Positions 1 to 64,000 of a stretch of 64,000 nt of DNA are shown here, piece after piece. The notes beneath the pieces are model-generated. The model searched no databases, was not told where the DNA came from, and worked only from the letters and a program-made list of their open reading frames with translations. This stretch comes from a virus, in IMG/VR virus record IMGVR_UViG_3300031857_000123, positions 1 through 64,000 of that record. One strand, given 5' to 3'. Numbering within the stretch: the first letter of the stretch is position 1; every line of letters starts with the position of its first letter. A program made the position numbers and the translations under genes.

Positions 1-557
1 AAATTCAGCTACAGATCGTCCTAGGTGATGCCGAGTTTGAAAACTCAAGTTTGGTTGGTGTGTATGAAGTAGACAAGTCAGCTGGCAGTGTTACCATAAG
101 TGCATTAAAAACTTCTACAATCTATAAACTTCGTGCAAGATATGTTAATAGCACAGGCACTGTAAGCGGTCCTTGGAGCGATATATACTATGCAACCAAT
201 GGCGGTAAAACAGATAACCTAAGTATTGTAACTGCCATAGACGTAGTCTTGGATGGAACTCATTTAGTAGCTACTGTTGCAGGTGTAACAGATAAACCTA
301 GTAATTTTAAAACTTATGAGTACAGATTTTACAAAGACACAGGTGTTGAAGATTTTTGGGATTTAGATCGAACAACTAACGGTATTATCGCAATTCAAAG
401 CCTGGATTCCGCTAGGCTTAGTTTGTTAGATGTACCACAACCACGAATGTCAACAGCCGGTATTACCTATCGAGTTGCTTGCCGAGTATTAGATAATAAC
501 GGTAATTACAGTACTGAAAGTGCTCTTGGCACGTATGTATTAACCACAATACAATAA
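1..557 (+). CDS. Tail tip / host-specificity protein, C-terminal part (partial)
   Basis: The reading frame is open from the left edge of the window to a TAA at 557, so only the last 185 or so residues are visible. They form fibronectin-III-like beta-rich repeats (YKLRARYVNSTGTVSGPWS, then ITYRVACRVLDNNG), the fold usual at the C-terminal end of lambda J-like tail tip proteins. The gene lies directly upstream of a giant fibre gene with an 8-nt gap. Tail tip is inferred from fold and position; the catalytic or conserved J core is outside the window. Confidence 0.6.
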   Translation, partial: IQLQIVLGDAEFENSSLVGVYEVDKSAGSVTISALKTSTIYKLRARYVNSTGTVSGPWSDIYYATNGGKTDNLSIVTAIDVVLDGTHLVATVAGVTDKPSNFKTYEYRFYKDTGVEDFWDLDRTTNGIIAIQSLDSARLSLLDVPQPRMSTAGITYRVACRVLDNNGNYSTESALGTYVLTTIQ

Positions 558-565
558 GGAAAAAT

Positions 566-3500
566 ATGTCAGCTGAATTAAGTCCAGGAATTAAATCCCT
601 GCATTTATCTCTAGACACACCAGTTGATGCTATCACAGGAAAGGTCAGAAATGACCTTTCCGCTGTTAAAGTATGGTATTCATCAGTAGCTGGTTTCAAC
701 CCAAATACCAGCGAAGGATCACTGGCATTTAACGGATTGAGTTTAGATATAACAATATCCAACCTACTACCAAATACTCAATACTATGTTAGATATGCTT
801 TTATATCTGCAATTGATCCAACTGTATTCACACTGTCGGACGAAGAAAGCGAACTAACTTATGATGAATCAGTAAGTGTATATGGTAATCTAACTAATCC
901 TAACAGTGTTATTCCAACAGCTGCAGATGGAAGTGGCGGCAATTATTCTGTTGCTGCAGGTAGTTTTAAAGTTTACAGTTACAGCACTGAAGTAACCGGC
1001 AATGGTGTAGTTTATGCAAAAGTAGCAGACTCAACTGTTGGTGGATTAGATGCCTCAATTAACCCAACCACAGGCGTGTATACAGTTAGCGGACTAACTG
1101 GTAATTATGGTAGCGTATTATTTTCTGCTACTTACGATGGTGTTACAGTATTTACTACACTTGTGGTTACAAAAGCCCGAGCTGGTGTTGATGGTACAAA
1201 TGCACAACTACTAAAAATTGTAGCCGAAGGTAATAGTTTCTTGTTCAAAGACACCTCTGCTAGCGTTGCAGACACACAACAACTAACCTTTAGTGCAAAA
1301 CTGCAAAATCTAACAGCCACAGTAGCGTGGACAGCAGAAGCATTTGATGTAAACAGAACGTCGCTTGGACCTATTGCTTTTACCAGCAATACCAATACCA
1401 ACTCGATTACGATCAGCAATAGTCAGTTTAATCCAAATGCATACAGTAATCAAGTAGCTTATGTAGCAGTTATTGCAAGTTATAATTTATTATCTGATAC
1501 TGTTACTGTTTATCGTATCAATAATGGTACTGAACAAATTATTGTTGAACTTAGTAACGAAGCACATACAATTCCTGCTAATTACGATGGTACTACTGAA
1601 CCCGCAGGTTACATAGGTAGCGGCACAACTATTCGTGTAAAAGAAGGCAATAACTATTTACCAGTAGATTACTCAAGCCCTTATGCAGACGGAACTTGGA
1701 CGGTTATTTCCACAACCGGAACCAACATTACACCAGACCCTACACCTGGAGTATTTACCAGTAGCATAGATTATGACACTCATGCTAATATGACTTCTAA
1801 CCAAGCTCATATTGATTATGTTATAGCTGGTAAAACTTCAACTGGCAAAGCATTTAATATTACACGTCGCCAGAGCTTTGCCAAAAGCGTTGGTGGAGTT
1901 CCGGGCTTTAGTGCATATTTAGTTACACTAACAACAACCGAGCTTGTGTTTATTAAGTTCAAAAATGGCACACACAACACCAACTCAGTTACTATTTTTT
2001 CTAATACGCAAAATATTACTAATCCCGTTTATAGCTGGACAGTTAATGGCGTAGTTCAAGCGGGTGCAACGCAGCAACAGTTTGCGTTTGCTCGCCCAGC
2101 AACTGTGGGTGCATATACGATTGGTGTAACAGTAACTTCTTCGAGTGATAGTTCTGTGAGTGCCAGCGACACAATGTCTATTGCGTATATTGAAGAAGGT
2201 TCGGACGCATACACATTCTTATTCAAAGATCCTCAAATTGTGCTAAGTGCCAATAACTTGGGTATTGTTGAAAATGGTATCACACAAGTAACCAATCACA
2301 TTATTGGTGCTAGAGGAATTGCACTGTTAGTGCCTGGCACAGATATTGTTTATACTGTAGATAGCACTGAAAATTGTACTGCTAATATAACAACAGTAAC
2401 TGGCACGTGGAATCAACAATTTACAATAAGTGGTAGTATTTACTCTAATGCGAGTATTTCAAATGCCAAAGTAGTTATAAAGTGTCAAGTACCTGGTGGT
2501 CCAAGTTTCTTGCAAACTTGTTATATTGCCAAAGTAAAAACCGGAGCTACAGGTGCCACAGGCGCAACAGGTGCGGCAGGTGCTAATGCAGTTCTTGTTG
2601 ATTTGGTTAGCGAAGCAGATGTTGTAACCAGTACAGCAGAAGGCACAGGGTATACTTTACCTAGCGGAAATAGCCTAAGATTATACTCTGGTAACACACT
2701 AGTAACAACTGGAGTTTCCTATAGCGGAACAGCCACAAAAAATGGTTTAACCGCCACTGTTAATGCAACCACAGGAGCTATAACTCTTAGCGGGTCGTCT
2801 TGGACAACCAACAGCGAAACATTCAATATTACTGCTACATATAATGGTGTTAGTTATACAGCAGCATACACTATAGCAAAGTCACGTGCAGGTAGTGATG
2901 CGGTGCTAGTTGACTTGCTAAGCGAAACTGAAGTTGTTAATACAAATAGTTCTGGTACTGGATATACCCTACCTACCGGCAACAGCATGCGGCTGTTCAA
3001 AGGAGGAGTACAGATTACTAGTGGTGTTGCGTATACTGGAACCACAACCAAAAACGGTTTAACAGTATCAATAGATGCCAACACAGGAGCACTATCTCTT
3101 AGCGGAGCTAGTTGGACCAGTGACAAAGAAACATTTACACTAACCGCAACTTATGTTGGCGTAGCGTATACTTATACATATAAAATTGCCAAAGCCAAGC
3201 AAGGTACTGCTGGTACAAATGGTACAAATGGTGCAACAGGAGCAACCGGAGCAACAGGACCCCAAGGGCCTGCCGGTGCAAATGGCACAAATGGCACAAA
3301 TGGTTTAAAGTCAACCAGCGGTTATATTTACTTTGCAACTTCACAAGGCAGTGCACCAGCTACACCAAGTGCTAGTAGTTTTAATTTTACTACAGGTACA
3401 TTTAGTGGTTTAACTGGTGGTTGGTCTACTACTATTACCATGACAGGTAACGGCACGTACTGGTCTAGTCGTTATGTTGTAACCGAATCAAGCTCTGGAT

Positions 3501-4723
3501 CTAATGCAGGTGCGCCGTCATTTAGTGCAGCATTTACCCACCAAAATTTTAGTGGACTAGTTACTTTTTCAAATTTAGACGGATACGCTACGCAAAGTTA
3601 TGCTAATACTGTTGCCAGCAATGCCGTAAGTGATAGACCAACGTACTATGCGTTACAAACTCAAGGCTATACTACCATTCATGGCGGCAATATAAGCACA
3701 GGCACATTAAGCGCTGATCGTATCCAATCAGGTACAACTAATTATTATTATCAAGGTCAGTTTGGTTTTGGTGTTGGAAGTGTACTTGCAGGTATATCTA
3801 CCGTAGGATTTTTTAGAAGTACGGATGGTGGTACGCTCGGTCTTGGAGTATCCTCTCAAAGTAACCTAGCTTTTGCTGCAACAACTGTTTCAAGTACTAT
3901 AGCCGGCGGCTTTGGTAATCGAAATGGCTATGGTATTGATGACTTATTTAGTGGAAACAATATCACCTTAGCAAACTTTGCTGCCCCTACAATTGCTGGA
4001 TTTGTTCAAAGAAGGTCTCAAGGTGGTAACGCTAGCTTTGTGGCGGCAGATGGAAATAGCTTAGGTTACGTAAAGATGGGGTTTAGGGAAGGCAATGCTG
4101 AATACGGACTTCAAGCTGTTCATGGACCATCCGGCAAATACGCAACATTAGCATCATCATCGCATTCTATATATGTTAATAATGGGCCGGTGGGCCCTTT
4201 TACTGGATCACACGACGGACTACTAGACAAATCAGTTACTCCAGTACCAGGCGATATTATGGTAGATATTGACGTTATAGCTTATAAGGAAGTATCTGAT
4301 ACTATAACAACTATTGAACTATCTAGTACAATCAATCAGCCTGGAGTAATCGGAATATATGTAAGTTTGTCTGATCAAATCCCTGTACCATTAACGATTA
4401 GGCAAGAACAACTAGTTGAAGGAATAGATGGCGACAATGTTACTACAACAGTAGAGGCAATAAACCCAATATACGAGTACTTAACTGATACATATAATTA
4501 CGTAATTGTAAACTCACTTGGTGAAGGTTTGATTAACGTTTGCGGAGAAAATGGAAACATTGAGCTTGGCGATTTAATTGTTTCAAGCTCCATACCTGGC
4601 AAAGGTATGCGTCAAAGTGATAATATCATGCGTAGTTACACAGTTGCCAAAGCTCGTGAAAGTGTTGTATTTGATTCACCTGATCAAGTAAAAATGATAG
4701 CTTGTATATATTTATGCGGCTAA
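566..4723 (+). CDS. Large tail fibre / tip-attached protein with Ig-like and collagen-like segments
   Basis: A 1385-residue virion protein. An AAGGAAAAAT ribosome site precedes the ATG. From the N-terminus it shows an FN3-like start, then Ig-like beta repeats, two near-duplicate blocks (around residues 675-775 and 775-875, each starting NAVLVDL or DAVLVDL), short collagen-like Gly-X-Y stretches (about 660-675 and 880-910), and a C-terminal domain ending GDLIVSSSIPGKGMRQSDN...RSYTVAKA, a motif seen at the ends of many phage fibres. It probably forms a central or side fibre that contacts the host. A strong terminator follows 4 nt after the stop. Confidence 0.75.
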   Translation: MSAELSPGIKSLHLSLDTPVDAITGKVRNDLSAVKVWYSSVAGFNPNTSEGSLAFNGLSLDITISNLLPNTQYYVRYAFISAIDPTVFTLSDEESELTYDESVSVYGNLTNPNSVIPTAADGSGGNYSVAAGSFKVYSYSTEVTGNGVVYAKVADSTVGGLDASINPTTGVYTVSGLTGNYGSVLFSATYDGVTVFTTLVVTKARAGVDGTNAQLLKIVAEGNSFLFKDTSASVADTQQLTFSAKLQNLTATVAWTAEAFDVNRTSLGPIAFTSNTNTNSITISNSQFNPNAYSNQVAYVAVIASYNLLSDTVTVYRINNGTEQIIVELSNEAHTIPANYDGTTEPAGYIGSGTTIRVKEGNNYLPVDYSSPYADGTWTVISTTGTNITPDPTPGVFTSSIDYDTHANMTSNQAHIDYVIAGKTSTGKAFNITRRQSFAKSVGGVPGFSAYLVTLTTTELVFIKFKNGTHNTNSVTIFSNTQNITNPVYSWTVNGVVQAGATQQQFAFARPATVGAYTIGVTVTSSSDSSVSASDTMSIAYIEEGSDAYTFLFKDPQIVLSANNLGIVENGITQVTNHIIGARGIALLVPGTDIVYTVDSTENCTANITTVTGTWNQQFTISGSIYSNASISNAKVVIKCQVPGGPSFLQTCYIAKVKTGATGATGATGAAGANAVLVDLVSEADVVTSTAEGTGYTLPSGNSLRLYSGNTLVTTGVSYSGTATKNGLTATVNATTGAITLSGSSWTTNSETFNITATYNGVSYTAAYTIAKSRAGSDAVLVDLLSETEVVNTNSSGTGYTLPTGNSMRLFKGGVQITSGVAYTGTTTKNGLTVSIDANTGALSLSGASWTSDKETFTLTATYVGVAYTYTYKIAKAKQGTAGTNGTNGATGATGATGPQGPAGANGTNGTNGLKSTSGYIYFATSQGSAPATPSASSFNFTTGTFSGLTGGWSTTITMTGNGTYWSSRYVVTESSSGSNAGAPSFSAAFTHQNFSGLVTFSNLDGYATQSYANTVASNAVSDRPTYYALQTQGYTTIHGGNISTGTLSADRIQSGTTNYYYQGQFGFGVGSVLAGISTVGFFRSTDGGTLGLGVSSQSNLAFAATTVSSTIAGGFGNRNGYGIDDLFSGNNITLANFAAPTIAGFVQRRSQGGNASFVAADGNSLGYVKMGFREGNAEYGLQAVHGPSGKYATLASSSHSIYVNNGPVGPFTGSHDGLLDKSVTPVPGDIMVDIDVIAYKEVSDTITTIELSSTINQPGVIGIYVSLSDQIPVPLTIRQEQLVEGIDGDNVTTTVEAINPIYEYLTDTYNYVIVNSLGEGLINVCGENGNIELGDLIVSSSIPGKGMRQSDNIMRSYTVAKARESVVFDSPDQVKMIACIYLCG

Positions 4724-4726
4724 CCC

Positions 4727-4762
4727 ATACCCTGCCCATGAAATTGGGCAGGGTATTTTTTT
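4727..4762 (+). terminator. Rho-independent terminator after the large fibre gene
   Basis: A 12-bp stem (ATACCCTGCCCA paired with TGGGCAGGGTAT) with a 6-nt loop, followed by a run of T. It closes the upstream tail operon; a new promoter begins 4 nt later. Confidence 0.93.
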
Positions 4763-4765
4763 ATG

Positions 4766-4794
4766 TTGACAGTATTTTGCTCTTATGCTATAAT
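4766..4794 (+). promoter_or_regulatory. Sigma70-type promoter
   Basis: TTGACA at 4766-4771 and TATAAT at 4789-4794, spacer 17 bp: a perfect consensus. It would restart transcription right after the terminator and feed the fibre genes from 4920 on. Confidence 0.9.
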
Positions 4795-4800
4795 AATACC

Positions 4801-4919
4801 AAATGTCCATAGATATCGAAAAATTTTCGTAACAAGCCCTTAGCTTGTTAGTTCAACAAATTGCCTAGTATTGCGCTAATACTGGTCACCCTCGAAGCCA
4901 ACAGGCAAGGAAACTATTC
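4801..4919 (+). promoter_or_regulatory. Structured 5' leader upstream of 4920
   Basis: About 115 nt separate the promoter from the first start codon. Visible hairpins are ACAAGC/GCTTGT (near 4832-4848) and AGTATT/AATACT (near 4868-4884). A TTGCCT/AGGCAA closing pair (4861-4866 with 4904-4909) ends just before the AAGGA ribosome site. The fold could affect translation; no known riboswitch class was recognised. Confidence 0.4.
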
Positions 4920-5273
4920 ATGATAAATTTAAGCACTGAAGGCTGGCCACAAATATTGGTAATGGTAAGCTTAGCGGTTATAGCAATTTTTATTGGTACT
5001 CAAAAGCTTTTTAAAGAGTGGAAGTCCACCAATGCGGAAACCAGCATTATTACGCTAATGCATCAAGAACTAGAGCGGCTGTCTGAGCAAAATACCTCTT
5101 TAAGCCAAGAGTTGGGTAGATTAAACACCGAGATTATAAAATTAAATCAAGAGTTACACAATCTAACCATAGAAAATCAAAGATTACATACGGAAGTAGT
5201 TACTTTAACTAGTGAAGTTAGTAGATTACAAGCAATACTGATTAAAAGGGCTCCTTATGGCATCACCAGTTAA
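4920..5273 (+). CDS. Small membrane-anchored coiled-coil protein
   Basis: 117 residues. One hydrophobic segment (about residues 9-27, ILVMVSLAVIAIFIGTQKL) is followed by a long leucine- and asparagine-rich heptad coiled coil (about 45-107). The start has an AAGGAAAC ribosome site 8 nt upstream. The 3' end overlaps the next gene by 17 nt. No family was recognised. An anchored coiled coil in a tail operon could be a fibre-associated or lysis-related protein, but nothing in the sequence decides this. Confidence 0.6.
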   Translation: MINLSTEGWPQILVMVSLAVIAIFIGTQKLFKEWKSTNAETSIITLMHQELERLSEQNTSLSQELGRLNTEIIKLNQELHNLTIENQRLHTEVVTLTSEVSRLQAILIKRAPYGITS

Positions 5274-5844
5274 GCTAAACTTTCAAATATACCAAGGCGG
5301 AACATTTAAACAAATTTTACGCTGGGAGTCAGGAACCAAGGCTTATGTTCCTATTACTAACATTACAAAAAGCGCCCCTGTAGCAATTACTGCAGTAGGG
5401 CATGATATTCCTCCTGGTTGGCGTGTTAAAGTACTCAACGCAGGTGGCATGAAAGAAATCAATAGCGCAGATACCTACTATCAAGCCACAGTAGTAACAG
5501 ATAACTTAATTGAACTAAATAGTGTGGTAAGTTTAAACTATTCAAACTATACCAGCGGTGGTGTACTAGAATACAATCTGCCAATTAACCTATCAGGATA
5601 TACTGGTAAATTAACACTAGCAGACAGTGTTAACAGCACCACAGCTTTGTATGAGACTACATCAGCTGCCGGCGGAGTAGTATTAGATAATGAAGCGCAT
5701 ACTATAACAATTAACATACCTGCATCAGCTACACGAGATTTCAACTTTTCAAAAGCAGTATATGATCTTAGTTTACAACGAGGTACTGAGATTACGCCTT
5801 TTGCAACTGGGTTAATATTTTTAACTAAGGGAGCAAATATATAA
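5257..5844 (+). CDS. Virion-associated beta protein (baseplate/fibre connector type)
   Basis: 195 residues, beginning MASPVKLNFQIYQGGTFKQ. The N-terminal form 'KLNFQIxQGGTF' followed by a later 'LSGYTGKLTLADS' segment is common in small phage structural proteins found next to fibre genes. It has no signal peptide or membrane segment. It overlaps the upstream gene by 17 nt and shares its last base with the next start (TAATG). The precise virion location is unknown. Confidence 0.6.
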   Translation: MASPVKLNFQIYQGGTFKQILRWESGTKAYVPITNITKSAPVAITAVGHDIPPGWRVKVLNAGGMKEINSADTYYQATVVTDNLIELNSVVSLNYSNYTSGGVLEYNLPINLSGYTGKLTLADSVNSTTALYETTSAAGGVVLDNEAHTITINIPASATRDFNFSKAVYDLSLQRGTEITPFATGLIFLTKGANI

Positions 5845-6089
5845 TGGAAAGCGTAGTAGTATCCTCAACCGAAATAGTTGTAATTGAAACAGATACTAGC
5901 AATACAGTTACTACTGGTACTTTGCTGGGTGCAGGAACGGGGGATGGGGTAAGCTCTATTAGTCAAGCGATTGACGTAGACATAACCGAACTAACTACCG
6001 GATCTATTCTCGTATATAATGCTATGAATGCGCAGTGGAAAGCCACCCTACTGCTACAAGAGCAAACAATAGAATGTGGCCAGTTCTAA
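5844..6089 (+). CDS. Small fibre-like protein
   Basis: 81 residues, translationally coupled to the preceding gene through TAATG. The central part (VDITELTTGSILVYNAMNAQ) resembles the 'DGSILVYNxxxxxW' motif that recurs in phage fibre and virion beta-structures. It could be a small fibre subunit or a linker. No further function can be assigned. Confidence 0.55.
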   Translation: MESVVVSSTEIVVIETDTSNTVTTGTLLGAGTGDGVSSISQAIDVDITELTTGSILVYNAMNAQWKATLLLQEQTIECGQF

Positions 6090-6101
6090 AAGGAATTAAT
6101 A

Positions 6102-8048
6102 ATGTCTTCAACAATTAAGATAAAAAGATCCGAAGTTGCAGGTAATCCTGCAGTTTTGGGAGCAGGTGAACTGGCTTATTCTGGTTTAACTGACAATGGC
6201 GTAAACGGCGGAGATCGTCTATACGTTGGTATGGGTACTGAAACTGCAGGTAATGCAGTTAATCACGTTGTAATCGGAGGTAAGTACTTTACCGATATGC
6301 TAGACCATAGCAAAGGTGTACTAACTGCCAACTCAGCAATTATTACCGATGCTAGTAAAAAATTAGATCAATTATTAGTTGATAATATTGATATTAATGG
6401 TAATGCTATTGCTGCAACAAATCTAAACGGTGATCTTGGTATTGCTGGTAATGGTAGTGGTAAAGTATTGATTTCAAATGTATACAGACTACCCAATGTT
6501 GATGGTACCGCTGGTTACGTACTAACCACTGATGGCAGTGGTAATGTTGCTTGGAATGCAGCCGTTAGTAGTCTAAATATTTTAGGCAATACTGGCACAG
6601 ATACTTTAAATCTACTCACAGACTCCTTGTCAATTACTGGTACAGGACCAGTTAGTACAGCAGTTAATGCAGCTACTAATACCTTAGCTATTACAGTTGC
6701 AAATGCAACTACAACTACAACAGGTATTGCTAGTTTTTCTACTAATGATTTTAGTGTGTCAAGCGGAGCAGTTAGCCTTAAAACCAACGCAATTTATAAT
6801 GCTGTTGGTTCAATGCTGTCAGGCACTCAAAGTGGTATCACAGTTAGCCTGAATAATCTAAATAACACATTAGATTTTGTTGTAGGTTCTTTGAATGTTA
6901 GCTTAACAGGAGCTGTTGAAAGCACTATTACTAGCACTGGTCCTAATACTAGTGTTTTAAGTGTTACTATTCCTAATAGTTCTATTGCCAATAATAAACT
7001 GGCTAATAATACTGTTACTATCGGTACAACACAAGTTGCGTTAGGTGCTACAGCAGTGAATTTGCTAGGCCTACAAAGTTTAGATGTTGATAATATTAAC
7101 ATCAACGGAAACACCATTGGTATTACAGATACCAACGGTAATTTAAGCTTGGCTGCTAACGGCACAGGAACAATTGCAGCAAATAACTTCCGTATTAGTG
7201 GTTTAGCTGATCCAATTAATCCTAATGATGCAGCTACAAAAGCATATGTTGACGCACGAAGCGCAGGCCTAGACCCTAAGGCGTCAGTAAGAGTAGCAAC
7301 TACCGAAAACATTAGTTTAAGTGGCACTCCAAGCATCGACGGAGTTTCAATTGTTGAAGGCAACCGCGTTTTGGTTAAAAACCAAACAATTGCCACACAA
7401 AACGGTATTTACATAGTATCTGCAAGCTCATGGTCTCGCAGCGCAGACTTTGATCAAGATCAAGAAGCAACTGCTGGCGTATTCTTTTTTGTTGAAGAAG
7501 GTGTAACCAACGGCGACGCTGGTTTTGTACTAACAACTGATAATCAAGTAACGATTGGTGTAACTGACTTAACTTTCACACAGTTCTCTGGCACAGGTCA
7601 AATTGTTGCTGGTGCTGGCTTGCAAAAGTCCGGCAATGAACTAAGTGTTAACGTACTAAGTACCGGTGGCATTGAAATTGTTGCTGATAACCTGCAACTA
7701 AAAAGCAGCTTAGCAGGAGCAGGTTTAACGTACTCAAATGGTGTGCTAAACCTAGTTGGTACAACAGATCGTATTACTGTTAATTCAGACAACTTAGATA
7801 TTGCAGCTACTTATGCAGGTCAAACTTCAATTACTACTCTTGGTACTATTGCTACAGGTACTTGGAATGGTACTGCAATTAGTGCCAGTTACGGTGGTAC
7901 CGGAGTATCCTCATTTACAGTTGGTGATTTACTAGTTGCTAATACCACATCAAGCCTTGCTAAACTAGGTTTAGGCCAAGACGGAAAGATTCTACAATCA
8001 AACGGTACTACTCTAGTATACGCAGACATTGATGGTGGAACCTACTAA
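6102..8048 (+). CDS. Tail fibre protein with beta-helical repeats
   Basis: 648 residues, with an AAAGGAATTAATAATG start region. The N-terminus 'STIKIKRSEVAGNPAVLGAGELAYS' is the short attachment motif found on many phage fibres ('GELAYs' form); related motifs begin the 8088 gene. The middle is made of Asn-, Thr- and Ser-rich beta repeats. The segment 'NDAATKAYVDARSAGLDPKASVRVAT' near residue 380 is a known fibre sub-domain. The C-terminus contains 'WNGTAISASYGGTGVSSF', another common fibre motif. It probably binds a host surface receptor. Confidence 0.75.
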   Translation: MSSTIKIKRSEVAGNPAVLGAGELAYSGLTDNGVNGGDRLYVGMGTETAGNAVNHVVIGGKYFTDMLDHSKGVLTANSAIITDASKKLDQLLVDNIDINGNAIAATNLNGDLGIAGNGSGKVLISNVYRLPNVDGTAGYVLTTDGSGNVAWNAAVSSLNILGNTGTDTLNLLTDSLSITGTGPVSTAVNAATNTLAITVANATTTTTGIASFSTNDFSVSSGAVSLKTNAIYNAVGSMLSGTQSGITVSLNNLNNTLDFVVGSLNVSLTGAVESTITSTGPNTSVLSVTIPNSSIANNKLANNTVTIGTTQVALGATAVNLLGLQSLDVDNININGNTIGITDTNGNLSLAANGTGTIAANNFRISGLADPINPNDAATKAYVDARSAGLDPKASVRVATTENISLSGTPSIDGVSIVEGNRVLVKNQTIATQNGIYIVSASSWSRSADFDQDQEATAGVFFFVEEGVTNGDAGFVLTTDNQVTIGVTDLTFTQFSGTGQIVAGAGLQKSGNELSVNVLSTGGIEIVADNLQLKSSLAGAGLTYSNGVLNLVGTTDRITVNSDNLDIAATYAGQTSITTLGTIATGTWNGTAISASYGGTGVSSFTVGDLLVANTTSSLAKLGLGQDGKILQSNGTTLVYADIDGGTY

Positions 8049-8087
8049 GTATAGTTGCTACTATACCACACCTTTTTAGGAACAAAT

Positions 8088-9725
8088 ATGTCAAATAAAA
8101 TTATCTTAAAAAAATCATCTGTTAACAGCAAAGCGCCTGTTACAGGTGACTTAGAGTATGGTGAACTGGCTCTTAACTACGCAGATGGTAAGCTGTACTT
8201 TAAAACCCCCGGTAATACAATTGACTACTTTAGTTCTGGAGATTTGGTAACTGGACCAACAGGACCGCAAGGTACTGTTGGCGCTACTGGGCCACAAGGT
8301 TTGCAAGGACCCCAAGGTGTAACAGGCCCTACAGGAGCGCAAGGTGTTGTTGGCCCAACAGGTGCTACAGGTGCTGACTCAACAGTTGCAGGTCCCACAG
8401 GTGCGCAAGGTATTCAAGGTATTCAAGGTGTTGTGGGACCCACAGGTGCTACAGGTGCCGACTCAACAGTAGCAGGCCCCACAGGTGCACAAGGCGTTGC
8501 AGGTCCCACAGGTGCACAAGGTATTGTGGGCCCTACAGGTGCACAGGGTACACAAGGTGTAACAGGCCCCACAGGTGCCCAAGGTGAAACCGGCGTGCAA
8601 GGTATACAAGGTGTGCAGGGTGTAGCAGGCCCCACAGGTGCACAAGGCACACAAGGCGTTCAAGGTGTGCAGGGTGTAGCAGGCCCCACCGGTGCTGTAG
8701 GCCCCACAGGTGCACAAGGCAGCACAGGTGCAGCTGGTCCCACAGGACCACAAGGCCCACAAGGTCCACAAGGACTTCAAGGCAATCAAGGCCTGCAAGG
8801 TGTTGCAGGCCCAACAGGTCCACAAGGTGTAGAAGGGGCAGCCTCAACAGTAGCAGGCCCCACAGGACCAACCGGTCCAGTTAATAGCTCTAGCGTATAC
8901 ACAGGTATTGAAGTAGATACTTTTACTTCCAACGGATCTACAACCAGCTATACACTAAGCTTACAGCCAATAAGCAAAGACTATGTACTAGTAATGTTGC
9001 AAGGTACCTTGCAGCCTCGCAGTATTTATTCAGTTAGTGGATCCACACTAACATTTACTGAAGCACCAACAGCAGGTGCCCTAATAGAAATTACCACGTT
9101 TACAGCAGCACAAGATGTTGTTGTTGGTCCCACAGGACCGCAGGGCACACAAGGTGTGCAAGGAATTCAAGGCATCACAGGTGCCACAGGCCCAACTGGC
9201 AGTGTGGGTCCCACAGGACCACAAGGTGTAGCAGGACCCACAGGTGCTACTGGTGCTAACTCAACAGTGGCGGGCCCCACTGGCGCTCAAGGACCACAAG
9301 GAGTACAAGGACCCATAGGTACGGCAGGGCCCACAGGTGCACAAGGTATTCAGGGCCCACAAGGTATTCAGGGTATTCAAGGTGTAGCAGGCCCCACAGG
9401 CCCAGCAGGTAGTGGTGGAAGTACAGGGTTACAAGAAAACACACGAACTTCCAGTTATCAGCTAACAGCATCGGATAATGGCAAGTATATTAATATTAGT
9501 AATGGTGGTGTAACAGTTCCTGTTAACACATTTATTGCAGGTAATACTATTTCTATTTATAATAATTCAGCAGCTTCACAAACAATTGTTCAAGCTGCAG
9601 GCGTAACAATTTATTTAATTGGTACTAGTATAACTGGCAGCAGAACACTAGCACAACGAGGTTTAGCTACACTACTATGTGTGGCTAACAACGAATTTGT
9701 GATTACTGGCGGAGGTTTATCCTAA
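8088..9725 (+). CDS. Collagen-like tail fibre
   Basis: 545 residues. The ATG at 8088 is chosen because AGGAACAAAT precedes it and the product begins [12 protein letters not shown], the same attachment-type N-terminus as its neighbour; an in-frame start at 8055 would add an unrelated leader. Gly-X-Y repeats dominated by GPTGAQG and GIQGVQG run from about residue 48 to 265 and again from about 345 to 450, split by a beta domain. A globular tip of about 100 residues follows. Such repeats form triple-helical shafts in phage fibres. The stop overlaps the next ATG (TAATG). Confidence 0.85.
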
Positions 9726-11326
9726 TGTCAGTTATTCAACTATTTTTTGCATATATAAGTGATTTAGTTTCGCCATATGCTTGGAGTATTATCAGAGCAG
9801 TTTGGCCTAGCACAGGTAGTTCTGGTATTTTTAGTGTTGCTGCTCAAGAAACTTCAGCGTCTGGGGTGTTTTTTAAACCAGATGGTACTAAAATGTACGT
9901 TTTAGGCACTTCAGGTGGAGACGTAAATGAGTATAATTTAGCCACGCCCTGGGATGTTACAACCGCTAGTTTTGTACAATCCCAATTCCAAGGCTATCCT
10001 AGTGAGAGTACACCAACAGGTATATTTTTTAAACCAGATGGTTTAACCATGTATTTAATTGGTCAAAGCAATGATTTTGTTGCCCAATATACACTAACAA
10101 CTGCTTGGGATATAAGCACATTTAGTTTTACTGAAAGATTTAGCATTAACGCTCAAGAAGGTAGTTCAGAAAGCGTATTTTTCAGCACAGACGGTACAAA
10201 AATGTACGTAATAGGCAATGGAGGAGATGATGTAAATGAGTATACATTATATACTGCTTGGAGTGTGAGTACAGCTAGTTACACACGAGTATTTAGCGTT
10301 GTCGCGCAAGAAGCAATCCCTAGAGCGCTGTTTTTTAAACCAGACGGTACTAAAATGTATGTAAGCGGTAATAGTGAAAAAATACATGAGTACACACTAA
10401 CAACGCCTTGGAATCTTTCCAGTGCTAGTTTTACAAGAAGTACAATAGATATAGGTGAGTTTAGATCAAGCATAAATGTAGGGTGTATATTTATAAAACC
10501 AGATGGCACAGAACTGTACGTTGCAAATGATTTAACAGATGATATTATTACTTTTACAATGCTGACCCCTTGGGATGTTTCCAGCTTAGTAATAAAAAGA
10601 CCTACTTACAGTGCTAGTACACAGCCACAATTTGCAGGTGCACACGATTTGTTTTTTCACCCAGACGGAACAAAAGTGTTTATCTTAGGGCAATCCCTTA
10701 GTTTTGTGGTTTGCTATGATCTTTTAGAACCTTGGCGTATACAAACTATTAGATATGTTAATGAATTTAATGTAGGTACTCAAGAGAGTTCGCCTACCGG
10801 TTTATTTTTTAGACCCGACGGTTTAAAAATGTACGTAATTGGAACCAACAATGACAGAGTACAAGAGTACAATTTATCAACAGCGTGGAACGTTACCACA
10901 GCAGTATTCAGTCAGAATTTTAGCGTAGGAGCGCGAGACTCTACTCCTGATGGATTGTTTTTTACACCAGACGGTCTAACAATGTACGTAGTTGGAAACA
11001 GAGTATATCAGTTTGTATTAACAACAGCTTGGAATATTAGTACTGCAAGTTATGTTAGAGAGTATAACACAAACCTACAAGATACTTCGCACAACGCTAT
11101 ATACTTTAAACCAGATGGTTCGAGAATGTACACTGTAGGTAATAACAATGCCGCAGTATATGAATACTTATTAACAACACCTTGGAACGTAGGTACCGCG
11201 TCTTATGTTCAAAACTTTAGCGTAACTGCCCAGCAAACTAATCCACGTGGTATAAGTTTTAAACCAGACGGTACTACAATGTATATAGTGGGTGGAGGGT
11301 CGGTGCACGAGTATGTTATTCAATAA
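9725..11326 (+). CDS. Propeller-like repeat protein, 10 repeats of about 50 residues
   Basis: 533 residues made almost entirely of ten repeats of the form FFKPDGTKMYVxG...EYxLTTxWxVSTASF, starting near residue 43. The PDGxxMYV core resembles blades of YVTN/NHL/WD-type beta-propellers. The repeat number would suit one large or two smaller propellers. It sits between two collagen-like fibre genes and is coupled to the first by TAATG, so it is probably a virion adhesion domain. The propeller fold is inferred from repeat length and motif. Confidence 0.75.
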   Translation: MSVIQLFFAYISDLVSPYAWSIIRAVWPSTGSSGIFSVAAQETSASGVFFKPDGTKMYVLGTSGGDVNEYNLATPWDVTTASFVQSQFQGYPSESTPTGIFFKPDGLTMYLIGQSNDFVAQYTLTTAWDISTFSFTERFSINAQEGSSESVFFSTDGTKMYVIGNGGDDVNEYTLYTAWSVSTASYTRVFSVVAQEAIPRALFFKPDGTKMYVSGNSEKIHEYTLTTPWNLSSASFTRSTIDIGEFRSSINVGCIFIKPDGTELYVANDLTDDIITFTMLTPWDVSSLVIKRPTYSASTQPQFAGAHDLFFHPDGTKVFILGQSLSFVVCYDLLEPWRIQTIRYVNEFNVGTQESSPTGLFFRPDGLKMYVIGTNNDRVQEYNLSTAWNVTTAVFSQNFSVGARDSTPDGLFFTPDGLTMYVVGNRVYQFVLTTAWNISTASYVREYNTNLQDTSHNAIYFKPDGSRMYTVGNNNAAVYEYLLTTPWNVGTASYVQNFSVTAQQTNPRGISFKPDGTTMYIVGGGSVHEYVIQ

Positions 11327-11353
11327 CATTATTAATCTACTAAAGGTAATTAA

Positions 11354-14300
11354 ATGAGCATTTTAAAATTAAAGCCGTACAGCTTAGACCAAGCGGCGGA
11401 ATATACTTTTGGTAGTATTACAGTTACCGGTCTAAGCAACCTGGGTAACCTAAGCAACATTGTAATTGCTGACGGTACGACAGGTCAAACCGTAATCAAA
11501 AACGCACTAGGCGGTTTAACTTGGGTTACACCTTTTAGCGGTAGCTATACTGACTTAACAAACAAACCAACACTTACTGTTGGCCCAACGGGTCCACAAG
11601 GTGAAGTAGGCCCACAAGGCATACAAGGTGTACAAGGCGTTGCAGGTCCCACAGGTCCGCAGGGCTTACAAGGGGATGCAGGCGTTGCGGGGCCCACAGG
11701 TGCACAAGGCGCACAAGGTATACAAGGTGTTGCAGGTCCAACAGGTGCACAAGGTGATACCGGAGCCCAAGGCGTTGCGGGACCCACAGGTGCACAAGGC
11801 ATACAAGGCATACAAGGTACGCAAGGCGAAACCGGTGCACAAGGCACGCAAGGTACGCAAGGTTTGGTGGGTCCAACAGGCTCACAAGGTGTTGCAGGCC
11901 CCACAGGCCCACAAGGTAATACTGGTCTACAAGGCCCAACAGGCTCACAGGGTGAAACTGGTATACAAGGCCCTACAGGTGCTCAAGGATTGCAAGGCAC
12001 TCAAGGCATACAAGGTATACAAGGTGTTGCAGGTCCCACAGGCCCACAAGGTATTCAAGGCGAAGTAGGCCCACAAGGAAGTACTGGTCTACAAGGTCCA
12101 ACAGGTGCACAAGGTGCACAAGGTGTGCAAGGTGAACTGGGTCCCACAGGACCACAAGGTATTCAAGGCGAAGTAGGTCCTCAAGGTATAGCAGGCCCTA
12201 CTGGATCACAAGGTGCTCAAGGTGTTTCAATCACACTCAAAGGCGAAGCAGCTGACGTAGCCAGTTTGCCAGCTTCAGCTGACATAAACGATGCCTACAT
12301 TGTACAGTCAGACGGTAACTTGTGGGTATGGAATGGTACTACTTGGACAGATGCTGGTCAAATTGTTGGTCCGCAAGGTCCCACAGGTGCTGCTTCCACA
12401 GTTGCTGGACCAACAGGCGCGCAAGGTGAAACCGGTGCACAAGGTCCTACTGGGCCACAAGGTATTCAGGGTACCCAAGGTGTGCAAGGTGAAGTGGGCC
12501 CAACAGGTGCACAAGGTGTTGTAGGTCCAACAGGTGCACAAGGTGATGCAGGCGTTGCAGGTCCCACAGGTGCACAAGGTGTGCAAGGTGTGCAAGGTGT
12601 GCAAGGCACACAAGGCGATGTAGGCCCACAAGGTGCAACTGGACCCACAGGTGCACAAGGCTCAGACGGAACAAGCGTAACACTAAAAGGCTCCGTAGCA
12701 CTATTATCAGACTTAGACTACATTAACACACCACAAGTTGGAGACTTATATGTTGTCCTAGAAGGTGGTAATGGTTATGTTTATAATGGTTCTGTGTGGA
12801 GCAGTGTAGGAGCTATCAGAGGTCCACAAGGACCAACAGGTGTTCAAGGAGCCGCTGGCCCCACCGGTGCACAAGGTGTTCAGGGAGTTCAAGGACCAAC
12901 TGGCCCACAAGGTGTTCAAGGTGAAACAGGTACACAAGGTGCTCAAGGAGTTCAAGGACCCACAGGTGCACAAGGTGCTCAAGGTGTGCAAGGACCCACA
13001 GGTGCACAAGGCGCGCAAGGTGAAACTGGTGCTCAAGGATTACAGGGTACTCAAGGCATACAAGGTGTGCAAGGCGAAGTGGGCCCAACAGGACCACAAG
13101 GTTTGGTGGGCCCAACAGGTGCTCAAGGAGCCGATGGCCTGGACTCAACAGTGGCTGGTCCACAAGGCATTCAAGGACCAACTGGTCCGCAAGGCACACA
13201 AGGCATTCAAGGCGACACTGGTGCCACAGGCCCAACAGGTGCACAGGGTGTACAAGGTACAGCAGGACCCACAGGTGCCCAGGGTACTCAAGGTGAAACA
13301 GGTGCTGTGGGACCAACTGGTCCACAAGGCACACAAGGCATTCAAGGCGTTGAGGGCGTTCAAGGCGTTCAAGGACCCACTGGCCCACAAGGTGCACAAG
13401 GCACGCAAGGTATACAAGGTGTTGTTGGTCCAACAGGTGCACAAGGTGTTGCAGGTGCTACAGGTCCCACAGGTGCGCAGGGTGTTGCAGGTGCTACAGG
13501 TCCCACAGGCGTAGCTGGCCCAACAGGTACACAAGGTTTGGTGGGCCCAACAGGTGCACAAGGTGTTGCAGGTCCCACAGGTGCGCAGGGTGTTGCATCT
13601 ACTGTACCAGGCCCAACCGGGGCACAAGGCCCAACAGGTCCTGCTGGCAGCGGCAGTAGTGCACTGGCTGACCTAACTGATGTTGACTTAACCACTGCTG
13701 CCACAAATGGTCAAGCACTTGTGTACGATACTGCTACCAGTACTTGGAAACCGGGCAGTGTTGCTGCTGGTTCAGGTGGGGTTGGAGGAAGTTTTGTTAC
13801 CAGAACTTATAGCGGCGATGGTACTACTGTTGATTATACAGTTACCTCAGGTTTAACAGTAGACTCCGTGCTTGTATTAGAAAACGGTATTGCACAGACT
13901 CCCACTGTAGACTATACTGTAACCGGAACAACACTAACATTTACTACTGCCCCGGCTAGCGGCATGAGTATTCAAATACGCGAACTAGGCGGCGGTGACG
14001 TTACACTAACTAGCACACAAACTTTAAGTAACAAAACAGTTGTTGATGTGGTGTTTGAGGGCGATTATACAGAGCAAGTATTTACCATCACAGACGGTGC
14101 ATCGGTTGATCTTGACCCGTCTAATGGCACGGTGCAAGTGTGGACATTGGGGGCTAATCGCAGCCCCACAGCAACAAATTTTGCTTCAGGGCAGTCTATG
14201 ACCTTGATGGTTGATGATGGTGCGGCCTATGCAATTACATGGCCAAGTGTAACATGGAAGACCGATGGGGGCGTTGCACCAACGCTTAACACAGCAAGTG

Positions 14301-14365
14301 TGACTGTAATTCAGTTGTGGAAAGTCGATACTGTTTTATACGGTGCACGAGTAGGAGACGCTTAA
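11354..14365 (+). CDS. Long collagen-like tail fibre
   Basis: 1003 residues, with AAAGGTAATTAA before the ATG. An N-terminal head of about 70 residues precedes Gly-X-Y shafts (GPTGAQG, GIQGVQG) covering roughly residues 75-290, 330-430, 500-760. The shafts are interrupted by two copies of a small domain ('VTLKG...ADLDxINxPQVGDxYVV' and '[20 protein letters not shown]'). The C-terminal 230 residues form a beta-rich tip ([18 protein letters not shown]). The interrupting domains are typical of phage collagen-like fibres. The stop overlaps the next ATG. The DNA of the shaft is itself highly repetitive. Confidence 0.87.
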
Positions 14366-16137
14366 TGCTTTCAACTAAAATTAGACCTGCGGCGGGTCCA
14401 GGCTCCGAGCCCTCTCCTGTCCCAAAAGTGTTGGCAGTATCTATCAGCGCTTCTCCTTGGATCACGGCCTACTCTTGGGGCCCAAGTGGGTTTCTTGGAA
14501 CGTACTCAAATCCTGCCACTCTTCCAACAGGCGTAGGCTTCGGGGTAGCGTTCAGCCCTGCGGGAGACGCTATTGCGGTGGCCCACAACACAACTCCTTT
14601 TATAACCGCTTATCCATGGTCAGGCTCTGGTTTTGGAACGAAGTATGCCAATCCTGCAACGCTTCCCGCAAGTACTGGCAACGGGGTAGCATTCAGCCCT
14701 GCGGGAGACGCTATTGCGGTGGCCCACAACACAACCCCTTTTATAGCCGCTTATCCATGGTCAGGCTCAGGTTTTGGCACGAAGTATGCTGATCCTGCCC
14801 CCCTTCCAATAGGCTCTTCCTTCGGGGTAGCGTTCAGCCCTGCGGGAGACGCTATTGCGATGAGCATAACCCCGTCCCCTTACATAACCGCTTATCCATG
14901 GTCAGGCTCAGGTTTTGGAACGAAGTATGCCAATCCTGCAACGCTTCCTGTAGCTACTGTAACAGGAGTAACATTTAGCCCTGATGGAGCAAGTATTGCG
15001 GTGGTCAACGGTAATACCCCTTCCATAACCGCCTATTCATGGTCGAGCGCAGGTTTTGGCACGAAGTATGCCAATCCTGTAACGTTGCCACCACTTAATA
15101 GCAGCGGGGTCGCCTTTAGCCCTGCGGGAGACGCTATTGCGGTGGCCAGCAATAACAGCCCTTACATAACCGCTTATCCATGGTCAGGCTCAGGTTTTGG
15201 CGCGAAGTATGCCAATCCTGCCACCCTTCCAACGGGCACTGGCCGCGCGGTATCGTTCAGCCCTGATGGAGCAAACATTGCTGTGGCCCACTCTAATTCC
15301 CCTTATATAACCGCCTATCCGTGGTCGGGCGCAGGTTTTGGCGTGAAATATGCCAATCCAAGCGTGCTCCCTAAAAGCGCTGGATACGGGGTGGCGTGGA
15401 ATACTGTAGGCGATGTAAGGTATCCGCAGTACCTAGCGGTGGCCCACTTCAATACCCCTTTTATAACCGCCTATCCATGGTCAGGCTTTGGTTTTGGCAC
15501 GAAGTATGCCGATCCTGCCACTCTTCCAACGGCCACTGGCACCGGGGTGGCGTTCAGCCCTGCGGGAGACGCTATTGCGGTTACGCACGGCGGCTCTCCT
15601 TACATAACCGCCTATCCATGGTCAGGCTCTGGTTTTGGCACGAAGTATGCTGATCCTGCAACGCTTCCCACAAATACTGGCTTCGGTGTAGCGTTCAGCC
15701 CTGCGGGAGACGCTATTGCGGTGGCCCACAACGTTACTCCTTTTATCACCGCTTATCCATGGTCAGGCTCTGGTTTTGGCACGAAGTATGCCAATCCTGC
15801 AACGCTTCCAACGGGCATTGGCAACGGTGTAGCTTTTAGTCCTGATGGAGCAAACATTGCGGTGGCCCACGCCACAACTCCTTTTATAACCGCTTATCCA
15901 TGGTCAGGCTCTGGTTTTGGCACGAAGTATGCTAATCCTGCAACGCTTCCCGCAAGTACTGGCAACGGTGTAGCGTTCAGCCCTGCGGGAGACGCTATTG
16001 CGGTGGCCAACAACATATCCCCTTCTATAGGCGCTTATCTATGGTCAGGCTCAGGTTTTGGCACAAAGTATGCCAATGCTGCAGCGTTGCCAACAGGCAA
16101 TAGCAACGGGGTAGCATTTACACAAATCATCTCTTAA
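14365..16137 (+). CDS. Propeller-like repeat protein, 12 repeats of about 45 residues
   Basis: 590 residues. The start at 14365 is chosen because it overlaps the upstream stop (TAATG) and has GGAGACG upstream. Twelve copies of ITAYPWSGSGFGTKYANPATLP alternate with GVAFSPAGDAIAVAHN-type strands, a WD40/YVTN-like pattern. The N-terminal 30 residues are Pro-rich. Repeats are nearly identical at DNA level, so copy number can change by recombination. GC content is visibly higher than in the preceding fibre genes, which suggests separate acquisition. A receptor-binding role is inferred from context. Confidence 0.75.
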   Translation: MLSTKIRPAAGPGSEPSPVPKVLAVSISASPWITAYSWGPSGFLGTYSNPATLPTGVGFGVAFSPAGDAIAVAHNTTPFITAYPWSGSGFGTKYANPATLPASTGNGVAFSPAGDAIAVAHNTTPFIAAYPWSGSGFGTKYADPAPLPIGSSFGVAFSPAGDAIAMSITPSPYITAYPWSGSGFGTKYANPATLPVATVTGVTFSPDGASIAVVNGNTPSITAYSWSSAGFGTKYANPVTLPPLNSSGVAFSPAGDAIAVASNNSPYITAYPWSGSGFGAKYANPATLPTGTGRAVSFSPDGANIAVAHSNSPYITAYPWSGAGFGVKYANPSVLPKSAGYGVAWNTVGDVRYPQYLAVAHFNTPFITAYPWSGFGFGTKYADPATLPTATGTGVAFSPAGDAIAVTHGGSPYITAYPWSGSGFGTKYADPATLPTNTGFGVAFSPAGDAIAVAHNVTPFITAYPWSGSGFGTKYANPATLPTGIGNGVAFSPDGANIAVAHATTPFITAYPWSGSGFGTKYANPATLPASTGNGVAFSPAGDAIAVANNISPSIGAYLWSGSGFGTKYANAAALPTGNSNGVAFTQIIS

Positions 16138-16146
16138 AGGAAAATT

Positions 16147-16401
16147 ATGGAAAACACACCACAAACTCGCGAAGAAATCTTGACTGCATCTTTGGAGGCT
16201 CGCATTCAAGAGGTCATGCACTATCAAATCAACATTGACAACTACACTATCGCACTAGAGGAAATTGGCAACCTACCGCCGGACGAGCGGGCCGAGCTAT
16301 CCGCTTTCACTGAACAACTGCGCACGCTGCTATCTTCTGAAAAGTTGGAGCAGAAGAAGGCCCAGATTATGCTCAGCGTTATCAAACGCCAAGTCGCATG
16401 A
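16147..16401 (+). CDS. Small helical protein of the fibre cassette
   Basis: 84 residues, with AAAGGAAAATT before the ATG. Strongly helical and charged (residues 15-80), with no membrane segment. Similar small proteins often follow receptor-binding fibre genes. It overlaps the following gene by 4 nt (ATGA), so the two are translated together. Function unknown. Confidence 0.6.
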   Translation: MENTPQTREEILTASLEARIQEVMHYQINIDNYTIALEEIGNLPPDERAELSAFTEQLRTLLSSEKLEQKKAQIMLSVIKRQVA

Positions 16402-17081
16402 AACTGTGTGTCGCCACCCCAATGTACGGCGGCAACTGCACGGCGGGCTATGCCTCGTCGTTGCTTAACCTCTCCAAGTTAATTAAGTTTGAACACAACT
16501 TTATTGCCAACGAGAGTTTGGTTACCCGCGCTCGGAACATGCTCACGCATGCCTTTCTTGAATCAGACTGCACCCACATGCTTTTTATTGATGCAGATGT
16601 GGCCTTTGACGCACACGGTGTGGTGAAGATGCTGGAGAGCGATAAGAACCTGATTGGCGGCTTGTATGCCAAGAAGCACATCGACTGGCAGCGCGTGTTC
16701 AACATGGCAAAGCAAGTAGATTCTGCGCAACAATTGGCAGCCAATGCCTATGACTACTACGTTAGGGGAAACGTGCAAATGGGCACGCAGGAGTGCGTGG
16801 AGGTCGAAAGCGTTGCCACGGGACTGATGTTGATAAAGCGCGATGTTTTTGCCGCCCTAAAATCGAGCACCCCTGCCAGCAAGCTTGGTTCGGCTGTCAT
16901 TGGGCAAATTTCAGCCCAAACTCTCGTGCATCACTACTTTGACACAGGCTTGGATGCCAAGACTGGCGAGTTTTTGTCCGAGGACTATGCTTTTTGTCAG
17001 AAGTGGAAAAGAGCTGGAGGAAAGGTTTACGCTGCTCCTTGGATTAAAACAATCCACATTGGAACTCATAATTTTGGATAA
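16398..17081 (+). CDS. GT-A type glycosyltransferase-like protein
   Basis: 227 residues. The order 'MKLCVATPMYGG', 'NESLVTRARNMLTHAFL', 'CTHMLFIDADVAFD' (a DxD metal-binding motif, near residue 60) and 'LIGGLYAKKHIDW' is that of phage and bacterial family-2-like glycosyltransferases. The C-terminal 'SEDYAFCQKWKRAGGKVY' fits the acceptor-side motif. It is coupled to the upstream gene by an ATGA overlap. It may glycosylate fibres or host surface sugars; the substrate cannot be read from the sequence. Confidence 0.75.
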   Translation: MKLCVATPMYGGNCTAGYASSLLNLSKLIKFEHNFIANESLVTRARNMLTHAFLESDCTHMLFIDADVAFDAHGVVKMLESDKNLIGGLYAKKHIDWQRVFNMAKQVDSAQQLAANAYDYYVRGNVQMGTQECVEVESVATGLMLIKRDVFAALKSSTPASKLGSAVIGQISAQTLVHHYFDTGLDAKTGEFLSEDYAFCQKWKRAGGKVYAAPWIKTIHIGTHNFG

Positions 17082-17090
17082 GGAATAAAA

Positions 17091-17546
17091 ATGCACGCAC
17101 TTATTGAAAACGGGGCTGTCAAGCAGTATCCATACAGCATTGAGCAGTTGAAAAAAGCCAATCCTGCTACCAGCTTTCCAAAAAATCCTAGCGACACGCT
17201 GCTGGCATCGTTTGGCGTGGAACGCGTGTTTTTTTCTACGCAGCCCAGCCTTACTGACACGCAGGTCCTAGAAGAAGGTAGCCCAGTGTTCAACACAGTG
17301 GACCAGCGCTGGATCCAAGTTTGGACGGTACGTGACATGACCCCCGAGGAGATTTCAAGTCGGGAAGAGGGCCAAGCTTCCTCTGTCCGTGGACAGCGCG
17401 ACAGCCTGCTAGTCCAATCAGACTGGACACAAGTTGCGGACGCGCCTGTAAACAAAGCAGCCTGGGCAGCATACCGACAAGCATTGCGTGATATTAGCAC
17501 ACAACCAGACTTTCCTTGGACAGTGACATGGCCTGAACAGCCTTGA
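17091..17546 (+). CDS. Tail fibre assembly / tail assembly chaperone-like protein
   Basis: 151 residues, with AAGGAATAAAA before the ATG. The C-terminal half carries the family pattern 'RDSLLVQSDWTQVADAP', 'AWAAYRQALRDI' and a final 'FPWTVTWP', characteristic of the phage tail assembly chaperone-like family (Phage_tail_APC). Members usually sit directly after the fibre they help to fold, as here. The N-terminal half is variable and probably matches the cognate fibre. Confidence 0.8.
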   Translation: MHALIENGAVKQYPYSIEQLKKANPATSFPKNPSDTLLASFGVERVFFSTQPSLTDTQVLEEGSPVFNTVDQRWIQVWTVRDMTPEEISSREEGQASSVRGQRDSLLVQSDWTQVADAPVNKAAWAAYRQALRDISTQPDFPWTVTWPEQP

Positions 17547-17565
17547 TATAAAATTTACCAAACAC

Positions 17566-17599
17566 AAAAAATACTGGCTTGCAAAATCCAGTATTTTTT
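17566..17599 (+). terminator. Terminator overlapping a promoter
   Basis: AAAAAATACTGG (17566-17577) pairs with CCAGTATTTTTT (17588-17599) around a 10-nt loop, giving a hairpin with U-tract on either strand. The loop contains the -35 box of the next promoter. Confidence 0.8.
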
Positions 17600-17607
17600 G
17601 ATATAAT
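17579..17607 (+). promoter_or_regulatory. Sigma70-type promoter embedded in the terminator
   Basis: TTGCAA at 17579-17584 and TATAAT at 17602-17607, 17-bp spacer. It drives 17635 onward. Confidence 0.75.
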
Positions 17608-17634
17608 GGTATTTTCCAACCACACAACCAACCA

Positions 17635-18690
17635 ATGAAAATCGCAGTTTACGCAATATCAAAAAATGAACAGCAATTTGTCCAACGTTTTTGCGCCAGT
17701 GCGCAAGACGCAGATTACATAGTAATTGCTGACACAGGATCCACAGACAATACCGTAGCCCTAGCACAAGAATCAGGTGCACAAGTGCACCAAATCTCAA
17801 TTCAACCCTGGCGATTTGATCGTGCCAGAGATGCTGCACTAGCATTGGTTCCACATGATGTGGATGTGTGTATCTCCTTAGACTTAGACGAGGTCTTAGA
17901 ACCTGGCTGGCGAGCCGAAATTGAACGTGTGTGGAAGTCCGATACCACACGACTGCGTTATAAATTTGACTGGGGCAGTGGTATTAGCTTCTACTACGAA
18001 AAGATTCACCATCGCCGTGGTTATCACTGGCACCACCCTTGTCATGAGTATCCAGTACCAGATGCACGCACACAAGAAGTGTGGGCACACACGGATATGT
18101 TGTTGGTAACACACCACCCAGACAACACCAAGTCACGTGGTCAGTATCTTGATCTCCTAGAACTGGCTGTTACAGAGGACCCACATTGCCCACGCAATGC
18201 CTTTTACTACGCACGTGAACTCAGCTTCTACCGCCGTTGGGCCGAAGCCATTGCAGCCTGTGAGCGATATTTAAAACTGCCTCGCGCAACTTGGAACAAC
18301 GAACGTGCTTATGCTTATCGCGTTATGTCGGACAGCTACTGGGCATTGGGCGATGTCACCAACGCCGTCAAGCACGCCCGACTCAGCTGCTGTGAAGCAC
18401 CAGGCACTCGTGAGCCTTGGGTCACACTGGCAATGTTGTCGTATCAAACTCAGCAGTGGGCCGAGTGTTACGCAAGTTGCCAACACGCACTAGCCATTGC
18501 CAACAAAGAACTTGTGTATACAATGGACCCTAAGGTGTGGGGGTCGCTGCCACATGACTTGTGCAGCATTGCAGCACACCACCTGGGTTTACAAACCGTT
18601 GCAGTCCAGCAAGTTGAGCTTGCACTGCAACACGAACCCACCAATGCCAGATTACAACAAAATTACGAGGTGTTCAAAGGAAAACCATGA
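17635..18690 (+). CDS. Family 2 glycosyltransferase with TPR-like C-terminus
   Basis: 351 residues. The N-terminal 'MKIAVYAISKNEQQFVQRFC', 'IADTGSTDNTVALAQ' and 'VCISLDLDEVL' (DxD type) mark a GT2 nucleotide-sugar binding domain. From about residue 175 the protein becomes tandem helix pairs (FYYARELSFYRRWAEAIAACERYLKLP) resembling TPRs, a known GT2-TPR arrangement. It has its own promoter and a 4-nt overlap with the following fibre-type gene. It probably glycosylates a virion or host component. Confidence 0.82.
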   Translation: MKIAVYAISKNEQQFVQRFCASAQDADYIVIADTGSTDNTVALAQESGAQVHQISIQPWRFDRARDAALALVPHDVDVCISLDLDEVLEPGWRAEIERVWKSDTTRLRYKFDWGSGISFYYEKIHHRRGYHWHHPCHEYPVPDARTQEVWAHTDMLLVTHHPDNTKSRGQYLDLLELAVTEDPHCPRNAFYYARELSFYRRWAEAIAACERYLKLPRATWNNERAYAYRVMSDSYWALGDVTNAVKHARLSCCEAPGTREPWVTLAMLSYQTQQWAECYASCQHALAIANKELVYTMDPKVWGSLPHDLCSIAAHHLGLQTVAVQQVELALQHEPTNARLQQNYEVFKGKP

Positions 18691-19517
18691 CAACAAAAAT
18701 TTCAACAGCCAACATTCAAACCACCTCGCTTGAACTACTACAGGGCAACAAGACCTATGCTACCTTATCCCAACTTCCGCTGGCGGGAAACGCTCAAGGA
18801 TCGCTGGCATTTGTTGTTGAAAACAACAGATTATACATGTGGAATGGTACTGGCTGGTTCAATATTGCACTAATCAACACCAACCCATCGATCACTAGTG
18901 GCCCTGATGCAAATTATCTATTTGCCAAAGACGGCACGCCAACTGTGATCACATTGATTGCTACGGATCCAGAGGGAATTCCAATTACATGGAGTTATCA
19001 GGTCACTAGCGGATCATTAGGTAATACAGCTACTATATCTCAAGCTGACAATGTGTTTACCATCACGCCAAGTACAAACACCGATCACGAAGGTACATTC
19101 AGCATCACATTTACAGCAAGCGATGGCGTCAATCTTGCAACAACAGCTGCTTCAACGTTTACATTAAACTTTGAGCCCAATTGGGCTTTGCCTGTTCAAC
19201 AGCAAAAGATACAAGCCAGTGACGCACAAGCAGATGATCTGTTTGGATTCTCAGTGGCAATTAGTGGCGATACAGTGGTGGTTGGTGCCTATCAGGAAGA
19301 CCCTAACAGCATCAGCGATGCCGGATCTGCCTACATTTTTACCAGATCAGGTAATACTTGGACACAACAAGCCAAGATACAAGCCAGTGACGCACAAGTA
19401 AATGATCTTTTTGGATACTCAGTGGCAATTGATGTTGATACGGTAGTAGTTGGTGCCTATTCGGAAGACCCTAACAGCATCACTGGTGCCGGTGCAGTCT
19501 ACATTTTTACCGCCTGA
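18687..19517 (+). CDS. Fibre-type protein with cadherin-like and FG-GAP repeats, probably truncated
   Basis: 276 residues. The N-terminus (MTTKISTANIQTTSLELL...LYMWNGTGWFNI) is a phage fibre attachment motif. A cadherin-like domain (about 85-165) precedes two FG-GAP-type repeats (IQASDAQADDLFGFSVAISGDTVVVGAYQEDP) that normally occur in larger numbers to build a propeller. The frame stops in the second repeat. The bases just after it encode, in another frame, the usual fibre ending DGQMYYWDEETTADV, which suggests deletion or frameshift decay of a longer gene. Confidence 0.65.
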   Translation: MTTKISTANIQTTSLELLQGNKTYATLSQLPLAGNAQGSLAFVVENNRLYMWNGTGWFNIALINTNPSITSGPDANYLFAKDGTPTVITLIATDPEGIPITWSYQVTSGSLGNTATISQADNVFTITPSTNTDHEGTFSITFTASDGVNLATTAASTFTLNFEPNWALPVQQQKIQASDAQADDLFGFSVAISGDTVVVGAYQEDPNSISDAGSAYIFTRSGNTWTQQAKIQASDAQVNDLFGYSVAIDVDTVVVGAYSEDPNSITGAGAVYIFTA

Positions 19518-19556
19518 TGACGGTCAGATGTACTACTGGGATGAAGAGACAACTGC

Positions 19557-19600
19557 GGACGTATAAGATATGACGTATAAGATAGGACGTATAAGATATG
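19557..19600 (+). repeat. Short tandem repeat
   Basis: Three adjoining copies of a unit close to GACGTATAAGATATG (the middle copy ends AGG). The last copy supplies the ATG of the 19598 frame. It lies between the truncated fibre gene and its partial copy and marks the junction of a rearrangement. Confidence 0.7.
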
Positions 19601-19693
19601 ACAACAAAAAATTCCAGCAACAACATTCAGGATGCTACATTGGCTACTATTGGTAGTGGCCCCAAAATCACACAGCCGTGGCAACCTGGCTGA
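19598..19693 (+). pseudogene. Decayed partial copy of a fibre N-terminus
   Basis: A 31-codon frame begins MTTKNSSNNIQDATLATIG, matching the first residues of the 18687 gene (MTTKISTANIQTTSLELL), then stops. It follows three tandem copies of GACGTATAAGATA-type sequence (19558-19600). It looks like a leftover from rearrangement of fibre genes. Whether it is translated is unknown. Confidence 0.5.
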
Positions 19694-19710
19694 GTCTACA
19701 GAAAGCCACT

Positions 19711-20124
19711 ATGTTTTGGATTTTTAAATTTACACCAGACTTTGTCTGGTATCTACTACCAATTTTAGGCTTGGTCTCACTGGGATTAAGCCGTGTGCCT
19801 GTACTTTACATGTACCGGACTGTGTTAAGCATTGCAGGCACTGTGGTACTAGCACTGGGATTGTACACTTTGGGAATGTTGTATGCCAACAATGCCTGGC
19901 AACAAGCTGCACAAGAACTACAGGCCAAGGTTGCGGCAGCCGAAGCTCAGTCACAAGTGGTCAACGAAGTAGTACGTGAAAAGCTGGTAACACAAACCAA
20001 GATTGTTAAACAGCGTGGCGAAACTGTGGTCAAGTACATTGACCGCGAGGTAGTTAAACTGGACGAACGTTGTACAATTCCACCAGAGTTTGTAAATGCA
20101 CATAATAAGGCAGCTACACGATGA
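19711..20124 (+). CDS. i-spanin (Rz-like inner membrane spanin)
   Basis: 137 residues from the ATG at 19711, chosen because the product then begins with its membrane segments rather than a leader out of the decayed fibre region. Two hydrophobic stretches (about 8-28 and 40-60) are followed by a periplasmic coiled coil (about 65-110) and a C-terminus 'YIDREVVKLDERCTIPPEFVNAHN', typical of Rz proteins. The final codons overlap the o-spanin start by 4 nt. With the o-spanin it would fuse inner and outer membranes at lysis. Confidence 0.8.
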   Translation: MFWIFKFTPDFVWYLLPILGLVSLGLSRVPVLYMYRTVLSIAGTVVLALGLYTLGMLYANNAWQQAAQELQAKVAAAEAQSQVVNEVVREKLVTQTKIVKQRGETVVKYIDREVVKLDERCTIPPEFVNAHNKAATR

Positions 20125-20387
20125 AAATTATACTACTTAGCTTAACACTGTTACTAACTGGTTGCACCACAGTTGTGCCAGTTCAACAAACTTGGCCCGA
20201 GCCGCCAGGCTTGCAAAGCATGCAACGGTGTCCCGAACTCAAACAGCTTGAAGCTAACCCCAAGCTCAGTGATGTTGCCCGAACAGTTACACTCAACTAC
20301 TCAGAGTACTACAGCTGCTTGGTTAAACTAGAAGCCTGGCAGGAGTGGTATAGCAAGCAACAAATTATCTTTAAAGGACTAAAGTGA
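20121..20387 (+). CDS. o-spanin (Rz1-like outer membrane lipoprotein)
   Basis: 88 residues. The N-terminus MKIILLSLTLLLTGC is a lipoprotein signal with lipobox LLTGC (Cys15), followed by a Pro-containing stretch (VPVQQTWPEPPG). This is the partner of the i-spanin just upstream. The two genes overlap by ATGA instead of being fully nested as in lambda. The last codon overlaps the GTG start of the endolysin. Confidence 0.82.
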   Translation: MKIILLSLTLLLTGCTTVVPVQQTWPEPPGLQSMQRCPELKQLEANPKLSDVARTVTLNYSEYYSCLVKLEAWQEWYSKQQIIFKGLK

Positions 20388-21010
20388 CTCAACTAACTTT
20401 ACCCCAACTACAGCAATTGATTCCTAAAAATCCTTATGTTAAACAGTGGCACGGTGCGCTAGCTCAGCTGCTTCCTGACTACGAAATCAATACACCACAA
20501 CGTATTGCTGCTTTTGTTGCACAGTGTGCACACGAGTCTGGTAATTTTACTGCACTGCGTGAAAACTTAAACTACAAGGCGGTGACACTTCGCAAGATTT
20601 TTCCCAAGTACTTTCCCACAGATGAGCTGGCACAGCAGTATGCCAGCAGACCTGACAAGCAGCAGGCAATTGCAAACTTAGTATACGCCAACCGCATGGG
20701 CAACGGACCTCCAGAAAGTGGCGATGGCTGGCGTTTTGCTGGCAAAGGATTAATTCAGCTTACAGGCCGTGACAACTATACTTGGTTTGCAGCTAGCCTG
20801 GAGATTAGTGTTGAAGAGGCTGCTGAATACTTAGAAACCTTTGAAGGTGCTGCGCAGTCGGCTTGTTGGTTTTGGGAAACCAATAAGTTAAACACTTGGG
20901 CAGATCGCGGCGATATCCTTACACTAACCAAACGCATCAATGGCGGAACCATTGGACTAGAAGACCGAATTAAACATTATAACCATGCATTGCACGTGCT
21001 AGGAGCGTAA
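20384..21010 (+). CDS. Endolysin, glycoside hydrolase family 19 type
   Basis: 208 residues, GTG start overlapping the o-spanin stop (GTGA). The stretch 'FVAQCAHESGNFTALRENLNY' holds the two acidic residues expected in the GH19 active site (Glu51 and Glu60). 'RMGNGPPESGDGWRFAGKGLIQLTGRDNY' and 'CWFWETNKLN' are further conserved GH19/chitinase-like lysozyme segments. There is no signal peptide, so it needs a holin. It cleaves the glycan backbone of peptidoglycan and completes the lysis cassette. Confidence 0.9.
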   Translation: MTQLTLPQLQQLIPKNPYVKQWHGALAQLLPDYEINTPQRIAAFVAQCAHESGNFTALRENLNYKAVTLRKIFPKYFPTDELAQQYASRPDKQQAIANLVYANRMGNGPPESGDGWRFAGKGLIQLTGRDNYTWFAASLEISVEEAAEYLETFEGAAQSACWFWETNKLNTWADRGDILTLTKRINGGTIGLEDRIKHYNHALHVLGA

Positions 21011-21011
21011 T

Positions 21012-21551
21012 TTGAATTATTTAAAACAACTGGTATTAGCAGCTTGCTTTTTGGCTGGCAATGTGCTAGCACAAGATTTAGGCAGTACAGTTACCACAAA
21101 CTCAAATATTATCACACGTTCAGATAGTACTGTGCGCTCTCCTCCAGCCAGTGCAATTAGTCCCACAATCAACACAGCCAATAGTGACCTTTGTACTGTG
21201 GGTGTAGCAGGTGCTGTGCAAACTCAAATCTTGGGTATTAGTGCTGGAACTACTACCGCAGACTTAAACTGCGAACGACTAAAGCTGTCAAAAACACTGT
21301 TTGACATGGGCATGAAGGTTGCTGCTGTTAGTACCTTATGCCAAGACCGCAGAGTTTTTGATGCAATGATGATGGCAGGTACTCCTTGTCCTTATGATGG
21401 AGCAATTGGATCTGAAGCTCGTGCAGCTTGGAAAACCAACGAAGCACAACAACCTCTAGCAAATCCCAAAAGCAAAGGACTAACCGATGACACTAAAACA
21501 TTGCTTGGCGGCGGCGGTTTGCTTGCTATTTTACTCTTACTCTTACTCTGA
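21012..21551 (+). CDS. Exported protein with C-terminal hydrophobic tail
   Basis: 179 residues from a TTG start at 21012, one base after the endolysin stop. An N-terminal signal peptide (YLKQLVLAACFLAGNVLAQ, cut probably after Ala20) is followed by a mature domain with several cysteines. The end, LLGGGGLLAILLLLLL, is a short hydrophobic anchor. The last 65 nt overlap the next gene in another frame. No family was recognised. A Gly-rich linker before a C-terminal anchor recalls proteins tethered in the envelope. Confidence 0.6.
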   Translation: MNYLKQLVLAACFLAGNVLAQDLGSTVTTNSNIITRSDSTVRSPPASAISPTINTANSDLCTVGVAGAVQTQILGISAGTTTADLNCERLKLSKTLFDMGMKVAAVSTLCQDRRVFDAMMMAGTPCPYDGAIGSEARAAWKTNEAQQPLANPKSKGLTDDTKTLLGGGGLLAILLLLLL

Positions 21552-22350
21552 GACAGTAAACACAAGATCAAACAACGCAGCTCAGTTTGGATTAAATTGG
21601 GTAATGCAAGAAGTATTACCACAGTACACAGGTCTAGTAGTTAATGCTGTTCAGTACTCCTATACAGCCGTTAAAAACACACAAGACCCGCTTGTGGTAA
21701 ATGTTGAAAACTTGCGTGCTGGTGGTACTGGCTATGTGTTTCGTAGTCGTGATGATTGGTCTGGAATGCCTGGCAATACTATTACCAAAACAGTGGCTAC
21801 TGACAGCATACCCATTAACTTATGGGGCCCAGGACAAATACGCTTAGAAGGTGTTGGTCAGGTAACAGACCCTAATGTTAGGTATGTGTACCGATACGAC
21901 ACTTGTAAAATAGAGCCTGTAACTGACACAAGCTGCCCAAACTACAGACCGCCACAAACTCTCACAGGCTACACGCCCGCCGAACAGGTTATAGAGCCAA
22001 CCTGGAACACTAGCCTACTAGAAACCGCCGAAGAACAAGAACGTAATCGTAAATTTTTAATTGAAAATGCAAATTTCCGTAAGCCAACCGAACCTCCTAG
22101 TCGTGGCACTAACCTACTCCTAAACGCACAAGCGCTTTCATTATGGTTTAAGCTAGATTCCCTTAATAATATACCTGGATTTGCACAGTACAGTGTATCA
22201 ATGCCAGGTGGAACATATGCAGAAACCATAGTGCTCAAAGATAAGGTTCTGCCCGATAGCCGTAATAGCCGTAGACTTAATCAAAGCCAGCAAGAATTGC
22301 ATCAAGCTATGATTAACTCTCAATTTAATCAAATAAAGGAACCTAAATGA
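21487..22350 (+). CDS. Exported protein of unknown function
   Basis: 287 residues. The first 22 (MTLKHCLAAAVCLLFYSYSY) are a signal peptide encoded inside the 3' end of the previous gene, in the +1 frame. The mature part contains 'WNTSLLETAEEQERNRKFLIEN' and a C-terminal helix. It overlaps the next gene by 4 nt (ATGA). No known family was recognised. The run of secreted proteins after the lysis genes suggests envelope or virion-surface roles. Confidence 0.6.
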   Translation: MTLKHCLAAAVCLLFYSYSYSETVNTRSNNAAQFGLNWVMQEVLPQYTGLVVNAVQYSYTAVKNTQDPLVVNVENLRAGGTGYVFRSRDDWSGMPGNTITKTVATDSIPINLWGPGQIRLEGVGQVTDPNVRYVYRYDTCKIEPVTDTSCPNYRPPQTLTGYTPAEQVIEPTWNTSLLETAEEQERNRKFLIENANFRKPTEPPSRGTNLLLNAQALSLWFKLDSLNNIPGFAQYSVSMPGGTYAETIVLKDKVLPDSRNSRRLNQSQQELHQAMINSQFNQIKEPK

Positions 22351-22844
22351 TTAAGCAATTAACTTTATCCCTGCTACTAGTCGTTGGGCTAGCGGCTCAA
22401 AGCGCAGAAGTACCTATTCGTGGTAATGTTACTTCTAAGTGTGTTATTAACACAGATACACCAGGTGTGTATGGTAACCCAACACCTGATTTATTAAGCA
22501 CTGCCCGAACAGACGGCGGTGTTTCTCCTGTGGTACGTTACGACGTAGTACAAGGCGGCTTCTACAAAGCTACTATTACTGCACCAAGTAGCTTTACTAC
22601 TAGTCCTGTGCTGGTTGATGCAGTAAACTGGACTGGTCAAGTTGATGTGAGCCGGGTAAGTGATGCAGCTATGTCAGCGTATACAACCAATAAAATTGTA
22701 TACAACAACACCACAGAAATCGACTTGGTTGTACCAGGCAGCGTTTGGTTTTCTACTACTTCAAAAGCAACCTATGGTTTTGAGAAGTCTTTTCCAGCAG
22801 GTGAGTATCGCGCAGTAGTCGTAGCGGAGTGTATTGCTAAGTAA
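22347..22844 (+). CDS. Exported beta protein, adhesin- or fimbrial-like size
   Basis: 165 residues with a signal peptide (MIKQLTLSLLLVVGLAAQSA). The mature chain is beta-rich with two conserved Cys positions (near 31 and 162), compatible with a small Ig-like or fimbrial-subunit-like fold. The next gene resembles a small periplasmic partner. Function is not established by the sequence. Confidence 0.5.
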   Translation: MIKQLTLSLLLVVGLAAQSAEVPIRGNVTSKCVINTDTPGVYGNPTPDLLSTARTDGGVSPVVRYDVVQGGFYKATITAPSSFTTSPVLVDAVNWTGQVDVSRVSDAAMSAYTTNKIVYNNTTEIDLVVPGSVWFSTTSKATYGFEKSFPAGEYRAVVVAECIAK

Positions 22845-22848
22845 CACT

Positions 22849-23235
22849 ATGCAATTTTTCCGTAACCTACTGTTAGTGCTATTTTTTCTAACTGGTGGGC
22901 TGGCCAATGCCCACCAATTTACTCCAACTTATTTTAGTTTTGAACCTTCGTTTGTTCAAGGAGTACAGCAAGCAAAAATGGAGCTATTTAATAAACGCCG
23001 TGAGATATGGTTTTATGAGCTAGATGTATACGACAAAGATTGGAATAAACTACCTTTTGCGGCATCTCAGGGCAAAATGGTACGCATAGAATACTTAGAA
23101 ACTAAGTTTATTGATGTGTATGTAAAAGCTCAGGACGTTGGTAGAGTTGTATATATTTGTACCGAATCTCGACTACTAAAACAGGACGCTCAAGGTACTT
23201 CAGTGTCTTCCCGAGTCTGCTCAAAATTTAAATAA
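22849..23235 (+). CDS. Exported protein, possible periplasmic chaperone-like
   Basis: 128 residues from ATG 22849, chosen because the signal peptide (MQFFRNLLLVLFFLTGGLANA) then starts at the N-terminus. The mature part 'FSFEPSFVQGVQQAKMELFNKRREIWFYELDVYDKDWNKLPF' looks like the first strand pair of a pilus-chaperone-type Ig domain, but it is too short for a full chaperone. The stop shares one base with the next ATG. The chaperone idea is tentative. Confidence 0.5.
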   Translation: MQFFRNLLLVLFFLTGGLANAHQFTPTYFSFEPSFVQGVQQAKMELFNKRREIWFYELDVYDKDWNKLPFAASQGKMVRIEYLETKFIDVYVKAQDVGRVVYICTESRLLKQDAQGTSVSSRVCSKFK

Positions 23236-23663
23236 TGAATAAATTAAAACAATGTAGTATTGCACTGTTATTTTTCTGCGGTGTTGCTGGTGCTAATACT
23301 ACCGGATCCTTGAATCTTTCACTACCAGGCTTGCCTGGTAGTTTTCAGTCAGATAGTTTTAGAGCTAACGGTCTTGATTGTTCGATGGCTATTGGTTCTA
23401 GCACTAACCTTGAGTTTGGCGTTATTGGTCTTGTTAATCGTGATAACAATCAACAGCAGTTGAGCACTACACCGCTTGACCCACAAAAAAACGTTGGTTT
23501 ATATGGCAGAATAATCATACCAATTGGTGCGCCCAAAGAACGCCTAGACTGTAATGAGCTGTATCAGCTAGAACTAAGAAAGAAACGCATGGAGATTCAA
23601 AAACTTGAAGGTGAGATCAACAATCTCAGAAACTTGAAGTTTGAAAACACCGGCAGTAAATAG
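23235..23663 (+). CDS. Exported protein with C-terminal helix
   Basis: 142 residues. Signal peptide MNKLKQCSIALLFFCGVAGA, then a Gly/Ser-rich beta region, and a charged C-terminal helix (ELYQLELRKKRMEIQKLEGEINNL). Coupled to the upstream gene by TAATG. No family was recognised. Confidence 0.55.
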   Translation: MNKLKQCSIALLFFCGVAGANTTGSLNLSLPGLPGSFQSDSFRANGLDCSMAIGSSTNLEFGVIGLVNRDNNQQQLSTTPLDPQKNVGLYGRIIIPIGAPKERLDCNELYQLELRKKRMEIQKLEGEINNLRNLKFENTGSK

Positions 23664-23671
23664 GAGATAAT

Positions 23672-24226
23672 ATGTCTAACTTAGACAATAAAATAGATGA
23701 CTTACAAGCAGCGGCTAAACAGTATGCAAGTAAAGACACAGTTATTAGCATTGGAGGTTACGAGTTTACTCCGGCTAAGCTTATGGTAGCTTTTACACTT
23801 GTTAGTTCACTACTGGGTGGCTTATACGGTACTTTTGAAGTCTACAAAGACTATCAAAGTATGAAAAAGAAAATTGCTGAGTATGCGGCTCCTGACCTAA
23901 GCGACTTTGATAAGCGCCTTGCCGTGATCGAAGAAAACTCTAGCAAAACCACTGACTATACTCGTGATATTAAAAACGACTTAAAAACTGATATTCGTCG
24001 TAACGAATCAGTAACCGAGCAGATTGAGCGCAGTGTAAAGCAAGCACAACGTGAAACAGATCAAGACTTAAAAGTACTGGCCCGAAATGTAGAAACTTCA
24101 CTGCAACGTGCGCGTGATGACATGGACAAACTAAAGCGTGAAACTGAAACCAAGGTTGAGCGCATGAATAAAAGTGTTGACGACAAAATACAAAAAGCTC
24201 TAGATAATCCACTAGCCGGAAAGTAA
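23672..24226 (+). CDS. Membrane protein with long coiled coil
   Basis: 184 residues, with TAGGAGATAAT before the ATG. One membrane segment (about 33-53, LMVAFTLVSSLLGGLYGTF) is followed by about 120 residues of heptad coiled coil (KRLAVIEENSS...NDLKTDIRRNE...). It could span the periplasm. It lies within the run of envelope proteins downstream of lysis genes. Confidence 0.6.
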   Translation: MSNLDNKIDDLQAAAKQYASKDTVISIGGYEFTPAKLMVAFTLVSSLLGGLYGTFEVYKDYQSMKKKIAEYAAPDLSDFDKRLAVIEENSSKTTDYTRDIKNDLKTDIRRNESVTEQIERSVKQAQRETDQDLKVLARNVETSLQRARDDMDKLKRETETKVERMNKSVDDKIQKALDNPLAGK

Positions 24227-24227
24227 T

Positions 24228-24497
24228 ATGAATGTAGATTTAAAACTATTTAAATGGCTAGGAGTGTTGCTAATACTGCCGCTTGCACTGGCATTTTTTG
24301 GAGGAGACCGTTTTCGTTATCCGTGCCAAAATCCAGAAAACTGGGATACACCACAGTGCAAGCGACCTATTTGTGATGTAACTCGCACTTGCCCAGACCA
24401 CATTTTCAAAGGTCAACGTGACCCTCGCTTAGACCCTCAGGCAACGCCAGCTGCAGCCACATCCACACCAACCACAGGAGCCTCTTGTGCAAAATAA
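24228..24497 (+). CDS. Small exported Cys-rich protein
   Basis: 89 residues. An N-terminal hydrophobic stretch (LGVLLILPLALAFFGG) is followed by a region with four cysteines (CQNPENWDTPQCKRPICDVTRTC), suggesting disulphides, then a Pro/Thr-rich tail. Overlaps the next gene. Function unknown. Confidence 0.55.
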   Translation: MNVDLKLFKWLGVLLILPLALAFFGGDRFRYPCQNPENWDTPQCKRPICDVTRTCPDHIFKGQRDPRLDPQATPAAATSTPTTGASCAK

Positions 24498-24939
24498 CAC
24501 AATTCTCTATACCGACGAGCAACTAATGGCTCGATTAAAGTTCTTTATTGGAATATGCTTGGCACTAACACTAACAGGGATTGTTTTTGTTGTGTTATAC
24601 AGTTTAATTTTCGTAACGCAACCACTAAATGCAATTAGCCCAATCGATCAAAAGTTTTTTGAACTAATCGTGCCAATTGCTACTTTTTTAACTGGTACTC
24701 TATCAGGAATTATGCTTGCAGGTGGCACCAAAGAAGAAGTTGATGCATCTATTGCACTAATGAAACAAGCGCAAGAAAATGCTGCCGCTGCCGCCAAAAC
24801 CAGTTATGTGCCACCTAAAACAGAACCTACGTTTAGCCCAGGTATTTCAACCACAGCCGGATTCAATGGCACTAGTGCAGAAGTTCGCATGATTAACGGC
24901 AAGCCAGCACCACAACCAGCACCACAACCGGAGATTTAA
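24487..24939 (+). CDS. Two-span membrane protein, holin candidate
   Basis: 150 residues from a GTG start that overlaps the preceding gene. Two hydrophobic segments (about 17-42 and 58-80) are separated by a short loop and followed by an Ala/Pro-rich soluble tail. This topology suits a class II holin or another small envelope protein. Its position several kb from the endolysin argues for caution. Confidence 0.5.
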   Translation: MQNNTILYTDEQLMARLKFFIGICLALTLTGIVFVVLYSLIFVTQPLNAISPIDQKFFELIVPIATFLTGTLSGIMLAGGTKEEVDASIALMKQAQENAAAAAKTSYVPPKTEPTFSPGISTTAGFNGTSAEVRMINGKPAPQPAPQPEI

Positions 24940-25131
24940 ATGAAAACATTAATTTTAGCCGCACTAACATTTAGCTTATTGTCGCCACCATTGGCGATCG
25001 CTGCCGAAACAAAAAAGGTATGTGTTGACCAAACGGATCCTAAAACAAAGCAAACTAAAGAAGTTTGTAAAACCATTACAGTACACAAGAAGCTGGAAGG
25101 TACAAAAGTACCTGATAAAAAGGATAAATAA
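24940..25131 (+). CDS. Small exported Lys-rich protein
   Basis: 63 residues with a signal peptide (MKTLILAALTFSLLSPPLAIA) and a mature 40-residue Lys-rich domain with two Cys. It starts immediately after the previous stop and ends the envelope cluster. Function unknown. Confidence 0.55.
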   Translation: MKTLILAALTFSLLSPPLAIAAETKKVCVDQTDPKTKQTKEVCKTITVHKKLEGTKVPDKKDK

Positions 25132-25139
25132 ATTTTTAT

Positions 25140-25168
25140 TTGACAGTGCGCTTATCCGGTGGTATAAT
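25140..25168 (+). promoter_or_regulatory. Sigma70-type promoter for phoH
   Basis: TTGACA at 25140-25145 and TATAAT at 25163-25168, spacer 17 bp, 40 nt upstream of the PhoH start. Confidence 0.88.
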
Positions 25169-25207
25169 TAGTACTCCACCGGATTTTATAAACCAACAAG
25201 GAAGTAC

Positions 25208-25963
25208 ATGGCAAGAAATAGTGGTAAATCACATCGCACCTTTCCAGCAAAAAAGTCTACAAGCCCCACACAGGCTGAAAAATCTAGACTGCGTCAAAGT
25301 AAGCATGAAGGTTTTGAAGAACCTCAGCCTCAACGTAACTATACCTTTAAAGAAGTTCAACCACTAAACTTCGTACAAAGTGAGTATTTAGATGCGATTG
25401 AGAACAATGACGTTATATTTGGAATAGGTAGTGCAGGAACTGGTAAAACATTTATTGCAGCAAACTATGCAGCTCGAGAACTATACTATAAGCGTGTTAA
25501 CAAGGTTATCCTAACCAGACCCAACATTGAAACTGGCAGAGGCCTTGGTTTTTTACCAGGCACACTAGAAGAAAAGTATGCTCCATACCTATTGCCTTTT
25601 GACTCAATTTTTACCAAGGCACTAGGAAAAGGCTTTTATGAGTATTGTTTGCGTTCAAAAGACATTGAGCCTACTCCGCTAGGGTTTTTACGAGGAACTA
25701 CATTTGACGACTGCGTTGTCTTAGTAGACGAAGCACAAAACTGTACGCGTGAGGAGATGAAAATGTTACTTTCACGTATTGGCAAGAACTGCAAGATGAT
25801 TTTTTCAGGTGATACTGAACAATCGGATATTCCAGATAGCGGCCTAGAAGACGCTGTTGACAGACTAGAAGATATTGACGGTATTGAAGTAGTTGAGTTT
25901 TTAGACGAAGACATTGTACGAAGTAGAATGTGTAAACAAATTATTATGGCCTACAGGAACTAA
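25208..25963 (+). CDS. phoH: PhoH-like ATPase
   Basis: 251 residues, with AAGGAAGTAC before the ATG. A basic, low-complexity N-terminus of about 55 residues precedes the ATPase domain: Walker A GIGSAGTGKT, the family's 'GRGLGFLPGTLEEKYAPYL' stretch, and Walker B DCVVLVDEAQNC. PhoH proteins are common phage genes, with a suggested role in RNA metabolism or phosphate stress; the function in phages is not settled. The gene has its own consensus promoter. Confidence 0.92.
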   Translation: MARNSGKSHRTFPAKKSTSPTQAEKSRLRQSKHEGFEEPQPQRNYTFKEVQPLNFVQSEYLDAIENNDVIFGIGSAGTGKTFIAANYAARELYYKRVNKVILTRPNIETGRGLGFLPGTLEEKYAPYLLPFDSIFTKALGKGFYEYCLRSKDIEPTPLGFLRGTTFDDCVVLVDEAQNCTREEMKMLLSRIGKNCKMIFSGDTEQSDIPDSGLEDAVDRLEDIDGIEVVEFLDEDIVRSRMCKQIIMAYRN

Positions 25964-25964
25964 A

Positions 25965-26603
25965 ATGGCAAAAAGTTATAAACCCACTAGCGGCATGGCA
26001 TCAGCGGCCCGTCGTGCACTAAAGTGGAAAGATGAGGGCAAGCCAGGCGGTACGCTTGTGGGTTTAGCCCGAGCAAACCAACTAAAAGATCGTGAACCAC
26101 TAAGTGAGTCTACTGTGCTACGTATGTACAGCTTTTTTGCACGTCATGAAGTAGACAAGCGGGCTACTGGCTTCAGTAGCGGCGAGGAAGGATTTCCCTC
26201 AAAAGGTCGTGTAGCTTGGGACTTGTGGGGTGGTGATGGTGGTTACTCGTGGAGCAGCGCCAAGCGCAATACAATTATGCGTGAACGTGAACGCAAAGCA
26301 CTACGCTTACTGGCAGTAGCCACAAAATCTGCAATACCACCAATGTTGCTAATGGCTGCCGCACAAATGATTGAAGACTATGCTAATGAAAACATCAGTG
26401 AAAATTTGGATGCTTTTGGTCAGTTCATGTACCACGCGCAACTCTTACGCAACAATCACCTAGATGTGTACTTGTTAGACTTGCACTTAGTTGCAGAACC
26501 ATATCGTGATATTTTAGTAATGATTTTCAGTGAACTAAGTCCTGAAAGTGAAAACTATGATGAAGAAGACGACGAAGACTCAGACGAGGATACTCCACTA
26601 TAA
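25965..26603 (+). CDS. Conserved phage protein, function unknown
   Basis: 212 residues from ATG 25965, chosen for its AGGAACTAAA ribosome site just after the PhoH stop. The region 'GTLVGLARANQLKDREPLSESTVLRMYSFF...VAWDLWGGDGGYSWS' is a motif that recurs in phage proteins, often attached to head or portal-region proteins. The C-terminus is strongly acidic (EDDEDSDEDTPL). A terminator follows at once. Confidence 0.6.
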   Translation: MAKSYKPTSGMASAARRALKWKDEGKPGGTLVGLARANQLKDREPLSESTVLRMYSFFARHEVDKRATGFSSGEEGFPSKGRVAWDLWGGDGGYSWSSAKRNTIMRERERKALRLLAVATKSAIPPMLLMAAAQMIEDYANENISENLDAFGQFMYHAQLLRNNHLDVYLLDLHLVAEPYRDILVMIFSELSPESENYDEEDDEDSDEDTPL

Positions 26604-26606
26604 AAG

Positions 26607-26642
26607 AAAAGCCCCTAACCAGCAATGGTTAGGGGCTTTTTG
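26607..26642. terminator. Bidirectional terminator between convergent operons
   Basis: AAAAGCCCCTAACC pairs with GGTTAGGGGCTTTT around a 6-nt loop, with A and T runs on both sides. It ends the plus-strand block and also the minus-strand block that finishes at 26653. Confidence 0.93.
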
Positions 26643-26652
26643 TTTGGCTAGT

Positions 26653-26814
26653 TTATTGCACAGTTGCTGCAGTTTCTGGCTGTGGTAGCTGAGACTCTGC
26701 TTGTTGTCGCAATTTTTGAGTTAATGGGTTACAAATTTTAGCAGGTAATTCTTGTAGGCCAAGTAAGACTGCATTGATTTCTTCAATTGAAAGATCTGTT
26801 AGTGTGAATTTCAT
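26653..26814 (-). CDS. Small hypothetical protein
   Basis: 53 residues starting MKFTLTDLSIEEINAVLLGLQELP, a helical pattern seen in many small phage proteins, with a Gln/Pro-rich tail. The start is chosen because the upstream in-frame ATG lies inside the reductase gene. No clear ribosome site. Function unknown. Confidence 0.5.
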   Translation of the reverse strand: MKFTLTDLSIEEINAVLLGLQELPAKICNPLTQKLRQQAESQLPQPETAATVQ

Positions 26815-26833
26815 GCTATATGAGTATTTAAAA

Positions 26834-28801
26834 TTATTTAATGGGACAGGCACCGGTTGCACACTCGGCATCGGTAATTTCGTCAAAACTGTTGGCATCG
26901 TTTAAGTCAACAGTGCCCAGAGTCTGAGCATACTCACGGTAGTCTTGCTCAGTTACAACTTCTTGTGGAAGGTATAAATAACCTAAATCTTTGGCAGTTT
27001 TGGTTGGGTCTGTGCGGTAGATAAAACTCACACCAACATAGCAGTCCCAATTGTCTAGTAACCAGTCAATGATTGCAGGTGCTTCACTTGGGTCATAGCT
27101 AATAGTCACTGACGTATTTTGCTGATTCCAGCTAGTTTGTAAAAGCTTATAACGCTCCAGTTGCACAACAGCTGATTCAAGATTAACTTCTTTGCCATCA
27201 ACTTTATCAAAAGGAACGCCGTCCCACATTACTGGAAACGTAACAAGAACTCCAGAATCATCAACAGGATGATTAATAACACGGTAATTCGCTTGACGTA
27301 GCTTTTCAACCACCGGGTCATGCTTGCTAAATTGTACATTGTTAAAAATATACTTTCCTAGTGGTTTGTGTACGCCTTCTGTGGTATCCATGATTTTGGA
27401 TAGTGTGCCTGACGGCTTAATGCAAGTTACGTTTTTAGGTGCTGGCAATCCCAGTTCCAAACTCATACCAACAGCAGCTGATGTAGCAGTACGCTTTAAG
27501 TATTCGTAGTCATAGCTGCCCATGTCTGGACGCATTGCAATACCAGTTAAACCTACTCCGCATAGTCGTAGGAAATAGTTGTTAAGATGCCAAGATTCCT
27601 GAAGAATGCCGTCCTGAAGATTAACACAGGTTTGTCGGTAGTTGGCACGAGCTGCCAGTCGTACAGCGTTGTGCAAACCGGCAGTGTCGCCTTTGAACTT
27701 TGCAATATCAGTTTCGGTAAGATTACAGAAAGCCTTATTACCGAGTAAGATTTCAACGCATGGATTGGCTCCCTTAAACCACGGAGCGCGTCTGAGGGCT
27801 TCGACTTCATTGATAAATCCAGGTTCACTTCCACCAGCTTCAATCATCATGCCAAAGATACGCTCCAAGTCTGATTTTAGCGGCTTCTTTTTAAATACTA
27901 AGCTGTTATTTGACTGTGTGCGGTGCTGATTATTGTGCAACCACCAATCTTTTTTGGCTACGGCGAATTCTTCCCATTCAGGTTGATCATAATCGAATAG
28001 TGCGATTTCAGCACTTCTGCGACTACTAAGAATGGTGCCAAGATGATTAACAATATCAAGGATATCCATGCGAGTAAGCAGACTATCAGCGCGACCATTA
28101 AGTATATTGGCAATAGCGGTATAAGCAGTACTGATAGCAGCATCACCCGACGAAATCCAACCATATCCTTTTAGCCTTTCACCAGCAGGTCGTAGTTGAC
28201 TAAAATCAAGAACCAAAGTATCAGCAGGGTACTTACCCGCAAGCAACTTGCCAACAGACTTTGCCCAAGCTTCTGCACTGTCTCCGACTTGAATAGTCCA
28301 AGTTTTGGTATCAGATGCCCAGTATTCCACATTCTCTTCATTACCGCCCTTAGATGTGCGTGTACTACGTACTACACGAATATTTTTAATTGGCTTTGAG
28401 AATCCGTTGAGTGTACCAACAATTGGCTTGAATCCAACGCCACAGCCCTGTAATAGCAGCCATAAGACGTCAACTACGTCATAGATTGTTTCAACGTGTG
28501 TAAAGCTGCAATTGAACTGAGAGGCTTCACGTGTTTTAGCTACGTTAGTACCACCCAACCACAGCGTACGGCCACTCATTAATACTTTACGATCAAGCAT
28601 CAATTGCTCAAGATCGTATAATTCTGCGTACTCAACATCATTGAGTTCGCGATCTACTGCTCGTGTCCACAACCACTCTTGATGGTCAATAACGCGAGCA
28701 ACTGTTTCTTGCCATGTTTCAAATTCTTTTCCGTCGTCTGAGGTAGGGCGATTATAGGTACGACGTGTGATTACTTGCGCGCGTGTTGATGGAGAGTTCA
28801 T
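26834..28801 (-). CDS. Ribonucleoside-triphosphate reductase, adenosylcobalamin-dependent (class II)
   Basis: 655 residues, single chain, close to Lactobacillus-type RTPR. Visible features are the N-terminal substrate Cys in 'REASQFNCSFTHV', the active-site loop 'NPCVEILLGNKAFCNLTE' (thiyl-radical Cys and catalytic Glu), 'CIKPSGTLSKIMDTTEGVH', and the C-terminal redox pair CATGACPIK. It reduces ribonucleotides to dNTPs using B12, so it works without oxygen and needs no NrdB. It heads the nucleotide-metabolism end of the replication block; dUTPase, glutaredoxin and ThyX are also present. Confidence 0.92.
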   Translation of the reverse strand: MNSPSTRAQVITRRTYNRPTSDDGKEFETWQETVARVIDHQEWLWTRAVDRELNDVEYAELYDLEQLMLDRKVLMSGRTLWLGGTNVAKTREASQFNCSFTHVETIYDVVDVLWLLLQGCGVGFKPIVGTLNGFSKPIKNIRVVRSTRTSKGGNEENVEYWASDTKTWTIQVGDSAEAWAKSVGKLLAGKYPADTLVLDFSQLRPAGERLKGYGWISSGDAAISTAYTAIANILNGRADSLLTRMDILDIVNHLGTILSSRRSAEIALFDYDQPEWEEFAVAKKDWWLHNNQHRTQSNNSLVFKKKPLKSDLERIFGMMIEAGGSEPGFINEVEALRRAPWFKGANPCVEILLGNKAFCNLTETDIAKFKGDTAGLHNAVRLAARANYRQTCVNLQDGILQESWHLNNYFLRLCGVGLTGIAMRPDMGSYDYEYLKRTATSAAVGMSLELGLPAPKNVTCIKPSGTLSKIMDTTEGVHKPLGKYIFNNVQFSKHDPVVEKLRQANYRVINHPVDDSGVLVTFPVMWDGVPFDKVDGKEVNLESAVVQLERYKLLQTSWNQQNTSVTISYDPSEAPAIIDWLLDNWDCYVGVSFIYRTDPTKTAKDLGYLYLPQEVVTEQDYREYAQTLGTVDLNDANSFDEITDAECATGACPIK

Positions 28802-28812
28802 TTATTCTTTCT

Positions 28813-29205
28813 TTATTGGCTGCAAGGGCCGATTACAAACCCGCTAGCGTCTGGTGTGCAGGTATTTGATAGTTTTACACAAGGCCCAACCACAAATCCG
28901 TCTGTGCAGTAATTAATTGTAGGTTGAACTACCAGACTTGGTCCTACCACTACATTTGGGATTACGGTAACTTCTGGTCCTTTAACAGGGCCAACTACAA
29001 ACGGTAGTTGTGCTGCTGGGCCTGGGCCTACCACAGGCACTGATGGAACAGTAACAGTTCCTGCTGGACCCGCTACAAAAGGTGTTGGTAGTGTTGCAAC
29101 AGTTTGGTCTGATAGTGTTACTACTTTTGGTATGACTGGTGGCTCAGTATTACCACCACATGCTGTTAGTACTGTTACTAGTACTAGTAATGCGAAATTT
29201 TTCAT
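28813..29205 (-). CDS. Lipoprotein with VVGP repeats
   Basis: 130 residues. The N-terminus MKNFALLVLVTVLTACGG carries a lipobox (LTAC, Cys16). The mature chain is built from Val/Pro-rich pieces repeating VGP (PFVAGPAG, PVVGPGP, PFVVGPVKGP, NVVVGPS) and ends with four Cys. AGGAATATT precedes the ATG. An early-expressed envelope lipoprotein could act in superinfection exclusion, but this is only a guess from location and type. Confidence 0.6.
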   Translation of the reverse strand: MKNFALLVLVTVLTACGGNTEPPVIPKVVTLSDQTVATLPTPFVAGPAGTVTVPSVPVVGPGPAAQLPFVVGPVKGPEVTVIPNVVVGPSLVVQPTINYCTDGFVVGPCVKLSNTCTPDASGFVIGPCSQ

Positions 29206-29217
29206 AATATTCCTATT

Positions 29218-29727
29218 TTATTGTCCAGTACTGCCAAATCCGCCAGTACCACGTTGTGTGTCATTCCAAGAATCCACAAAGTCCACAATTTGAACTGGTT
29301 GGATTACTAGCTGGGCAATTCTGTCCCCAGCGTCGATTTTATAGGGGTCATCGGAAATATTTTTTAGCAAAACTTTTAAATTTCCACGATAATCTGAATC
29401 AATGACTCCAACTGAATGTGGGATTGTAATGCCTTTTTTGCCTTGCGAGCTGCGATTGTAAATAAGGCCCACAAAGCCTTCTGGAATTTTTACCGCTATA
29501 CCCGTATCAACAAGTTTTTGTTCTCCAGGATAGATTTCAATCCAACGTGCTGCACCTTCTGGAAACCACGCAAAAAGGTCTGCACCTGCATCTGTGCGGT
29601 GTGCCCGCTGTGGAAGAATTGCATCAGGCTGTACTTGGCACTGAATCTTGGGATTGTTGCGGTATGTCATAGTATTAGGATCGTATGAGGCAGTAATACT
29701 ACCGCTGCTTATAAGTGTGCTGTTCAT
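29218..29727 (-). CDS. dut: dUTP diphosphatase
   Basis: 169 residues with all five trimeric dUTPase motifs: AGADLFAW (1), RSSQGKKGI (2), GVIDSDYRGN (3), RIAQLVIQP (4) and RGTGGFGSTG (5). An N-terminal extension of about 25 residues precedes the core. It hydrolyses dUTP to dUMP, keeping uracil out of DNA and feeding ThyX. It overlaps the flap endonuclease stop by 4 nt (ATGA), and T5 likewise has dUTPase next to D15. Confidence 0.94.
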   Translation of the reverse strand: MNSTLISSGSITASYDPNTMTYRNNPKIQCQVQPDAILPQRAHRTDAGADLFAWFPEGAARWIEIYPGEQKLVDTGIAVKIPEGFVGLIYNRSSQGKKGITIPHSVGVIDSDYRGNLKVLLKNISDDPYKIDAGDRIAQLVIQPVQIVDFVDSWNDTQRGTGGFGSTGQ

Positions 29728-30569
29728 TTTGTGTAAAGTTCTAGGGTTTGATCAATGGTTATAATATTAGCTTCACCAATAGCTTCGCTACAATAAGTAA
29801 CTAAGTCCATTAGTTGATAGTTGAGTAGTAACAAGTCGCGGCACTTGTTCAACTCTTGAATGTACTTGTACTTACCGCTAAGTGGAATGTTTGCAGCAAT
29901 GTCGTAACAGCTGCCATATTCACTAACCAAGGCAACAGCTCGTTTAGGCCCAATACCAGGCACACCAAGAACGTTGTCGCCAGTATCACCCATAAGGCAC
30001 TTAACGCTAATGTAATCTTCAGGGCTAAATTCATAGTGGTCATTCCAGTTGTTGATGGTTACTTCTTTGCGGGTTACATAGCTAAATCGGCTAACGCCTT
30101 CGGTAACTAACAAGTCCCAGTCACGGTCGCTGGAGATCAGCCAAATGTCATCAAAAGGCAAGCTGGACTTTTTACTAACAATGTATGCTGCAATATCGTC
30201 AGCCTCAACGCCTTGAAAGCGCAGCACAGGATAGTCGGTATTTTCAGCAATGTGCTCAAGCGTTTTGGTGAATTCTTCAAAGAACAGTTCAAACGCAGCT
30301 TTTTCAGCGTCTGTTTGTTCTGCAAACTTGTCTTTGCGGTTTTGCTTGTATTCTGGGCTTAGTGCTTTGCGATAGCTGCTTGAGCCTTGGTCACATGCAA
30401 TAATAACGTGTGAGGCTTTGTAAGATTTCTTTAGACTATTTACTGTGCGCAGGTAGTCTTCAGCAAAATCAGTGGCTCCTGAATGCTTGTAACGAAAAGC
30501 AAGGTTTAGTGCATCAACAACAAGCAGTGTTGCTGTTGATTCAGTGGCTTGTTTGAATGTTTTACTCAT
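29724..30569 (-). CDS. 5'-3' exonuclease / flap endonuclease (T5 D15-like)
   Basis: 281 residues. Conserved acidic metal-site motifs are VVDALNLAFRYKH, VIIACDQGSSSYRK, VEADDIAAYI and LISSDRDWDLL, followed by the helix-hairpin-helix region 'GDTGDNVLGVPGIGPKRAVAL'. These are diagnostic of the FEN/5' nuclease family. It removes flaps and RNA primers during replication. A promoter lies directly upstream. The neighbour order matches the T5 D15-dut arrangement. Confidence 0.92.
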   Translation of the reverse strand: MSKTFKQATESTATLLVVDALNLAFRYKHSGATDFAEDYLRTVNSLKKSYKASHVIIACDQGSSSYRKALSPEYKQNRKDKFAEQTDAEKAAFELFFEEFTKTLEHIAENTDYPVLRFQGVEADDIAAYIVSKKSSLPFDDIWLISSDRDWDLLVTEGVSRFSYVTRKEVTINNWNDHYEFSPEDYISVKCLMGDTGDNVLGVPGIGPKRAVALVSEYGSCYDIAANIPLSGKYKYIQELNKCRDLLLLNYQLMDLVTYCSEAIGEANIITIDQTLELYTK

Positions 30570-30594
30570 TGTGTATTTTTGTGGTTAAGTGTAT

Positions 30595-30623
30595 ATTATA
30601 CACTTGATAACCCGCCAAGTCAA
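30595..30623 (-). promoter_or_regulatory. Sigma70-type promoter for flap endonuclease / dut / RTPR
   Basis: Minus strand: TTGACT at 30623-30618, TATAAT at 30600-30595, spacer 17 bp. It overlaps the end of 30620..31078. Confidence 0.8.
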
Positions 30624-31078
30624 GTGACAAATTGTGGTTGCTCATACTTTAACCAGTCTTCTAGTAGAGCAACATAAAATTCGTGAGTTTCATGATTATA
30701 GTAAACACAGCGGTAGTCTTGCGAATTAGGCATTTCGTCAAAAGCCACAAAAACTTTTGATCGGTCAAACTTAAAGATTAACAGTGGTTTCTTCTCTACC
30801 TGCTTGCCTTGCCTGACACTTTGTTCCCAGAATTCTACAAGCTGCGGACTTTTTGAAGTCAATAGGTGTGAGGTCAGGTGATCTTCTGCATAGCCTTTGA
30901 CTTCTACGCACCACAGGTTGGTTCTGCCAGGCACGTAAAGATCGCCTTTGAGCAAGTGCTTGGCATCAAGTGCTCCTGACCCAGGTATTCGTTCCCACCC
31001 TAAGCCGGTGTGTTTACGCAAAAGATCACGTACTGTGGTTTCTGTACGTGCACCTTTTGCTCTAGCGTCTACTACCAT
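30620..31078 (-). CDS. PD-(D/E)XK nuclease, Holliday junction resolvase-like
   Basis: 152 residues. 'KGARTETTVRDLLRK' (Glu in the first helix), 'GALDAKHLLKGDLYVP' (Asp) and 'LWCVEVKGY' (E-x-K) give the E...D...ExK signature of Hjc-type and related phage nucleases. It probably resolves or trims recombination intermediates next to the SbcCD-like nuclease. It shares its first base with the upstream stop (TAATG). Confidence 0.75.
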   Translation of the reverse strand: MVVDARAKGARTETTVRDLLRKHTGLGWERIPGSGALDAKHLLKGDLYVPGRTNLWCVEVKGYAEDHLTSHLLTSKSPQLVEFWEQSVRQGKQVEKKPLLIFKFDRSKVFVAFDEMPNSQDYRCVYYNHETHEFYVALLEDWLKYEQPQFVT

Positions 31079-31374
31079 TACTCAGTCGGCGTTTCCGCAC
31101 TTGTAGGTTCAGGTGTTGGCTGGGCAGTCTTGGCGGCTGGCTTAACAATTGCTGGTTTGGCTGGTTTAGCTGCTGGTGCAACGGGGGCTGGTTTAGCCTG
31201 AAAAGTGACTGTTTTTACCTCACGCTCATCAACAGAGTATGTAATGGTTCCTGACTCAGCTTCAACTGTGGCCAGTTCAGCGTCAGAAATATGTGAGTGT
31301 AATAGTAGTGGTTGGCGCACGCCATCGCGTACTATGGTGGCTTTGATGGCCTTGATTTCTTCGATTTTAATCAT
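31078..31374 (-). CDS. Hypothetical protein with Ala/Pro/Lys-rich tail
   Basis: 98 residues. An N-terminal beta-type domain (residues 1-60) is followed by a low-complexity tail of repeated PAKPA-type units. It sits one base after the SbcC-like stop, within the recombination operon. Function unknown. Confidence 0.55.
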   Translation of the reverse strand: MIKIEEIKAIKATIVRDGVRQPLLLHSHISDAELATVEAESGTITYSVDEREVKTVTFQAKPAPVAPAAKPAKPAIVKPAAKTAQPTPEPTSAETPTE

Positions 31375-31375
31375 G

Positions 31376-33214
31376 TTATACCTCTATTTGGGATATGTTG
31401 TTGCGTTTTACAACGTTGACCTTTTCTAGCAGTGGATGACTAAATCCGTGTGATACTAAAAAGGTATTCAAGTGTTCTTCCCCTAGGAGGACTTCCACTA
31501 ATTTTTCTTTGCCGTCTACATCAAGTGCTTCAACAGTCTCGTCTAAGATCAGCAAGTTGATCCTGGAACTACTTAGGGTCTGCATTAGCTTGCGAATTGC
31601 AAGTAGGGTGGCTACGTTTACACGTGCCCGCTCACCTCCACTCAATGCCAGCATTTCAATATCACGACCATTGTCAGTGATAACTACATTGAGTTTATCA
31701 CTAGCTGAAATTTTAAAACTAATCTGGAATCTACCATCACTTAAGTCTACAAGGTAGCTGTTTGTGATTTCTTCCAAGTCTTTGACCAAGCACTCTATTT
31801 TGTATGCTACCAGTCCAGTTGTTGAAAAAGTTTTATTGAGCACGTTAACAATGCTCATACGCTCTGATAACTCGTGCAGTCGACCACTATAAGTTTCTAA
31901 CTCCTCGGACATTTCTGCCAGTTGCTTACTAATAGTGTCAACTTTAGAATTATGTGCACTTACTGCTTGATTGGTTTTTTCAGCAGCTTGTATACGAGTA
32001 CGAGTAGTTTCAATACTGTACTGTAGTCCAGCAAGATCAGATTGTAGTGTAGCTTTATCTAGCACAACATCTGGCAGTTCTGTGTCAATAAGTAAGTGAT
32101 ACTTTTCCCAGTCCGCTTGACTTTGCTGTGCTTGTTGCCAAGCTAAGACTTTCTGTGCGTGTGCATTTAAGTCTTGTGTGATATCTTTGCGAGACTGTGT
32201 GGCTTTGTCCAATTTTTCTAAGGCGGCTTGCTTTATTGCAGCTTGCTCACTTACAAGTTCGGCAATCTTGTTAACGTCTATGGACTGTAAACAAGTAGGG
32301 CAATTACCTTGTAGTTTGTTCATTTTTTGGACAAACGCCTCAACATCTTTTACTGTTTTTTGCAGCTCAATTGATGTGGTATTAAGCTGTGATACAATCG
32401 TTTGTTTTGTGCTTACGTCTTCTTCTGGTTTTTCTGGCAGTGGTAAGATTGTAATCTTAGACTGTAATTGTTTGTAGGTATTGTTTTGTGCAATCTTTTT
32501 GTTGGTAGATTCTACACCCTGAATAGCTACTTCTAGTTTAGCTGCTTCTTGCAATACTTGTGAGTCTAAGTTGGGTACCTCTACTGGCTGTTTTGGGGTT
32601 AAGTCAACCTTAGAGTATTTGTCTAGCCAGGCAACAACTGTGTTTACCTGTGATTGCGTTGAGGCAATGTCTTTGCTTAACTCTTGTGCTACTTCTTTGA
32701 AGACTTCTTGTGCTTGAGTGTAACGACCCAAGTTTAGGATTTCAATAAGGAACTTTTTACGCGCAGTATCTGCAGCAGTTAAAAACTCTAGGCTTGATGC
32801 ATTACTCTGATAAACAATTTGACTAAAAGTTTTATGGTCAATGCCGATTACTTCTTCAACAATTTTATAAGTGGCTGTGGAAGTATGTGCACTAATGTCC
32901 ACACCATTTTTGTACAACTTAACCGTTTGAGTAGTGCCACGACGTGTTTCGATCTTGTACTCTGTACCATCTCGGTCAAACACTAGTTCGATTGCATAGT
33001 GCTTGTCTTTTACATACCGGTTAAGAATATCGGCCTTTTTAATGCCTTTGGAATTTTTATTGAACAGTACTTCTTCAAGCACTAGGGCAATAGAACTCTT
33101 GCCGTGACCATTTTTTCCTACAAGCTGTGTAAGTGGTGCAGCAACAAAATCAATCTTGTTGCCCTCACCATAGCTGAATGCGTTAGACCATGCTAGTGTT
33201 TTTATTGTTATCAT
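31376..33214 (-). CDS. SbcC/Rad50-like recombination endonuclease subunit (T5 D13 / T4 gp46-like)
   Basis: 612 residues. Walker A VGKNGHGKSS lies near residue 34, a coiled coil with zinc-hook 'CPTCLQ' in the middle, then the ABC signature ALSGGERARVNVA and Walker B 'LLILDETVEALDVDG' near the C-terminus. It is the ATPase half of a DNA-end-processing complex with the 33436 product. The start overlaps the glutaredoxin gene by 32 nt. Confidence 0.92.
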   Translation of the reverse strand: MITIKTLAWSNAFSYGEGNKIDFVAAPLTQLVGKNGHGKSSIALVLEEVLFNKNSKGIKKADILNRYVKDKHYAIELVFDRDGTEYKIETRRGTTQTVKLYKNGVDISAHTSTATYKIVEEVIGIDHKTFSQIVYQSNASSLEFLTAADTARKKFLIEILNLGRYTQAQEVFKEVAQELSKDIASTQSQVNTVVAWLDKYSKVDLTPKQPVEVPNLDSQVLQEAAKLEVAIQGVESTNKKIAQNNTYKQLQSKITILPLPEKPEEDVSTKQTIVSQLNTTSIELQKTVKDVEAFVQKMNKLQGNCPTCLQSIDVNKIAELVSEQAAIKQAALEKLDKATQSRKDITQDLNAHAQKVLAWQQAQQSQADWEKYHLLIDTELPDVVLDKATLQSDLAGLQYSIETTRTRIQAAEKTNQAVSAHNSKVDTISKQLAEMSEELETYSGRLHELSERMSIVNVLNKTFSTTGLVAYKIECLVKDLEEITNSYLVDLSDGRFQISFKISASDKLNVVITDNGRDIEMLALSGGERARVNVATLLAIRKLMQTLSSSRINLLILDETVEALDVDGKEKLVEVLLGEEHLNTFLVSHGFSHPLLEKVNVVKRNNISQIEV

Positions 33215-33455
33215 TTGCTAGTTTTCTTTTTAGCTCCTGCAACCCGCCAACATACACACCATCTAAAAAGATTTGAGGTACGCTGCGAGCGTCTGGAACT
33301 AGTTCAATTAAATCTTTTTTAGTATACCCGTTAATACCAAGCATACGTTCTTCAATCCGTACGCCATGCAAGTCTAGTAGTCGCTTTGCCTCAGTACAGG
33401 CTGGGCAGTTTGTTTGTGACCATACTTGCGCTGATTTATGTGAATTTTTCTGCAT
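33183..33455 (-). CDS. Glutaredoxin
   Basis: 90 residues. The redox motif CPAC (residues 18-21) and the cis-Pro region 'ARSVPQIFLDGVYVGG' identify a glutaredoxin. It probably reduces the class II reductase. It is wedged between the two nuclease subunit genes and overlaps both, by 20 nt upstream and 32 nt downstream, so its level is tied to theirs. Confidence 0.85.
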   Translation of the reverse strand: MQKNSHKSAQVWSQTNCPACTEAKRLLDLHGVRIEERMLGINGYTKKDLIELVPDARSVPQIFLDGVYVGGLQELKRKLANDNNKNTSMV

Positions 33456-34392
33456 GATTTTGCATCTCCTGTAGAACTTTGTCTACTGTGGTTTCGGGTA
33501 ATTCTAGAATATAGGTTACATACTCTCGAACTTCCTGATTTAGGGTCATCTCTGCATCAAGCATCAGGGCGGAGTCTGTATCACGTTTTAGCACTTTGGT
33601 AGCGATTAGCTCTGAATCGGCTAGTTCTCCGAGTTCTTGCATATCACCTTGGACTTCGTAAACGGTGTGATCAAAGTCCGTAGCCACTGGCGTCTCGTCA
33701 GCGGCGATTGTTCGCTTGATAAGTTGCGGCAAGTTGAATTTAAGCCACGTATGTTCCAAGCTATCAGCATCAAGCAAAATAGCACCGGTATCAACCCTGG
33801 AACGATGAAAGCTAGTAGTATAAGGGCTACCAGGGTAAAGAATATTTCTTTGAGAGTTTTCATAACTGTGTAGGTCACCAGCTAGCACAACTTGCCAACG
33901 GTTAAATAAGTCTAGATCGACTTCGGGCTTTACGTGTGGAGGAATCTCGCCACGAACGTGTGTGCATAAGATACGACCACCAAAATCACGACCATGTTTT
34001 TCGTAGTCTTTGAGCTTATTGTAAGGAATAATGTCTAAGTCAAATCCTACATTTTCATAGTAATCATCAAGCATGCTTACTAGTGGATTTAAGCGGTGCG
34101 TGGACTTTTTAAGATTGGTTAGAAACGTTGAGTCTTTTTTCAACATCTCATGATTGCCAGGGTAGATTAGTGTAGGCTTGTGAAAGCTTTCTACAAAGTC
34201 AAAGTATAACTCAACTTCGTCCATGGTAGGCAATCGGTCAAACACATCACCGCCTACAATTACCAGGTCTGCACTATGTTGCATTTCACTAAACTGTTCG
34301 CAGAATAAGCGGAAGCGATTACGTGACCACTCCACTGGAACATTCTTTTGACCTAGTTTGATGTGTACGTCTGCTGTAAATAGTATTTTCAT
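33436..34392 (-). CDS. SbcD/Mre11-like nuclease subunit (T5 D12 / T4 gp47-like)
   Basis: 318 residues from ATG 34392; an upstream TTG lies inside a terminator hairpin and is less likely. The metallophosphoesterase motifs are ADVHIKLG, GGDVFD, YPGNHE, and GDLHSYE, with the conserved metal-binding Asp and His residues. With the SbcC-like partner it trims double-strand ends. The weak ribosome site suggests modest expression. Confidence 0.92.
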   Translation of the reverse strand: MKILFTADVHIKLGQKNVPVEWSRNRFRLFCEQFSEMQHSADLVIVGGDVFDRLPTMDEVELYFDFVESFHKPTLIYPGNHEMLKKDSTFLTNLKKSTHRLNPLVSMLDDYYENVGFDLDIIPYNKLKDYEKHGRDFGGRILCTHVRGEIPPHVKPEVDLDLFNRWQVVLAGDLHSYENSQRNILYPGSPYTTSFHRSRVDTGAILLDADSLEHTWLKFNLPQLIKRTIAADETPVATDFDHTVYEVQGDMQELGELADSELIATKVLKRDTDSALMLDAEMTLNQEVREYVTYILELPETTVDKVLQEMQNHAEKFT

Positions 34393-34403
34393 TGTTTTAT
34401 CAG

Positions 34404-34441
34404 ACAAAATAGCCCGCAAGCTTTTTAGGATTGCGGGCTAT
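34404..34441 (-). terminator. Terminator after the SSB-like gene
   Basis: TAGCCCGCAA pairs with TTGCGGGCTA across an 11-nt loop. On the minus strand the stem is followed by TTTTG. It would attenuate transcription between the SSB-like gene and the nuclease operon. Confidence 0.75.
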
Positions 34442-34447
34442 ATATTA

Positions 34448-35089
34448 TCAACCTAGTTCTTTGACTGCTTCGGATGCTGCTGTGTCAGCCTCATCACCTT
34501 CGTCGGAGTTAGATGCTACTTTTTCCAATAGGGCTAGTACTTCGGCTTCTGTTGGGCGAGGGTACTTTTCATCAATTGATTTAGCTGCTGTTGCGGCTTC
34601 ACGCTCGGCATCGGTTAGTGGACGTGGTTTGCAACGCAATACACTCAAGTCGTAGCTGATATTAAAAGCCAGTGGTCCTGTTTTGGTACGCTTGAAAACT
34701 ACATCCCAACCTGTATCGAAATCGGTAGGATCACCCAAATCTTCGGCCGCTGAAACAATTTGTTCAAACAGTTTCTTTTTCAAGTTAAGCGCCTTGACTT
34801 TGCCGTCCTTAGGGTCAATACAGTTAACTGTATACGACCACGAGCACTTCAAGTCTGGGTAGAAGGAGGGAACGTGATCTTTTTCGATGTTGTCGAATTT
34901 TTCTTTGTCACGAGAGAAAGCCAAGCACTCAACTGGAATGTCTTTGTTGTTAGCCCCTTTGAGCCAGTAGACGTAGCGTGGCAGAACTCCGCCCACTAGT
35001 CTAACTGTGTTTTCACCGTCTTTGTATTCATAAGCCTCAACTTTGTTTGAGATTGCTTTGCCTTTGGTATTTTTAAATGAGATTGCCAT
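34448..35089 (-). CDS. Single-stranded DNA-binding protein, gp32-like
   Basis: 213 residues. A core rich in aromatic and basic residues ('RLVGGVLPRYVYWLKG', 'DLKCSWSYTVNCID', 'GWDVVFKRTKTGPLAFN') fits an OB-fold phage SSB. The C-terminus is acidic (SNSDEGDEADTAASEAV), the usual tail that contacts polymerase and helicase. It sits between helicase and nuclease genes. Assignment rests on composition and context. Confidence 0.7.
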   Translation of the reverse strand: MAISFKNTKGKAISNKVEAYEYKDGENTVRLVGGVLPRYVYWLKGANNKDIPVECLAFSRDKEKFDNIEKDHVPSFYPDLKCSWSYTVNCIDPKDGKVKALNLKKKLFEQIVSAAEDLGDPTDFDTGWDVVFKRTKTGPLAFNISYDLSVLRCKPRPLTDAEREAATAAKSIDEKYPRPTEAEVLALLEKVASNSDEGDEADTAASEAVKELG

Positions 35090-35090
35090 G

Positions 35091-35468
35091 TTAGTTGTTT
35101 TCGTATTTAAAGTAAATTTTGTTGTCTGTGATTGTGAGCAGCGGATTGTGTTTTAAGGCATCTAAGTCAATGTCTTTGAAATAACTCAAGTCTAGGTAAA
35201 CTACTCGGTAAAGTTTGTATAAGCTATAGTCACGCCTTCCTGCAAGTCTAATGTATTGCGCTTTGTGTGCAATATCGCAAGTTTCGGAGAAAAGAGGTTG
35301 GGCATTTAACAAGAAGCTGTGACCCGACAAGTTTTTAAAACTATTTAGTTCGTGGTGGTTTTTCGGTATAAGCTTTTTGCTAAAGTGCCTTTCCAGCATA
35401 CTTAACATCAATTTAGGGTCGCAATTTGTTTCTGTTTCTAATAAATCCAGGTTAAAAAAGAGTGCCAT
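35091..35468 (-). CDS. Hypothetical protein (D11 position)
   Basis: 125 residues, soluble, mixed alpha/beta, rich in Leu, Asn and Tyr (RDYSLYKLYRVVYLDLSYF). It is the first gene after a promoter and is followed by the SSB-like gene after 1 nt. The position between the D10-like helicase and D12-like nuclease matches T5 D11; sequence similarity could not be tested. Confidence 0.5.
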   Translation of the reverse strand: MALFFNLDLLETETNCDPKLMLSMLERHFSKKLIPKNHHELNSFKNLSGHSFLLNAQPLFSETCDIAHKAQYIRLAGRRDYSLYKLYRVVYLDLSYFKDIDLDALKHNPLLTITDNKIYFKYENN

Positions 35469-35487
35469 AATGATTAACTTAGACTAT

Positions 35488-35516
35488 ATTATAGCATAAA
35501 GACCACACTGCTGCAA
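35488..35516 (-). promoter_or_regulatory. Sigma70-type promoter for 35091 / SSB
   Basis: Minus strand: TTGCAG at 35516-35511, TATAAT at 35493-35488, spacer 17 bp, preceded by AAATTTACAC. Confidence 0.85.
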
Positions 35517-35528
35517 GTGTAAATTTTA

Positions 35529-36839
35529 TCATGCTGTTATTACCTGCCAGCCTTTACGTAAGTAGAGCGCCAGCCTATCGTTGTTTTGTTTTTTATCTGC
35601 GTAACCAGCAAAGTTAATATCTACAACTAGGGGATCTAACTTGCCTTCGTGTAATCGCTGTACACGACCCACAATTTGTTCTAGCAAACTGTCGTTGCTC
35701 ATTGGGGCTGCAAGGATAACACAGCTGAGCGTGTTAATAGATATGCCTTCTGAAAAGATTTGCCGGCTCCCACAAATGGCTTTTTTGGTTCCATCAAGTA
35801 CTTGTTGCTTGATGTGTTGTCTGTCTTCGTATTCTGTGTCGCCTGTAACAACCGCGCAATCTTCGCCAATGTATTCTTTCACTTTGTGTAAAAACTCCAC
35901 TCGATCAGCAATAACCAATACCGAGTGACCTTCTTGCATATGCATTAATGCAATAGTTGCAATAAACTGCCTGTACTTTTCTGACTCTAGCAATTCCGTG
36001 ACTTTTTCAACCCAAGGAACGCCTGGTTTTAGCGTAATCCCAGATTTAACAATGTGCACTGTGGGTGTTAGTGTGTTAGACTGCGGTGGTTTATAAACAA
36101 CCGGCCCAAAGTAGTCACGGAACAGAATATGTTTACCGTCTTTGCGAATCATTGTACCTGACAGCGCAATACGGTATCGTGCGTGAAAAGCGTCCACTGT
36201 TTGTGCAAACGTAGTGGCAGGACAGTGGTGGGCCTCATCAAGGATAATACACCCAAACTCCTTAGATAAATCACCAGCAATTTTAGCAAGGGTCTGTATG
36301 TTGGCAACTGTGATAAAGTGGTCTTCATAGTCTATCTGTCCTCCGCCGATTACTCCAGGTTTGTGTCCAAACAGCACTTCGATTTCTTCACACCACTGAT
36401 CTCTGAGAGCAGCCGTGTGTGTGATAACAAGGGTCTTTTGACCAAACTTGTGTGCAAGGTGTAGTGCTGTAAATGTTTTACCCCATCCAACCAGTGCGTT
36501 GATGAAACAAGTATCGTCGATTGGGTCATATACTACCTGCTGCTCTGGTCTTAGTTCAAACTTAGGGTCAGGAAAAGGTATATGGTCTACTATGCGTTTG
36601 TCAATGACCTCGTAGTCGTCTGGAACCAAGTCTAGACGGCCTTGTGGGATGCTCAAGATGCCTTTGGGCAGTACTTTGTAGTTTTTGATAGTTTCAACTG
36701 TAGCAAATTTCTTTGACCCAGTGTCTTTTTTGATTTTGTATGTAAGCTCACTGATAACCTTTTTGGTATGCTCAACACCAGGGTTATCCATGTAAATACG
36801 ATTTGATATAATTGCTTTAGGCACTAGACCATTCTCCAA
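35529..36839 (-). CDS. SF2 helicase (T5 D10 / UvsW-like)
   Basis: 436 residues. Motif I ALVGWGKTFTALHLA, motif II ILDEAHHCPA, motif III RIALSGTMIRKDG, motif VI EQIVGRVQR. An N-terminal domain of about 85 residues precedes the motor. It probably unwinds branched recombination intermediates. It overlaps the previous gene by 16 nt. T5 D10 has the same neighbours. Confidence 0.9.
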   Translation of the reverse strand: MENGLVPKAIISNRIYMDNPGVEHTKKVISELTYKIKKDTGSKKFATVETIKNYKVLPKGILSIPQGRLDLVPDDYEVIDKRIVDHIPFPDPKFELRPEQQVVYDPIDDTCFINALVGWGKTFTALHLAHKFGQKTLVITHTAALRDQWCEEIEVLFGHKPGVIGGGQIDYEDHFITVANIQTLAKIAGDLSKEFGCIILDEAHHCPATTFAQTVDAFHARYRIALSGTMIRKDGKHILFRDYFGPVVYKPPQSNTLTPTVHIVKSGITLKPGVPWVEKVTELLESEKYRQFIATIALMHMQEGHSVLVIADRVEFLHKVKEYIGEDCAVVTGDTEYEDRQHIKQQVLDGTKKAICGSRQIFSEGISINTLSCVILAAPMSNDSLLEQIVGRVQRLHEGKLDPLVVDINFAGYADKKQNNDRLALYLRKGWQVITA

Positions 36840-37285
36840 CTATCGGGCTTGTGTGCGTCACAAAAACCATAAAAAATATGTGCCATGCCTAATTGCAATA
36901 CTCTGGCATAGTGTTGATTTTCACCAGGCCGCTGCATGGCTTTGAAGCGGCTAGACAGACCTTGCAATTCAAACACACACCCTAGCCCTGCCGCAGGTAA
37001 AACTTGTTTGATCTTGCGTGTAGTCAGTTTGGCGCGTGTGGTTTTTTCATAGTGAAATACTCTGCCACTATTATCAATAAACCAAGTAGTAGACTTGGCT
37101 AATTTTACCAAGTCTGCTAAAAAGTAGATAGCGGTGCGAACTGGAAATAGCGTTACCTTAGGGTCAGCTTTTAAACGCAGCCTGCGCATACCCAAAGTAG
37201 TTCCAGGTATGCTGGCGTCGTCTACTACGCGCACAGTTGCTGTTTCAGAATTCAGCTCATCAACATAGTGCGTGTAGTAGTACAC
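36824..37285 (-). CDS. Hypothetical protein between polymerase and helicase
   Basis: About 153 residues from a GTG at 37285. The frame is open further back into the polymerase gene but only to a TTG, so the start after the polymerase stop is preferred; AAGAG lies 9 nt upstream. Features include 'RRLRLKADPKVTLFP' and 'STTWFIDNSGRVFHYEKTTRAKLT'. No family was recognised. The start is uncertain. Confidence 0.55.
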   Translation of the reverse strand: MYYYTHYVDELNSETATVRVVDDASIPGTTLGMRRLRLKADPKVTLFPVRTAIYFLADLVKLAKSTTWFIDNSGRVFHYEKTTRAKLTTRKIKQVLPAAGLGCVFELQGLSSRFKAMQRPGENQHYARVLQLGMAHIFYGFCDAHKPDSWRMV

Positions 37286-37313
37286 AACCCCAGACTCTTG
37301 TCTGGGTTCATGC

Positions 37314-39602
37314 TCACCTAGCCTGAACACGGGCCAGTGTATCTCCGATAATTTCGTATGTTTCTGTAAAGTGTCCAAAACTATAATCCTCGCCAATATC
37401 TTGATCTACACCAATTGGGGTGTTTGGGATTTCACAGCCCCACTGGTGTTGAGTGTTACGCTTTAGGATCTCGCAGTATTCCACCACATCTTCGTCTTTT
37501 ACAAGCGCAACAATCGAGTCATGAACCAGCATAAAGATTTTAGCATCTAGCTGTTTCTCTTTAACTTCTTGTGCTGTTCGCATAGCGCCAAGTAAGTTAA
37601 CATCACTGGCAAGTGACTGTACTTCAGCGTTGATTCCGCTACGGACTTCGTGAGCTGCGATACCTTTATCTGCGCTAAACACATTAGGTAGTCTGCGTTT
37701 CCTGCCAAAGAATGAGTATGTATAACCATTTGTTTGAATAAAGTTTTTGCGATCTTCAAGCCACTTTTTTAGCTTGTTGAATTTTGTAAAGTATTGTTTA
37801 ATATCGTCACGAGCCTGCTCAACAGGGTAAACCTCACCAGTGGCTTTTGACACAGTCTGCGATACTTTGTTAGCACCTGAACCGTACAAAATACCAAAAG
37901 AGATAGCTTTAGCCGATTGACGCATACTTCCAAACAGCTTTTTAACGTCTTCAACCGCACATGGCAATGAGAACACCATTTTAGCAATTGTTGAGTGAAA
38001 GTCGCCGCCTGAACTAAAAACTTCTTGCAGGTTCTTGTCACCGCTTAGCACAGCCGCATAGTACATTTCAGCTGTGGTCAAGTCTTGCGATACAATCTTG
38101 TAGCCTGCTGGAGCCTGGATGCAACCTTTGATAATAGGATCGTCGCGAGGTATTTGCTGAGCGTTGAACTTCCCAGAACTACTAAGCCTACCGCTAGTAG
38201 TAAATATAAGATTAAAATTTGTACGAATACGACCATCGCGGTCAATTTCTGGTAGAATCTTTTGAATATAGGTGTTTTGAATCTTGCCAAGCTGACGAAC
38301 CTTTAAGATAGCTGCTGGTAGTGGATGTTCATCTGATAGTTCGCCAAGTACTTCTGCGTCAGTTGAGACTGCACCAGTAGCTGTTTTCTTGCCAGTCGGG
38401 TTAAGACCCAAGTAGTCAAAAAGCACAACACGCAGCTGCATAACACTGTTGGGATTAAAGATTTTGCCACTGTCACGCTCGTATTGTTTTACTGCATCAA
38501 ACGAGTACACAACCTGCTTGGCAGCCTCAATTTCAGCATCAAGGTATTTACTAGCAGCAGCCATGCGTTCTGTGCTCATAGGAATACCAACTTCTTCCAT
38601 GTCCATCAAGAACAGTGTACCAGGAATCAATATTTCCGAATAAACTTTACGCAGTTTGTCGTTGGCTTGTACAATGGGCCAAAACTTGTGGAAAAGTTCG
38701 TATGTAACGGCTGTGTCAATCGAAGCGTAACGGCTAATAGTGTCGAATGGGATAAGGTCATAGGTAAAGTCATCTTGCAGCAAACCATTGGCTGCACAGT
38801 ATGCCTTTTTAAAGTCATCAAGTTCACTATCATAGTCGCCGTAATCGGTGTATTTTAAGGCCAATGGCTTCAAACCATGTGAATCAGTTTCATCTAACAC
38901 ATAGTGCATGACCATTGTGTCGTGTACACGACTACGAGGAAAACTAATGCCAAGGTGATACTCAATCATCTTGTAGTCAAACTTCATGTTGTGAAACACT
39001 GTTGTGTATTCATTAGCAATCTTTTGCAACAAGTCCATGCACTCGTCGTCTAGGCAGTCTGTTAAGATATAACGACCATGCTTGGTTTTGTAGCTTAGTG
39101 ACAAACCAAGTACGTAACCGTCTCGTGGATAAAGACAAGTTGTTTCCGTGTCCCAGGCAACATAACCTCGGGCATTGTCCATTACTTCTCGCAAAAATTC
39201 TTTGGCTTCATCAGTGCTGTCAATACCCTTAAAATCACCTTGTACACTAGGCTTTAGTTGACCTTTTACGTACTTGTGAATACGATCCACAGCACGCTGA
39301 AAGTCAGGTTTGCCTTCAGGCTTGAAGCTCAGCATTGCTGGATTTGAGATAGCAATAAACTTGTCGTTGACAAGCTGTCCAGCCATGTTGGTTACCGAGG
39401 TAATCTTGGCGTATTCTTTGGCAGCTTCTGCGCCGACTAAGACTACGAAGTCGTATGGCTCCAAGTCTACTACCAAGTCTACATCTTTTTTCAGCAATTT
39501 GGTAATTGGCACCGAACTCATGTGGTACTGGTCATACTCAAACTCAAAGTAGTCTGAATAACGAGTACGGTTGGGTGCTTTGTCAATAACTGCAATTTTC
39601 AT
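37314..39602 (-). CDS. DNA polymerase I-family polymerase (T5-like)
   Basis: 762 residues. An N-terminal region precedes a 3'-5' exonuclease with DEDD motif 'VAWDTETTCLY' (near 150), then 'VFHNMKFDYKM'. The polymerase domain shows motif A 'SQDLTTAEMYYAAVLSGD', motif B 'RQSAKAISFGILYGSG' and motif C 'LVHDSIVAL'. There is no 5' nuclease domain; that activity is the separate 29724 gene, as in T5. It is the replicative enzyme of the module. Confidence 0.95.
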   Translation of the reverse strand: MKIAVIDKAPNRTRYSDYFEFEYDQYHMSSVPITKLLKKDVDLVVDLEPYDFVVLVGAEAAKEYAKITSVTNMAGQLVNDKFIAISNPAMLSFKPEGKPDFQRAVDRIHKYVKGQLKPSVQGDFKGIDSTDEAKEFLREVMDNARGYVAWDTETTCLYPRDGYVLGLSLSYKTKHGRYILTDCLDDECMDLLQKIANEYTTVFHNMKFDYKMIEYHLGISFPRSRVHDTMVMHYVLDETDSHGLKPLALKYTDYGDYDSELDDFKKAYCAANGLLQDDFTYDLIPFDTISRYASIDTAVTYELFHKFWPIVQANDKLRKVYSEILIPGTLFLMDMEEVGIPMSTERMAAASKYLDAEIEAAKQVVYSFDAVKQYERDSGKIFNPNSVMQLRVVLFDYLGLNPTGKKTATGAVSTDAEVLGELSDEHPLPAAILKVRQLGKIQNTYIQKILPEIDRDGRIRTNFNLIFTTSGRLSSSGKFNAQQIPRDDPIIKGCIQAPAGYKIVSQDLTTAEMYYAAVLSGDKNLQEVFSSGGDFHSTIAKMVFSLPCAVEDVKKLFGSMRQSAKAISFGILYGSGANKVSQTVSKATGEVYPVEQARDDIKQYFTKFNKLKKWLEDRKNFIQTNGYTYSFFGRKRRLPNVFSADKGIAAHEVRSGINAEVQSLASDVNLLGAMRTAQEVKEKQLDAKIFMLVHDSIVALVKDEDVVEYCEILKRNTQHQWGCEIPNTPIGVDQDIGEDYSFGHFTETYEIIGDTLARVQAR

Positions 39603-39624
39603 TTATTATTCCTTGTGATACTTT

Positions 39625-39653
39625 ATTATAGCGTATCTGAGCTAACATTTCAA
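39625..39653 (-). promoter_or_regulatory. Sigma70-type promoter for the polymerase gene
   Basis: Minus strand: TTGAAA at 39653-39648, TATAAT at 39630-39625, spacer 17 bp, 23 nt upstream of the polymerase start. Confidence 0.87.
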
Positions 39654-39655
39654 GT

Positions 39656-40510
39656 TTATTTATTAATGTACTCTGCAATGCTTCGTACATTCTCACTATC
39701 TAAATCGCCAGGGTCTACACCATCTGGTAGGTCTACTACTTCCGTAATAAAACCTTCAGCTTCGATAATAGGCTTGAGTAATTGGGCGGCCTTGCGACCC
39801 GCTTCGTCACCATCGAATAGTAGATATACGTGCGTAATACCTTGAGCCTTAAATGGAAGTAACTTCGATTTCGTTTCGTTTTGTAGGGTATTGGTGCCAA
39901 ACGCGCAGACAACATTTTCACAACCTTTGTCATATAAGTTAAGCATGTCAAACATGCCTTCTACAATTACCATTGAACTATAACCACTTGGCAAGTGGCT
40001 GGGAAATAGTGGCATCTTAACACCTACAGGATAGTTAACATACCTGGGATTGCCTTGTGACATTGTATGTCGTGCCACAAACACAATATTTTTACCAGTA
40101 ATGTCTTTGATTGGAAACACAATACGGTCTTGTAGCTTTTCAACTTGATTTGTATAAAAAGCCTCAAAATGCTTGAGTGTTTGTGCACTAACGCCACGAA
40201 ACACTTTGGTCCAAGGTGTGTAGCCACTAGGCAATTCTAGTTCTTGACCAAATCGTTTTAGTACTTCCAGCTTTTCTTTAAGTGCCATAATCTTGATGGG
40301 TACTGGGTTTGTAAAAACTCCATAATACTTAAAAAGATTGGTTTTAAAGCCACAAGCAAAGCAATGTGCTACGCCAGAAACTTTGTCAACACGAAAGCTG
40401 GGGTTTGAGTCACTATGATCTGGGTTTAGGCATTTGATAAGATAGTCACGACCTGAAACAGAGAACTTCAGGTCGTTTTTCTGGATAAGTTCTAAGACTG
40501 GGTCACTCAT
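39656..40510 (-). CDS. DNA primase (zinc finger and TOPRIM)
   Basis: 284 residues from ATG 40510, whose first base is shared with the helicase stop (TAATG). N-terminal zinc finger 'CLNPDH...HCFACG' (about 24-55), then TOPRIM motifs 'MVIVEGMFDMLNLY' and 'VYLLFDGDEAGRKAA'. It synthesises RNA primers with the DnaB-like helicase. It lacks the long C-terminal helicase-binding part of bacterial DnaG. Confidence 0.9.
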   Translation of the reverse strand: MSDPVLELIQKNDLKFSVSGRDYLIKCLNPDHSDSNPSFRVDKVSGVAHCFACGFKTNLFKYYGVFTNPVPIKIMALKEKLEVLKRFGQELELPSGYTPWTKVFRGVSAQTLKHFEAFYTNQVEKLQDRIVFPIKDITGKNIVFVARHTMSQGNPRYVNYPVGVKMPLFPSHLPSGYSSMVIVEGMFDMLNLYDKGCENVVCAFGTNTLQNETKSKLLPFKAQGITHVYLLFDGDEAGRKAAQLLKPIIEAEGFITEVVDLPDGVDPGDLDSENVRSIAEYINK

Positions 40511-41898
40511 TATGCATTCCAAGGTAAGTCTGCACCGCTATCTGATACCGGCACCACTTCCTCTTGACCTTTCTTTACTTTTTTAACTGGTTCTTTAGCT
40601 GCTGGGCGATCCACACTCTGTGGCGAAATGCGTAGTGAGTCCCAGTCAATTGGGCACGTAAACGCCATTTCTTTACCGCCTCGGATTTTAGTGGTTTGAA
40701 AAGAAATTGCACTGGTTTCTTTATCATGAGCTTCCATTGTAAGTGCGATATCTGCGGCATCCAAAATACCTTTGGCAAAACGTGCTTCTCCGTTAGCGTC
40801 GATTTGATATGGACTAACCATAACGATCTCGTACTTACGGGCAAGGTTTTTGAGTTTCTTGGACACTTCAATTTGAGGTTTCCAATCATAGATATCTGTG
40901 CCTTCAATCTGAATTTGATTTAAGTAGTCAACTACTACCAGTTTTAGTTTATCGCCAAACTTGGCTTTAGCTTTGCCGATATGCAAGTCGATGCTGCTTA
41001 GGGTCAAGTCACGATCATCAACAATAATCATTTGATTATCTGCTTTTAGCACACAGTTTCGTACTAAGTTTTCTTCAAACTTGTAGCGGTCGCGGTGACG
41101 TAAAAACTCCGAGACTAAGTCACCGCTATTCTCAAACATTTCTGCTCGGGCTCGAACTACTCGTAGCAGTTCGTCATCTGTTAGTTTGTGTTGTTTTAAG
41201 TTTTGTAGGTTTACATTTGCCAGGATACTAAGATTACGTTCCATGGTCTCTTTAGCAGTCATCTCAATACTAAAGTAAATACTACTGTTACCAGACTCAT
41301 ATTGATTAACAAAAAGATTGCTACTAGCAATAGATTTGCCAGATCCCCGTTTACCTCCAATGAGTATGAGTTCTTGGCGAGCCACGCCACCAAGCACACT
41401 GTCAAAACCGTTATTAAGGCCAAGATAAACACGTTCTTTTTCCAAATCTTCTGGGTGGCTGAACATCATCATGTCAGCCATTGTAAACACTTTTTCTGAT
41501 GTGTGGGTCTTTTCTTCAATTGTTAATGCAATTGAAGCTAAGTTTTCTTTTATTTCATTTGTATCGTAGAGTGGTAACTTGTCTACGAATTTATCTAGTA
41601 ATTTTACCGTTTCGTTTTGAGTATACTGGTCGATTAATGCGTCCAGGGCTACTTCTGCGGAAACGTCTGGTACCTCGGTTAACCGGAGAGTTGCCAGTGT
41701 TTTAGACGCCGGACCCTCCCTTAAGGTTAGCTCAAGATCGTCAAAAGACGGAATTGCGCTGTACTTTTCGTAGTATTTGTTTACTACGCTGTACAAGGAA
41801 GAATACGCAGGGTCTAAAAATACCAACTTGAGTTTAGCCCAAATATCTAGGTTACGCTCAGTTAATAATTTGTTTAAGACTACTGCACTAGTATCCAA
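40510..41898 (-). CDS. Replicative DNA helicase, DnaB-like
   Basis: 462 residues. An N-terminal helical domain (1-140) is followed by a RecA-type motor with Walker A 'LILIGGKRGSGKS', Walker B 'LKLVVVDYLNQ', and 'VMVSPYQIDANGEARFAKG'. The C-terminal tail is Lys-rich. It is coupled to the primase by TAATG, matching a primosome pair. Confidence 0.9.
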   Translation of the reverse strand: MDTSAVVLNKLLTERNLDIWAKLKLVFLDPAYSSLYSVVNKYYEKYSAIPSFDDLELTLREGPASKTLATLRLTEVPDVSAEVALDALIDQYTQNETVKLLDKFVDKLPLYDTNEIKENLASIALTIEEKTHTSEKVFTMADMMMFSHPEDLEKERVYLGLNNGFDSVLGGVARQELILIGGKRGSGKSIASSNLFVNQYESGNSSIYFSIEMTAKETMERNLSILANVNLQNLKQHKLTDDELLRVVRARAEMFENSGDLVSEFLRHRDRYKFEENLVRNCVLKADNQMIIVDDRDLTLSSIDLHIGKAKAKFGDKLKLVVVDYLNQIQIEGTDIYDWKPQIEVSKKLKNLARKYEIVMVSPYQIDANGEARFAKGILDAADIALTMEAHDKETSAISFQTTKIRGGKEMAFTCPIDWDSLRISPQSVDRPAAKEPVKKVKKGQEEVVPVSDSGADLPWNA

Positions 41899-41900
41899 AG

Positions 41901-42200
41901 TTACCCTACTTTCGCTTCATTGTCAATAATAACTTGATCTACGATTTCAGTTACTTTGTACATAACTTGCTCTCGCAGCTTTTTTAAATCTTGTTGATAA
42001 GTTACGCCACTATCATACAGCAAACTCAGTTGTTCATGAGTTATCAACTGCTGTAGGCCAAAATAAATGTGGTCGTAAGCCATTGTAGATTCTGGTGAGA
42101 TTTCTACTTGTGCGGCTTTTCCATAATTGTGCATAGCCTGTTTGACGACTTCTTCCATCGTAAACGACTCGTTGTCATGGTATGTAATTGTAACACGCAT
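41901..42200 (-). CDS. Hypothetical protein
   Basis: 99 residues, preceded by AGGAGGTCAAGAGT, a near-perfect ribosome site. Mainly helical and acidic. It ends 2 nt before the DnaB-like gene, so it is the first gene of the primosome operon. Function unknown; a helicase-loading role is possible but unsupported. Confidence 0.6.
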   Translation of the reverse strand: MRVTITYHDNESFTMEEVVKQAMHNYGKAAQVEISPESTMAYDHIYFGLQQLITHEQLSLLYDSGVTYQQDLKKLREQVMYKVTEIVDQVIIDNEAKVG

Positions 42201-42220
42201 ACTCTTGACCTCCTAAACAG

Positions 42221-42254
42221 AAAAAGCCCGGGAGCTTTATGGAACTCCCGGGCT
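42221..42254 (-). terminator. Terminator after 42271..43020
   Basis: AGCCCGGGAG pairs with CTCCCGGGCT around a 10-nt loop, followed on the minus strand by TTTTTC. Confidence 0.92.
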
Positions 42255-42270
42255 ACTGATTTAAACCAAA

Positions 42271-43020
42271 TTAAGCAGCGGCTTTGGCTTCTGCTTTGGC
42301 TTTTTTAGCTGCGCCGTCATAGTCAGCAACTTTGATACCACGACGAGTCAACAGGGTACGCAGGCCACGCTCTGTTTTGTCAACTTTAGCAGCAATTTCT
42401 GCAACAGTCATAGTGTGGATGCTAGCACCCAAGGCAGTTACTTGGTCAACAGACTCTTTAGCATGAGATTCTTTTTGTGCAGGAATCTTAGCAATCTGGC
42501 CTTTACGTGTCAGGCTCAAAGCCTTACCACGAACTGAGGCAACAGTTTTGTTGAGTTTGGCAGCGATTTCTTCGATATAGCTACCTGCGTCAGCCATACG
42601 AACAAAAGTAGCTTCTTCGGCTTCTGTGTAAGTACGAGCAACTTCAACTTTTTCAGCAGGCTTTACTGAGCCAGTCAACTCAAGGGCCAACAGCTTGCCT
42701 TGAATTTGCTTTGCAGTGAACTTGCCGTCAGCAAAGTTTTCAGCAATATCTTTGTAGGTTAGGTTACCAGCATTTGCGTTAACGAAATCGGCAAGATCAG
42801 CGCCTTCGTCAGCAGTAAATGCACTTGTTTTTTCTTTTGCAAGACTAGCAACTTCACGATCTAGTTGACGCAGTTTGCTGGCAATACTGCGAGTGGTTTT
42901 ACCCAACTGCTCAGCAGCACGCTCAACGCTATCAACGCTAACAGGGCTTTCGCTGCCAACGATTTGCATCAATTGGTCAACAGCTTCGTCAGACCAGTTT
43001 TTAGTTGTTTTTTCAGTCAT
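42271..43020 (-). CDS. Multi-repeat DNA-binding regulator (T5 D5 position)
   Basis: 249 residues containing about four related helix-turn-helix/SANT-like units ('VERAAEQLGKTTRSIASKLRQL', 'YIEEIAAKLNKTVASVRGKALSL', 'TVAEIAAKVDKTERGLRTLLTRR') and an Ala/Lys-rich tail. T5 D5, a DNA-binding protein needed for late transcription and replication, lies in the same neighbourhood. It overlaps the ligase C-terminal gene by 8 nt and is followed by a strong terminator, so it may be made in quantity. A smaller relative is encoded at 46391..46753. Confidence 0.65.
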   Translation of the reverse strand: MTEKTTKNWSDEAVDQLMQIVGSESPVSVDSVERAAEQLGKTTRSIASKLRQLDREVASLAKEKTSAFTADEGADLADFVNANAGNLTYKDIAENFADGKFTAKQIQGKLLALELTGSVKPAEKVEVARTYTEAEEATFVRMADAGSYIEEIAAKLNKTVASVRGKALSLTRKGQIAKIPAQKESHAKESVDQVTALGASIHTMTVAEIAAKVDKTERGLRTLLTRRGIKVADYDGAAKKAKAEAKAAA

Positions 43021-43780
43021 TTGTGGTTTCTTTCAAGAAAGTATTTAGGTTTGTTATGATTTGGATGCCAAGAGACTCGGCTTTTTTGCGTTTTGTACTA
43101 GCTTTATCTTCTTCATCAACTAGGATATCAGTGGCTTTTGTTACTGATTCAGTAACATTGTAGCCTGCCTCTTCTAGTGCTTTGTAGGCTTCTGCTTTAG
43201 TTTTGTAAGAAGATAACTTTCCAGTGATACAAACAGTCTTGGAATTATTATTACTATTTGATGTGGAATTGCGGTTGGACTTAAAAGAGAACGGCAAAAA
43301 CTCTCGTAAGTCAGGGAAATCTGTTTGTAGCCAGCCAACTAAGTTTTCTGTGACTTTGTCGCCTAGGCCAGCTTGTTTGCAAGTTTCGTAAGTGATTTGG
43401 TCAATGTGCTCGACAACACTGCAAATCTTTTGTGATGCTGTATTGCCAACCAGTGGGATACTGAAGCTGGCAATCACTGTGGCCAAGTCAGCACCTTTGG
43501 CACGCTCAATCTCGTCTAAGAGTTTTGTGGCTGTGCGCTCACTGCCCAATGCTTCAGCTGCGGAATCTTGGTCTAAGTAGAACAGCTCGGTTAAGTCTTG
43601 TAGGTTGAGCTTTTCAACACTCCGAGGCCCCATGCCTTTGATGCCCAGAGTCTTGCAGAAGTGTTCAACTTTTTTACCCAGCTGTGCTCCGCAAGCTGTG
43701 TTGCGACAAAACAATTGATCGTTGACCAATTCGAGTTTATAATCACAGCAGGGGCAGGTTGTTGGGATTTCGATCTTCAT
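43013..43780 (-). CDS. NAD-dependent DNA ligase, C-terminal subunit
   Basis: 255 residues from ATG 43780. Zinc finger 'CPCC...C' (about 10-30), helix-hairpin-helix 'LGIKGMGPRSVEKL' and 'FSIPLVGNTASQKI', a Ser/Asn-rich linker (about 172-184), and a C-terminal BRCT domain 'KTVCITGKLSSYKTKAEAYKALEEAG'. These are the C-terminal domains of bacterial LigA without the adenylation domain, which the next gene upstream encodes. T5 splits its ligase in the same way. Confidence 0.9.
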   Translation of the reverse strand: MKIEIPTTCPCCDYKLELVNDQLFCRNTACGAQLGKKVEHFCKTLGIKGMGPRSVEKLNLQDLTELFYLDQDSAAEALGSERTATKLLDEIERAKGADLATVIASFSIPLVGNTASQKICSVVEHIDQITYETCKQAGLGDKVTENLVGWLQTDFPDLREFLPFSFKSNRNSTSNSNNNSKTVCITGKLSSYKTKAEAYKALEEAGYNVTESVTKATDILVDEEDKASTKRKKAESLGIQIITNLNTFLKETTND

Positions 43781-43804
43781 GTTGTTTATCACTTTGTAGA
43801 CTAT

Positions 43805-43833
43805 ATTATACTGGATTAGGTATGGTTTGACAA
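43805..43833 (-). promoter_or_regulatory. Sigma70-type promoter between the ligase genes
   Basis: Minus strand: TTGTCA at 43833-43828, TATAAT at 43810-43805, spacer 17 bp, preceded by AAATTTACAC. Confidence 0.87.
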
Positions 43834-43850
43834 GTGTAAATTTTTACTCC

Positions 43851-44801
43851 TCAAGCATCAACTTTATGTAGTATGCAAGGAATAATTTCTCCGGCACGTA
43901 TAACGGCCACACGATCACCAATTCGCAAATCCAGCATTTCAATAAAACCTGGGTTGTTCAAGGTAGCACGACTAACCATAGCATCGCCAATAAGTACAGG
44001 TTCCAGGATACCCACAGGAGTAACCTTGCCTGACTTGCCAACTTGCCATTCAACTGCCGTGAGTGTGGTTTCAACGTGTTCGGCACGCTCTTTTTTAGCA
44101 TATGCACCTCTGGGATGTTTGGCTGTGTAACCCATCTCATAGAACAGCTCGTTATCGTTAACACGGAACACTACACCGTCACAAGGAAATATTTTGTCCA
44201 AGTCCGGCTCATTGATTACTGAAAAGCCTGAGTCGTGTAAGAGATTTAGGTCTTGGTTGAATGTGTCCGATAGGCTAGGCTGAACACCATAAGCAAAGAA
44301 ACTTAGTGCTCGTGATTGAAATTCAGCTACATCTTTTAAGTTAAGTGCACCGGCTGCATAGTTACGTGCATTTTCAATGTTGAGTGGAGCAACAATCTCG
44401 CCAGTAACTTGGTACACGCCTAAAAAGGGAACTTTTTGTGGAACAATGGGGTTGCCCAAGAATTTATCAGTTACAATCTGACCTTCTACACCATCCCCAC
44501 GGGTAAGAACTCGAACAAGATTACCATCAACATAAAGTAGGCTAAGAGCTGCCCCATCCAACTTAACACTTGTAGCAATGCCTCGAATGCCTTGGAGAGG
44601 TTGGACGCCTTCATCTTCGTAATACTTTTGTAGTGAGTACATTTGGTACAAATGTCGCTCGGTTTTGAGATTTTGTTTTGCCCCCACAGCACCGTAACCC
44701 ACGCTATCAGCCAATGCATCAAACTGTGCATCAGTGATAAATGGTGAGCCTGCATAATAAGCGGCTGAAGCCGAATCTAAATATTGTGTGATTTTGTTCA
44801 T
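43851..44801 (-). CDS. NAD-dependent DNA ligase, adenylation/OB subunit
   Basis: 316 residues. The nucleotidyl-transferase Lys is in 'ATSVKLDGAAL' (KxDG, Lys80). 'HLYQMYSLQKYY' corresponds to the LigA NAD-binding loop and 'CDGVVFRVND' to motif IV. The C-terminal 'VGKSGKVTPVGILEPVLIGDAMVSRATL...IRAGEIIP' is the OB-fold. A shortened Ia domain (about 45 residues) precedes it. With the 43013 product it seals nicks using NAD. The split gives each half its own promoter. Confidence 0.92.
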   Translation of the reverse strand: MNKITQYLDSASAAYYAGSPFITDAQFDALADSVGYGAVGAKQNLKTERHLYQMYSLQKYYEDEGVQPLQGIRGIATSVKLDGAALSLLYVDGNLVRVLTRGDGVEGQIVTDKFLGNPIVPQKVPFLGVYQVTGEIVAPLNIENARNYAAGALNLKDVAEFQSRALSFFAYGVQPSLSDTFNQDLNLLHDSGFSVINEPDLDKIFPCDGVVFRVNDNELFYEMGYTAKHPRGAYAKKERAEHVETTLTAVEWQVGKSGKVTPVGILEPVLIGDAMVSRATLNNPGFIEMLDLRIGDRVAVIRAGEIIPCILHKVDA

Positions 44802-44807
44802 AAAACA

Positions 44808-44836
44808 ATTATAACAGTTTAGGGTCTACGAAACAA
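44808..44836 (-). promoter_or_regulatory. Sigma70-type promoter for the ligase N-terminal subunit
   Basis: Minus strand: TTGTTT at 44836-44831, TATAAT at 44813-44808, spacer 17 bp, preceded by AAATTTATAC. Confidence 0.85.
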
Positions 44837-44844
44837 GTATAAAT

Positions 44845-45009
44845 TTAGAAATGCCGTCCAAAAGCGCAGTAAACCTGAAACCAGGGAGATATTTGATAAG
44901 TTTGTTGATCGTGATCCCAATAAGGGTTAATCTCCCACGTTACCTCCCAATCACGACTGAGTTGCCAGTGACGTTTACCAAAGCGAATATTAAACCAAAG
45001 GTTGCTCAT
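44845..45009 (-). CDS. Small Trp-rich protein
   Basis: 54 residues, MSNLWFNIRFGKRHWQLSRD..., ending CAFGRHF. Its ATG lies inside the 3' end of the PC4-like gene (20-nt overlap). Unusually rich in Trp, Tyr and Phe (14 aromatic residues). Similar short 'NIRFGxRHWQ' proteins occur in phages; function unknown. Confidence 0.6.
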   Translation of the reverse strand: MSNLWFNIRFGKRHWQLSRDWEVTWEINPYWDHDQQTYQISPWFQVYCAFGRHF

Positions 45010-45283
45010 TTTTCAGTTTCTCACTATAATGTTCAATAATTTCACGACCCTCGGCTACACTGCAAATTTCAAAAAGTCCGTCTAGTAAGGCATAGATATT
45101 TTCAGTGCTTGCAGGAATCGAGACACCTTCACGACTAGGTACAAATTCCCCTTCATACGACAAGAAGTATTTGCGTAGTTGTATATAAGTAACGTCTCTG
45201 AAATCGTTAACAGCTAATCGAACTTGAAAACCTTTGTCCATGTTTTCTTCGATTGTTTTTGAGTAGAGTATATTCTCGTCCAT
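44990..45283 (-). CDS. PC4/p15-like transcriptional coactivator domain protein
   Basis: 97 residues from ATG 45283. The stretch 'GFQVRLAVNDFRDVTYIQLRKYFLSYEGEFVPSREGVSIPASTENIYALLDGL' (residues 22-74) follows the PC4 ssDNA-binding fold: beta strands with 'DVRxYY...PTxKGISL' positions. Such proteins bind single-stranded DNA and modulate transcription. It overlaps the next small gene. Confidence 0.72.
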   Translation of the reverse strand: MDENILYSKTIEENMDKGFQVRLAVNDFRDVTYIQLRKYFLSYEGEFVPSREGVSIPASTENIYALLDGLFEICSVAEGREIIEHYSEKLKNEQPLV

Positions 45284-45288
45284 ATTTA

Positions 45289-45531
45289 TCAGCCTTTTGG
45301 CGCAGATATAATTCTTTGCAGGTTTTCGTGTGTTGCTGGGGTTGCCCAATGTGTGGTAGCCCAGTCTGTAATGCAGTTGTTTTCTGAGATCTGCGACTCA
45401 CGTCCTGCTACGCGCATAAGGTTACACCAGTGAGTCCAGTAGTCAGCAAGTATGGCCGCATCAGACCATACTTGCCATACTGCTTCACTGTATTTCTCGT
45501 TTACAGGCTCGCAGTACATCCAGTACCTCAT
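45289..45531 (-). CDS. Hypothetical protein, Trp-rich
   Basis: 80 residues with nine Trp (WQVWSDAAILADYWTHWCNLMR). Soluble, helical. It overlaps the upstream gene by ATGA and ends 5 nt before the PC4-like start. Function unknown. Confidence 0.6.
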   Translation of the reverse strand: MRYWMYCEPVNEKYSEAVWQVWSDAAILADYWTHWCNLMRVAGRESQISENNCITDWATTHWATPATHENLQRIISAPKG

Positions 45532-46154
45532 ACACGAACTCCTAGTTCACGAAGATGTTCTAGTGATGCCAGTTCGTGTGCTTCTTGGTATGCACTCTGT
45601 AACCACTTGTCGCTAAGCAGCCAGATACGATAGACCCAGCCGTGTTTATCGGACTTCTGCTCAGACTCAATACGTGCAGTAGAGTCATAACGCGCACTGT
45701 ACACAACTTCGCCTACACGAAAGCGGTCACGTACTGCACCTTCTGGAATCAGCTCTGGGCGAAAGTAACTTGACCCAGGCACTCGGATTGGTACTGCGTT
45801 GTCTTCTAGCACACGCTTAATGAAACCTGCACTGCGATAAGTCATTTTTGAAATTGCATCAACAGTTTCACCATTTAAGTATTCTGAGATAATATAAACT
45901 ACGTCTTCCCGGCTAGCGGGCTTGCCGCGTAGCTCAGCACGACGTTGTGCATCACGAGCTTGAGAACGCTTAAAGTCCTCGATAATAGTACCCAAGCGGG
46001 TAGTGTTGTATGCCATGCCAAGAATCTGGCAAGCATCTTTTTTGGTAATAGGCTTCTGGCCCTCTTCAGTGGGTTCTAGTAGGCGGATAACTCGGCTAAT
46101 GTTGGCCGGAGTCATCAGTTCGGTTTCCAGTTCGCTTCGTTTCTTTGTTGCCAT
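45528..46154 (-). CDS. Helix-turn-helix protein
   Basis: 208 residues. The N-terminal half has HTH-like segments ('ITKKDACQILGMAYNTTRLGTIIEDF' and 'ETVDAISKMTYRSAGFIKRVLED'), the C-terminal half a beta domain ('RVGEVVYSARYDSTARIESE'). It probably binds DNA or acts in early regulation. It is coupled to 45289..45531. Confidence 0.6.
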   Translation of the reverse strand: MATKKRSELETELMTPANISRVIRLLEPTEEGQKPITKKDACQILGMAYNTTRLGTIIEDFKRSQARDAQRRAELRGKPASREDVVYIISEYLNGETVDAISKMTYRSAGFIKRVLEDNAVPIRVPGSSYFRPELIPEGAVRDRFRVGEVVYSARYDSTARIESEQKSDKHGWVYRIWLLSDKWLQSAYQEAHELASLEHLRELGVRV

Positions 46155-46155
46155 A

Positions 46156-46359
46156 TTAATATTTACTTTTGGTTTTTATACCGTACTTTTCTTGATGTTT
46201 TGACTTTTGTTTTGCTTCATGCACTGCAATAGCTGTGCGTATTTCTTGTAACAAAGCTTCGTCGTCCCACACAAGAGTGGTCTTGCCGTCAGGCCAAGTG
46301 GTAACAGTAAGATGATTGCCTACTACCACTCGTGGTTTAGGTTGTTTCTTTTGTTTCAT
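46156..46359 (-). CDS. Small basic protein
   Basis: 67 residues from ATG 46359; Lys-rich at both ends with a central 'VTTWPDGKTTLVWDDEALLQEI'. One base separates it from the next gene. Function unknown. Confidence 0.55.
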   Translation of the reverse strand: MKQKKQPKPRVVVGNHLTVTTWPDGKTTLVWDDEALLQEIRTAIAVHEAKQKSKHQEKYGIKTKSKY

Positions 46360-46362
46360 AAC

Positions 46363-46387
46363 AAAAATAGGCGGCACTAGGCCGCCT
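46363..46387 (-). terminator. Terminator after 46391..46753
   Basis: AGGCGGC pairs with GCCGCCT around CTAGT, followed by ATTTTTG on the minus strand. Confidence 0.85.
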
Positions 46388-46390
46388 GGA

Positions 46391-46753
46391 TTACTTGAGG
46401 ATACTGAGGAAGTATACAGCTGCTTTGCCAGTCAACTTGCTGAGAATGTCTTCGTCAACAGGTTTGTTCATATCTTCGATAGCTGCTTTCAAGTCAGCAA
46501 TAGCGGACTCTTTGCTTACACGAGCTGGCTTGTCACCAGCTGCAGGTGTTTTGGTTTTAGCACTACCTGCGGCTGGGTCTTTTTTCACATAAACACCGGC
46601 TTGTACCAGTACCATGCGAACGCCATTAGGCGATTGCTCGAATTCTTCGGCAATGTCTTTGATGATTTCAGTTGAGTTGTCAGGTGTTGGGCCTGCGGCT
46701 TCGTATTTTGCGATAACTTCTTGCTTAAGTTCGTCTGTCCAAGTTGCTGCCAT
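46391..46753 (-). CDS. SANT/HTH-like DNA-binding protein
   Basis: 120 residues. The N-terminal half ('WTDELKQEVIAKYEAAGP...EIIKDIAEEFEQSPNGVRMVLVQAGVY') has the same 'W(S/T)DE' opening and helix-turn-helix as 42271..43020. A Pro/Ala/Lys linker joins a helical C-terminus. It is followed by a strong terminator, as is its larger relative, which suggests high-level expression of both. Confidence 0.6.
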   Translation of the reverse strand: MAATWTDELKQEVIAKYEAAGPTPDNSTEIIKDIAEEFEQSPNGVRMVLVQAGVYVKKDPAAGSAKTKTPAAGDKPARVSKESAIADLKAAIEDMNKPVDEDILSKLTGKAAVYFLSILK

Positions 46754-46776
46754 GATGTGCTTTCTGTTATTTGTGT

Positions 46777-47049
46777 TTAAATGTGGTCTGTGGTAACGTC
46801 GGTCATTTTTTCTGGAATAAACCGGCGATAGTTATGCTTTAAATCATATTTTTGCATAACAGCTATTTTAGCATTATATTGACTCTCAAGCAAGTCACGA
46901 TATTCGCGGGTGAATTCTGCAAAGTTATCTTCTGGCATTTGCGATACATCAATGCCTTCAAAGTGGGTACTGGGCTGCACTACTTCAATAACTGCACGCT
47001 TGCTAGCAGTGCCATCAGCTTTTGTGTAACTAAATTCTACGAGTTTCAT
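46777..47049 (-). CDS. Conserved hypothetical protein
   Basis: 90 residues from ATG 47049. Begins MKLVEFSYTKADGTASKRAVIEV, then an acidic middle and a basic end (DLKHNYRRFIPEKM). A promoter lies 33 nt upstream. Function unknown. Confidence 0.6.
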   Translation of the reverse strand: MKLVEFSYTKADGTASKRAVIEVVQPSTHFEGIDVSQMPEDNFAEFTREYRDLLESQYNAKIAVMQKYDLKHNYRRFIPEKMTDVTTDHI

Positions 47050-47081
47050 GTGGTTTGCCTTTTGTATCAATCTAAGCCACT

Positions 47082-47110
47082 ATTATACTGTGATTTGACT
47101 GTGAGTTCAA
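47082..47110 (-). promoter_or_regulatory. Sigma70-type promoter
   Basis: Minus strand: TTGAAC at 47110-47105, TATAAT at 47087-47082, spacer 17 bp, ahead of 46777..47049. Confidence 0.87.
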
Positions 47111-47112
47111 TA

Positions 47113-47382
47113 CTAAATTTCTTGATCTTGTTTTAGGATTTCTCGTGCAAGACCTGTGGAAAACTGCTCTGCCATGCGTTCGCTGAACATTGGCAGTATT
47201 AGCAGTGGAGCCACAGCCGCACTTACAAGCACATAAACTACTGTGCTGGTTTTAGGATATTTGGTAAAGCTATTTGAGATTTCGCTAGCACGCGCTTGTT
47301 GCACCAGCGGCCAAAACCAAAAAATGCAGGCAGTAATTGAGGTACTAAATGCAAATAGCAAATAGTAGCCAATCAATTCCAT
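47113..47382 (-). CDS. Two-span membrane protein
   Basis: 89 residues with hydrophobic segments at about 5-25 and 48-66 separated by a basic loop (QQARASEISNSFTKYPK). It overlaps the previous gene by 10 nt. Function unknown; an early membrane protein. Confidence 0.6.
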   Translation of the reverse strand: MELIGYYLLFAFSTSITACIFWFWPLVQQARASEISNSFTKYPKTSTVVYVLVSAAVAPLLILPMFSERMAEQFSTGLAREILKQDQEI

Positions 47383-47759
47383 GTGCTGCCTTTGCGCATA
47401 AAGGCACGAGCGCCTAGTGTGAAGTCAACTTTACCTTGTGGCAGATTGATGAACAGTTTGGTACTTGGCACTGTCATTGCCGCTTGCGCCACTTTAGGGT
47501 TAGAACTAAACAGTTCTTTTGGAGCGCGACCGGTAAACTCTTTGAACAGTTTGGCCAGGCGAATTGCTGTGTGCGACCACTGTGGGGTAGTGGGAGCTTT
47601 GCGTTGACGGCCGGTTTCTAACAATGCATTTTGCACCTGCATATTATTGGGCTGTGATCTGAGCGTACGCTCTAGTCTGCGTTTGCGGTTGGCTTGTGTG
47701 CGTGCCACGCCTTGTGGAACGGCTGCTGCAGGTGCGGCGGTTTTGGATTTTGTTGCCAT
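47373..47759 (-). CDS. Basic hypothetical protein
   Basis: 128 residues, with an Ala-rich N-terminus and a strongly basic stretch (RTQANRKRRLERTLRSQ). Nucleic-acid binding is possible from charge alone. It abuts the upstream gene. Confidence 0.55.
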   Translation of the reverse strand: MATKSKTAAPAAAVPQGVARTQANRKRRLERTLRSQPNNMQVQNALLETGRQRKAPTTPQWSHTAIRLAKLFKEFTGRAPKELFSSNPKVAQAAMTVPSTKLFINLPQGKVDFTLGARAFMRKGSTWN

Positions 47760-48008
47760 TTATAACTTTCTGATTGTATATGCGCCGGGATTATTGTGTA
47801 CAGCGGTTAATTCAACTACTCCAGCGGTGTCCAAGAATTCTAGTACTTGAAAAGCTTCGCCATAAGTTTGAATTACCACGCTGGGTTCATTGATTACTTC
47901 AGTTACCCACTCTAAAAACTGTAGTGTAACTGGAACTCGTTCAGTTTGCGAAAGGCCAGTTAGCAACACTCGAAAGGGGTTCGTAGTCAATGTGTGTGGG
48001 TGTGACAT
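47760..48008 (-). CDS. Hypothetical protein
   Basis: 82 residues from ATG 48008 (an in-frame ATG four codons earlier is also possible). Mixed alpha/beta, no motifs. The first 68 nt overlap 47941..48300 in another frame, unusually long for this genome, so the start may be further downstream. Confidence 0.5.
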   Translation of the reverse strand: MSHPHTLTTNPFRVLLTGLSQTERVPVTLQFLEWVTEVINEPSVVIQTYGEAFQVLEFLDTAGVVELTAVHNNPGAYTIRKL

Positions 48009-48300
48009 GGGCTTGTGCATCGCTGTTTACATAGTCTGTGATAGATTCGGCATTTTTAATGTCTTGTGCAATTTTATAGCACTCACCTAGTGCAGCAATC
48101 AGTTCTGGAATGCTGTCTACTGCAATAGGCATAATTCGGTCACAGCCGTCAACAATCACGACTTCTTCTGTGCCACCAGCATTAGTGCCAAACTCTACAT
48201 AGTTGTAGTAAAAGTCACCAGAAGCGTCTGGGCCAAAAAGGTTTTCGTCGCCAAAGGTGTCGACGTCATGTGCAGGAACTTTAGCAAAATTAATTTTCAT
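47941..48300 (-). CDS. Acidic hypothetical protein
   Basis: 119 residues, acidic and aromatic (DEN, YYNYVEFG), opening the operon below the promoter at 48339-48367. Function unknown. Confidence 0.6.
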   Translation of the reverse strand: MKINFAKVPAHDVDTFGDENLFGPDASGDFYYNYVEFGTNAGGTEEVVIVDGCDRIMPIAVDSIPELIAALGECYKIAQDIKNAESITDYVNSDAQAHVTPTHIDYEPLSSVANWPFAN

Positions 48301-48338
48301 GTGATTGGGTATGGTTATGGTTGTTGCGTTAAAAGAAT

Positions 48339-48367
48339 ATTATAACAAAAAGTAGTTACAGTTTCAA
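48339..48367 (-). promoter_or_regulatory. Sigma70-type promoter
   Basis: Minus strand: TTGAAA at 48367-48362, TATAAT at 48344-48339, spacer 17 bp. It restarts transcription just after the terminator that ends the tRNA-Ile2 operon. Confidence 0.87.
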
Positions 48368-48384
48368 GTGAATATTTTCGCAAA

Positions 48385-48409
48385 CAAAAAACCCACCTAA
48401 ACGGTGGGT
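48385..48409 (-). terminator. Terminator after tRNA-Ile2
   Basis: ACCCACC/GGTGGGT stem with a 5-nt loop followed by TTTTTTG on the minus strand. It ends the rubrerythrin-rubredoxin-tRNA unit. Confidence 0.9.
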
Positions 48410-48413
48410 GGTT

Positions 48414-48488
48414 TGGTGCGCTAGACTGGAATCGAACCAGTACTCGATCGATTATGAGTCGACTGCTTTGCCTTTAAGCTACTAGCGC
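48414..48488 (-). tRNA. tRNA-CAT, probably tRNA-Ile2
   Basis: A full cloverleaf: GCGCTAG/CTAGCGC acceptor, anticodon loop CTCATAA, encoded ACCA. The anticodon arm (TCGA-CTCATAA-TCGA) resembles the E. coli minor tRNA-Ile whose C34 is changed to lysidine, so it may read AUA; elongator Met cannot be excluded. Its 5' end overlaps the stop of the preceding gene. Confidence 0.9.
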
Positions 48489-48637
48489 AAGGTTTTCATG
48501 ATTTCTGACCGCTGTTCAGGAGTGTAACGAACCCAGTTTATGACTTGTTCCAGCGTGCGTTTGCATGTGGTACATTGCTGCAGTTGGGGGTCTAACAAAC
48601 ACCGTTGCTGACAGGGACTTTCAATCTTCGAACTCAA
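48482..48637 (-). CDS. DUF1289-like Cys protein
   Basis: 51 residues from a TTG start at 48637 inside the rubredoxin 3' end. The pattern 'ESPCQQRCLLDPQLQQCTTCKRTLEQVINW...EQRSEIM' is that of the DUF1289 family (SPC..C.LD....C..C.RT..EI..W). Four Cys suggest metal or Fe-S binding, fitting the redox partners upstream. The UAG stop lies within the acceptor stem of tRNA-Ile2, a 7-nt overlap. Confidence 0.75.
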   Translation of the reverse strand: MSSKIESPCQQRCLLDPQLQQCTTCKRTLEQVINWVRYTPEQRSEIMKTLR

Positions 48638-48755
48638 CGTAGTCTTCTTTGCCTACGCCACATTCTGGGCATTCAAAATCGTCTGGCAAATCTTCCCAAC
48701 GACCTTCTAGTTCTTCATTGTGAACGTGGTCACATACTACACAAATTCGTGTCAT
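48621..48755 (-). CDS. Rubredoxin
   Basis: 44 residues. CVVC (5-8) and CPEC (29-32) with 'EDLPDDFECPECGVGK' give the classic iron-tetrahedral rubredoxin, slightly shorter than the usual 52. It is coupled to the rubrerythrin gene by an ATGA overlap, so the two form an electron-transfer pair. Confidence 0.88.
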   Translation of the reverse strand: MTRICVVCDHVHNEELEGRWEDLPDDFECPECGVGKEDYVEFED

Positions 48756-49204
48756 TGTACGGTCTCCCAGACTTGTTGATATGCTTCTGCATGACGTTGC
48801 TCGACACGCTTGAGTGCTGCAAAACGCTTTTCAGCTTTGGCCAATACTTTGGCAAATGCTTCAGCATGTTCACGTGACTCAGCAGTTTGATGACGCACCT
48901 CAATTAAGGCTGCTTCGTTGTTTTCTCGTTCTGCGGCTTCTTCCATGCGAGGATACATTTCAGTATACTCGTAGGTTTCGCCTTCAATGGCTTTTTCCAA
49001 GCATACTTTGGTTGAGGGTCGCCCAATAAGTAACTCAAGATGACCCCAAGCATGTTTTAGTTCCTGGTCGGCTGTATGCTCGAAGTGTTTTGCAACATCT
49101 TCGAATCCATCTTCACGTGCAATTTTAGCAAAGTAGCGATACTTAATATGAGCCATAGACTCACCTGCTAGTGCACTCTCTAAATTTTGTAATGTTAGTG
49201 ACAT
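48752..49204 (-). CDS. Rubrerythrin (ferritin-like diiron domain)
   Basis: 150 residues. The first helix pair carries 'ALAGESMAHIKYRYFAKIA' and 'FEHTADQELKHAWGH' (ExxH), the second 'EGETYEYTEMYPRM' and 'TAESREHAEAF' (ExxH), the ligands of a diiron site. The C-terminal rubredoxin domain of full rubrerythrins is missing and is supplied by the separate next gene. It probably reduces peroxide during infection. A perfect promoter is upstream. Confidence 0.88.
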   Translation of the reverse strand: MSLTLQNLESALAGESMAHIKYRYFAKIAREDGFEDVAKHFEHTADQELKHAWGHLELLIGRPSTKVCLEKAIEGETYEYTEMYPRMEEAAERENNEAALIEVRHQTAESREHAEAFAKVLAKAEKRFAALKRVEQRHAEAYQQVWETVQ

Positions 49205-49237
49205 AGTTATAAATAAAAAATCCCCGAAACAGTACTT

Positions 49238-49266
49238 ATTATACTAGATTCAGGGACATGGTTCAA
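49238..49266 (-). promoter_or_regulatory. Sigma70-type promoter for rubrerythrin operon
   Basis: Minus strand: TTGAAC at 49266-49261, TATAAT at 49243-49238, spacer 17 bp, preceded by AAATCTACAC. Confidence 0.9.
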
Positions 49267-49275
49267 GTGTAGATT

Positions 49276-49350
49276 TGGTACATCCTGACAGTTTCGAACT
49301 GCCGACCCTCTCGGTGTAAACGAGACGCTCTACCACTGAGCTAAGGATGC
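49276..49350 (-). tRNA. tRNA-Val(TAC)
   Basis: GCATCCT/AGGATGT acceptor, anticodon loop TTTACAC in stem TCTCG/CGAGA, T-loop TTCGAAA, encoded ACCA. Confidence 0.93.
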
Positions 49351-49351
49351 A

Positions 49352-49425
49352 TGGAGCGGGGTACGAGGATCGAACTCGTCTCACTAGCTTGGAAGGCTAG
49401 AGCACAGCCACTATACCAACCCCGC
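49352..49425 (-). tRNA. tRNA-Gly(TCC)
   Basis: GCGGGGT/ACCCCGC acceptor, anticodon loop CTTCCAA, stem CTAGC/GCTAG, T-loop TTCGATC, encoded TCCA. One base from tRNA-Val. Confidence 0.93.
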
Positions 49426-49427
49426 GT

Positions 49428-49631
49428 TTAATTTAACATTTGTGGAACATACTCAGTTCCAGCGCCACGTGCGCCTGGTTTCCCTACCATGTCAGCATAG
49501 TCTGAAACCATGGTAACATACTGCATACCTTGCTTACGCAGAAGATCACAATAAATAAGTGCAGATTGTAGTTGTACGATCTCTGTTGAGCAAGCACTGC
49601 CCAAGTCGTTTGTCCAGTATATTTTATACAT
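49428..49631 (-). CDS. Hypothetical protein between tRNA-Gly genes
   Basis: 67 residues from ATG 49631 (MYKIYWTNDLGSAC), helical with a C-terminal Gly-rich stretch. An upstream in-frame ATG lies in the tRNA and is unlikely. The stop is 2 nt before tRNA-Gly(TCC). Function unknown. Confidence 0.55.
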   Translation of the reverse strand: MYKIYWTNDLGSACSTEIVQLQSALIYCDLLRKQGMQYVTMVSDYADMVGKPGARGAGTEYVPQMLN

Positions 49632-49640
49632 AATTGTTTG

Positions 49641-49715
49641 TGGAGCAGGATAGGAGGGTCGAACTCCTGACATTCTCGTTGGCAACGAGACATTCTACCA
49701 CTGAATTAATCCTGC
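49641..49715 (-). tRNA. tRNA-Gly(GCC)
   Basis: GCAGGAT/ATCCTGC acceptor, anticodon loop TTGCCAA in stem TCTCG/CGAGA, T-loop TTCGACC, encoded TCCA. Confidence 0.93.
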
Positions 49716-50024
49716 TTAAAAGGGTACATCGTCATCTAAGATACTGCGAATCATTTCACGTTCGCGCTTGACTAAGTCGTCTTCGAGCCAAGGTTTGATT
49801 TCTTCTTCGATGAATCGTTGCTGAGCCTTATACCCAGCGTGTTCTTGTATGGTTTCGGTAACAATCTTGGTAAACTTAAATAATCCAGACTTTTCAGCCC
49901 AGATCAGGTATTCGTAGTGGTCTGGGATACAATCACATACTCGGCAACCTTGTAGTTTGCCTACCATAATTTTGTCTTGCATGTCTAAGAGTGGAGACTT
50001 TAGTTTTGAGAATCCAATTGCCAT
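49716..50024 (-). CDS. Hypothetical protein, possible exonuclease-associated domain
   Basis: 102 residues from ATG 50024, chosen for GGAG 8 nt upstream and the shared TAATG. 'MVGKLQGCRVCDCIPDHYEYLIWAEKSG' resembles the 'fGkyKGk.l.dvP..YL.Wl' motif seen at the C-terminus of exonuclease X-type proteins; the match is weak. The stop abuts tRNA-Gly(GCC) directly. Confidence 0.55.
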   Translation of the reverse strand: MAIGFSKLKSPLLDMQDKIMVGKLQGCRVCDCIPDHYEYLIWAEKSGLFKFTKIVTETIQEHAGYKAQQRFIEEEIKPWLEDDLVKREREMIRSILDDDVPF

Positions 50025-50182
50025 TACCAGTGTCTCCATACGCCTGCTACAATAAAGCAATTTGTGCCAATATAACTTAACACAATTAGTGTTCTGATAA
50101 TGGCTACCACATCAGCTTCGCAGTCAGTATTTCCAGCTTTGGCGCCTAGGGCATTTGCCCAAAGTCTCCAAAATTTTCTCAT
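50024..50182 (-). CDS. Small membrane protein
   Basis: 52 residues with one hydrophobic span (about 26-48, VAIIRTLIVLSYIGTNCFIVAGVW). Coupled on both sides: ATGA overlap with 50179..50337 and TAATG with 49716..50024. Function unknown. Confidence 0.6.
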   Translation of the reverse strand: MRKFWRLWANALGAKAGNTDCEADVVAIIRTLIVLSYIGTNCFIVAGVWRHW

Positions 50183-50337
50183 GCTTGTTGCTCTGCTTCT
50201 AGCTGTTCAAGCCTATCGGCTGCTTCTTCTAGCAAGTCTGCTATACGGTCTGGTTTGCCCTCTTGCACCGATTTTCTGGTAGCAATCTGACGACGTATTT
50301 CAGCACGTTTTCGTAGTCTGTAGATTAGTGTTTCCAT
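50179..50337 (-). CDS. Small helical basic protein
   Basis: 52 residues, 'METLIYRLRKRAEIRRQIATR' then an acidic helix. The GGAG ribosome site lies against the 3' arm of the hairpin at 50345..50447, whose last two bases are its GG, so folding could limit access to it. Confidence 0.6.
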   Translation of the reverse strand: METLIYRLRKRAEIRRQIATRKSVQEGKPDRIADLLEEAADRLEQLEAEQQA

Positions 50338-50344
50338 AATTACT

Positions 50345-50447
50345 CCATATATAACCACACTAGGTGTCAAGGCTTCTCACTACGCCTGTTCGCGACTAGT
50401 ACACTAGACACCACCGTGGAGTTAAGGCTTAGTGTGGTTATATATGG
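50345..50447 (-). repeat. Intergenic hairpin 1 (18-bp perfect arms)
   Basis: Arms CCATATATAACCACACTA and TAGTGTGGTTATATATGG. The minus-strand 5' arm begins with the CCA of tRNA-Ser(TGA); the 3' arm ends at the ribosome site of 50179..50337. Inside, GGTGTC pairs with GACACC. Confidence 0.9.
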
Positions 50448-50536
50448 CGGGTAGCAGAGGAGTCGAACCCCATCCCGTTTCCGAGAACCCAGTTTTCAAG
50501 GCTGGTCGCAGGACCAACCCCGCTGCATTACTACCC
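50445..50536 (-). tRNA. tRNA-Ser(TGA)
   Basis: GGGTAGT/GCTACCC acceptor, anticodon loop CTTGAAA, long variable arm TCTCG-GAAA-CGGGA, encoded GCCA. 92 nt, class II. Confidence 0.9.
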
Positions 50537-50542
50537 ACTATT

Positions 50543-51127
50543 TTATTCTTGTTTTGCTTCTGATTCACGCTTGGCTTGCATAGCTTGCAGCCGCTTGACC
50601 ACTTCGTCCGAACCCATCCAAATGTCTTTGTTGTGCAACATACTGGAGATTTCTTCGCGGGTTAAAAAGTCTTGGTATACTTCAGTCATGAAGTTTTCTG
50701 ACCAAGTACGTTCAAACTGTAGCTGATCGTACATTTCGCCGCCTTTGCCAAATGTTCCAGCCGAATAGTTGTGAAACATAAACAAGCTGTGTGGCGTGAC
50801 TTCTTGCGAATGACCGTGTAGGAAGATCATGGTGGCTGCACTCATGCAAGCACCTTCTACACTGCACACAACAGTAGCATCTGTGTCCGACATTACTCGT
50901 AAGAACTGTAGTGTGGTAAAAAGATCACCACCAGGACTATTGATATAAATGCGAATTGTGTCGGCGGCCGATGCGTTACGAATAATGTCAAACCACTCAA
51001 TGTATTCCTCGGAATCTTGAATTGGTCCTGACAAATAAAACTCATGAACGTGTGCGACTGGCTTTGTGAAATTGGTTGAAAACTTGTTGGATTCAAACAA
51101 TTTAGGGTCGAGAATATTAGACTTCAT
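50543..51127 (-). CDS. ClpP-like serine protease
   Basis: 194 residues. 'IRIYINSPGGDLFTTLQFLR', then 'ACMSAATMIFLHG' with the nucleophile Ser96, 'FMFHNYSAG' with His119, and a later Asp region (NKDIWMGSDEVV). This is the ClpP/crotonase-like catalytic order. In phages such proteins are usually head maturation proteases; here the gene is away from structural genes and immediately downstream of a phage tmRNA. It begins 11 nt after hairpin 2, with AAAGGAACTT as ribosome site. Confidence 0.85.
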   Translation of the reverse strand: MKSNILDPKLFESNKFSTNFTKPVAHVHEFYLSGPIQDSEEYIEWFDIIRNASAADTIRIYINSPGGDLFTTLQFLRVMSDTDATVVCSVEGACMSAATMIFLHGHSQEVTPHSLFMFHNYSAGTFGKGGEMYDQLQFERTWSENFMTEVYQDFLTREEISSMLHNKDIWMGSDEVVKRLQAMQAKRESEAKQE

Positions 51128-51137
51128 AAGTTCCTTT

Positions 51138-51221
51138 ACTATATTTAAGTACTCTAGCTAGCCAAGGAGCCCTTGCTGTTAGGCAAGGTGGGGTTTTAAC
51201 CCAAAAGTACTTAAATATAGT
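51138..51221 (-). repeat. Intergenic hairpin 2 (16-bp perfect arms), 3' side of tmRNA
   Basis: ACTATATTTAAGTACT pairs perfectly with AGTACTTAAATATAGT. It begins one base after the last recognisable tmRNA stem and ends before the ClpP-like start. Inside are GGGTT/AACCC and CCTTGC/GCAAGG hairpins. Arms resemble those of hairpin 3. Confidence 0.9.
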
Positions 51222-51265
51222 GCCAGTATTCTGTTACGAGGAACTGGCCAAACCCTAAGCAGCAA

Positions 51266-51298
51266 TTAAGCTGCTAAAGCGTAAACTTGATCGTTTGC
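51266..51298 (-). other. tmRNA tag-peptide reading frame
   Basis: Codons GCA to TAA encode ANDQVYALAA. The terminal ALAA is the degron read by host ClpXP and related proteases. Confidence 0.93.
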
Positions 51299-51419
51299 GT
51301 TTATTTTTGTTTTGCTTCTGCAAATGGGAACAACCCCAATCTTAAGGCTTCTGCTTTACCTAGTTGTCTACGTCTCTACTCTTAGCCCAATCGATCCTGT
51401 GTCAGGCCCATCAAAAGAA

Positions 51420-51494
51420 AACTGAATTCAGGCTCTATGTCCTGACCATATGCTTACGCCGTGATGCACGTTGTACACCGTGTCAATTTTCTTT
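51420..51494 (-). other. tmRNA intervening segment with long stem
   Basis: The segment between CCA and the mature 5' end starts AAAGAAAATTGA and ends TCAGTTTTCTTTTGAT. Together with the flanking acceptor bases it forms an 18-position helix with one U-G and one mismatch. It is removed in two-piece tmRNAs. Confidence 0.8.
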
Positions 51495-51554
51495 TGGTGG
51501 ACCTGGCGGGCACTGCCCCCGCGTGTCGAACTCTTTTGGGTCGGCTTCATACAA

Positions 51555-51646
51555 CCATATTTAAGTACTCTAGTTTGGATTCAAACCTTGTTCTAGTCTT
51601 GTCGATCTGCGCTTCTCACAGTGCTGACCAGAGTACATAAATATGG
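51555..51646 (-). repeat. Intergenic hairpin 3 (17-position arms), 5' side of tmRNA
   Basis: CCATATTTAAGTACTCT against AGAGTACATAAATATGG, one U-U mismatch in the minus-strand RNA. It fills the whole space from the CCA of tRNA-Thr to the first base of the tmRNA acceptor piece. A GTTTG/CAAAC hairpin lies inside. Confidence 0.9.
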
Positions 51647-51717
51647 TGCCCCATGACAGAATCGAACTGCCGTAACCTGATTACAAAACAGGTGTAATAC
51701 CATTATACTAATAGGGC
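51644..51717 (-). tRNA. tRNA-Thr(TGT)
   Basis: GCCCTAT/ATGGGGC acceptor, anticodon loop TTTGTAA, T-loop TTCGATT, encoded ACCA. Anticodon stem closed by a U-U. Confidence 0.9.
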
Positions 51718-51792
51718 TGGAATAGGTGACAGGATTCGAACCTGCATTGAACGGATTTGCAATCCGACGCGTAGCCGTTCCGCCACACCTAT
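51718..51792 (-). tRNA. tRNA-Cys(GCA)
   Basis: ATAGGTG/CACCTAT acceptor, anticodon loop TTGCAAA, T-loop TTCGAAT, encoded TCCA. No space before tRNA-Thr. Confidence 0.92.
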
Positions 51793-51793
51793 A

Positions 51794-51997
51794 TTAAATT
51801 TGACGAGCGCGAACACACTGTTCAAACTGATTAAACGTGCGCTCAAACTTCAGCTGATACATTTGCTTTAGTCCAATCAGGTAATTCATACGCTGATCTT
51901 CGTCCATATTGTCGTGCATATCCAAATACAACTGAATGTCATCACAAACATTCCAGCATTGCATAATACCTTGTTCTAAGTCAAAACGATCAGTCAT
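51794..51997 (-). CDS. Small helical protein
   Basis: 67 residues, acidic N-terminus and helical middle (DDIQLYLDMHDNMDEDQRMNY). It ends one base before tRNA-Cys. Function unknown. Confidence 0.6.
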   Translation of the reverse strand: MTDRFDLEQGIMQCWNVCDDIQLYLDMHDNMDEDQRMNYLIGLKQMYQLKFERTFNQFEQCVRARQI

Positions 51998-51998
51998 G

Positions 51999-52469
51999 TT
52001 AGTTTGCCAATATAAATTTTAAACGGTCAGCAGCATAGCTTGCTGCAAAAGCTCGGGGCTTTACTTGAGCGTCAATGTTACAAGTACCTTTGATATATCC
52101 AACTGCTTGCTGTACAACAGCAGAACTCTTGTATCGCTCGTTGGGATTAATGTCTAGGTGTACTTCTACATGACGATCTTGTAAGACCTCTGATAGTTCA
52201 TGAAATAGGTCGCTTACTTTGTAAACTTCATTCATTAATCGCATACTGGGCTTGTTTGCTTTTTGATCCCAGTCACGTTCACGAGTTACACTTCCAAAGA
52301 TTTTACACCCATGACAACCATCAATATGCACAACAACTGCCAGGGTATAGTCAGCGTGCCATACGCCGTTAACTTTAACGCGTTCTGAATCTGCACCTAA
52401 GTAAACTCGGGTTTCAGGACTCTGTGCTGCAATAAAGTCTCGGACTTCTTGGATGTTGAATTCGTACAT
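51999..52469 (-). CDS. RNase H-like fold protein (YkuK/DUF458 type)
   Basis: 156 residues from ATG 52469. 'VYLGADSERVKVNGVWHADYTLAVVVHID' (first Asp strand), 'RLMNEVYKVSDLFHELSEVL' and 'VEVHLDINPNERYKSS' (second Asp) and 'VVQQAVGYIKG' follow the DUF458 predicted RNase H-like family. Its biochemical role is not established. Here it is embedded among tRNA genes, so RNA processing is conceivable but unproven. Confidence 0.75.
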   Translation of the reverse strand: MYEFNIQEVRDFIAAQSPETRVYLGADSERVKVNGVWHADYTLAVVVHIDGCHGCKIFGSVTRERDWDQKANKPSMRLMNEVYKVSDLFHELSEVLQDRHVEVHLDINPNERYKSSAVVQQAVGYIKGTCNIDAQVKPRAFAASYAADRLKFILAN

Positions 52470-52482
52470 AGTATGTGTTAAG

Positions 52483-52559
52483 TGGAGGGTCTGGAGAAAG
52501 TCGAATTCCCAACCTCTTGGTTCGTAGCCAAGTGCTCTGATCCATTGAGCTACAGACCC
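52483..52559 (-). tRNA. tRNA-Arg(ACG)
   Basis: GGGTCTG/CAGACCC acceptor, anticodon loop CTACGAA in stem CTTGG/CCAAG, T-loop TTCGACT, encoded TCCA. A34 would need editing to inosine. Confidence 0.92.
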
Positions 52560-52562
52560 TTG

Positions 52563-52636
52563 TGGCAGAGGATAGAAGAATCGAACTTCTGACAACGGAA
52601 TCAAAATCCGTGGTTATACCATTTAACTAATCCCCA
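52563..52636 (-). tRNA. tRNA-Gln(TTG)
   Basis: TGGGGAT/ATCCTCT acceptor with a weak U-U first pair, anticodon loop TTTTGAT in stem ACGGA/TCCGT, encoded GCCA. Confidence 0.9.
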
Positions 52637-52644
52637 ACAAAATA

Positions 52645-52719
52645 TGGCTCCAAAGGCAGGGATCGAACCTACGACCAATTGATTAACAGTCAACTGCACT
52701 ACCGCTGTGCTACTTTGGA
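52645..52719 (-). tRNA. tRNA-Asn(GTT)
   Basis: TCCAAAG/CTTTGGA acceptor, anticodon loop CTGTTAA, T-loop TTCGATC, encoded GCCA. Its first base abuts hairpin 4. Confidence 0.93.
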
Positions 52720-52820
52720 ATATTTAATTCTAGTGCCTGGTCGCAATCTCCAGGTAGCTTCAGCAATGGAAGGAACATTGCCTACACACTATAGCCAGTG
52801 AATTCACTAGAATTAAATAT
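52720..52820 (-). repeat. Intergenic hairpin 4 (16-bp perfect arms), cloverleaf-like interior
   Basis: ATATTTAATTCTAGTG pairs perfectly with CACTAGAATTAAATAT. The interior contains three hairpins in a row on the minus strand: CACT/AGTG, GCAATG/CATTGC with 7-nt loop, and CCTGG/CCAGG. The whole ends exactly at tRNA-Asn. Confidence 0.88.
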
Positions 52821-52989
52821 GCTGCTTACGATATACAGCGTGGCACTATCGTGGCCACCGATTGGATTACGGACGCTCTAACCGGAACGGCACGGACCTA
52901 AGGCAGGTTTTGGCGGTCTTAAGGGGTAACGATCCCCTTCTACAGCAGTGACAGTGCTGTGTGCGTCCATGAACACTTTAAGACCAGAT
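52821..52989 (-). ncRNA. Structured non-coding segment between tRNA-Leu and hairpin 4
   Basis: No reading frame fits. On the minus strand: GGTCTTAA/TTAAGACC, ACAGCA/TGCTGT with 7-nt loop, AAGGGG/CCCCTT, GTGGC/GCCAC and GCTG/CAGC. The last two loops contain complementary ACGATA and TATCGT. It starts right after the CCA of tRNA-Leu(TAA). No known RNA class recognised. Confidence 0.5.
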
Positions 52990-53073
52990 TGGTACGACTG
53001 AAGGGACTTGAACCCTTAATCCTTGCGGCGATTGATTTTAAGTCAATTGTGTATTCCATTCCACCACAGTCGC
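52990..53073 (-). tRNA. tRNA-Leu(TAA)
   Basis: GCGACTG/CAGTCGT acceptor, anticodon loop CTTAAAA in stem ATTGA/TCAAT, class II variable arm, T-loop TTCAAGT, encoded ACCA. Confidence 0.92.
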
Positions 53074-53078
53074 GTTAT

Positions 53079-53165
53079 TGGTGGTTGCTCTCCGACTCGA
53101 ACAGAGAAGGCCAGCGGCAAGAGATTTACAGTCTCCCCCCGATACCATTACGGGACTAAGCAACC
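53079..53165 (-). tRNA. tRNA-Tyr(GTA)
   Basis: GGTTGCT/AGCAACC acceptor, anticodon loop CTGTAAA in stem GGAGA/TCTCT, class II variable arm, encoded ACCA. First gene after the promoter at 53178-53206. Confidence 0.92.
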
Positions 53166-53177
53166 GAAAGAATAATA

Positions 53178-53206
53178 ATTATACCGCGTTTAACAAGAAA
53201 AGGCAA
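53178..53206 (-). promoter_or_regulatory. Sigma70-type promoter for tRNA-Tyr operon
   Basis: Minus strand: TTGCCT at 53206-53201, TATAAT at 53183-53178, spacer 17 bp, preceded by AAATTTAGAT. Confidence 0.85.
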
Positions 53207-53216
53207 ATCTAAATTT

Positions 53217-53290
53217 TGGCATCCCCCAAGAGACTCGAACTCTTACTAACGGTTTTGGAGACCGCCGTGCTGCCATTACACCAGGGAGAA
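53217..53290 (-). tRNA. tRNA-Trp(CCA)
   Basis: TTCTCCC/GGGGGAT acceptor with a U-U first pair, anticodon loop CTCCAAA, T-loop TTCGAGT, encoded GCCA. Confidence 0.9.
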
Positions 53291-53298
53291 ACAATGTT

Positions 53299-53373
53299 TG
53301 GTGGTTTTGAGTAGATTCGAACTACTGACCTAATCCGTATGAAGGATGTGCACTACCGCTGTGCTACAAAACC
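53299..53373 (-). tRNA. tRNA-Met(CAT), elongator type
   Basis: GGTTTTG/CAAAACC acceptor with a normal first pair, anticodon loop TTCATAC, T-loop TTCGAAT, encoded ACCA. Elongator preferred over Ile2 from the anticodon stem. Confidence 0.88.
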
Positions 53374-53396
53374 AAAAGCCAGAGACACGCTCTGGC
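53374..53396 (-). terminator. Hairpin before tRNA-Met
   Basis: GCCAGAG/CTCTGGC stem with 5-nt loop followed by TTTT on the minus strand, immediately upstream of tRNA-Met. It could terminate the preceding RNA or mark a processing site. Confidence 0.6.
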
Positions 53397-53625
53397 TGAG
53401 TTATAAGTGCCGGTTACATTCTCCGGCGACACATTTCGTTGTGCCTGAAGACATTGACGCTGTTTAAGTTCCTTAAAGGGGCATAGTCTGTAGCCTTGAG
53501 TAAACAGATACACAGTTATTTTTGTGTCAGGATAACTTTAACCCCGTGAGAGCAGCCCATCTTGTTTTCGCTTCAGCGGACGCAGGACAGTGGTATTAGC
53601 ACTGATTTGTTTACAAGCCTGCAAT
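53397..53625 (-). ncRNA. Structured non-coding RNA candidate, about 230 nt
   Basis: No frame fits. On the minus strand TAAACA/TGTTTA plus CTTG/CAAG close a domain of about 130 nt that contains CAGTG/CACTG with 7-nt loop, CGC/GCG, and AGTTAT/ATAACT. A second domain has GCACA/TGTGT. It starts right after the CCA of the initiator-like tRNA and ends in the hairpin at 53374. The 11-mer TTGCAGGCTTG also occurs in hairpin 6. No known class recognised. Confidence 0.5.
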
Positions 53626-53696
53626 TGGTTGCGGGGGAAGGATTCGAACCTTCTAGGCGGAGCTTATGAGACTTGCCTCTACCCTGACTCCCCGCG
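53626..53696 (-). tRNA. Initiator-like tRNA (fMet type), atypical body
   Basis: The acceptor CGCGGGG/CCCCGCA has the C1-A72 mismatch that defines bacterial initiator tRNA, and ends ACCA; E. coli initiator has the same acceptor. The T-arm is normal (GAAGG/CCTTC). The loop CTCATAA is present, but the gene is only 71 nt, and the D-stem and anticodon stem are poorly paired (3 bp), without the three G-C pairs of functional initiators. Confidence 0.7.
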
Positions 53697-53701
53697 ATTT
53701 T

Positions 53702-53884
53702 TTACACCATTGTGTGGTGGCTGTTAGCATCACGAACTTTAACATAATGTTCGTATTGCTCAATCCAGTAGTTTAGCTCTTTGCTATTCTGTGGATTTTT
53801 GTCAGCCAAGTACTGTTCTAATGGTTCGTGTTCTGGACTAAAAACTGATTTAAGCACTCGTAGTGCATAGTCTAGGCCGTTCAT
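53702..53884 (-). CDS. Hypothetical protein
   Basis: 60 residues, helical, acidic centre (EHEPLEQYLADKNPQNSKEL). Overlaps the upstream gene by ATGA. Function unknown. Confidence 0.6.
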   Translation of the reverse strand: MNGLDYALRVLKSVFSPEHEPLEQYLADKNPQNSKELNYWIEQYEHYVKVRDANSHHTMV

Positions 53885-54114
53885 TTTTGGTTAACGAACT
53901 CATAGAACTGCTTGCTTTTAGCAACCATGTCATTAAAGTCAAATGGCTTTGGCATGAACTTGGCAAGTTGTTCTTGACCCATTAGGGCTTTGTCTTTGGT
54001 ATTATCAAAGATTTCTTGTGCAAACTCTACTGAGGCTGCGTATTCTGCTTGCATTAGTTCAGCAGTCATCTTGAGAATTTCAAGACGAATTTCAAAAGGA
54101 GATTTATTACTCAT
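53881..54114 (-). CDS. Conserved helical phage protein
   Basis: 77 residues from ATG 54114 (AGGAACTACC upstream). 'MSNKSPFEIRLEILKMTAELM' is a form of the short 'SPFEIR...L.LA' proteins seen in many myo- and siphophages. Mostly helical. Function unknown. Confidence 0.62.
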   Translation of the reverse strand: MSNKSPFEIRLEILKMTAELMQAEYAASVEFAQEIFDNTKDKALMGQEQLAKFMPKPFDFNDMVAKSKQFYEFVNQK

Positions 54115-54183
54115 GGTAGTTCCTGTGTGTTGTGTAAAGTGTAGGCTTTGCACCTACTTGCGGCATCTAGGCCGTGTGAAATA

Positions 54184-54258
54184 TGGTACTGAGGGAGGAT
54201 ACCGAGACCTCGACCCCTCGCTTATCAAGCGAGTGCTCTGCCGCTGAGCTACCCCAGT
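54184..54258 (-). tRNA. tRNA-Ile(GAT)
   Basis: ACTGGGG/CCTCAGT acceptor, anticodon loop TTGATAA in stem CTCGC/GCGAG, encoded ACCA. The T-loop reads CTCGGTA, not the usual TTCGA form. Confidence 0.88.
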
Positions 54259-54263
54259 GTATT

Positions 54264-54338
54264 TGGTACTCCCGAACGGTTTCGATCCGTCTTTTCCGCC
54301 TTGAAAGGGCAGCGTCCTAGCCAGTAGACGACGGGAGC
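54264..54338 (-). tRNA. tRNA-Glu(TTC)
   Basis: GCTCCCG/CGGGAGT acceptor, anticodon loop CTTTCAA, T-loop ATCGAAA, encoded ACCA. Promoter 20 nt upstream. Confidence 0.92.
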
Positions 54339-54357
54339 ATTGTTTGTTTAAAATATA

Positions 54358-54386
54358 ATTATACAGCCAATGGGCTGAACAATCAA
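54358..54386 (-). promoter_or_regulatory. Sigma70-type promoter for tRNA-Glu/Ile
   Basis: Minus strand: TTGATT at 54386-54381, TATAAT at 54363-54358, spacer 17 bp. Confidence 0.83.
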
Positions 54387-54400
54387 GATAAGAATTCGAG

Positions 54401-54476
54401 TGGTGCAACCCACAGGAATCGAACCTGTTTCAATGGCTCTTCAGACCACCGCTATGACCACATCAGCTAGAGTTGC
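54401..54476 (-). tRNA. tRNA-Phe(GAA)
   Basis: GCAACTC/GGGTTGC acceptor, anticodon loop CTGAAGA, T-loop TTCGATT, encoded ACCA. The stop of the upstream gene lies 14 nt inside it. Confidence 0.92.
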
Positions 54477-54684
54477 AATCGCAATCTTTTGGGCAGACAG
54501 TAGAGTTTCGATCTCTTTCTACGACTTTCACAGAGTCGGGTGCTCCCATTACACTACCTGCTGCATTTTTGGGTTTTGCATGAATAGCTGCTTCGGCAGC
54601 CTTACACGCGGTTAGGGTATCAAACTGGCAACGGCCTCGTTCGCCGTATTTGTACTTACCATTGTTGCACTTTATACAGGGCAT
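54463..54684 (-). CDS. Small Cys-containing phage protein
   Basis: 73 residues, with AAAGGAATAT upstream. 'MPCIKCNNGKYKYGERGRCQFDTLTACKAAEAAIHA' is a recognisable small phage protein type with CxxC; a second Cys group (CPKDCDC) ends it. The UGA stop uses bases of tRNA-Phe. Function unknown. Confidence 0.65.
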   Translation of the reverse strand: MPCIKCNNGKYKYGERGRCQFDTLTACKAAEAAIHAKPKNAAGSVMGAPDSVKVVERDRNSTVCPKDCDCNSS

Positions 54685-54697
54685 ATATTCCTTTGTT

Positions 54698-54784
54698 TGG
54701 CGGGAGATACAGGAATCGAACCTGTCAGCCTATTTCTAAACGAAGGCTTAGCAAGCCTCTGTTGCACCTTGCAACACATCTCCC
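54698..54784 (-). tRNA. tRNA-Ser(GCT)
   Basis: GGGAGAT/ATCTCCC acceptor, anticodon loop TTGCTAA, class II, T-loop TTCGATT, encoded GCCA. The D-arm is unusual (TTGC/GCAA). Confidence 0.9.
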
Positions 54785-54785
54785 G

Positions 54786-54907
54786 TACCATATTTGAACA
54801 CACTAGCACCCACTTTTGCAACGTGTACTTTGTTGCCTAGACGTGTTGCCTTGCAAGGATTAAACAAGTGGTTGAACGCCAGCTTGCTAATGTGCTCAAA
54901 TATGGTA
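54786..54907 (-). repeat. Intergenic hairpin 5 (23-position arms)
   Basis: Arms 54786-54808 and 54885-54907. Two positions are not Watson-Crick: they are A-C on the plus strand but U-G and G-U in minus-strand RNA, so the helix is complete only as minus-strand RNA. It begins with the ACCA of tRNA-Lys and stops 1 nt before tRNA-Ser(GCT). CCACTT/AAGTGG lies inside. Confidence 0.9.
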
Positions 54908-54977
54908 GACGCACAGAGAATCGAACTCTGATTTGCTGGTTAAAAGCCAGCTACTTTAGCCGTTAAGTTATACGTCC
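54903..54977 (-). tRNA. tRNA-Lys(TTT)
   Basis: GGACGTA/TGCGTCT acceptor, anticodon loop CTTTTAA in stem GCTGG/CCAGC, T-loop TTCGATT, encoded ACCA. Confidence 0.93.
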
Positions 54978-55090
54978 AGGCTGCGCTTCCATTTGCCACG
55001 AAGCTGCTTGTGGCTTTTTGTATGTGAACCACTGCCGCCACGCTTCATCAAAGCTAAGGCAACATGATTCCGGGGTTTTCGTGTTTTCAT
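54968..55090 (-). CDS. Small basic phage protein
   Basis: 40 residues, 'MKTRKPRNHVALALMKRGGSG...KRSLDV', with AAGGAAATTT upstream. Short 'RKPRNPVAxAL' proteins are widespread in phages of proteobacteria. Pure basic composition suggests nucleic-acid binding. The last 10 nt, including the UAA stop, lie within tRNA-Lys. Confidence 0.72.
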   Translation of the reverse strand: MKTRKPRNHVALALMKRGGSGSHTKSHKQLRGKWKRSLDV

Positions 55091-55100
55091 AAATTTCCTT

Positions 55101-55175
55101 TGGTGGACCGTGGGAGGATCGAACTCCCGCTTCATGCTTGCAAAGCACATGTGCTACCATTATCACTAACAGCCC
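55101..55175 (-). tRNA. tRNA-Ala(TGC)
   Basis: GGGCTGT/ACGGTCC acceptor, anticodon loop TTTGCAA, T-loop TTCGATC, encoded ACCA. Confidence 0.92.
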
Positions 55176-55181
55176 AAATTG

Positions 55182-55265
55182 TGGTGCGTCGAGAGAGACT
55201 CGAACTCTCAATCCTTTCGGCACTGGCTTCTAAGACCAGCGTGTATACCATTCCACCACCAACGC
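55182..55265 (-). tRNA. tRNA-Leu(TAG)
   Basis: GCGTTGG/TCGACGC acceptor, anticodon loop CTTAGAA in stem CTGGT/GCCAG, class II variable arm, encoded ACCA. Confidence 0.92.
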
Positions 55266-55266
55266 A

Positions 55267-55434
55267 TTATACTTTTATATCTACGTTTGTGCCTTTGTTA
55301 GGGTCTACATTTCTGTAATACACCACTTGTTGCACAAACTGTTTATTGTTACTGTCTACCCTAGTTGTATAGACTATTTCTCGTACCTTACCCATGTAAG
55401 GTGAGAATGTTCTTGATACGCTAATTGTTTCCAT
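55267..55434 (-). CDS. Small protein starting inside a hairpin arm
   Basis: 55 residues (METISVSRTFSPYMGKVREI...). The ATG is part of the 3' arm of hairpin 6 and no Shine-Dalgarno sequence precedes it. It ends one base before tRNA-Leu(TAG). Beta-rich, no family recognised. Translation may depend on opening or cutting the hairpin. Confidence 0.55.
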   Translation of the reverse strand: METISVSRTFSPYMGKVREIVYTTRVDSNNKQFVQQVVYYRNVDPNKGTNVDIKV

Positions 55435-55616
55435 ATTGTTGTATACTTTGTTTACTACCCACCCCGCTAAGGGTGTGTTTCTGGATTATCGTGTTCATGA
55501 CGCACGCCTATGCCAGAACCCAGACCATACCCACCAACTTTCCCGGGTGTTGATGTTCTCAAGCCTGCAAGGTTCCATAACTGAATTGGCCACTAGCAAA
55601 GCATACAACAATATGG
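55431..55616 (-). repeat. Intergenic hairpin 6 (20-position arms, long interior)
   Basis: CCATATTGTTGTATACTTTG against CAAAGCATACAACAATATGG. The one non-Watson-Crick position is A-C on the plus strand and U-G in minus-strand RNA. It lies between the HNH stop and the next small gene. The interior is about 146 nt and includes TTGCAGGCTTG. Confidence 0.85.
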
Positions 55617-55621
55617 TCTAA

Positions 55622-56131
55622 TTACTCAGAACCATGTGTAATTCTGTGACAATTAGCACACAGAACTTTTAAATTACTAATAGAGTTATTTTCTCTATCT
55701 TTATCTATATGATGTACTTCTAGTGCTAAGACGTTGTCAAAACCACATATAGCGCATTTGCACCCATAATGTTTAAGTGCACGAGTTCTATAGGTAGAAG
55801 CACCATCTTTTGTTCTAAAGTAGGTGTTTGAACAAGCTCTAGAACAAGTTACTTGCTTATTACTATCGCGAACTTCTGTGGTAAACATACTACCACAGCA
55901 AACACATTTTCTTTGTTCAAGCTTTAATGGAGGGATTCCGTTAATAGTAAAATGAGATGTGTCCAATTCATTACCGTCTAAGAATTGTTTGACGATTGTG
56001 ATATATTGCCCTTTTTTAGCGTATCCAAGTTTATTTAAAACTTGTGCTGTGGACAACGAAGTATCTACATACTCAAATAATTTTCCAGAAACTAAAGCTT
56101 GCTCTAGTTTATTGATTAAAACTTTACTCAT
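55622..56131 (-). CDS. HNH endonuclease
   Basis: 169 residues. An N-terminal 75-residue domain precedes a zinc-binding part 'CVCCGSMFTT...CSRACSNTYF' and 'CAICG', and the HNH core 'LEVHHIDKDRENNSISNLKVLCANCHRITHG'. It is a free-standing gene among tRNAs, like phage homing endonucleases. Low GC content compared with the neighbours supports recent arrival. It has its own promoter. Confidence 0.9.
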   Translation of the reverse strand: MSKVLINKLEQALVSGKLFEYVDTSLSTAQVLNKLGYAKKGQYITIVKQFLDGNELDTSHFTINGIPPLKLEQRKCVCCGSMFTTEVRDSNKQVTCSRACSNTYFRTKDGASTYRTRALKHYGCKCAICGFDNVLALEVHHIDKDRENNSISNLKVLCANCHRITHGSE

Positions 56132-56153
56132 AAAATCTCCTGCTCATGTATAT

Positions 56154-56182
56154 ATTATACATCAATAGCAAGAATTTTGCAA
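56154..56182 (-). promoter_or_regulatory. Sigma70-type promoter for HNH gene
   Basis: Minus strand: TTGCAA at 56182-56177, TATAAT at 56159-56154, spacer 17 bp. Confidence 0.85.
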
Positions 56183-56200
56183 GTTAATTTTTGGTCACGG

Positions 56201-56279
56201 TGGTCCGAGTGGAAGGATTCGAACCTTCGATCTCTGCTTCCCAAAAGCAGCGGATTAAACCGGACTTTCCTACACTCGG
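56201..56279 (-). tRNA. tRNA-Pro(TGG)
   Basis: CCGAGTG/CACTCGG acceptor, anticodon loop TTTGGGA in stem CTGCT/AGCAG, T-loop TTCGAAT, encoded ACCA. Confidence 0.92.
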
Positions 56280-56355
56280 ATGTGTTAGTTTATTGAAGCA
56301 AACTAACAAAACTTACTGGAATACGCAAGACTGTCCAGTGCAACAAAGAACAATA

Positions 56356-56384
56356 ATTATACCTGAAATGTAAAATAACTACAA
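56356..56384 (-). promoter_or_regulatory. Sigma70-type promoter for tRNA-Pro
   Basis: Minus strand: TTGTAG at 56384-56379, TATAAT at 56361-56356, spacer 17 bp, preceded by AAATTTTACAC. Confidence 0.87.
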
Positions 56385-56398
56385 GTGTAAAATTTTAA

Positions 56399-56567
56399 TG
56401 GTGGATCGGGCAGGACTCGAACCTGCTAACTAAAATTATACAGCCCCGTAAGCAATATATTCGAATTCAGCCCACCTGTAACTTCATGTTTGCGACAGAG
56501 GAAGTAATCCTAGGGTGAAGGGGTTGTATGCCGGCTCTATGCTTTAACCATGTTAAGCTACCGATCC
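56399..56567 (-). ncRNA. tRNA-shaped gene with a 113-nt central region
   Basis: A perfect acceptor (GGATCGG/CCGATCC), D-arm (GCTT/AAGC with GG in loop), T-arm (GCAGG-TTCGAGT-CCTGC) and encoded ACCA are present. Between D- and T-arm lie 113 nt where a tRNA has about 22-36. This part contains ATACAACCCC facing GGGGCTGTAT (one mismatch), with AGGA/TCCT and TTCACCC/GGGCTGAA inside. No normal anticodon arm could be drawn. It may be a tRNA with a small intron or a new tRNA-like RNA. Confidence 0.7.
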
Positions 56568-56667
56568 ATATATTAGTACTTATTTTAACACAAGGGCGAT
56601 TAACTCCCACCGGATATATAGATTATCACTCTTTTGACGGCACGTATGTATAAGTACTAATATATGG
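56566..56667 (-). repeat. Intergenic hairpin 7 (18-bp perfect arms)
   Basis: CCATATATTAGTACTTAT pairs perfectly with ATAAGTACTAATATATGG. The final GG of the minus-strand 3' arm are the first two bases of the tRNA-shaped gene. Confidence 0.9.
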
Positions 56668-56845
56668 AGACCATCCCTAAATGGTCAACATATAGTCTTA
56701 TTACTGAGGGCGACAGCCCCACTGTATCTTAGAATATCCAAACATCCCTTCTACAGCGGCAGGGCGTTCTTTTGGTTGACGGGGCTTACACCCGCCTCGA
56801 ACGTAACTTATTCCTAGGGGCTAGAACTTGTCAGAGGAACGGGAC
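56668..56845 (-). ncRNA. Structured non-coding segment upstream of hairpin 7
   Basis: No frame fits. On the minus strand: GACCAT/ATGGTC, GGGC/GCCC tetraloop, TTCCT/AGGAA, CGTTC/GAACG around GGCGGG/CCCGTC. The stretch from GTTCGAGG to ACCAAAAGAA (about 56800 to 56763) resembles the tmRNA acceptor piece in order and spacing. Its role is unknown. Confidence 0.4.
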
Positions 56846-57043
56846 TTAATTACTATTTTTATAGACTCTGAGTGCTTCAGCGTCAAGGCTAGCATAAACT
56901 CGGAAACTATCGCGACCAACCTTGTCATAAAGATCGTTTGCCATTTGCTCAAGATTTACAAGTTGCTCGATTGAGATCAAGGTACAAGTAACATATCGTG
57001 ACAAGAAAGCATCAATTAAAAAATCGCGTGAATAGCCTGCCAT
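56846..57043 (-). CDS. Small helical protein
   Basis: 65 residues, helical, acidic. A promoter with -10 at 57065-57070 lies just upstream. Function unknown. Confidence 0.6.
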   Translation of the reverse strand: MAGYSRDFLIDAFLSRYVTCTLISIEQLVNLEQMANDLYDKVGRDSFRVYASLDAEALRVYKNSN

Positions 57044-57064
57044 GTTTTCTCCAAATCAGCCTAT

Positions 57065-57093
57065 ATTATATCAATAAACAACTGTTTCGTCAA
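57065..57093 (-). promoter_or_regulatory. Sigma70-type promoter
   Basis: Minus strand: TTGACG at 57093-57088, TATAAT at 57070-57065, spacer 17 bp. The -35 box lies in the 3' end of 57071..57400. Confidence 0.85.
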
Positions 57094-57400
57094 ATGTCAA
57101 AACTCTGATCTTAACATCACCACGTTCTTCAGCTCGCGCAAGCCAGGTGTTTAGTACACTGTGCATAAACGAACTCATGTGATAGTTGTGTGCATGACAA
57201 CGATAAGTGCTGCCACTATACCCATCAAACTCAAGCCAGTCACCATCACGGCGTACTTGAGTAATCCCACTATTAAGTTTCCAGCTATCACTGCCCATGT
57301 AACCACCATACCAACCAGCAAAAACTTTGCGCGTGGGTGTGGTTAGTTCAGGTGCGTCAAATTCTAGCACAACCCAAACATCTGGTGTGTATTCACTCAT
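57071..57400 (-). CDS. Hypothetical beta-rich protein
   Basis: 109 residues with strands such as 'VWVVLEFDAPELTTPTRKVFAGWYGGY' and 'GDWLEFDGYSGSTYRCHAHNYHM'. Overlaps the preceding gene by 8 nt. Function unknown. Confidence 0.6.
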   Translation of the reverse strand: MSEYTPDVWVVLEFDAPELTTPTRKVFAGWYGGYMGSDSWKLNSGITQVRRDGDWLEFDGYSGSTYRCHAHNYHMSSFMHSVLNTWLARAEERGDVKIRVLTFDETVVY

Positions 57401-57572
57401 ATGTATCCTCTTTAGGCCAGTTCTTGAGACTTTTATCTACTTCAATTTCTTCAATGGAATATTCGGGCATAGGAAACCTACGCTCTAAGGTTTCATAAGA
57501 AACACCATGAAATACCGCGACAACACTATTCCAGCCGGGTATTACTTTATTTACAATGTAAACAGTACTCAT
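57393..57572 (-). CDS. Small protein
   Basis: 59 residues, MSTVYIVNKVIPGWNSVVAV..., with GGAGAAATAAT upstream. Its stop and the next start share ATGAGTGA. Function unknown. Confidence 0.6.
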   Translation of the reverse strand: MSTVYIVNKVIPGWNSVVAVFHGVSYETLERRFPMPEYSIEEIEVDKSLKNWPKEDTYE

Positions 57573-57595
57573 ATTATTTCTCCGAATCAGACTAT

Positions 57596-57625
57596 ATTAT
57601 AATCTGATTCAAGGACTTAATTCAA
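57596..57625 (-). promoter_or_regulatory. Sigma70-type promoter (18-bp spacer)
   Basis: Minus strand: TTGAAT at 57625-57620, TATAAT at 57601-57596. The only promoter here with an 18-bp spacer. Confidence 0.75.
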
Positions 57626-57626
57626 G

Positions 57627-58022
57627 TCAATATTTTGTTTGTTCAGCCAGTCGACGGTACTCGCCGCCAGTAGGATGTATACCATCTTTGGTGGTTTGTG
57701 TAATCACAAGTGTAACGTCCCCATACATTTGCGCAACTTTTACCACAGGTGTTTGCTTGATGGTATTATTAGCTGGCAGTATCCAAGTTACACGACCACT
57801 AATACGATCACGTAACTCCGCAATTTCTTTGAATGTTTTATCTGCCAACCAATCATTAGTGCCAAGACTAATAACGGTGTGTTGCGCTGCTGGCATTGTA
57901 GCCGCGAATCGTTTATTCCAAGCAGTACTGGTAATACCCACACGTGCAATCAGCTCACACTGTGGACGGTGTTGGGCAACGCCCACGGCTATAGAGTCGC
58001 CAACTATCAAACATTCTAACAT
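57627..58022 (-). CDS. SGNH/GDSL-type hydrolase
   Basis: 131 residues from ATG 58022. Block I 'VGDSIAVG' (nucleophile Ser10), 'LGTNDW' (Asn56) and 'DGIHP' (Asp113, His116) give the full SGNH catalytic set, at below-average length for the family. It probably removes an acetyl or acyl group from a carbohydrate or small molecule. The start lies 6 nt after the CCA of tRNA-Arg(TCT), and the only purine-rich site (GGACC) is the tRNA acceptor itself. Confidence 0.82.
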   Translation of the reverse strand: MLECLIVGDSIAVGVAQHRPQCELIARVGITSTAWNKRFAATMPAAQHTVISLGTNDWLADKTFKEIAELRDRISGRVTWILPANNTIKQTPVVKVAQMYGDVTLVITQTTKDGIHPTGGEYRRLAEQTKY

Positions 58023-58028
58023 ATATTT

Positions 58029-58103
58029 TGGTCCGCCGTGCAGGAATCGAACCCACATTAAGGGCTTAGAAGACCCCTGTATTATCCATTATACGAACGG
58101 CAG
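58029..58103 (-). tRNA. tRNA-Arg(TCT)
   Basis: CTGCCGT/ACGGCGG acceptor, anticodon loop CTTCTAA, T-loop TTCGATT, encoded ACCA. Confidence 0.92.
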
Positions 58104-58108
58104 ATGTT

Positions 58109-58555
58109 TTAGCTGTAAATACGCATAATCGGCTTGTAAACACTAAATAGTTCACGGTTGTAGATTTCGACTAGCTCTGGGTCCATGTAGTCGTAATTGT
58201 CTGGAATATCAAGCACAATGGCTTTTGAATTCATTAAGTCAACCAGGTCGTAGTCGGCCACAAACTCCAGCTCAAGCTCGTCTTTGTTGTGCGGATTCAC
58301 AAACACAATCTTGTCTGCCCAGTGAATCAAGTTGGCTGAACACGGCACTAGTGCGTAGTTAAAGTTTGATCCACAACTACGGGCATTGATGCCGTGTTGT
58401 GCGGCTAGAGTAGCGCCGGTTGGGCTTCGCAAGAGGCCAGCACTGCACACAAAAAGCCAGCGAGCAGCGTGACCTTGATGTGAGTTAGCATATGGAGCTG
58501 TGGTTTTAAAGATTGCAGCATTTCGCGTGCCTGCGGCAAAGTATTTGTCTGTCAT
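58109..58555 (-). CDS. Low-molecular-weight protein tyrosine phosphatase-like
   Basis: 148 residues. 'WLFVCSAGLLRSPTG' carries the C-x5-R-S phosphate loop (Cys42), and 'LDIPDNYDYMDPELV' supplies the general-acid Asp region. This is the LMW-PTPase order. Targets are unknown. It overlaps the UV-endonuclease gene by ATGA and has a consensus promoter in that gene. Confidence 0.8.
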   Translation of the reverse strand: MTDKYFAAGTRNAAIFKTTAPYANSHQGHAARWLFVCSAGLLRSPTGATLAAQHGINARSCGSNFNYALVPCSANLIHWADKIVFVNPHNKDELELEFVADYDLVDLMNSKAIVLDIPDNYDYMDPELVEIYNRELFSVYKPIMRIYS

Positions 58556-59562
58556 TTTAGTAGTTGTTGTGCAAGTGGTGTACTTGCTAAGTTTTTTTGT
58601 TTTGATTCACACATTATATCGGCAACTGGACTAAATGTCAAGGCCCAGTTATTCACATCCTGATTCCAGTAGTAATCACTGTGAGCACGAAGCTTGGCGG
58701 ATGTAAAGCCTAGAGCTTTGAGTTGCTGCAAGTCTGGTCTAGTGTTTGGGTCGTGTTCGACCAAGCAGTCTTCACGGCTGACACTATAGTGTACGACAGG
58801 ACGCACACCACGCCAGCTATCGCACACACGCTTAAAACGTTCATCAGTAGGTTCAATGTATTCTCCTGAGTTAATCCAGTGGTGGTGAATGTCAAGCACA
58901 AGTGCACAAGTGTCTACTAGTTCAAGACTAGCATCAAGACCCCAGGTAAACTCGGCATTTTCGATTGTTAGGCAGTTACGTGCTTCGGGGCTAAGACGAC
59001 GCATGGCGGCTTTGATGCCATTGGGACCTAGCTTACCGCCAACGTGCACATTGCACTTGAAGTCTTGAAACTGCTTGCCGTAACCCATGTAACGAATCAG
59101 GTCAGCATGATACTCAAATTCGGTAATACTATTCTCTACAACGCCAGGATTCTCACTTGCCAACACGCAAAACTGACCTGGGTGGAAGCTCAGACGAATA
59201 TCGTGTTCGCGAGCAAAGTCGCCGCACATACCTAAGTGAGCTTCGAGCTTTGCAACAACATCTGATTCAAAGTAGAATGGCATATAGTCGTCATGAGTAT
59301 ATGCAGGCAACATATCTGATGTAATACGAAACATACGCTGATTGTGCGGCTGCTTGGCAACCCACTTGAGCTGACGATAGAAAGCATTCAGGTTATGGTC
59401 AAGCAAACCCCACAGCTTACTACGCCAACCGTCCGGTGTCTGACGAGCAAGATATGTAATAGTTGTAGACTTGGTGTTCAAGTCTGGGTGTGCAGTATCA
59501 TGCTCTGTTTGAATTTTACAAGCAAAGCCAATGCGCTGAATGTTTTGATTAAAATATGTCAT
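58552..59562 (-). CDS. UV damage endonuclease (UvdE/UvsE family)
   Basis: 336 residues from ATG 59562 (a GTG two codons earlier is possible). The family signatures 'IRLSFHPGQFCVLASENP', 'VHVGGKLGPNGIKAAMRR', 'LTIENAEFTW' and 'LVLDIHHHW' hold the metal ligands of the TIM-barrel active site. It nicks DNA 5' of UV photoproducts. Fits a phage exposed to sunlight. Confidence 0.9.
   Translation of the reverse strand: MTYFNQNIQRIGFACKIQTEHDTAHPDLNTKSTTITYLARQTPDGWRSKLWGLLDHNLNAFYRQLKWVAKQPHNQRMFRITSDMLPAYTHDDYMPFYFESDVVAKLEAHLGMCGDFAREHDIRLSFHPGQFCVLASENPGVVENSITEFEYHADLIRYMGYGKQFQDFKCNVHVGGKLGPNGIKAAMRRLSPEARNCLTIENAEFTWGLDASLELVDTCALVLDIHHHWINSGEYIEPTDERFKRVCDSWRGVRPVVHYSVSREDCLVEHDPNTRPDLQQLKALGFTSAKLRAHSDYYWNQDVNNWALTFSPVADIMCESKQKNLASTPLAQQLLK
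58613..58641 (-). promoter_or_regulatory. Sigma70-type promoter inside the UvdE gene
   Basis: Minus strand: TTGACA at 58641-58636, TATAAT at 58618-58613, spacer 17 bp: perfect consensus. It would give extra transcripts of the phosphatase-like gene and tRNA-Arg. Confidence 0.8.
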
Positions 59563-59569
59563 AGCCACA

Positions 59570-59598
59570 ATTATAACAAAAACAGTTCAGCAAATCAA
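59570..59598 (-). promoter_or_regulatory. Sigma70-type promoter for UvdE
   Basis: Minus strand: TTGATT at 59598-59593, TATAAT at 59575-59570, spacer 17 bp. Confidence 0.85.
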
Positions 59599-59606
59599 AT
59601 CAATAT

Positions 59607-59840
59607 TTATCGACCTACTAAGCCAAAGCAGATTCTGCACACAGGAAACTCGTCCTGATCGGTTTTGTGGTCGCTGCCCCAAATACCGCAGTGCGAGCAT
59701 TCACAGCAGTAGGATTCTAACAAGTAGTCATCAATGTCTTCAATATCAATGCCAGCATCACGGCAAGCTTCAGTAAGGGTTTTACGGGTTCCTGTCAAGC
59801 GCTTAGTTAGCCGCTTGTACATCTGGTTTATATCGGTCAT
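59607..59840 (-). CDS. Small zinc-finger protein
   Basis: 77 residues with 'CCECSHCGIWG' and 'CRICFG', two CxxC pairs that probably bind zinc, at the C-terminus; the N-terminal half is helical. It overlaps the next gene upstream by 38 nt. Function unknown. Confidence 0.62.
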   Translation of the reverse strand: MTDINQMYKRLTKRLTGTRKTLTEACRDAGIDIEDIDDYLLESYCCECSHCGIWGSDHKTDQDEFPVCRICFGLVGR

Positions 59841-60309
59841 CTAGGTGGGGGTGGGTTTTCTCGAATTCTAAAAGGAACATAATACAGCAGGCTGCGTGAG
59901 CCAGGTGTGACAAGCCTGATTCAGGGTCACGATCTTCACCAGCATTAAATGCTGTGATATGTCGCATTGCTGCGCTTAAGGGTCGGCTCCAGGCAAAGCC
60001 CTTGCGCCAGTTGTGTTCTGCGTATTTTTGTGCACCAAATGCCAACACAGCAGCCGTTTGATTCATGGCTTCTGTTGATAGCAGGTGTAGGGGCAGTTTG
60101 TCTTGGTCAAACTTTAGTGCTGTACCCGCTGCTTTTTGAATCTCTGCAATCTTGTTTCCACCACGCAGCATTATTTCATCAGCCATTGCCTTAATTTGCT
60201 CAGTGGTTGGATAACCATCGTCTGGTGGATATTGCGCGGCTCTGTCAGCATCGGTTGGAAATTCTCCAAACATCATTTTGTATTCTGTGTTTTCGTCTAG
60301 TTTAGGCAT
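59803..60309 (-). CDS. dATP/dGTP diphosphohydrolase-like protein
   Basis: 168 residues. 'LKFDQDKLPLHLLSTEAMNQTAAVLAFGAQKYAEHNWRKGFAWSRPLSAAMRHITAF' and 'LSHLAHAACCIMFLLEFE' are the helices of the phage dATP/dGTP diphosphohydrolase (MazZ-related, DUF5664) family. It may adjust the dNTP pool. No purZ-like gene was seen in the window, so use of modified adenine cannot be claimed. Confidence 0.75.
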   Translation of the reverse strand: MPKLDENTEYKMMFGEFPTDADRAAQYPPDDGYPTTEQIKAMADEIMLRGGNKIAEIQKAAGTALKFDQDKLPLHLLSTEAMNQTAAVLAFGAQKYAEHNWRKGFAWSRPLSAAMRHITAFNAGEDRDPESGLSHLAHAACCIMFLLEFEKTHPHLDDRYKPDVQAAN

Positions 60310-60484
60310 CTGGTTTCTTGGTTAGTAGTGCTGCAATTTGAGCTTTTTTGTGTAAGCTGTTGAGAATGTGTGTAGGAATGTTTACTGGCCGGTTATTTTG
60401 ACGACACCAATCTTCATAAACAGGCAAAAGCTTGTTTAAGATCAAGTCTTCTAGCTCGCGGGCATAAGATTTGTAAATAGGCAT
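60302..60484 (-). CDS. Small helical protein
   Basis: 60 residues, basic, helical (ARELEDLILNKLLPVYEDWCRQ). First gene below the divergent promoter region. Function unknown. Confidence 0.6.
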   Translation of the reverse strand: MPIYKSYARELEDLILNKLLPVYEDWCRQNNRPVNIPTHILNSLHKKAQIAALLTKKPDA

Positions 60485-60504
60485 GGTATTCCTCCAGTTG
60501 ACTA

Positions 60505-60533
60505 ATTATACCGCAAAGGCAAAACTTTTTCAA
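60505..60533 (-). promoter_or_regulatory. Sigma70-type promoter, leftward
   Basis: Minus strand: TTGAAA at 60533-60528, TATAAT at 60510-60505, spacer 17 bp, preceded by AAATTTACAT. Divergent from the next promoter. Confidence 0.87.
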
Positions 60534-60578
60534 ATGTAAATTTTGCTGTGTTGGCGCAGTGCACCGACAATTTTTGAC

Positions 60579-60607
60579 TTGTCACACGCCGGTGTTTGAG
60601 TTATAAT
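60579..60607 (+). promoter_or_regulatory. Sigma70-type promoter, rightward
   Basis: TTGTCA at 60579-60584, TATAAT at 60602-60607, spacer 17 bp. With the leftward promoter it forms the strand switch of the early region. Confidence 0.87.
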
Positions 60608-60638
60608 GTTAAACACCTACAAAACTTTGTAATAAAAC

Positions 60639-60902
60639 ATGGACATTAATCTGCTCGTACAGCGTCTCCGACACGGAGACACTTATACAGTACAGGATGG
60701 GGACAACGACCCATATCAAGTCAATCGACCCCCTAATCACCTTATGATCAAAGCTGCTGATGTTATTGTGCACCAAGATAGTGTACTAAAACAAAATCAT
60801 GAAACAATTTCTAGCTTGCAACGTCAACTCAACGAACTCACACAACAATATGAAACGCTTCGAACTCAGTATACTACTACAGCAGCTAGCGGAACGTCTT
60901 GA
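60639..60902 (+). CDS. Small coiled-coil protein
   Basis: 87 residues. 'MDINLLVQRLRHGDTYTVQ...' then a C-terminal coiled coil (LKQNHETISSLQRQLNELTQQYETL). The 'KAADVIVHQDSVLK' segment is common in small phage proteins. Its end overlaps the next gene. Function unknown. Confidence 0.62.
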   Translation: MDINLLVQRLRHGDTYTVQDGDNDPYQVNRPPNHLMIKAADVIVHQDSVLKQNHETISSLQRQLNELTQQYETLRTQYTTTAASGTS

Positions 60903-61035
60903 TTGTGGTGAAGGCACTCGGCTAGAACAGATGAGCTTTGATGCACTAATGGAGATCTTAAATGAAGACATTAAAAATCGGAATACTGTGCCTGATGCTA
61001 GTGCCTTTTACCCTTGGCCTAGGCAACGCCCATGA
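60850..61035 (+). CDS. Small hypothetical protein overlapping both neighbours
   Basis: 61 residues from ATG 60850 (MKRFELSILLQQLAERLDCG). It overlaps the preceding gene by 53 nt and the SleB-like gene by 74 nt, more than usual. Composition is protein-like up to about residue 40. It could be a short gene or a leader. Confidence 0.4.
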   Translation: MKRFELSILLQQLAERLDCGEGTRLEQMSFDALMEILNEDIKNRNTVPDASAFYPWPRQRP

Positions 61036-61423
61036 TGGCAAAAAAGTAAAACAACCACGCTGGGCAGAGGTAGAGTGTTTGGCTAAAAACATTTACCACG
61101 AATCCCGCAATCAACCGCTTGAGGGTCAGATTGCTGTTGCGCAAGTTACAGTTAACCGTGTAGCTAGCCAACAGTTCCAAAATACCGTGTGTGGTGTAGT
61201 TTATGCACCCAGCCAGTTTTCGTGGACACTAGACAAGCGTAAGCGTGTGCGAGATCAAGAAGCCTGGCGGGTTAGTGTTAGTATTGCACGTGCTGTGCTA
61301 ACACGCTCAATAACTCTACCACACTTTCCTGCACTATACTTTCATACACCACAAGTAAACCCACGTTGGAATCGTGGTAAGCGTGTTGTGGCCAGAATTG
61401 GAAATCATATTTTTTACAGTTGA
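60962..61423 (+). CDS. SleB-type cell wall hydrolase, exported
   Basis: 153 residues. Signal peptide (MKTLKIGILCLMLVPFTLGLGNA) then 'ECLAKNIYHESRNQPLEGQIAVAQVTVNRV' with the catalytic Glu of the Hydrolase_2/SleB family, and 'PSQFSWT', 'ALYFHTPQVNPRWN'. It cuts glycan strands of peptidoglycan from the periplasm. It is far from the lysis cassette and in the early region. Confidence 0.85.
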   Translation: MKTLKIGILCLMLVPFTLGLGNAHDGKKVKQPRWAEVECLAKNIYHESRNQPLEGQIAVAQVTVNRVASQQFQNTVCGVVYAPSQFSWTLDKRKRVRDQEAWRVSVSIARAVLTRSITLPHFPALYFHTPQVNPRWNRGKRVVARIGNHIFYS

Positions 61424-61448
61424 ATCCTTGAACTGAGTCTGGTATAAT
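61420..61448 (+). promoter_or_regulatory. Sigma70-type promoter for the phosphoesterase
   Basis: TTGAAT at 61420-61425, TATAAT at 61443-61448, spacer 17 bp. Confidence 0.85.
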
Positions 61449-61471
61449 AAACAAATCAAGGAAATAATATT

Positions 61472-62227
61472 ATGAAAATCAGACTCTTATCAGACCTGCA
61501 CACAGAATTCCGTCTTCCCTACAAAACTCATGCAATGAGTGAGTATCGTGGCGAAGACGTGCTTGTGCTGGCGGGTGACATTGCCAGCGGAAGCTCCAAC
61601 ACCCTGGACGTTATCAAACACTTTCGTGACCAAGGCTTTCCCGAAATCATTTATGTGCCTGGCAACCACGAGTACTACGGCACTGGCTTTGACGAGTTCA
61701 ATGCTAAAATGCAAAACAAGTGCCTGGAGTTTGACAACGTGCACTTCTTAAACCCCGGCACTGTGACCATTGGTGGTGTTAAGTTTGTGGGCGGCACACT
61801 ATGGACTAACTTTGGTGATAACCCCTTCAGTCAGTCGGCAGCCAAACGTGGTATCAACGACTTCCGTCAGATTCGTGACTTTGATGTAAACCGCTGTGCC
61901 AAAACCTACTACCAGCACCTTGGATATATTCAAGATCAGTATGAGCAGCGTGGCGACTCAAAGGTTGTGGTTGTCACACACTTCTTACCAGCTCGTGAGT
62001 GCATTGCACCACGCTTTCGTGGAGCAAACTTACTAAATGACTACTTTGCTAATAACCTTGGTGAGTATATTTCTACTATGTCTAATGCTACTTGGCTTTT
62101 TGGCCACACACATGATGCTACTGATATTGTGCTTGGTGATACTCGTGTGGTTGCTAATCCACATGGTTACTACAATGCGCTAAACGACGGCGTTGGCTTT
62201 GACCCTTTTAAAACTATTGTGGTATGA
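61472..62227 (+). CDS. Calcineurin-like metallophosphoesterase
   Basis: 251 residues, with AAGGAAATAAT upstream. Motifs 'LLSDLHTEF' (D-x-H), 'LVLAGDIASG', 'YVPGNHEYYG', 'VVTHFLPA', 'LFGHTHD' complete the two-metal active site. Substrate unknown: nucleotide, RNA end or protein phosphate are all possible. It overlaps the next gene by 4 nt. Confidence 0.85.
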   Translation: MKIRLLSDLHTEFRLPYKTHAMSEYRGEDVLVLAGDIASGSSNTLDVIKHFRDQGFPEIIYVPGNHEYYGTGFDEFNAKMQNKCLEFDNVHFLNPGTVTIGGVKFVGGTLWTNFGDNPFSQSAAKRGINDFRQIRDFDVNRCAKTYYQHLGYIQDQYEQRGDSKVVVVTHFLPARECIAPRFRGANLLNDYFANNLGEYISTMSNATWLFGHTHDATDIVLGDTRVVANPHGYYNALNDGVGFDPFKTIVV

Positions 62228-62388
62228 ACAACAGATACTTAAACAGTTTACTACTCGGTCTACTAGGTGACATAAACCTAGTAGAACGCTGGTGGACGAC
62301 ACCTAACCGTGGCTTTAATATGCAATGTCCGTGTGATGTTGCAGAATCAGAAGTCCGCCGCTATCTTGAATCTTACTGCTTTAAATAA
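62224..62388 (+). CDS. Small protein between phosphoesterase and ThyX
   Basis: 54 residues, 'MNNRYLNSLLLGLLGDINLVERWWTTPNRGF...', coupled to the upstream gene by ATGA and ending 1 nt before the ThyX start. 'ERWWTTPN.AF' is a recurrent small phage protein motif. Function unknown. Confidence 0.65.
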   Translation: MNNRYLNSLLLGLLGDINLVERWWTTPNRGFNMQCPCDVAESEVRRYLESYCFK

Positions 62389-62389
62389 C

Positions 62390-63316
62390 ATGACCAACAC
62401 CGAAGACCTTATCACAGCCCGTGTACTAGCCGACTCAGTTAGTCCAGAGGGTCAGCGCATGACTACCATGGAAATTGAGTACCCAAGGTTTATCTTGGCT
62501 GAACTCAATACGCACCGTATGTTATCAAAGAATTCGGCGTCAAGTCGTGCTATTCCTGTTAAAACCATGCACGAACACATTCGTAACAATACTGCTGGGC
62601 CTGTATACTGGGGTGTTAATCAACCAGGTATGAAGGCTAAAACGTGCTTGGATGCCGAAGATACTGTTGAAGCACTCATGATCTGGGAACAGGCTCGTGA
62701 TAGCGCACTTGATTATGCCGGTCAGCTTGCTGATCTTAACCTGCACAAGCAGATCACCAACCGCATCACAGAGCCTTGGATGACGATGAAAACTGTGATT
62801 TCGGGCACTGAGTGGGCAAACTACTTTTGGTTGCGTGACCACCCAGATGCACAGCCAGAGATTGCACTGCTAGCAAACAAAATGCACAGTGTGTATGAGG
62901 CCAGCTCACCACAACTATTACATCCAGGAGAATGGCATGTTCCTTATGTTACTACTCACCGTGACAATTATTCTGGTGTTTTGCATTATCTTGACAGTAA
63001 TGACAAGTATATCACAGCAAAAGAAGCGTGCATTATCAGCGCTAGCTGCTGTGCTCAAGTGTCGTATCGCAAGAATGATGATAGCTACGAAAAAGCACTA
63101 AAAATCTTCCAACAGTTAATTGAAAGCGAACCAGCACACGCTAGCCCAGTTGAGCATCAGGCCACTCCTATGGATGTGGAATCAATGTGCCGTTTTGAAC
63201 CAGAAACTTGGCAACCTGGAGTTACTCATGTGAGTGCTAACAGTGACTTGTGGTCGGGTAATCTTCGTGGTTGGATTCAGCACCGCAAACTTATTCCCAA
63301 GGAGGCACGCTGGTGA
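62390..63316 (+). CDS. thyX: FAD-dependent thymidylate synthase-like protein (ThyX)
   Basis: 308 residues from ATG 62390. The signature 'NTHRMLSKNSASSRAIPV' corresponds to the ThyX RHRxxSxNxxSxR motif, and 'CCAQVSYRKND' is the phage-type conserved segment. It makes dTMP from dUMP with FAD, using the dUMP from the dUTPase. The final bases overlap a GTG start. Longer than bacterial ThyX, as in several phages. Confidence 0.88.
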   Translation: MTNTEDLITARVLADSVSPEGQRMTTMEIEYPRFILAELNTHRMLSKNSASSRAIPVKTMHEHIRNNTAGPVYWGVNQPGMKAKTCLDAEDTVEALMIWEQARDSALDYAGQLADLNLHKQITNRITEPWMTMKTVISGTEWANYFWLRDHPDAQPEIALLANKMHSVYEASSPQLLHPGEWHVPYVTTHRDNYSGVLHYLDSNDKYITAKEACIISASCCAQVSYRKNDDSYEKALKIFQQLIESEPAHASPVEHQATPMDVESMCRFEPETWQPGVTHVSANSDLWSGNLRGWIQHRKLIPKEARW

Positions 63317-63675
63317 ACGTAGTCTTATATACAAACGATTTCGAGCCAATTACTGTGCTTGACTTGCCGCAGTGGTTGCTGGAGCAGCTAGAGCGGCAAG
63401 GTGCGGTGCGTGTGGCTGTGATGCGTCCAGTACAGTTTGGGATCGGTGATGGTGTCGCAGTTGGTTCAGTTGAGGGTCCAGAAGTGGTTACTATCTACTG
63501 TGAAAAGCTACGCTGGAAAGACGGCACAGTTAAGCCTATACTGGTTACCGACGACGACGAACTTGCACTCTCACTTAAACCTGAGTGGTTACCAGGTCAG
63601 CGTCAACGTGTTCAAAGCTATCAGCAAGCCATACGTGGTCTAACTGATAGCCTTGTTCGTGCAATGCGAAAATAG
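63313..63675 (+). CDS. Hypothetical protein after ThyX
   Basis: 120 residues from GTG 63313, coupled by GTGA and with a perfect AAGGAGG site. 'MNVVLYTNDFEPITVLDLPQWLLEQLERQG' is a known start of small phage proteins encoded beside thyX. Function unknown. Confidence 0.68.
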   Translation: MNVVLYTNDFEPITVLDLPQWLLEQLERQGAVRVAVMRPVQFGIGDGVAVGSVEGPEVVTIYCEKLRWKDGTVKPILVTDDDELALSLKPEWLPGQRQRVQSYQQAIRGLTDSLVRAMRK

Positions 63676-63679
63676 ACTC

Positions 63680-63708
63680 TTGATTTCCTAGTTTGTGTGA
63701 GTTATAAT
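63680..63708 (+). promoter_or_regulatory. Sigma70-type promoter
   Basis: TTGATT at 63680-63685, TATAAT at 63703-63708, spacer 17 bp. Confidence 0.83.
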
Positions 63709-63732
63709 AATTTATTCACTAGGAGATCAGCC

Positions 63733-63927
63733 ATGTATTTTTGCGTAAAATGTTCAGATGACGTAAACCCACGCCGTTGGGCATTGGGCAAACACACATG
63801 CTTGCCGTGTGGTGAAGTGGTTGCACGCCAATTCAAGCACTGTATTGTGCCAATGGCCAAAAGCAACTATCAACCGGTTACTGATCTCTCAACACTCAAA
63901 CAACTAAACAAATATGCTAGAACTTAA
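63733..63927 (+). CDS. Small zinc-finger protein
   Basis: 64 residues from ATG 63733 (AGGAGATCAGCC upstream). 'CVKCSDDVNPRRWALGKHTCLPCG' has two CxxC pairs in a DksA/TraR-like spacing. The C-terminal half is basic. It overlaps the next gene by 14 nt. Confidence 0.68.
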   Translation: MYFCVKCSDDVNPRRWALGKHTCLPCGEVVARQFKHCIVPMAKSNYQPVTDLSTLKQLNKYART

Positions 63928-64000
63928 AATTCAATGTCAAGACGCAGACGAAGCTCGTATGTACCTTAATGCAGTGCAGTATCACAATTTGCTAGACGAT
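63914..64000 (+). CDS. Partial gene at the right edge
   Basis: 29 codons (MLELKIQCQDADEARMYLNAVQYHNLLDD) run off the window. 'LxIxCxxADEARxYLNAxxYxNLL' is a recurrent phage protein start. Coupled to the zinc-finger gene by overlap. Function unknown. Confidence 0.6.
   Translation, partial: MLELKIQCQDADEARMYLNAVQYHNLLDD

Follow-up and report, generated by a model that had tools for sequence, protein, structure and literature searches.

What are the long hairpins that lie between the RNA genes of a T5-like virus of bacteria, and are they spacers to be cut away or genes in their own right? Seven such hairpins, H1 to H7, are found in the window, a stretch of 64,000 nucleotides from the IMG/VR record IMGVR_UViG_3300031857_000123. 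In a preliminary description they were taken for an unreported family of RNA-processing stalks, defined by their arms, which start and stop at the ends of RNA genes.

The hairpins of the tRNA/tmRNA region

Folding of the minus (RNA) strand bore out all seven segments and their arms of 16-23 bp (Table 1), with a minimum free energy of -30 to -66 kcal/mol. Nine stems score 34.9 or more between positions 50001 and 57000: the seven hairpins, the intervening segment of the permuted tmRNA and one stem within the ClpP ORF. In 200 dinucleotide shuffles of the same region the mean was 0.09 such stems, there was never more than one, and the best score was 38.8. Hairpins occupy the same junctions in about 30 related viral contigs. 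The tmRNA is flanked by H2 and H3; its intervening segment, an eighth hairpin, had been overlooked earlier, and in other phages this slot is filled by core c1 or core C (see below). A search of Rfam 15 with cmscan, at gathering and, where run, permissive thresholds, gave no match for any hairpin. Rho-independent terminators, with a GC-rich stem and a U-run behind it, were ruled out by the sequence after each 3' arm and by the AT-rich outer arms.

Table 1. Hairpins and tmRNA of the region, in order of position in the window
Feature	Positions	Strand	Description
H1 (family A)	50345..50447	-	18-bp arms; core of ~67 nt; loop palindrome ACTAGT at 50395-50400
H2 (family B)	51138..51221	-	18-bp arms; permuted tmRNA upstream, RBS of clpP-like gene at end
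Permuted (two-piece) tmRNA	51222..51554	-	ARAGORN tag ANDQVYALAA; Rfam RF04321, 97.5 bits
Eighth hairpin (tmRNA intervening segment)	51403..51505	-	acceptor stem + CCA/UGG + ~13 bp
H3 (family C)	51555..51646	-	arms and 52-nt conserved core; T-loop element 51577-51587; D-loop-like GUGAGA 51614-51619
H4 (family D)	52720..52820	-	16-bp arms; ends one base before tRNA-Asn
H5 (family E)	54786..54907	-	23-bp arms; invariant loop palindrome TTGCAA at 54851-54856
H6 (family F)	55431..55616	-	20-bp arms; several inner helices; switching loop palindrome, here CCCGGG, 55542-55547
H7 (family G)	56566..56667	-	18-bp arms; ends on GG, the first two bases of a tRNA-like RNA

The borders agree in large part with the earlier claim that the hairpins fit flush between their neighbours. 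The 5' arms of H1 and H3 start on the CCA of tRNA-Ser(UGA) and tRNA-Thr, respectively, H5 starts with the discriminator and CCA of tRNA-Lys, and H7 ends on the next RNA; H4 and H5, however, stop one and two bases short of their downstream tRNAs (tRNA-Ser in the case of H5). 'RNA-gene ends' describes most borders but is slightly too narrow, because H1, H2 and H6 have mRNA on the 3' side: an ORF follows H1, and the ATG of the next ORF lies within the 3' arm of H6. The upstream neighbour of H6 is an HNH ORF here and tRNA-Pro directly in the relatives L007, L016 and L019. Arm ends of the form CCATAT..ATATGG are present in H1, H3, H5, H6 and H7, but not in H2 (ACTATA..TATAGT) or H4 (ATATTT..AAATAT).

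Conservation of the arms

That the arms are conserved by pairing and not by sequence, as first proposed, is upheld by extensive compensatory changes in related contigs; the opposite pattern, arm sequence kept and compensatory changes absent, was looked for in the homologues and did not appear. Both sides have changed in 35 of 52 pairs of family F, 17 of 34 pairs of family D and 12 of 37 pairs of c1. For F and D, none of 500 shuffles reaches the observed double-changed pairs, double-changed cells or covariation score, figures that, like the Fisher test below and the binomial p-values, are not strict probabilities because related sequences are non-independent events; slid controls for both families collapse. 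The mismatches have a strand preference. In the RNA, G-U is more frequent than A-C, at 187 to 72 under symmetric detection and at 67 to 16 in the CCAT..ATGG stems. Counts across relatives agree with the bias towards G-U in minus-strand RNA first noticed in the window, where the non-Watson-Crick positions are, as described, one U-U in H3, two G-U in H5 and one G-U in H6. Of 126 strong stems in relatives, 58 adjoin a tRNA end, against 4.5 expected and a maximum of 12 in 2000 trials. The stems of the window, at 16-23 bp, have the length of about two turns and the near-perfect pairing of RNase III-type processing stems.

Conserved cores at changing junctions

The interiors of most hairpins are conserved, covarying RNA cores. 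Core C was found in 86 viral contigs, and c1, a sister core without an H number that is absent from the window, in 66. No match to c1, F or C was found in 50,697 named-phage records. The cores of H1, H2, H3 and H4 recur at other junctions, where the arms are unrelated yet again paired, and close relatives carry different cores at one junction. Relatives with the H1 hairpin have it at three different junctions, with the loop ACTAGT or GCTAGC, palindromic throughout. The H2 core is found upstream of the tmRNA in L034, and L008 and L009 have no hairpin at the H2 junction; the H4 core lies elsewhere at Glu>Asp and Leu>Asp junctions. For the cores of H5 and H6, the copies seen share a single kind of upstream tRNA or lie at closely similar junctions. 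A second copy of the H7 core was not found among the loci compared, and its junction is occupied in relatives by other cores. The name stalk covers only part of what the hairpins are, because most of them enclose a conserved structured RNA family met at differing junctions.

The family C core, that of H3, looks like a tRNA elbow, with a T-loop and a covarying pair of the G19-C56 type. By sequence covariation, columns 19/52 are G-C in 33 cases, A-U in 6 and G-U in 1, and the A-U form may represent one or two events. The core has neither an anticodon arm nor a CCA-bearing acceptor stem; a tiny hairpin with the loop GACAA replaces the anticodon arm, the sequence of P1 is free, and ARAGORN and Rfam give no tRNA call. 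This mimicry of the elbow suggests that family C RNA may serve as a decoy or ligand for a factor that binds tRNA. The length of the family C stem depends on its context. Copies flush with a tRNA have 20-23 bp, those inside the tmRNA 13-25 bp and those set apart from the upstream tRNA 7-11 bp (Fisher test with a 15-bp cut, p = 1.4e-5, to be read with the limit given above). Most flush or tmRNA copies have stems of 20-25 bp.

Another property of some cores is a palindromic loop. The c1 loop hexamer is palindromic in 46 of 53 distinct cores (null mean 4.6, maximum 14), with 12 different palindromes, and that of family F in 21 of 22 unique sequences, with 6 palindromes; palindrome switching is weak in family A. 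The c1 and F hexamers change sequence but stay palindromic, which implies that these RNAs would form homodimers. As a general property of the hairpins the loop palindrome was rejected (232 observed against 214 expected in 182 loops), the effect being limited to some families; in the Phe, c3, Met-long, Ser/Pro and Tyr>Leu families no alignment column keeps a palindrome. Pairing of the c1 palindrome with that of F in one phage was not seen either (GCGCGC and TCTAGA in L006, CGTACG and CCTAGG in L028).

Precedents in phage T5 and other phages

The hairpins are not without precedent, contrary to the earlier view of them as unreported, because RNAIII and RNAIV of phage T5 (AY543070), annotated stable RNAs of about 105 nt in the tRNA cluster, lie inside the same kind of hairpin, with a stem of 20-22 positions. 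The RNAIII stem runs from the CCA of RNAI into tRNA-His. A staggered cut by RNase III leaves a 2-nt 3' overhang. The annotated ends of RNAIII have a 2-nt 3' overhang and those of RNAIV one of 1 nt beside an A-C mismatch, AY543070 giving no mapping method for RNAIII. Neither models R1 and R2 nor nhmmer searches with the seven window cores gave a hit in T5; the link is one of architecture and not of shown homology, because the T5 and window cores share no detectable sequence. The AY543070 record lists neither a function nor moving cassettes for RNAIII and RNAIV. RNAIII varies too little among T5 relatives for palindrome switching to be tested, and a search of the open literature on processing of T5 stable RNAs found nothing useful.

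GOLLD and ROOL are structured RNAs near phage tRNA islands that form homo-oligomers, for which covariation of palindromic loops was used as evidence (PMC12286853). Symmetric loops with a covarying palindrome are likewise found in c1, F and, weakly, A. Many GOLLD members exceed 800 nt (PMC12286853), whereas the hairpins described here are far smaller, 84-186 nt, and do not match the GOLLD and ROOL models of Rfam 15 in cmscan; moreover, GOLLD and ROOL are not wrapped in junction-fitted stems.

Alternative explanations

In the precursors of 16S and 23S rRNA, long leader-trailer stems cut by RNase III loop out a structured RNA, and their pairing is conserved while their sequence is not. Pure processing stalks of this kind, in which the double-stranded arms alone matter and the interiors are spacer, would account for arms flush with RNA ends, for a length near that of RNase III substrates and for the differing cores that close relatives hold at one junction. 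Arm pairing, the G-U bias of the RNA strand and the excess at tRNA ends are the parts of the stalk idea that stand; a long stem around a structured RNA, conserved by pairing, is shared with the rRNA stems. Here, however, the cores are phage RNAs of 50-150 nt, the stem often takes in the CCA of the neighbour, and one core has many stems. The interiors are conserved while the arms change, have covarying helices and loop motifs of their own, and are retained at new junctions, and family C also exists with a stem of a mere 7-11 bp; stalks alone are therefore unlikely. Mobile DNA elements of the MITE or Correia type, with terminal inverted repeats transcribed by chance, could explain one core at differing junctions and a hairpin present or absent at the clpP leader. 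Correia (nemis) elements form small hairpins, cut by RNase III once transcribed, and have conserved terminal repeats. Among copies of one core, by contrast, the terminal repeats are wholly different, and the shared ends that mark a MITE or IS were not found. The copies near RNA genes share the strand of those genes, G-U is favoured over A-C, and a search of 84,980 bacterial and archaeal species genomes for exact patterns of c1 and C found neither, all of which makes a mobile element very improbable.

Ribozymes that release the ends of tRNA and tmRNA by self-cleavage or self-splicing would fit the position of the hairpins, next to CCA ends and within the intervening segment of the tmRNA, as well as the strong conservation of core nucleotides. 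Theta (HDV-like) ribozymes, reported near phage tRNAs (PMC10879173), offer a precedent as RNA elements beside phage tRNA genes. Unlike them, the hairpins match no Rfam ribozyme family, even at permissive thresholds where run; many unrelated cores occupy the same slot, and a near-perfect stem of ~22 bp formed only when flush with a tRNA would be needless for a ribozyme. Ribozymes are for these reasons quite unlikely.

A model for the hairpins

Each hairpin is probably a gene for a small structured RNA, transcribed together with the tRNAs and tmRNA of a T5-like phage and consisting of a conserved core in a processing stem fitted to its junction. Comparison of sequences supports this reading through the stems and their covariation, the strand bias, the flush position, the conserved cores and their re-use, the dependence of the family C stem on context, and palindrome switching in c1 and F. 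The RNA product would be the core, ~50-150 nt long and differing by family. The terminal stem of ~16-25 bp would be the excision signal. Its sequence is dictated by the junction, and often the CCA that ends the upstream RNA is paired in it with the last bases ahead of the next RNA or mRNA. We infer that host RNase III is the likely enzyme, although it is not the sole double-strand nuclease: its cleavage of the long stem would part the upstream and downstream transcripts and also release the core, which would persist in this phage as a small, stable RNA. RNase P and 3' exonucleases, which normally process the ends of tRNAs, would trim the remaining stubs. Cores would be swapped between junctions as cassettes, with the stem re-fitted each time. 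A core could also act in cis.

A broader proposal is tentative, and we hold it at somewhat below even chances: environmental phages may have many small structured RNAs, so far unrecorded, which act in trans as effectors in infection. They would be interchangeable cassettes, able to sit at the end of a tRNA, ahead of a gene or between the two pieces of a permuted tmRNA, with a newly fitted stem each time; c1 and F would each self-assemble by a palindromic kissing loop of its own and C would imitate the tRNA elbow. Anti-phage defences often act on tRNAs, which makes a role in counter-defence or translation plausible for phage RNAs that resemble tRNA or are linked to tmRNA. The comparisons yield several putative new RNA families supported by covariation, two with strong comparative evidence of homodimers and one that apparently mimics the tRNA elbow. 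As small model RNAs with one switching palindrome each, they would ease the testing of RNA self-assembly. They also offer a testable model of what the unexplained stable RNAs in T5-like phages are: the loop would be the gene and the stem its wrapper.

Hairpins of the tRNA array

The IMG/VR virus record containing the window is 68.9 kb long, and the nearest matches of the DNA polymerase are those of T5-like (Demerecviridae) phages, at 47-48% identity. The minus strand carries a tRNA array and a permuted, two-piece tmRNA at 48-58 kb. The seven long hairpins of the preliminary description (H1-H7) all fold as it claimed. The terminal CCATAT and ATATGG that it ascribed to them are lacking in H2 and H4, and its rule that the hairpins stop at RNA-gene ends fails for H1, H2 and H6, which have a protein gene downstream. 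Nine stems of this strength occur between 50001 and 57000, where the chance level is a mean of 0.09 (200 dinucleotide shuffles): H1-H7, one within the ClpP ORF and one in the intervening segment of the tmRNA. The last belongs to an additional, eighth hairpin built like the others; it comprises the acceptor stem, a CCA that faces UGG with one mismatch, and some 13 pairs more.

Features of the window and of one related contig
Feature	Position	Strand	Remark
Collagen-like GPTGAQG long repeats	8055-13700	+	in predicted structural proteins; source of many chance inverted repeats
H1	50345-50447	-	core family A
tRNA-Ser(UGA)	50448-50537	-	visible in sequence, missed by ARAGORN
H2	51138-51221	-	core family B
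Eighth hairpin	51403-51505		intervening segment of permuted tmRNA
H3	51555-51646	-	core family C
H4	52720-52820	-	core family D
90-nt RNA	52821-52910	-	unannotated, highly conserved; between tRNA-Asp and H4
tRNA-Tyr(GUA)	53079-53163	-	visible in sequence, missed by ARAGORN
RNA of about 250 nt	53378-53634	-	unannotated, highly conserved; flanked by two tRNA genes
CAU tRNA	53636-53700	-	visible in sequence, missed by ARAGORN
H5	54786-54907	-	core family E
H6	55431-55616	-	core family F
HNH endonuclease ORF	55622-56131	-	separates tRNA-Pro from H6
tRNA-like RNA	56400-56567	-	acceptor, D and T arms
H7	56566-56667	-	core family G
Tandem hairpins, contig L020	1235-1452	+	different families at one junction

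A scan with the clpP-like ORF gathered 80 viral contigs, among which about 30 tRNA-array contigs bear such hairpins at the same junctions, or hairpin-occupied gene borders, as in the window. Within the arrays 58 of 126 strong stems adjoin a tRNA end, where random placement would give 4.5 and gave at most 12 in 2000 trials. Individual hairpins can be missing, since L008 and L009 lack the one in the clpP leader. The tandem pair in L020 looks as if an intermediate RNA gene had been lost or a cassette gained.

Other elements of the array were also seen. The tRNA-like RNA, kept in at least 17 relatives, has in its anticodon region a structured insert of about 90 nt, variable and largely paired, which includes a second T-arm-like element; its layout resembles that of the tRNA-like stable RNA1 of T5. 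The RNA of about 250 nt has stretches that vary among relatives and no Rfam match. The 90-nt RNA starts with AACCTGCCTTAGGTCCGTG in all aligned relatives. The HNH ORF looks like a homing insertion, because in L007, L016 and L019 tRNA-Pro is directly flush with the counterpart of H6.

Arms and cores

The substitutions indicate that the arms evolve as RNA helices. Both sides have changed in 35 of 52 pairs in family F, 17 of 34 in family D and 12 of 37 in c1, a sister core to family C; for family F none of 500 shuffles reached the observed covariation on any of five measures, and the signal was lost when partners were slid. A detector symmetric for the two mismatches found 187 G-U against 72 A-C on the transcribed strand (67 against 16 in stems with CCAT..ATGG ends); as the sequences are related, neither these counts nor the covariation figures are strict probabilities.

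Clustering of the hairpins revealed that one interior, or core, recurs at differing junctions with differing arms. The H3 interior lies upstream of clpP in L014, L016 and L018, that of H2 between tRNA-Thr and tmRNA in L034, that of H4 at the borders Glu>Asp and Leu>Asp, and that of H1 at several junctions; no relative of the H7 interior was found among the related loci compared. Core c1 is absent from the window, though common at junctions matching the window's. It occurs on 66 viral contigs, at tRNA ends, before genes and in the intervening segment of permuted tmRNAs, with arms that are unrelated between copies, yet pair. Among the proteins sampled on these contigs were a baseplate tube cap, a CobT-type protein of porphyrin biosynthesis and a ribonucleotide reductase, which suggests that contractile-tailed, T4-like phages also carry c1. 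Because c1 or core C often sits in the intervening segment of permuted phage tmRNAs (viral contigs L089, L095, L100, L110, L123, L184, L213-L215 and others), this segment may be the carrier of an RNA gene of its own.

The 52-nt core pattern of H3 was found on 86 viral contigs, in 40 distinct 70-nt units. Its stem is 20-23 bp long when flush with a tRNA (12 copies), 23-25 bp in 10 of 12 copies inside permuted tmRNAs (13-14 bp in the other two, where the count ends just inside CCA), and 7-11 bp in seven copies spaced from the upstream tRNA. The long stem is thus a property of the junction and not of the core. The core combines a T-loop (UUCGAAU) with a D-loop-like GUGGGA. Columns 19 and 52 of these elements co-vary (G-C 33, A-U 6, G-U 1) and are the counterpart of the 19-56 pair of tRNA; the A-U form may have only one or two origins. 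A tiny hairpin with the loop GACAA replaces the anticodon arm of tRNA.

Palindromic loops

A palindromic hexamer, of 12 kinds, occupies a fixed place in the inner loop of 46 of 53 distinct c1 cores (mean 4.6 and maximum 14 in 10,000 trials with the 3' halves re-dealt among cores). Family F, H6 included, has one of six kinds in the same loop in 21 of 22 unique sequences, and the H1 family retains ACTAGT or GCTAGC in every hairpin-bearing member. The central dinucleotide switches, and since neighbouring bases are unable to pair within one molecule, the switching implies that two copies pair with each other. This reasoning has also been applied to OLE and GOLLD, both homo-oligomers (PMC12286853). 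Palindromes are not in excess over all hairpin loops taken together, so that the effect is not general. The c1 and F RNAs probably pair with themselves and could form dimers.

Precedents and proposed function

In the T5 record, stable RNAs with no function assigned are annotated within the tRNA cluster. RNAIII lies within a 20-bp hairpin that starts at the CCA terminus of RNAI and extends into tRNA-His; when the annotated ends of RNAIII are placed on this stem, the 3' end protrudes by two nucleotides, which is the signature of RNase III. RNAIV lies within a 22-position hairpin, where the annotated ends overhang by 1 nt, next to an A-C mismatch. In Erwinia phage KEY and Pantoea phage AAS21, hairpins stop a single base short of tRNA-Tyr and of tRNA-Asp and run into tRNA-His. 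The T5 cores have no detectable sequence relation to those of the window. Rfam 15 has no match for any window hairpin or for such cores in the relatives searched; a search of 50,697 records of named phages found none of c1, F and C, and one of 84,980 species genomes by exact pattern found neither c1 nor C.

There is a good probability that each core is a small-RNA gene and each stem a processing wrapper fitted to its junction. The stems would be cut, rather likely by RNase III, and the cores released as stable RNAs. Both halves of this design have precedents, in the T5 stable RNAs and in rRNA processing stems. The tRNA mimicry of family C and the association with tmRNA point to a possible role of these RNAs in translation, or in relation to defences acting on tRNA.

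Follow-up and report, generated by a model that had tools for sequence, protein, structure and literature searches.

A permuted phage tmRNA gene and its probable exchangeable hairpin cassettes at tRNA and tmRNA junctions

What does a phage carry when it carries a tmRNA gene with its two halves in permuted order, and what fills the gap between the halves? The question is raised by positions 51222-51556 of the window, by which is meant the whole 64,000-nt stretch analysed here (positions 1 to 64,000 of IMG/VR record IMGVR_UViG_3300031857_000123). The source record is linear and 68.9 kb long, with genes for tail fibre, DNA polymerase, a DnaB-like helicase and thymidylate synthase; the virus is a tailed phage. 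Its tRNA cluster comprises at least 23 tRNA genes by ARAGORN. All window features given below lie on the minus strand.

The region 51222-51556 is a circularly permuted tmRNA gene, and a chance resemblance is ruled out. The Rfam model tmRNA_permuted (RF04321) matched at 51556-51266 with 97.5 bits (E=1e-17; cut-off 47), and ARAGORN called a permuted tmRNA* at 51587-51175 with the tag ANDQVYALAA. The acceptor piece (51498..51556), defined by the RF04321 alignment, the sequence and a structural scan, contains the T-arm GCGGG-GGCAGTG-CCCGC (51522-51506), the 3' acceptor strand CAGGTCC (51505-51499) and A73 (51498), with an encoded CCA at 51497-51495. The coding piece (51266..51409), defined by the sequence, Rfam and ARAGORN, starts at 51409 with the 5' acceptor strand GGGCCTG, has the D-loop ACAGGATCGA and carries the tag codons at 51298-51269 and the stop TAA at 51268-51266. 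The stop is followed by the hairpin GCAGC-TTAATT-GCTGC, and the tail of the piece extends to about 51222. The CCA-bearing 3' half precedes the 5' half, and the ALAA-ending tag is closed by a stop. All seven acceptor pairs are formed between GGGCCTG and CAGGTCC, G3-U70 among them. The initial annotation had read the permuted two-piece-type gene, the acceptor pairing with its encoded CCA, the tag frame and the stem after the stop from the letters, and each of these readings was borne out. The spacer between the halves, which it had put at 75 nt, is 85 nt long (51494-51410), and it had overlooked that this spacer is a hairpin and that two more hairpins (51647-51554 and 51221-51138) bracket the gene. 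By gene layout the tmRNA is of the two-piece type, from which maturation into two pieces would be predicted.

A decaying or decoy copy that gives no support to trans-translation is hardly credible here, since all defining parts are intact in the window gene and most relatives keep the ALAA end of the tag. Such copies do have a precedent in tmRNA variants that have no tag frame, of which the one in phage DS6A inhibits the endogenous tmRNA (PMC11915505).

Two-piece forms account for 53 of 133 unique phage tmRNAs (PMC9004378), and a tmRNA database holds 79 bacteriophage sequences (PMC11915505). Because two-piece phage tmRNAs have already been published, the window tmRNA itself belongs to a known kind, and the earlier view of the permuted form as unusual in phages is not supported. 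The published two-piece counts may even be low, since most viral permuted tmRNAs with an alpha-type T-loop escape ARAGORN (L098-L176). A further permuted tmRNA, unannotated, was found at 1756-2043 (99.9 bits) in the cultured Erythrobacter phage XM05 (L249, PV416404), where the gene behind it carries the annotation HslV family peptidase.

The T-loop GGCAGTG had been taken for a possible specialisation. Among 33 permuted tmRNAs of alphaproteobacteria accepted by a strict structural parser, however, 32 have GGCGGTA, GGCAGTA or GGCAGTG, accompanied by a D-loop that resembles ACAGGATCGACG, and the loop is thus the usual alphaproteobacterial form. A virus-specific T-loop was dropped as a candidate. 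The pattern search that gave 10 bacterial versus at least 120 viral matches was misleading, because the pattern fixed stem bases that are absent from alphaproteobacteria, where sampling showed the loop to be normal. One-piece tmRNAs with the GGCAGTG loop were also seen, in MAG contigs of Elusimicrobia, Gracilibacteria and Nomurabacteria (L089, L091, L092). Inside the viral lineage of the window the T-loop varies: most relatives have TTCGACT or a similar loop, GGCAGTG occurs in the window, L005, L011, L012, L016 and L018, and TGCGAAT or TGCAAAT is seen in others. The window gene thus has an alpha-type elbow in a lineage where the TTC loop prevails. As to the betaproteobacterial source suggested initially, the score with beta_tmRNA (RF01850), 70.6 bits, does exceed the 57.4 bits with alpha_tmRNA (RF01849), yet it is the alpha score that lies above its cut-off of 50 while the beta score falls below its cut-off of 84. 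The Rfam comparison put forward as a check thus ended with a match to the permuted model and a beta score short of its threshold. The source could thus be alpha- or betaproteobacterial, and the RNA is possibly a mosaic.

The next gene after the tmRNA, on the same strand, encodes a ClpP-like serine protease of 194 aa (50543..51127; Pfam PF00574, E=3.5e-11, 43.8 bits against a cut-off of 20.2), for which ClpP matches in PDB were also found. Its predicted triad, Ser96, His119 and Asp168, is invariant in 95 of 95 aligned relatives. Among 80 IMG/VR loci carrying the ClpP-like protein, ARAGORN identified a permuted tmRNA in 38, and a structural scan added six tmRNA loci (L011, L012, L018, L030, L072, L076). 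These tmRNAs lie mostly within about 1 kb upstream of the clpP-like gene, and the tmRNA-clpP neighbourhood is conserved in this virus lineage. A general rule pairing ClpP with phage tmRNAs of the GGCAGTG type was rejected, as clpP is rarely near the tmRNA in other such phages. Searches of related viral records returned no SmpB family member (0 of 25 records), no RNase III (0 of 19) and no AAA_2, ClpX-type, protein (0 of 19); many of these records are fragmentary, so the missing genes are not proven absent. An unfoldase of the host could serve the ClpP-like protease.

The tmRNA gene is flanked on each side by an abutting hairpin. The upstream hairpin cassette (51554..51647) spans from tRNA-Thr to the tmRNA, with the ACCA of tRNA-Thr inside its 5' arm, and the downstream one (51138..51221) runs from the tmRNA to the clpP-like gene with perfect arms of 16 bp. 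Inverted-repeat and spacer-pairing analysis identified the internal spacer (51410..51494) as a hairpin cassette as well, whose arms prolong the acceptor stem into a helix that, counted with the acceptor, has 22 pairs over 23 positions. Other cassettes of the window follow the tRNA-Ser-like gene (50345..50447), adjoin tRNA-Asn (52720..52820) and lie between tRNA-Lys and tRNA-Ser (54786..54907), where an arm contains the ACCA of tRNA-Lys; at this last junction L005 has only a short hairpin. A hairpin with a 146-nt interior (55431..55616) adjoins an HNH endonuclease gene, and another with perfect 19-bp arms (56565..56668) comes immediately before a tRNA-like gene. All six long-stem inverted repeats of the window with an interior of at least 30 nt fall at 50.3-56.7 kb, inside the tRNA cluster; the upstream hairpin, which has one arm mismatch, was counted as a seventh long stem. 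Known RNA families were considered as the identity of the window hairpins and rejected, as none matched in Rfam, and a search for two of the hairpins in cultured phages, over 50,697 phage records, gave no match either. A stem closing around the entire tmRNA was likewise set aside, being perfect in the window and weak in relatives: pairing across the tmRNA averages 77%, against a mean of 99.7% for the conserved local hairpin stems.

In 38 loci of the lineage, 106 hairpins with an interior of at least 30 nt were counted, versus 2, 5 and 6 in controls made of first-order resampled sequence. Often the 5' arm opens with the ACCA or GCCA that closes the preceding tRNA, and the 3' arm extends up to the next gene or stops just short of it. 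This placement exactly at RNA 3' ends recalls theta ribozymes (PMC10879173), and the hairpins might be new self-cleaving ribozymes that release the ends of tRNAs and tmRNA in the same fashion. That reading is very improbable, given that the ribozyme families of Rfam gave no match, even at E<=5, no catalytic core common to the families was seen, and the closing stems of 15-22 bp are unlike HDV-type folds.

Arms pair with their own partners at 99% of positions and at 46-60% when swapped between hairpins, a control that mainly reflects how arms differ from copy to copy, because the hairpins were selected for matching arms. Covariation was read from aligned families. In the family of 52720..52820, 19 of 34 pairs show compensatory changes across 9 relatives with 100% of cells paired; with the partner slid by one to three columns, at most 3 compensatory pairs remained. 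A second family has 12 compensatory pairs of 37. The compensatory changes reach the inner helices of the cores, which indicates that the hairpin interiors also fold as RNA.

Exchange of cores has taken place among sites as well as among related phages. With equivalent site labels merged, at least 12 core families were counted at two or more true junctions, in different phages (the raw 17 of the script includes label noise). In cross-junction alignments identity stops at the arms: the cores are about 95% conserved and the arms differ. The core of the window's internal spacer is also present in the tmRNA spacers of L041, L153 and L132, its upstream core family is at the tmRNA-clpP junction of L012, L014 and L016, and its downstream core family is found upstream of the tmRNA in L032. 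The core family of 50345..50447 occupies the tmRNA-clpP junction in L008. One core of 37 nt precedes the tmRNA in L003, L006 and L009, and L021, L040 and L082 have it within the tmRNA. A core of 90 nt separates tRNA-Tyr from tRNA-Leu in L013, L019 and L020 and occupies the tmRNA spacer of L014 and L054, and another is placed upstream of the tmRNA in L084 and inside it in L005 and L019. The tRNA-Asp/Asn junction has no hairpin in L082, a bare stem closed by a 5-nt loop in L014, and in L017 a stem like it that holds a full core; cores are thus open to loss and gain. Within a single locus, none of the core families was seen to recur.

These patterns bear on two other accounts of the hairpins. The cores could be small RNAs with a function of their own, released as stable phage ncRNAs when the stems are cut, and the junctions merely convenient sites to carry them. 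This is a serious alternative because the inner helices covary, and conservation of cores across junctions where arms are not conserved, together with the lack of a second family copy in any locus, speaks for it as well. It is nevertheless judged rather unlikely: there are dozens of unrelated core families, many of them singletons, with no shared motif, and the bare stem of L014 implies that the core is dispensable at that junction. Alternatively, the hairpins could act purely as mobile DNA, elements bounded by inverted terminal repeats that spread by a transposase- or homing-type process and have no role as RNA. The recurrence of cores at different junctions and phages, the minimal or empty sites and the HNH gene abutting one hairpin would agree with this. 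Against it, the arms vary by copy yet always match each other and often start at tRNA CCA ends, the inner helices covary, and neither target duplications nor families repeated within a locus were seen; mobile DNA is thus an improbable explanation. Both DNA mobility on its own and self-cleavage fit less well than RNA processing and insulation.

The gap within the permuted tmRNA takes part in this exchange, with 27 core families in the internal slot compared to 10 in the upstream and 7 in the downstream slot. The median values for viral internal spacers are 88 nt and 22 zipped pairs (126 viral permuted tmRNAs), against 34 nt and 10 pairs for those of alphaproteobacteria (n=33), in a comparison limited to tmRNAs passing the strict parser and, on the bacterial side, to alphaproteobacteria; long spacer stems also occur in a few bacteria. 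Some viral spacers hold, in place of a hairpin, ORFs of 69-123 aa (L107, L120, L140, L123, L147, L164, L166, L174), placed like genes inside an intron. That of L120, 69 aa long, matches PF09834 (DUF2061) with E=3.5e-20, and those of L123, L147, L164 and L174 have 104-123 aa. Probably the lineage carries exchangeable structured RNA cassettes whose stems are refitted at each site and which fill the tRNA and tmRNA processing junctions, the gap of the permuted tmRNA being a cargo slot for hairpins or small protein genes. No published account of such swapped hairpin cassettes was found, which is weak evidence of novelty as subscription journals are poorly covered.

The explanation favoured for the whole locus, to which a probability of about 0.6 is assigned, combines a tmRNA that looks fit to work with exchangeable processing and insulating hairpins. 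The tmRNA would be transcribed jointly with the large tRNA cluster and the clpP-like gene. The three junctions, tRNA-Thr/tmRNA, acceptor/coding piece and tmRNA/clpP, are each filled by a long-stem hairpin of the class shared with tRNA-tRNA junctions. The stems begin at the CCA end of the preceding RNA or close to it, and finish where the next RNA starts or just before. Such hairpins may prevent neighbouring RNAs from misfolding together, and their stems may offer a double-stranded cutting site to host RNase III before RNase P and 3' trimming act. If it is mainly the stem that matters for processing, the interior would be free for exchange, and cores could move between junctions and phages. The covariation of inner helices, unneeded in a mere spacer, is a point against this reading. 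The tmRNA, if it works, would rely on host SmpB and host nucleases; it would carry out trans-translation with that SmpB and add ANDQVYALAA to stalled proteins, and the phage ClpP may degrade the proteins so tagged.

Long near-perfect RNase III stems are known from bacterial rRNA precursors, where they enclose the mature RNA. The phage hairpins resemble them in that long, nearly perfect stems adjoin the ends of stable RNAs within a presumed joint transcript, and differ in lying between the RNAs, with pairing across the tmRNA less well kept. The T4 tRNA operon carries stable RNAs C and D, whose role is unknown. By description only, these are alike in being structured RNAs inside a phage tRNA transcript, and the exchange between sites is the feature seen here. 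The nearest published ideas are PeSL cassettes and theta ribozymes. PeSL cassettes of T4-like phages (Arbiol et al. 2010), as far as described where cited in PMC4503421, couple an early promoter to stem-loops and are likewise short mobile hairpin-bearing cassettes between phage genes; judged by that description, the hairpins studied here differ in lying at tRNA/tmRNA junctions, enclosing diverse cores and frequently starting at CCA ends. Theta (HDV-like) ribozymes share one conserved self-cleaving fold and occur in gut phages at tRNAs mostly without CCA (PMC10879173). Like the hairpins, they are structured phage RNAs that start where a tRNA has its 3' end, and 3' processing has been proposed as their role; compared by description, they differ from the long stems, diverse cores and encoded CCA seen here. 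With the permuted tmRNAs of phages (RF04321), such as that of Methylophilales phage Melnitz (PMC9004378), the window gene shares the order of acceptor half, spacer and coding half, the CCA, G3-U70 and the ALAA tag. Unlike these, it has an alpha-type elbow among mostly TTC T-loop relatives, a hairpin-cassette spacer, hairpins on both flanks and an adjoining clpP-like gene.

On these data, the gap within a two-piece tmRNA gene is more than an inert stretch: phages have there a variable slot of a kind common to tRNA junctions. The cutting of phage tRNA/tmRNA transcripts becomes testable, a set of covarying RNA families that have no Rfam match is provided, and the conserved tmRNA-ClpP neighbourhood points to phage-directed tagging and proteolysis.

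Several other genes of the cluster were observed. The HNH endonuclease gene lies at 55622-56131, directly beside the hairpin 55431-55616, and RNaseH_like (PF04308; 51999-52604), rubrerythrin-like (48752-49204) and UvdE-like (58552-59568) genes lie in or beside the tRNA cluster. ARAGORN misses a tRNA-Ser(UGA)-like gene with a long variable arm at 50448-50535, which weakly matches the tRNA-Sec model (34.8 bits). It also misses a tRNA-like gene of about 170 nt at 56399-56568 with the acceptor GGATCGG/CCGATCC-ACCA. The D-arm and T-arm of this gene are present, and an insert of ~85 nt replaces the anticodon arm; it is possibly an intron-bearing or broken tRNA.

Follow-up and report, generated by a model that had tools for sequence, protein, structure and literature searches.

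The gene at positions 56399..56567 (minus strand) of the DNA analysed here probably encodes a structured tRNA-like RNA that does not decode. The window, a stretch of 64,000 nucleotides, comes from an IMG/VR virus record of 68.9 kb; its DNA polymerase and its DNA ligase most resemble those of T5-like phages, Demerecviridae. The absence of a decoding function is well supported because the arm standing in the place of the anticodon arm is conserved, an anticodon and U33 are not conserved, and the tRNA set is complete elsewhere. A preceding sequence-only reading had offered such an RNA as one of two possibilities, the other being a tRNA with a novel small intron.

The gene comprises 169 nt including an encoded CCA and scores 168.5 bits (E 5.9e-48) with the covariance model R1. 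Acceptor, D-arm, T-arm and CCA had been described as canonical, which is borne out. The acceptor strands GGATCGG (56561..56567, minus) and CCGATCC (56403..56409, minus), the latter followed by A73 and CCA (56402-56399), covary (AU/GC, UA/AU/CG). The D-arm GCTT..GG..AAGC (56541..56558, minus) exhibits covariation in 2 of 4 pairs, and the T-arm GCAGG TTCGAGT CCTGC (56410..56426, minus) was assigned by homologue comparison and covariation. A D-arm to T-arm distance of about 113 nt could be confirmed, with a structured arm of about 90 nt replacing the anticodon arm. The Rfam search gave no family of its own for this RNA; the homologue L035 reaches 35.6 bits with the Rfam tRNA model, the alignment having a gap of 102 nt where the anticodon arm would be.

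Downstream of the D-arm, the comparison of homologues shows a short A/U-rich stem, which is weak and variable, then a six-nucleotide segment and helix A of 9–10 bp. The helix A strands ATACAACCCC (56520..56529, minus) and GGGGCTGTAT (56438..56447, minus), already named as a long helix in the sequence-only reading, form nine pairs and one A–C mismatch; this helix covaries, is present in the MFE structure too and is free of mismatches in several homologues, e.g. CTATAACCC/GGGTTATAG. About two bases are unpaired 3′ of its 3′ strand, and the 5′ strand of the asymmetric internal loop is a hexamer palindrome, GCCGGC in the window (56530..56535, minus). Helix A encloses a three-way junction formed with the helix B domain and a 3-bp helix, both supported by covariation. 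The variable helix B domain (CACC..GGTG, 56473..56517, minus) ends in a hairpin whose CGCAA-type loop is conserved, and the third helix (GGC/GCT, 56448..56472, minus, including a 3-nt joiner) carries the conserved loop UGAAUUCGAAUAYA. This loop holds a second palindrome, TTCGAA (56460..56465, minus), which is also a T-loop motif. Single-sequence folding recovers helix A, yet with z -1.5 against shuffles the fold is not significant, and the case above chance therefore rests on the conservation and covariation in 18 homologues together with the covariance model.

These homologues were obtained by scanning viral contigs with DNA patterns and with a neighbouring 65-aa ORF. The 18 distinct sequences from 24 IMG/VR records are 164–185 nt long, and every one has acceptor, D-arm, T-arm and CCA. 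They are located in large tRNA arrays, nearly always flanked by tRNA-Arg(UCU) and tRNA-Pro. Relatives with a plain tRNA, in which the insertion would appear as decayed sequence, were looked for, and the structured insertion is kept in all homologues found. In the condensed helix alignment, 99.8% of the cells of 31 pairs are paired and changes on both sides occur in 19 of the 31; since the helices were assigned by hand on condensed sequences these counts lean towards the proposed structure, but the controls lie far below. The helix covariation score amounts to 0.464, compared to 0.165 for shuffled alignments (0/500) and at most 0.078 with slid partners. As a tree shows the homologues to be related and mosaic, not every coupled change counts as an independent event. 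Covariation extends to acceptor, D-arm and T-arm, pointing towards selection of the tRNA-like body together with the insertion. The covariance model assigns 144–175 bits to family members and no more than 46 bits to ordinary tRNAs.

Outside this set the element was not encountered. The pattern used found no match in a bacterial and archaeal collection of 84,980 genomes, and with the covariance model the element is absent from T5, TrudiGerster, Gary, VPT02 and Akh-2. A blastn search for isolates matched nothing past the T-arm. In viral contigs, a broad scan for gaps between D-arm and T-arm returned just adjacent tRNAs besides the known members, and the element is absent from the more distant relatives of the 65-aa ORF (L050-L053).

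Both palindromes are self-complementary in 18/18 homologues, and among 119 six-column windows they are the only two with this property, all others reaching at most 9/18. The hexamer occurs as GCCGGC, TCCGGA, GCTAGC or GTCGAC, and the loop centre as UUCGAA or, in one clade, UUGCAA. Changes on both sides are seen in 4 of the 6 palindrome pairs with zero broken cells (100% kept), and the covariation score of 0.358 compares to 0.101 after shuffling (0/500). Even the adjacent central bases change together, from CG to GC in the loop of L028, L041 and L042 and from CG to UA in the hexamer of L022, the one sequence with a central change there. For OLE L9.3 and GOLLD L21a, intermolecular pairing was argued from coupled change of adjacent bases (PMC12286853). 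Since adjacent bases are unable to pair in one chain, we infer homotypic pairing, and we regard dimerisation or oligomerisation of the tRNA-like RNAs via their palindromes as an evenly balanced proposition.

The palindromes could also have other causes in a monomeric tRNA-like RNA, a reading which we consider rather unlikely. UUCGAAU fits the T-loop consensus and would explain the loop without dimers, the hexamer might be a tight YYRR turn with Watson–Crick-like closing pairs, or the segments might pair with another RNA. In principle, pairs 31-36 and 32-35 might close a two-nucleotide turn, and few types of coupled change were observed. However, the central adjacent bases remain without an intrachain partner, at C56/G57 the sequence UUGCAAU deviates from the T-loop consensus, and palindromes in 18/18 homologues with four sequence types are improbable by chance (ca. 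3e-4, for three independent double-changed types).

Self-association would bring the RNA close to the homo-oligomeric “ornate” RNAs GOLLD, ROOL and OLE, whose symmetric kissing segments show palindromic covariation; the genes for GOLLD and ROOL lie in phages close to tRNA islands (PMC12286853). The self-complementary segments described here covary in the same manner, adjacent bases included, which is the feature taken to mark homo-oligomers (PMC12286853), and with GOLLD and ROOL the element shares the phage origin and the tRNA-island setting. In contrast, GOLLD, ROOL and OLE are far larger (many GOLLD >800 nt) and have no tRNA body, and oligomerisation of the present RNA is read from its sequence. 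No match was obtained between the element and the Rfam models for GOLLD and ROOL. We tentatively propose, as a possibility somewhat short of even, a small tRNA-capped phage RNA of 164–185 nt that forms homodimers or oligomers via its two self-complementary segments, a compact counterpart of GOLLD and ROOL on a tRNA scaffold in a tRNA island, perhaps presenting or sequestering tRNA-binding host factors.

RNAs of a comparable kind are annotated in phage T5. The record AY543070 lists RNA1 and RNA2 as “tRNA-like stable RNA with unknown functions” and RNA3 as putatively tRNA-like, as well as the stable RNAs RNA2H, RNAI, RNAIII, RNAIV and the 719-nt RNAX. In the region searched (28000-42500) none of the T5 stable RNAs matched an Rfam family of its own, while a stretch of RNAX scores as tRNA; an assignment of RNAX to GOLLD was rejected by Rfam. 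RNAX holds tRNA-like segments, and RNA1 resembles an RNA of tRNA-Leu type whose anticodon arm contains an insertion. A literature search found no study of T5-type tRNA-like stable RNAs, with older T5 papers mostly lying outside its coverage.

Similar to RNA1 and RNA2, the element belongs to a tailed phage with a T5-like replication module, lies within a tRNA array or region and has no decoding anticodon. It further shares with them a tRNA-like acceptor and T-arm, extra structure replacing or inside the anticodon arm and the lack of an Rfam family. The two T5 RNAs are, however, shorter (125 and 144 nt), and RNA1 retains a long variable arm that the element does not have. The element might be an orthologue of RNA2 that has diverged past recognition, which would concern its descent and is compatible with a non-decoding tRNA-like RNA; we consider it unlikely. 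The phages are of the same kind by polymerase and ligase, and RNA2 (32959-33083) likewise lies upstream of tRNA-Pro behind a structured leader, with sequence related to the region in hundreds of T5-like records. RNA2 also has a tRNA-like frame (acceptor, D-like arm, T arm), and an inner hairpin of its longer arm carries a UUCGAUU loop. On the other hand, the palindromic hexamer, the three-way junction and the encoded CCA are missing from RNA2, and R1 with filters off finds its T-arm only, with 10.6 bits, below many ordinary tRNAs. As this match is confined to the T-arm, homology is not shown, and the non-decoding RNA is assigned to a new family within a kind that is already known from T5 RNA1 and RNA2 and is uncharacterised.

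A decoding tRNA split by a small intron of unfamiliar type, with helix A and the part enclosed by it being removed, is improbable. The anticodon loop is a frequent site of tRNA introns, and extra sequence at this place is shared with group I introns of bacterial and phage tRNA genes. After excision the remaining tRNA would have a loop of 7 nt, which in the window reads CCGGC|AA. The best argument for this reading is that the unpaired flanks of helix A sum to 22–23 nt in most homologues, which is what a normal tRNA needs between D-arm and T-arm. However, the stem left after excision is imperfect, the resulting triplet varies (GGC, GGA, AGC and others), and C instead of U occupies position 33 of the would-be loop (CCGGCAA, CCGGAAT and others). 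Splice rules defined relative to conserved landmarks give U33 in at most 2/18 and a single anticodon in at most 7/18 homologues. Neither the RNA as it stands nor a spliced form thus offers a conserved anticodon in a 7-nt loop with U33, and the exon ends at the would-be splice site are not conserved as an anticodon loop. The isotype called by intron-aware ARAGORN (-i) changes from homologue to homologue (Arg, Cys, Ser, Thr, Tyr, Val, Ala, Glu, Gly, Pro, and none in some), so that no consistent tRNA identity emerges. With about 90 nt the insertion is too short for a group I intron, has no recognisable core and yields no consistent spliced anticodon, and no Rfam group I match was found with E values up to 10. 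The suggestion of a novel small intron thus finds no support.

That suggestion had leaned on the apparent lack of tRNA-His and tRNA-Asp, which proved to be mistaken. Both are present (tRNA-His 54490-54563, tRNA-Asp 52911-52985), and the array supplies all isotypes including two missed by ARAGORN whose anticodons were read by eye: tRNA-Tyr(GUA) (53079-53165, minus), with promoter-like sequence upstream, and tRNA-Ser(UGA) (50445-50536, minus). Since the array is complete, no codon family needs an extra tRNA, and an interpretation of the element as the missing isotype was rejected. The tRNA-Ser(UGA) is 88% identical in DNA to a stretch of Pseudomonas phage PHB09 that carries no annotation; it is also related to tRNA-Ser genes annotated in Mycobacterium phages. 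A 92–94 nt “tRNA-Ile(UAU)” with a long variable arm was noticed in several relatives (L014:1360-1451, L009, L024, L030 and others) and is uncalled in the window.

Decay of a tRNA into a pseudogene with an inserted element might be proposed since ARAGORN without introns and the Rfam tRNA model at its gathering score both miss the gene, but compensatory changes in acceptor, D, T and all arm helices among the relatives make it most improbable.

The element resembles tmRNA in its tRNA-like ends and in having a long helix instead of an anticodon arm. It differs by its real D-stem and by the lack of a conserved tag frame, and the tmRNA models score the family with no more than 16.6 bits compared to a cut-off of 47, covering the T-arm/acceptor end only. 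A tmRNA-like tag in the window (GAA TTC GAA TAT ... TAA) was rejected because the homologues differ in frames and stops. The array contains a two-piece (permuted, alphaproteobacterial-type) tmRNA at 51175-51587 (minus) with the predicted tag ANDQVYALAA; tags of relatives are, e.g., ANDNTYALAA and ANDTQFALAA. An HDV-like fold starting at GCCGGCAU was also discarded, its P1′ strand being missing.

Upstream lies a leader hairpin (56565..56668, minus) with an inverted repeat of 19 bp free of mismatches (56650-56668/56565-56583). This hairpin reaches into the first bases of the tRNA-like RNA and belongs to a type also seen among the other spacers of the array. Between 48300 and 56700 the spacers between tRNAs are long hairpins with stems of 16–23 bp and loops of 52–146 nt. 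Most of them have the ends CCATAT..ATATGG, abutting the CCA of the preceding tRNA and the beginning of the following one, and they are perhaps processing signals. The leader is preceded by a structured module of about 190 nt (56661..56846, minus) with the closing helix AGUC/GACU and candidate kissing loops UCCCUA/UAGGGA. This module is conserved in many relatives (L009, L012, L013, L014, L019, L022, L030), occurs as variants in L035 and L041 and is replaced by a short hairpin in others; it is possibly another unclassified RNA.

Transcription of the tRNA-like RNA probably proceeds together with the tRNA array, starting from a sigma-70-like site on the minus strand, for which TTGACG-17-TATAAT at 57093-57065 is a candidate (a closer one occurs in L024). 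Both ends would then be matured in the manner of a tRNA, presumably giving a stable RNA whose extended arm stands in the place of the anticodon arm. The palindromes would let two or more copies base-pair, and the working form would probably be a homodimer or small oligomer presenting tRNA-like ends. A likely role is to engage the tRNA-handling machinery without decoding. Whether as decoy or as scaffold for tRNA-handling factors is a guess, and a decoy for host factors or nucleases acting on tRNA is a speculation to which we attach little probability.

For the annotated tRNA-like stable RNAs, which T5 shares with hundreds of relatives, this family supplies comparative structure, a case for a non-decoding function and a testable self-pairing hypothesis. 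If dimerisation is true, it would extend natural RNA-only homo-oligomers to a small and tractable RNA with a tRNA body, and it would give another reason why phage tRNA arrays may exceed codon supply.
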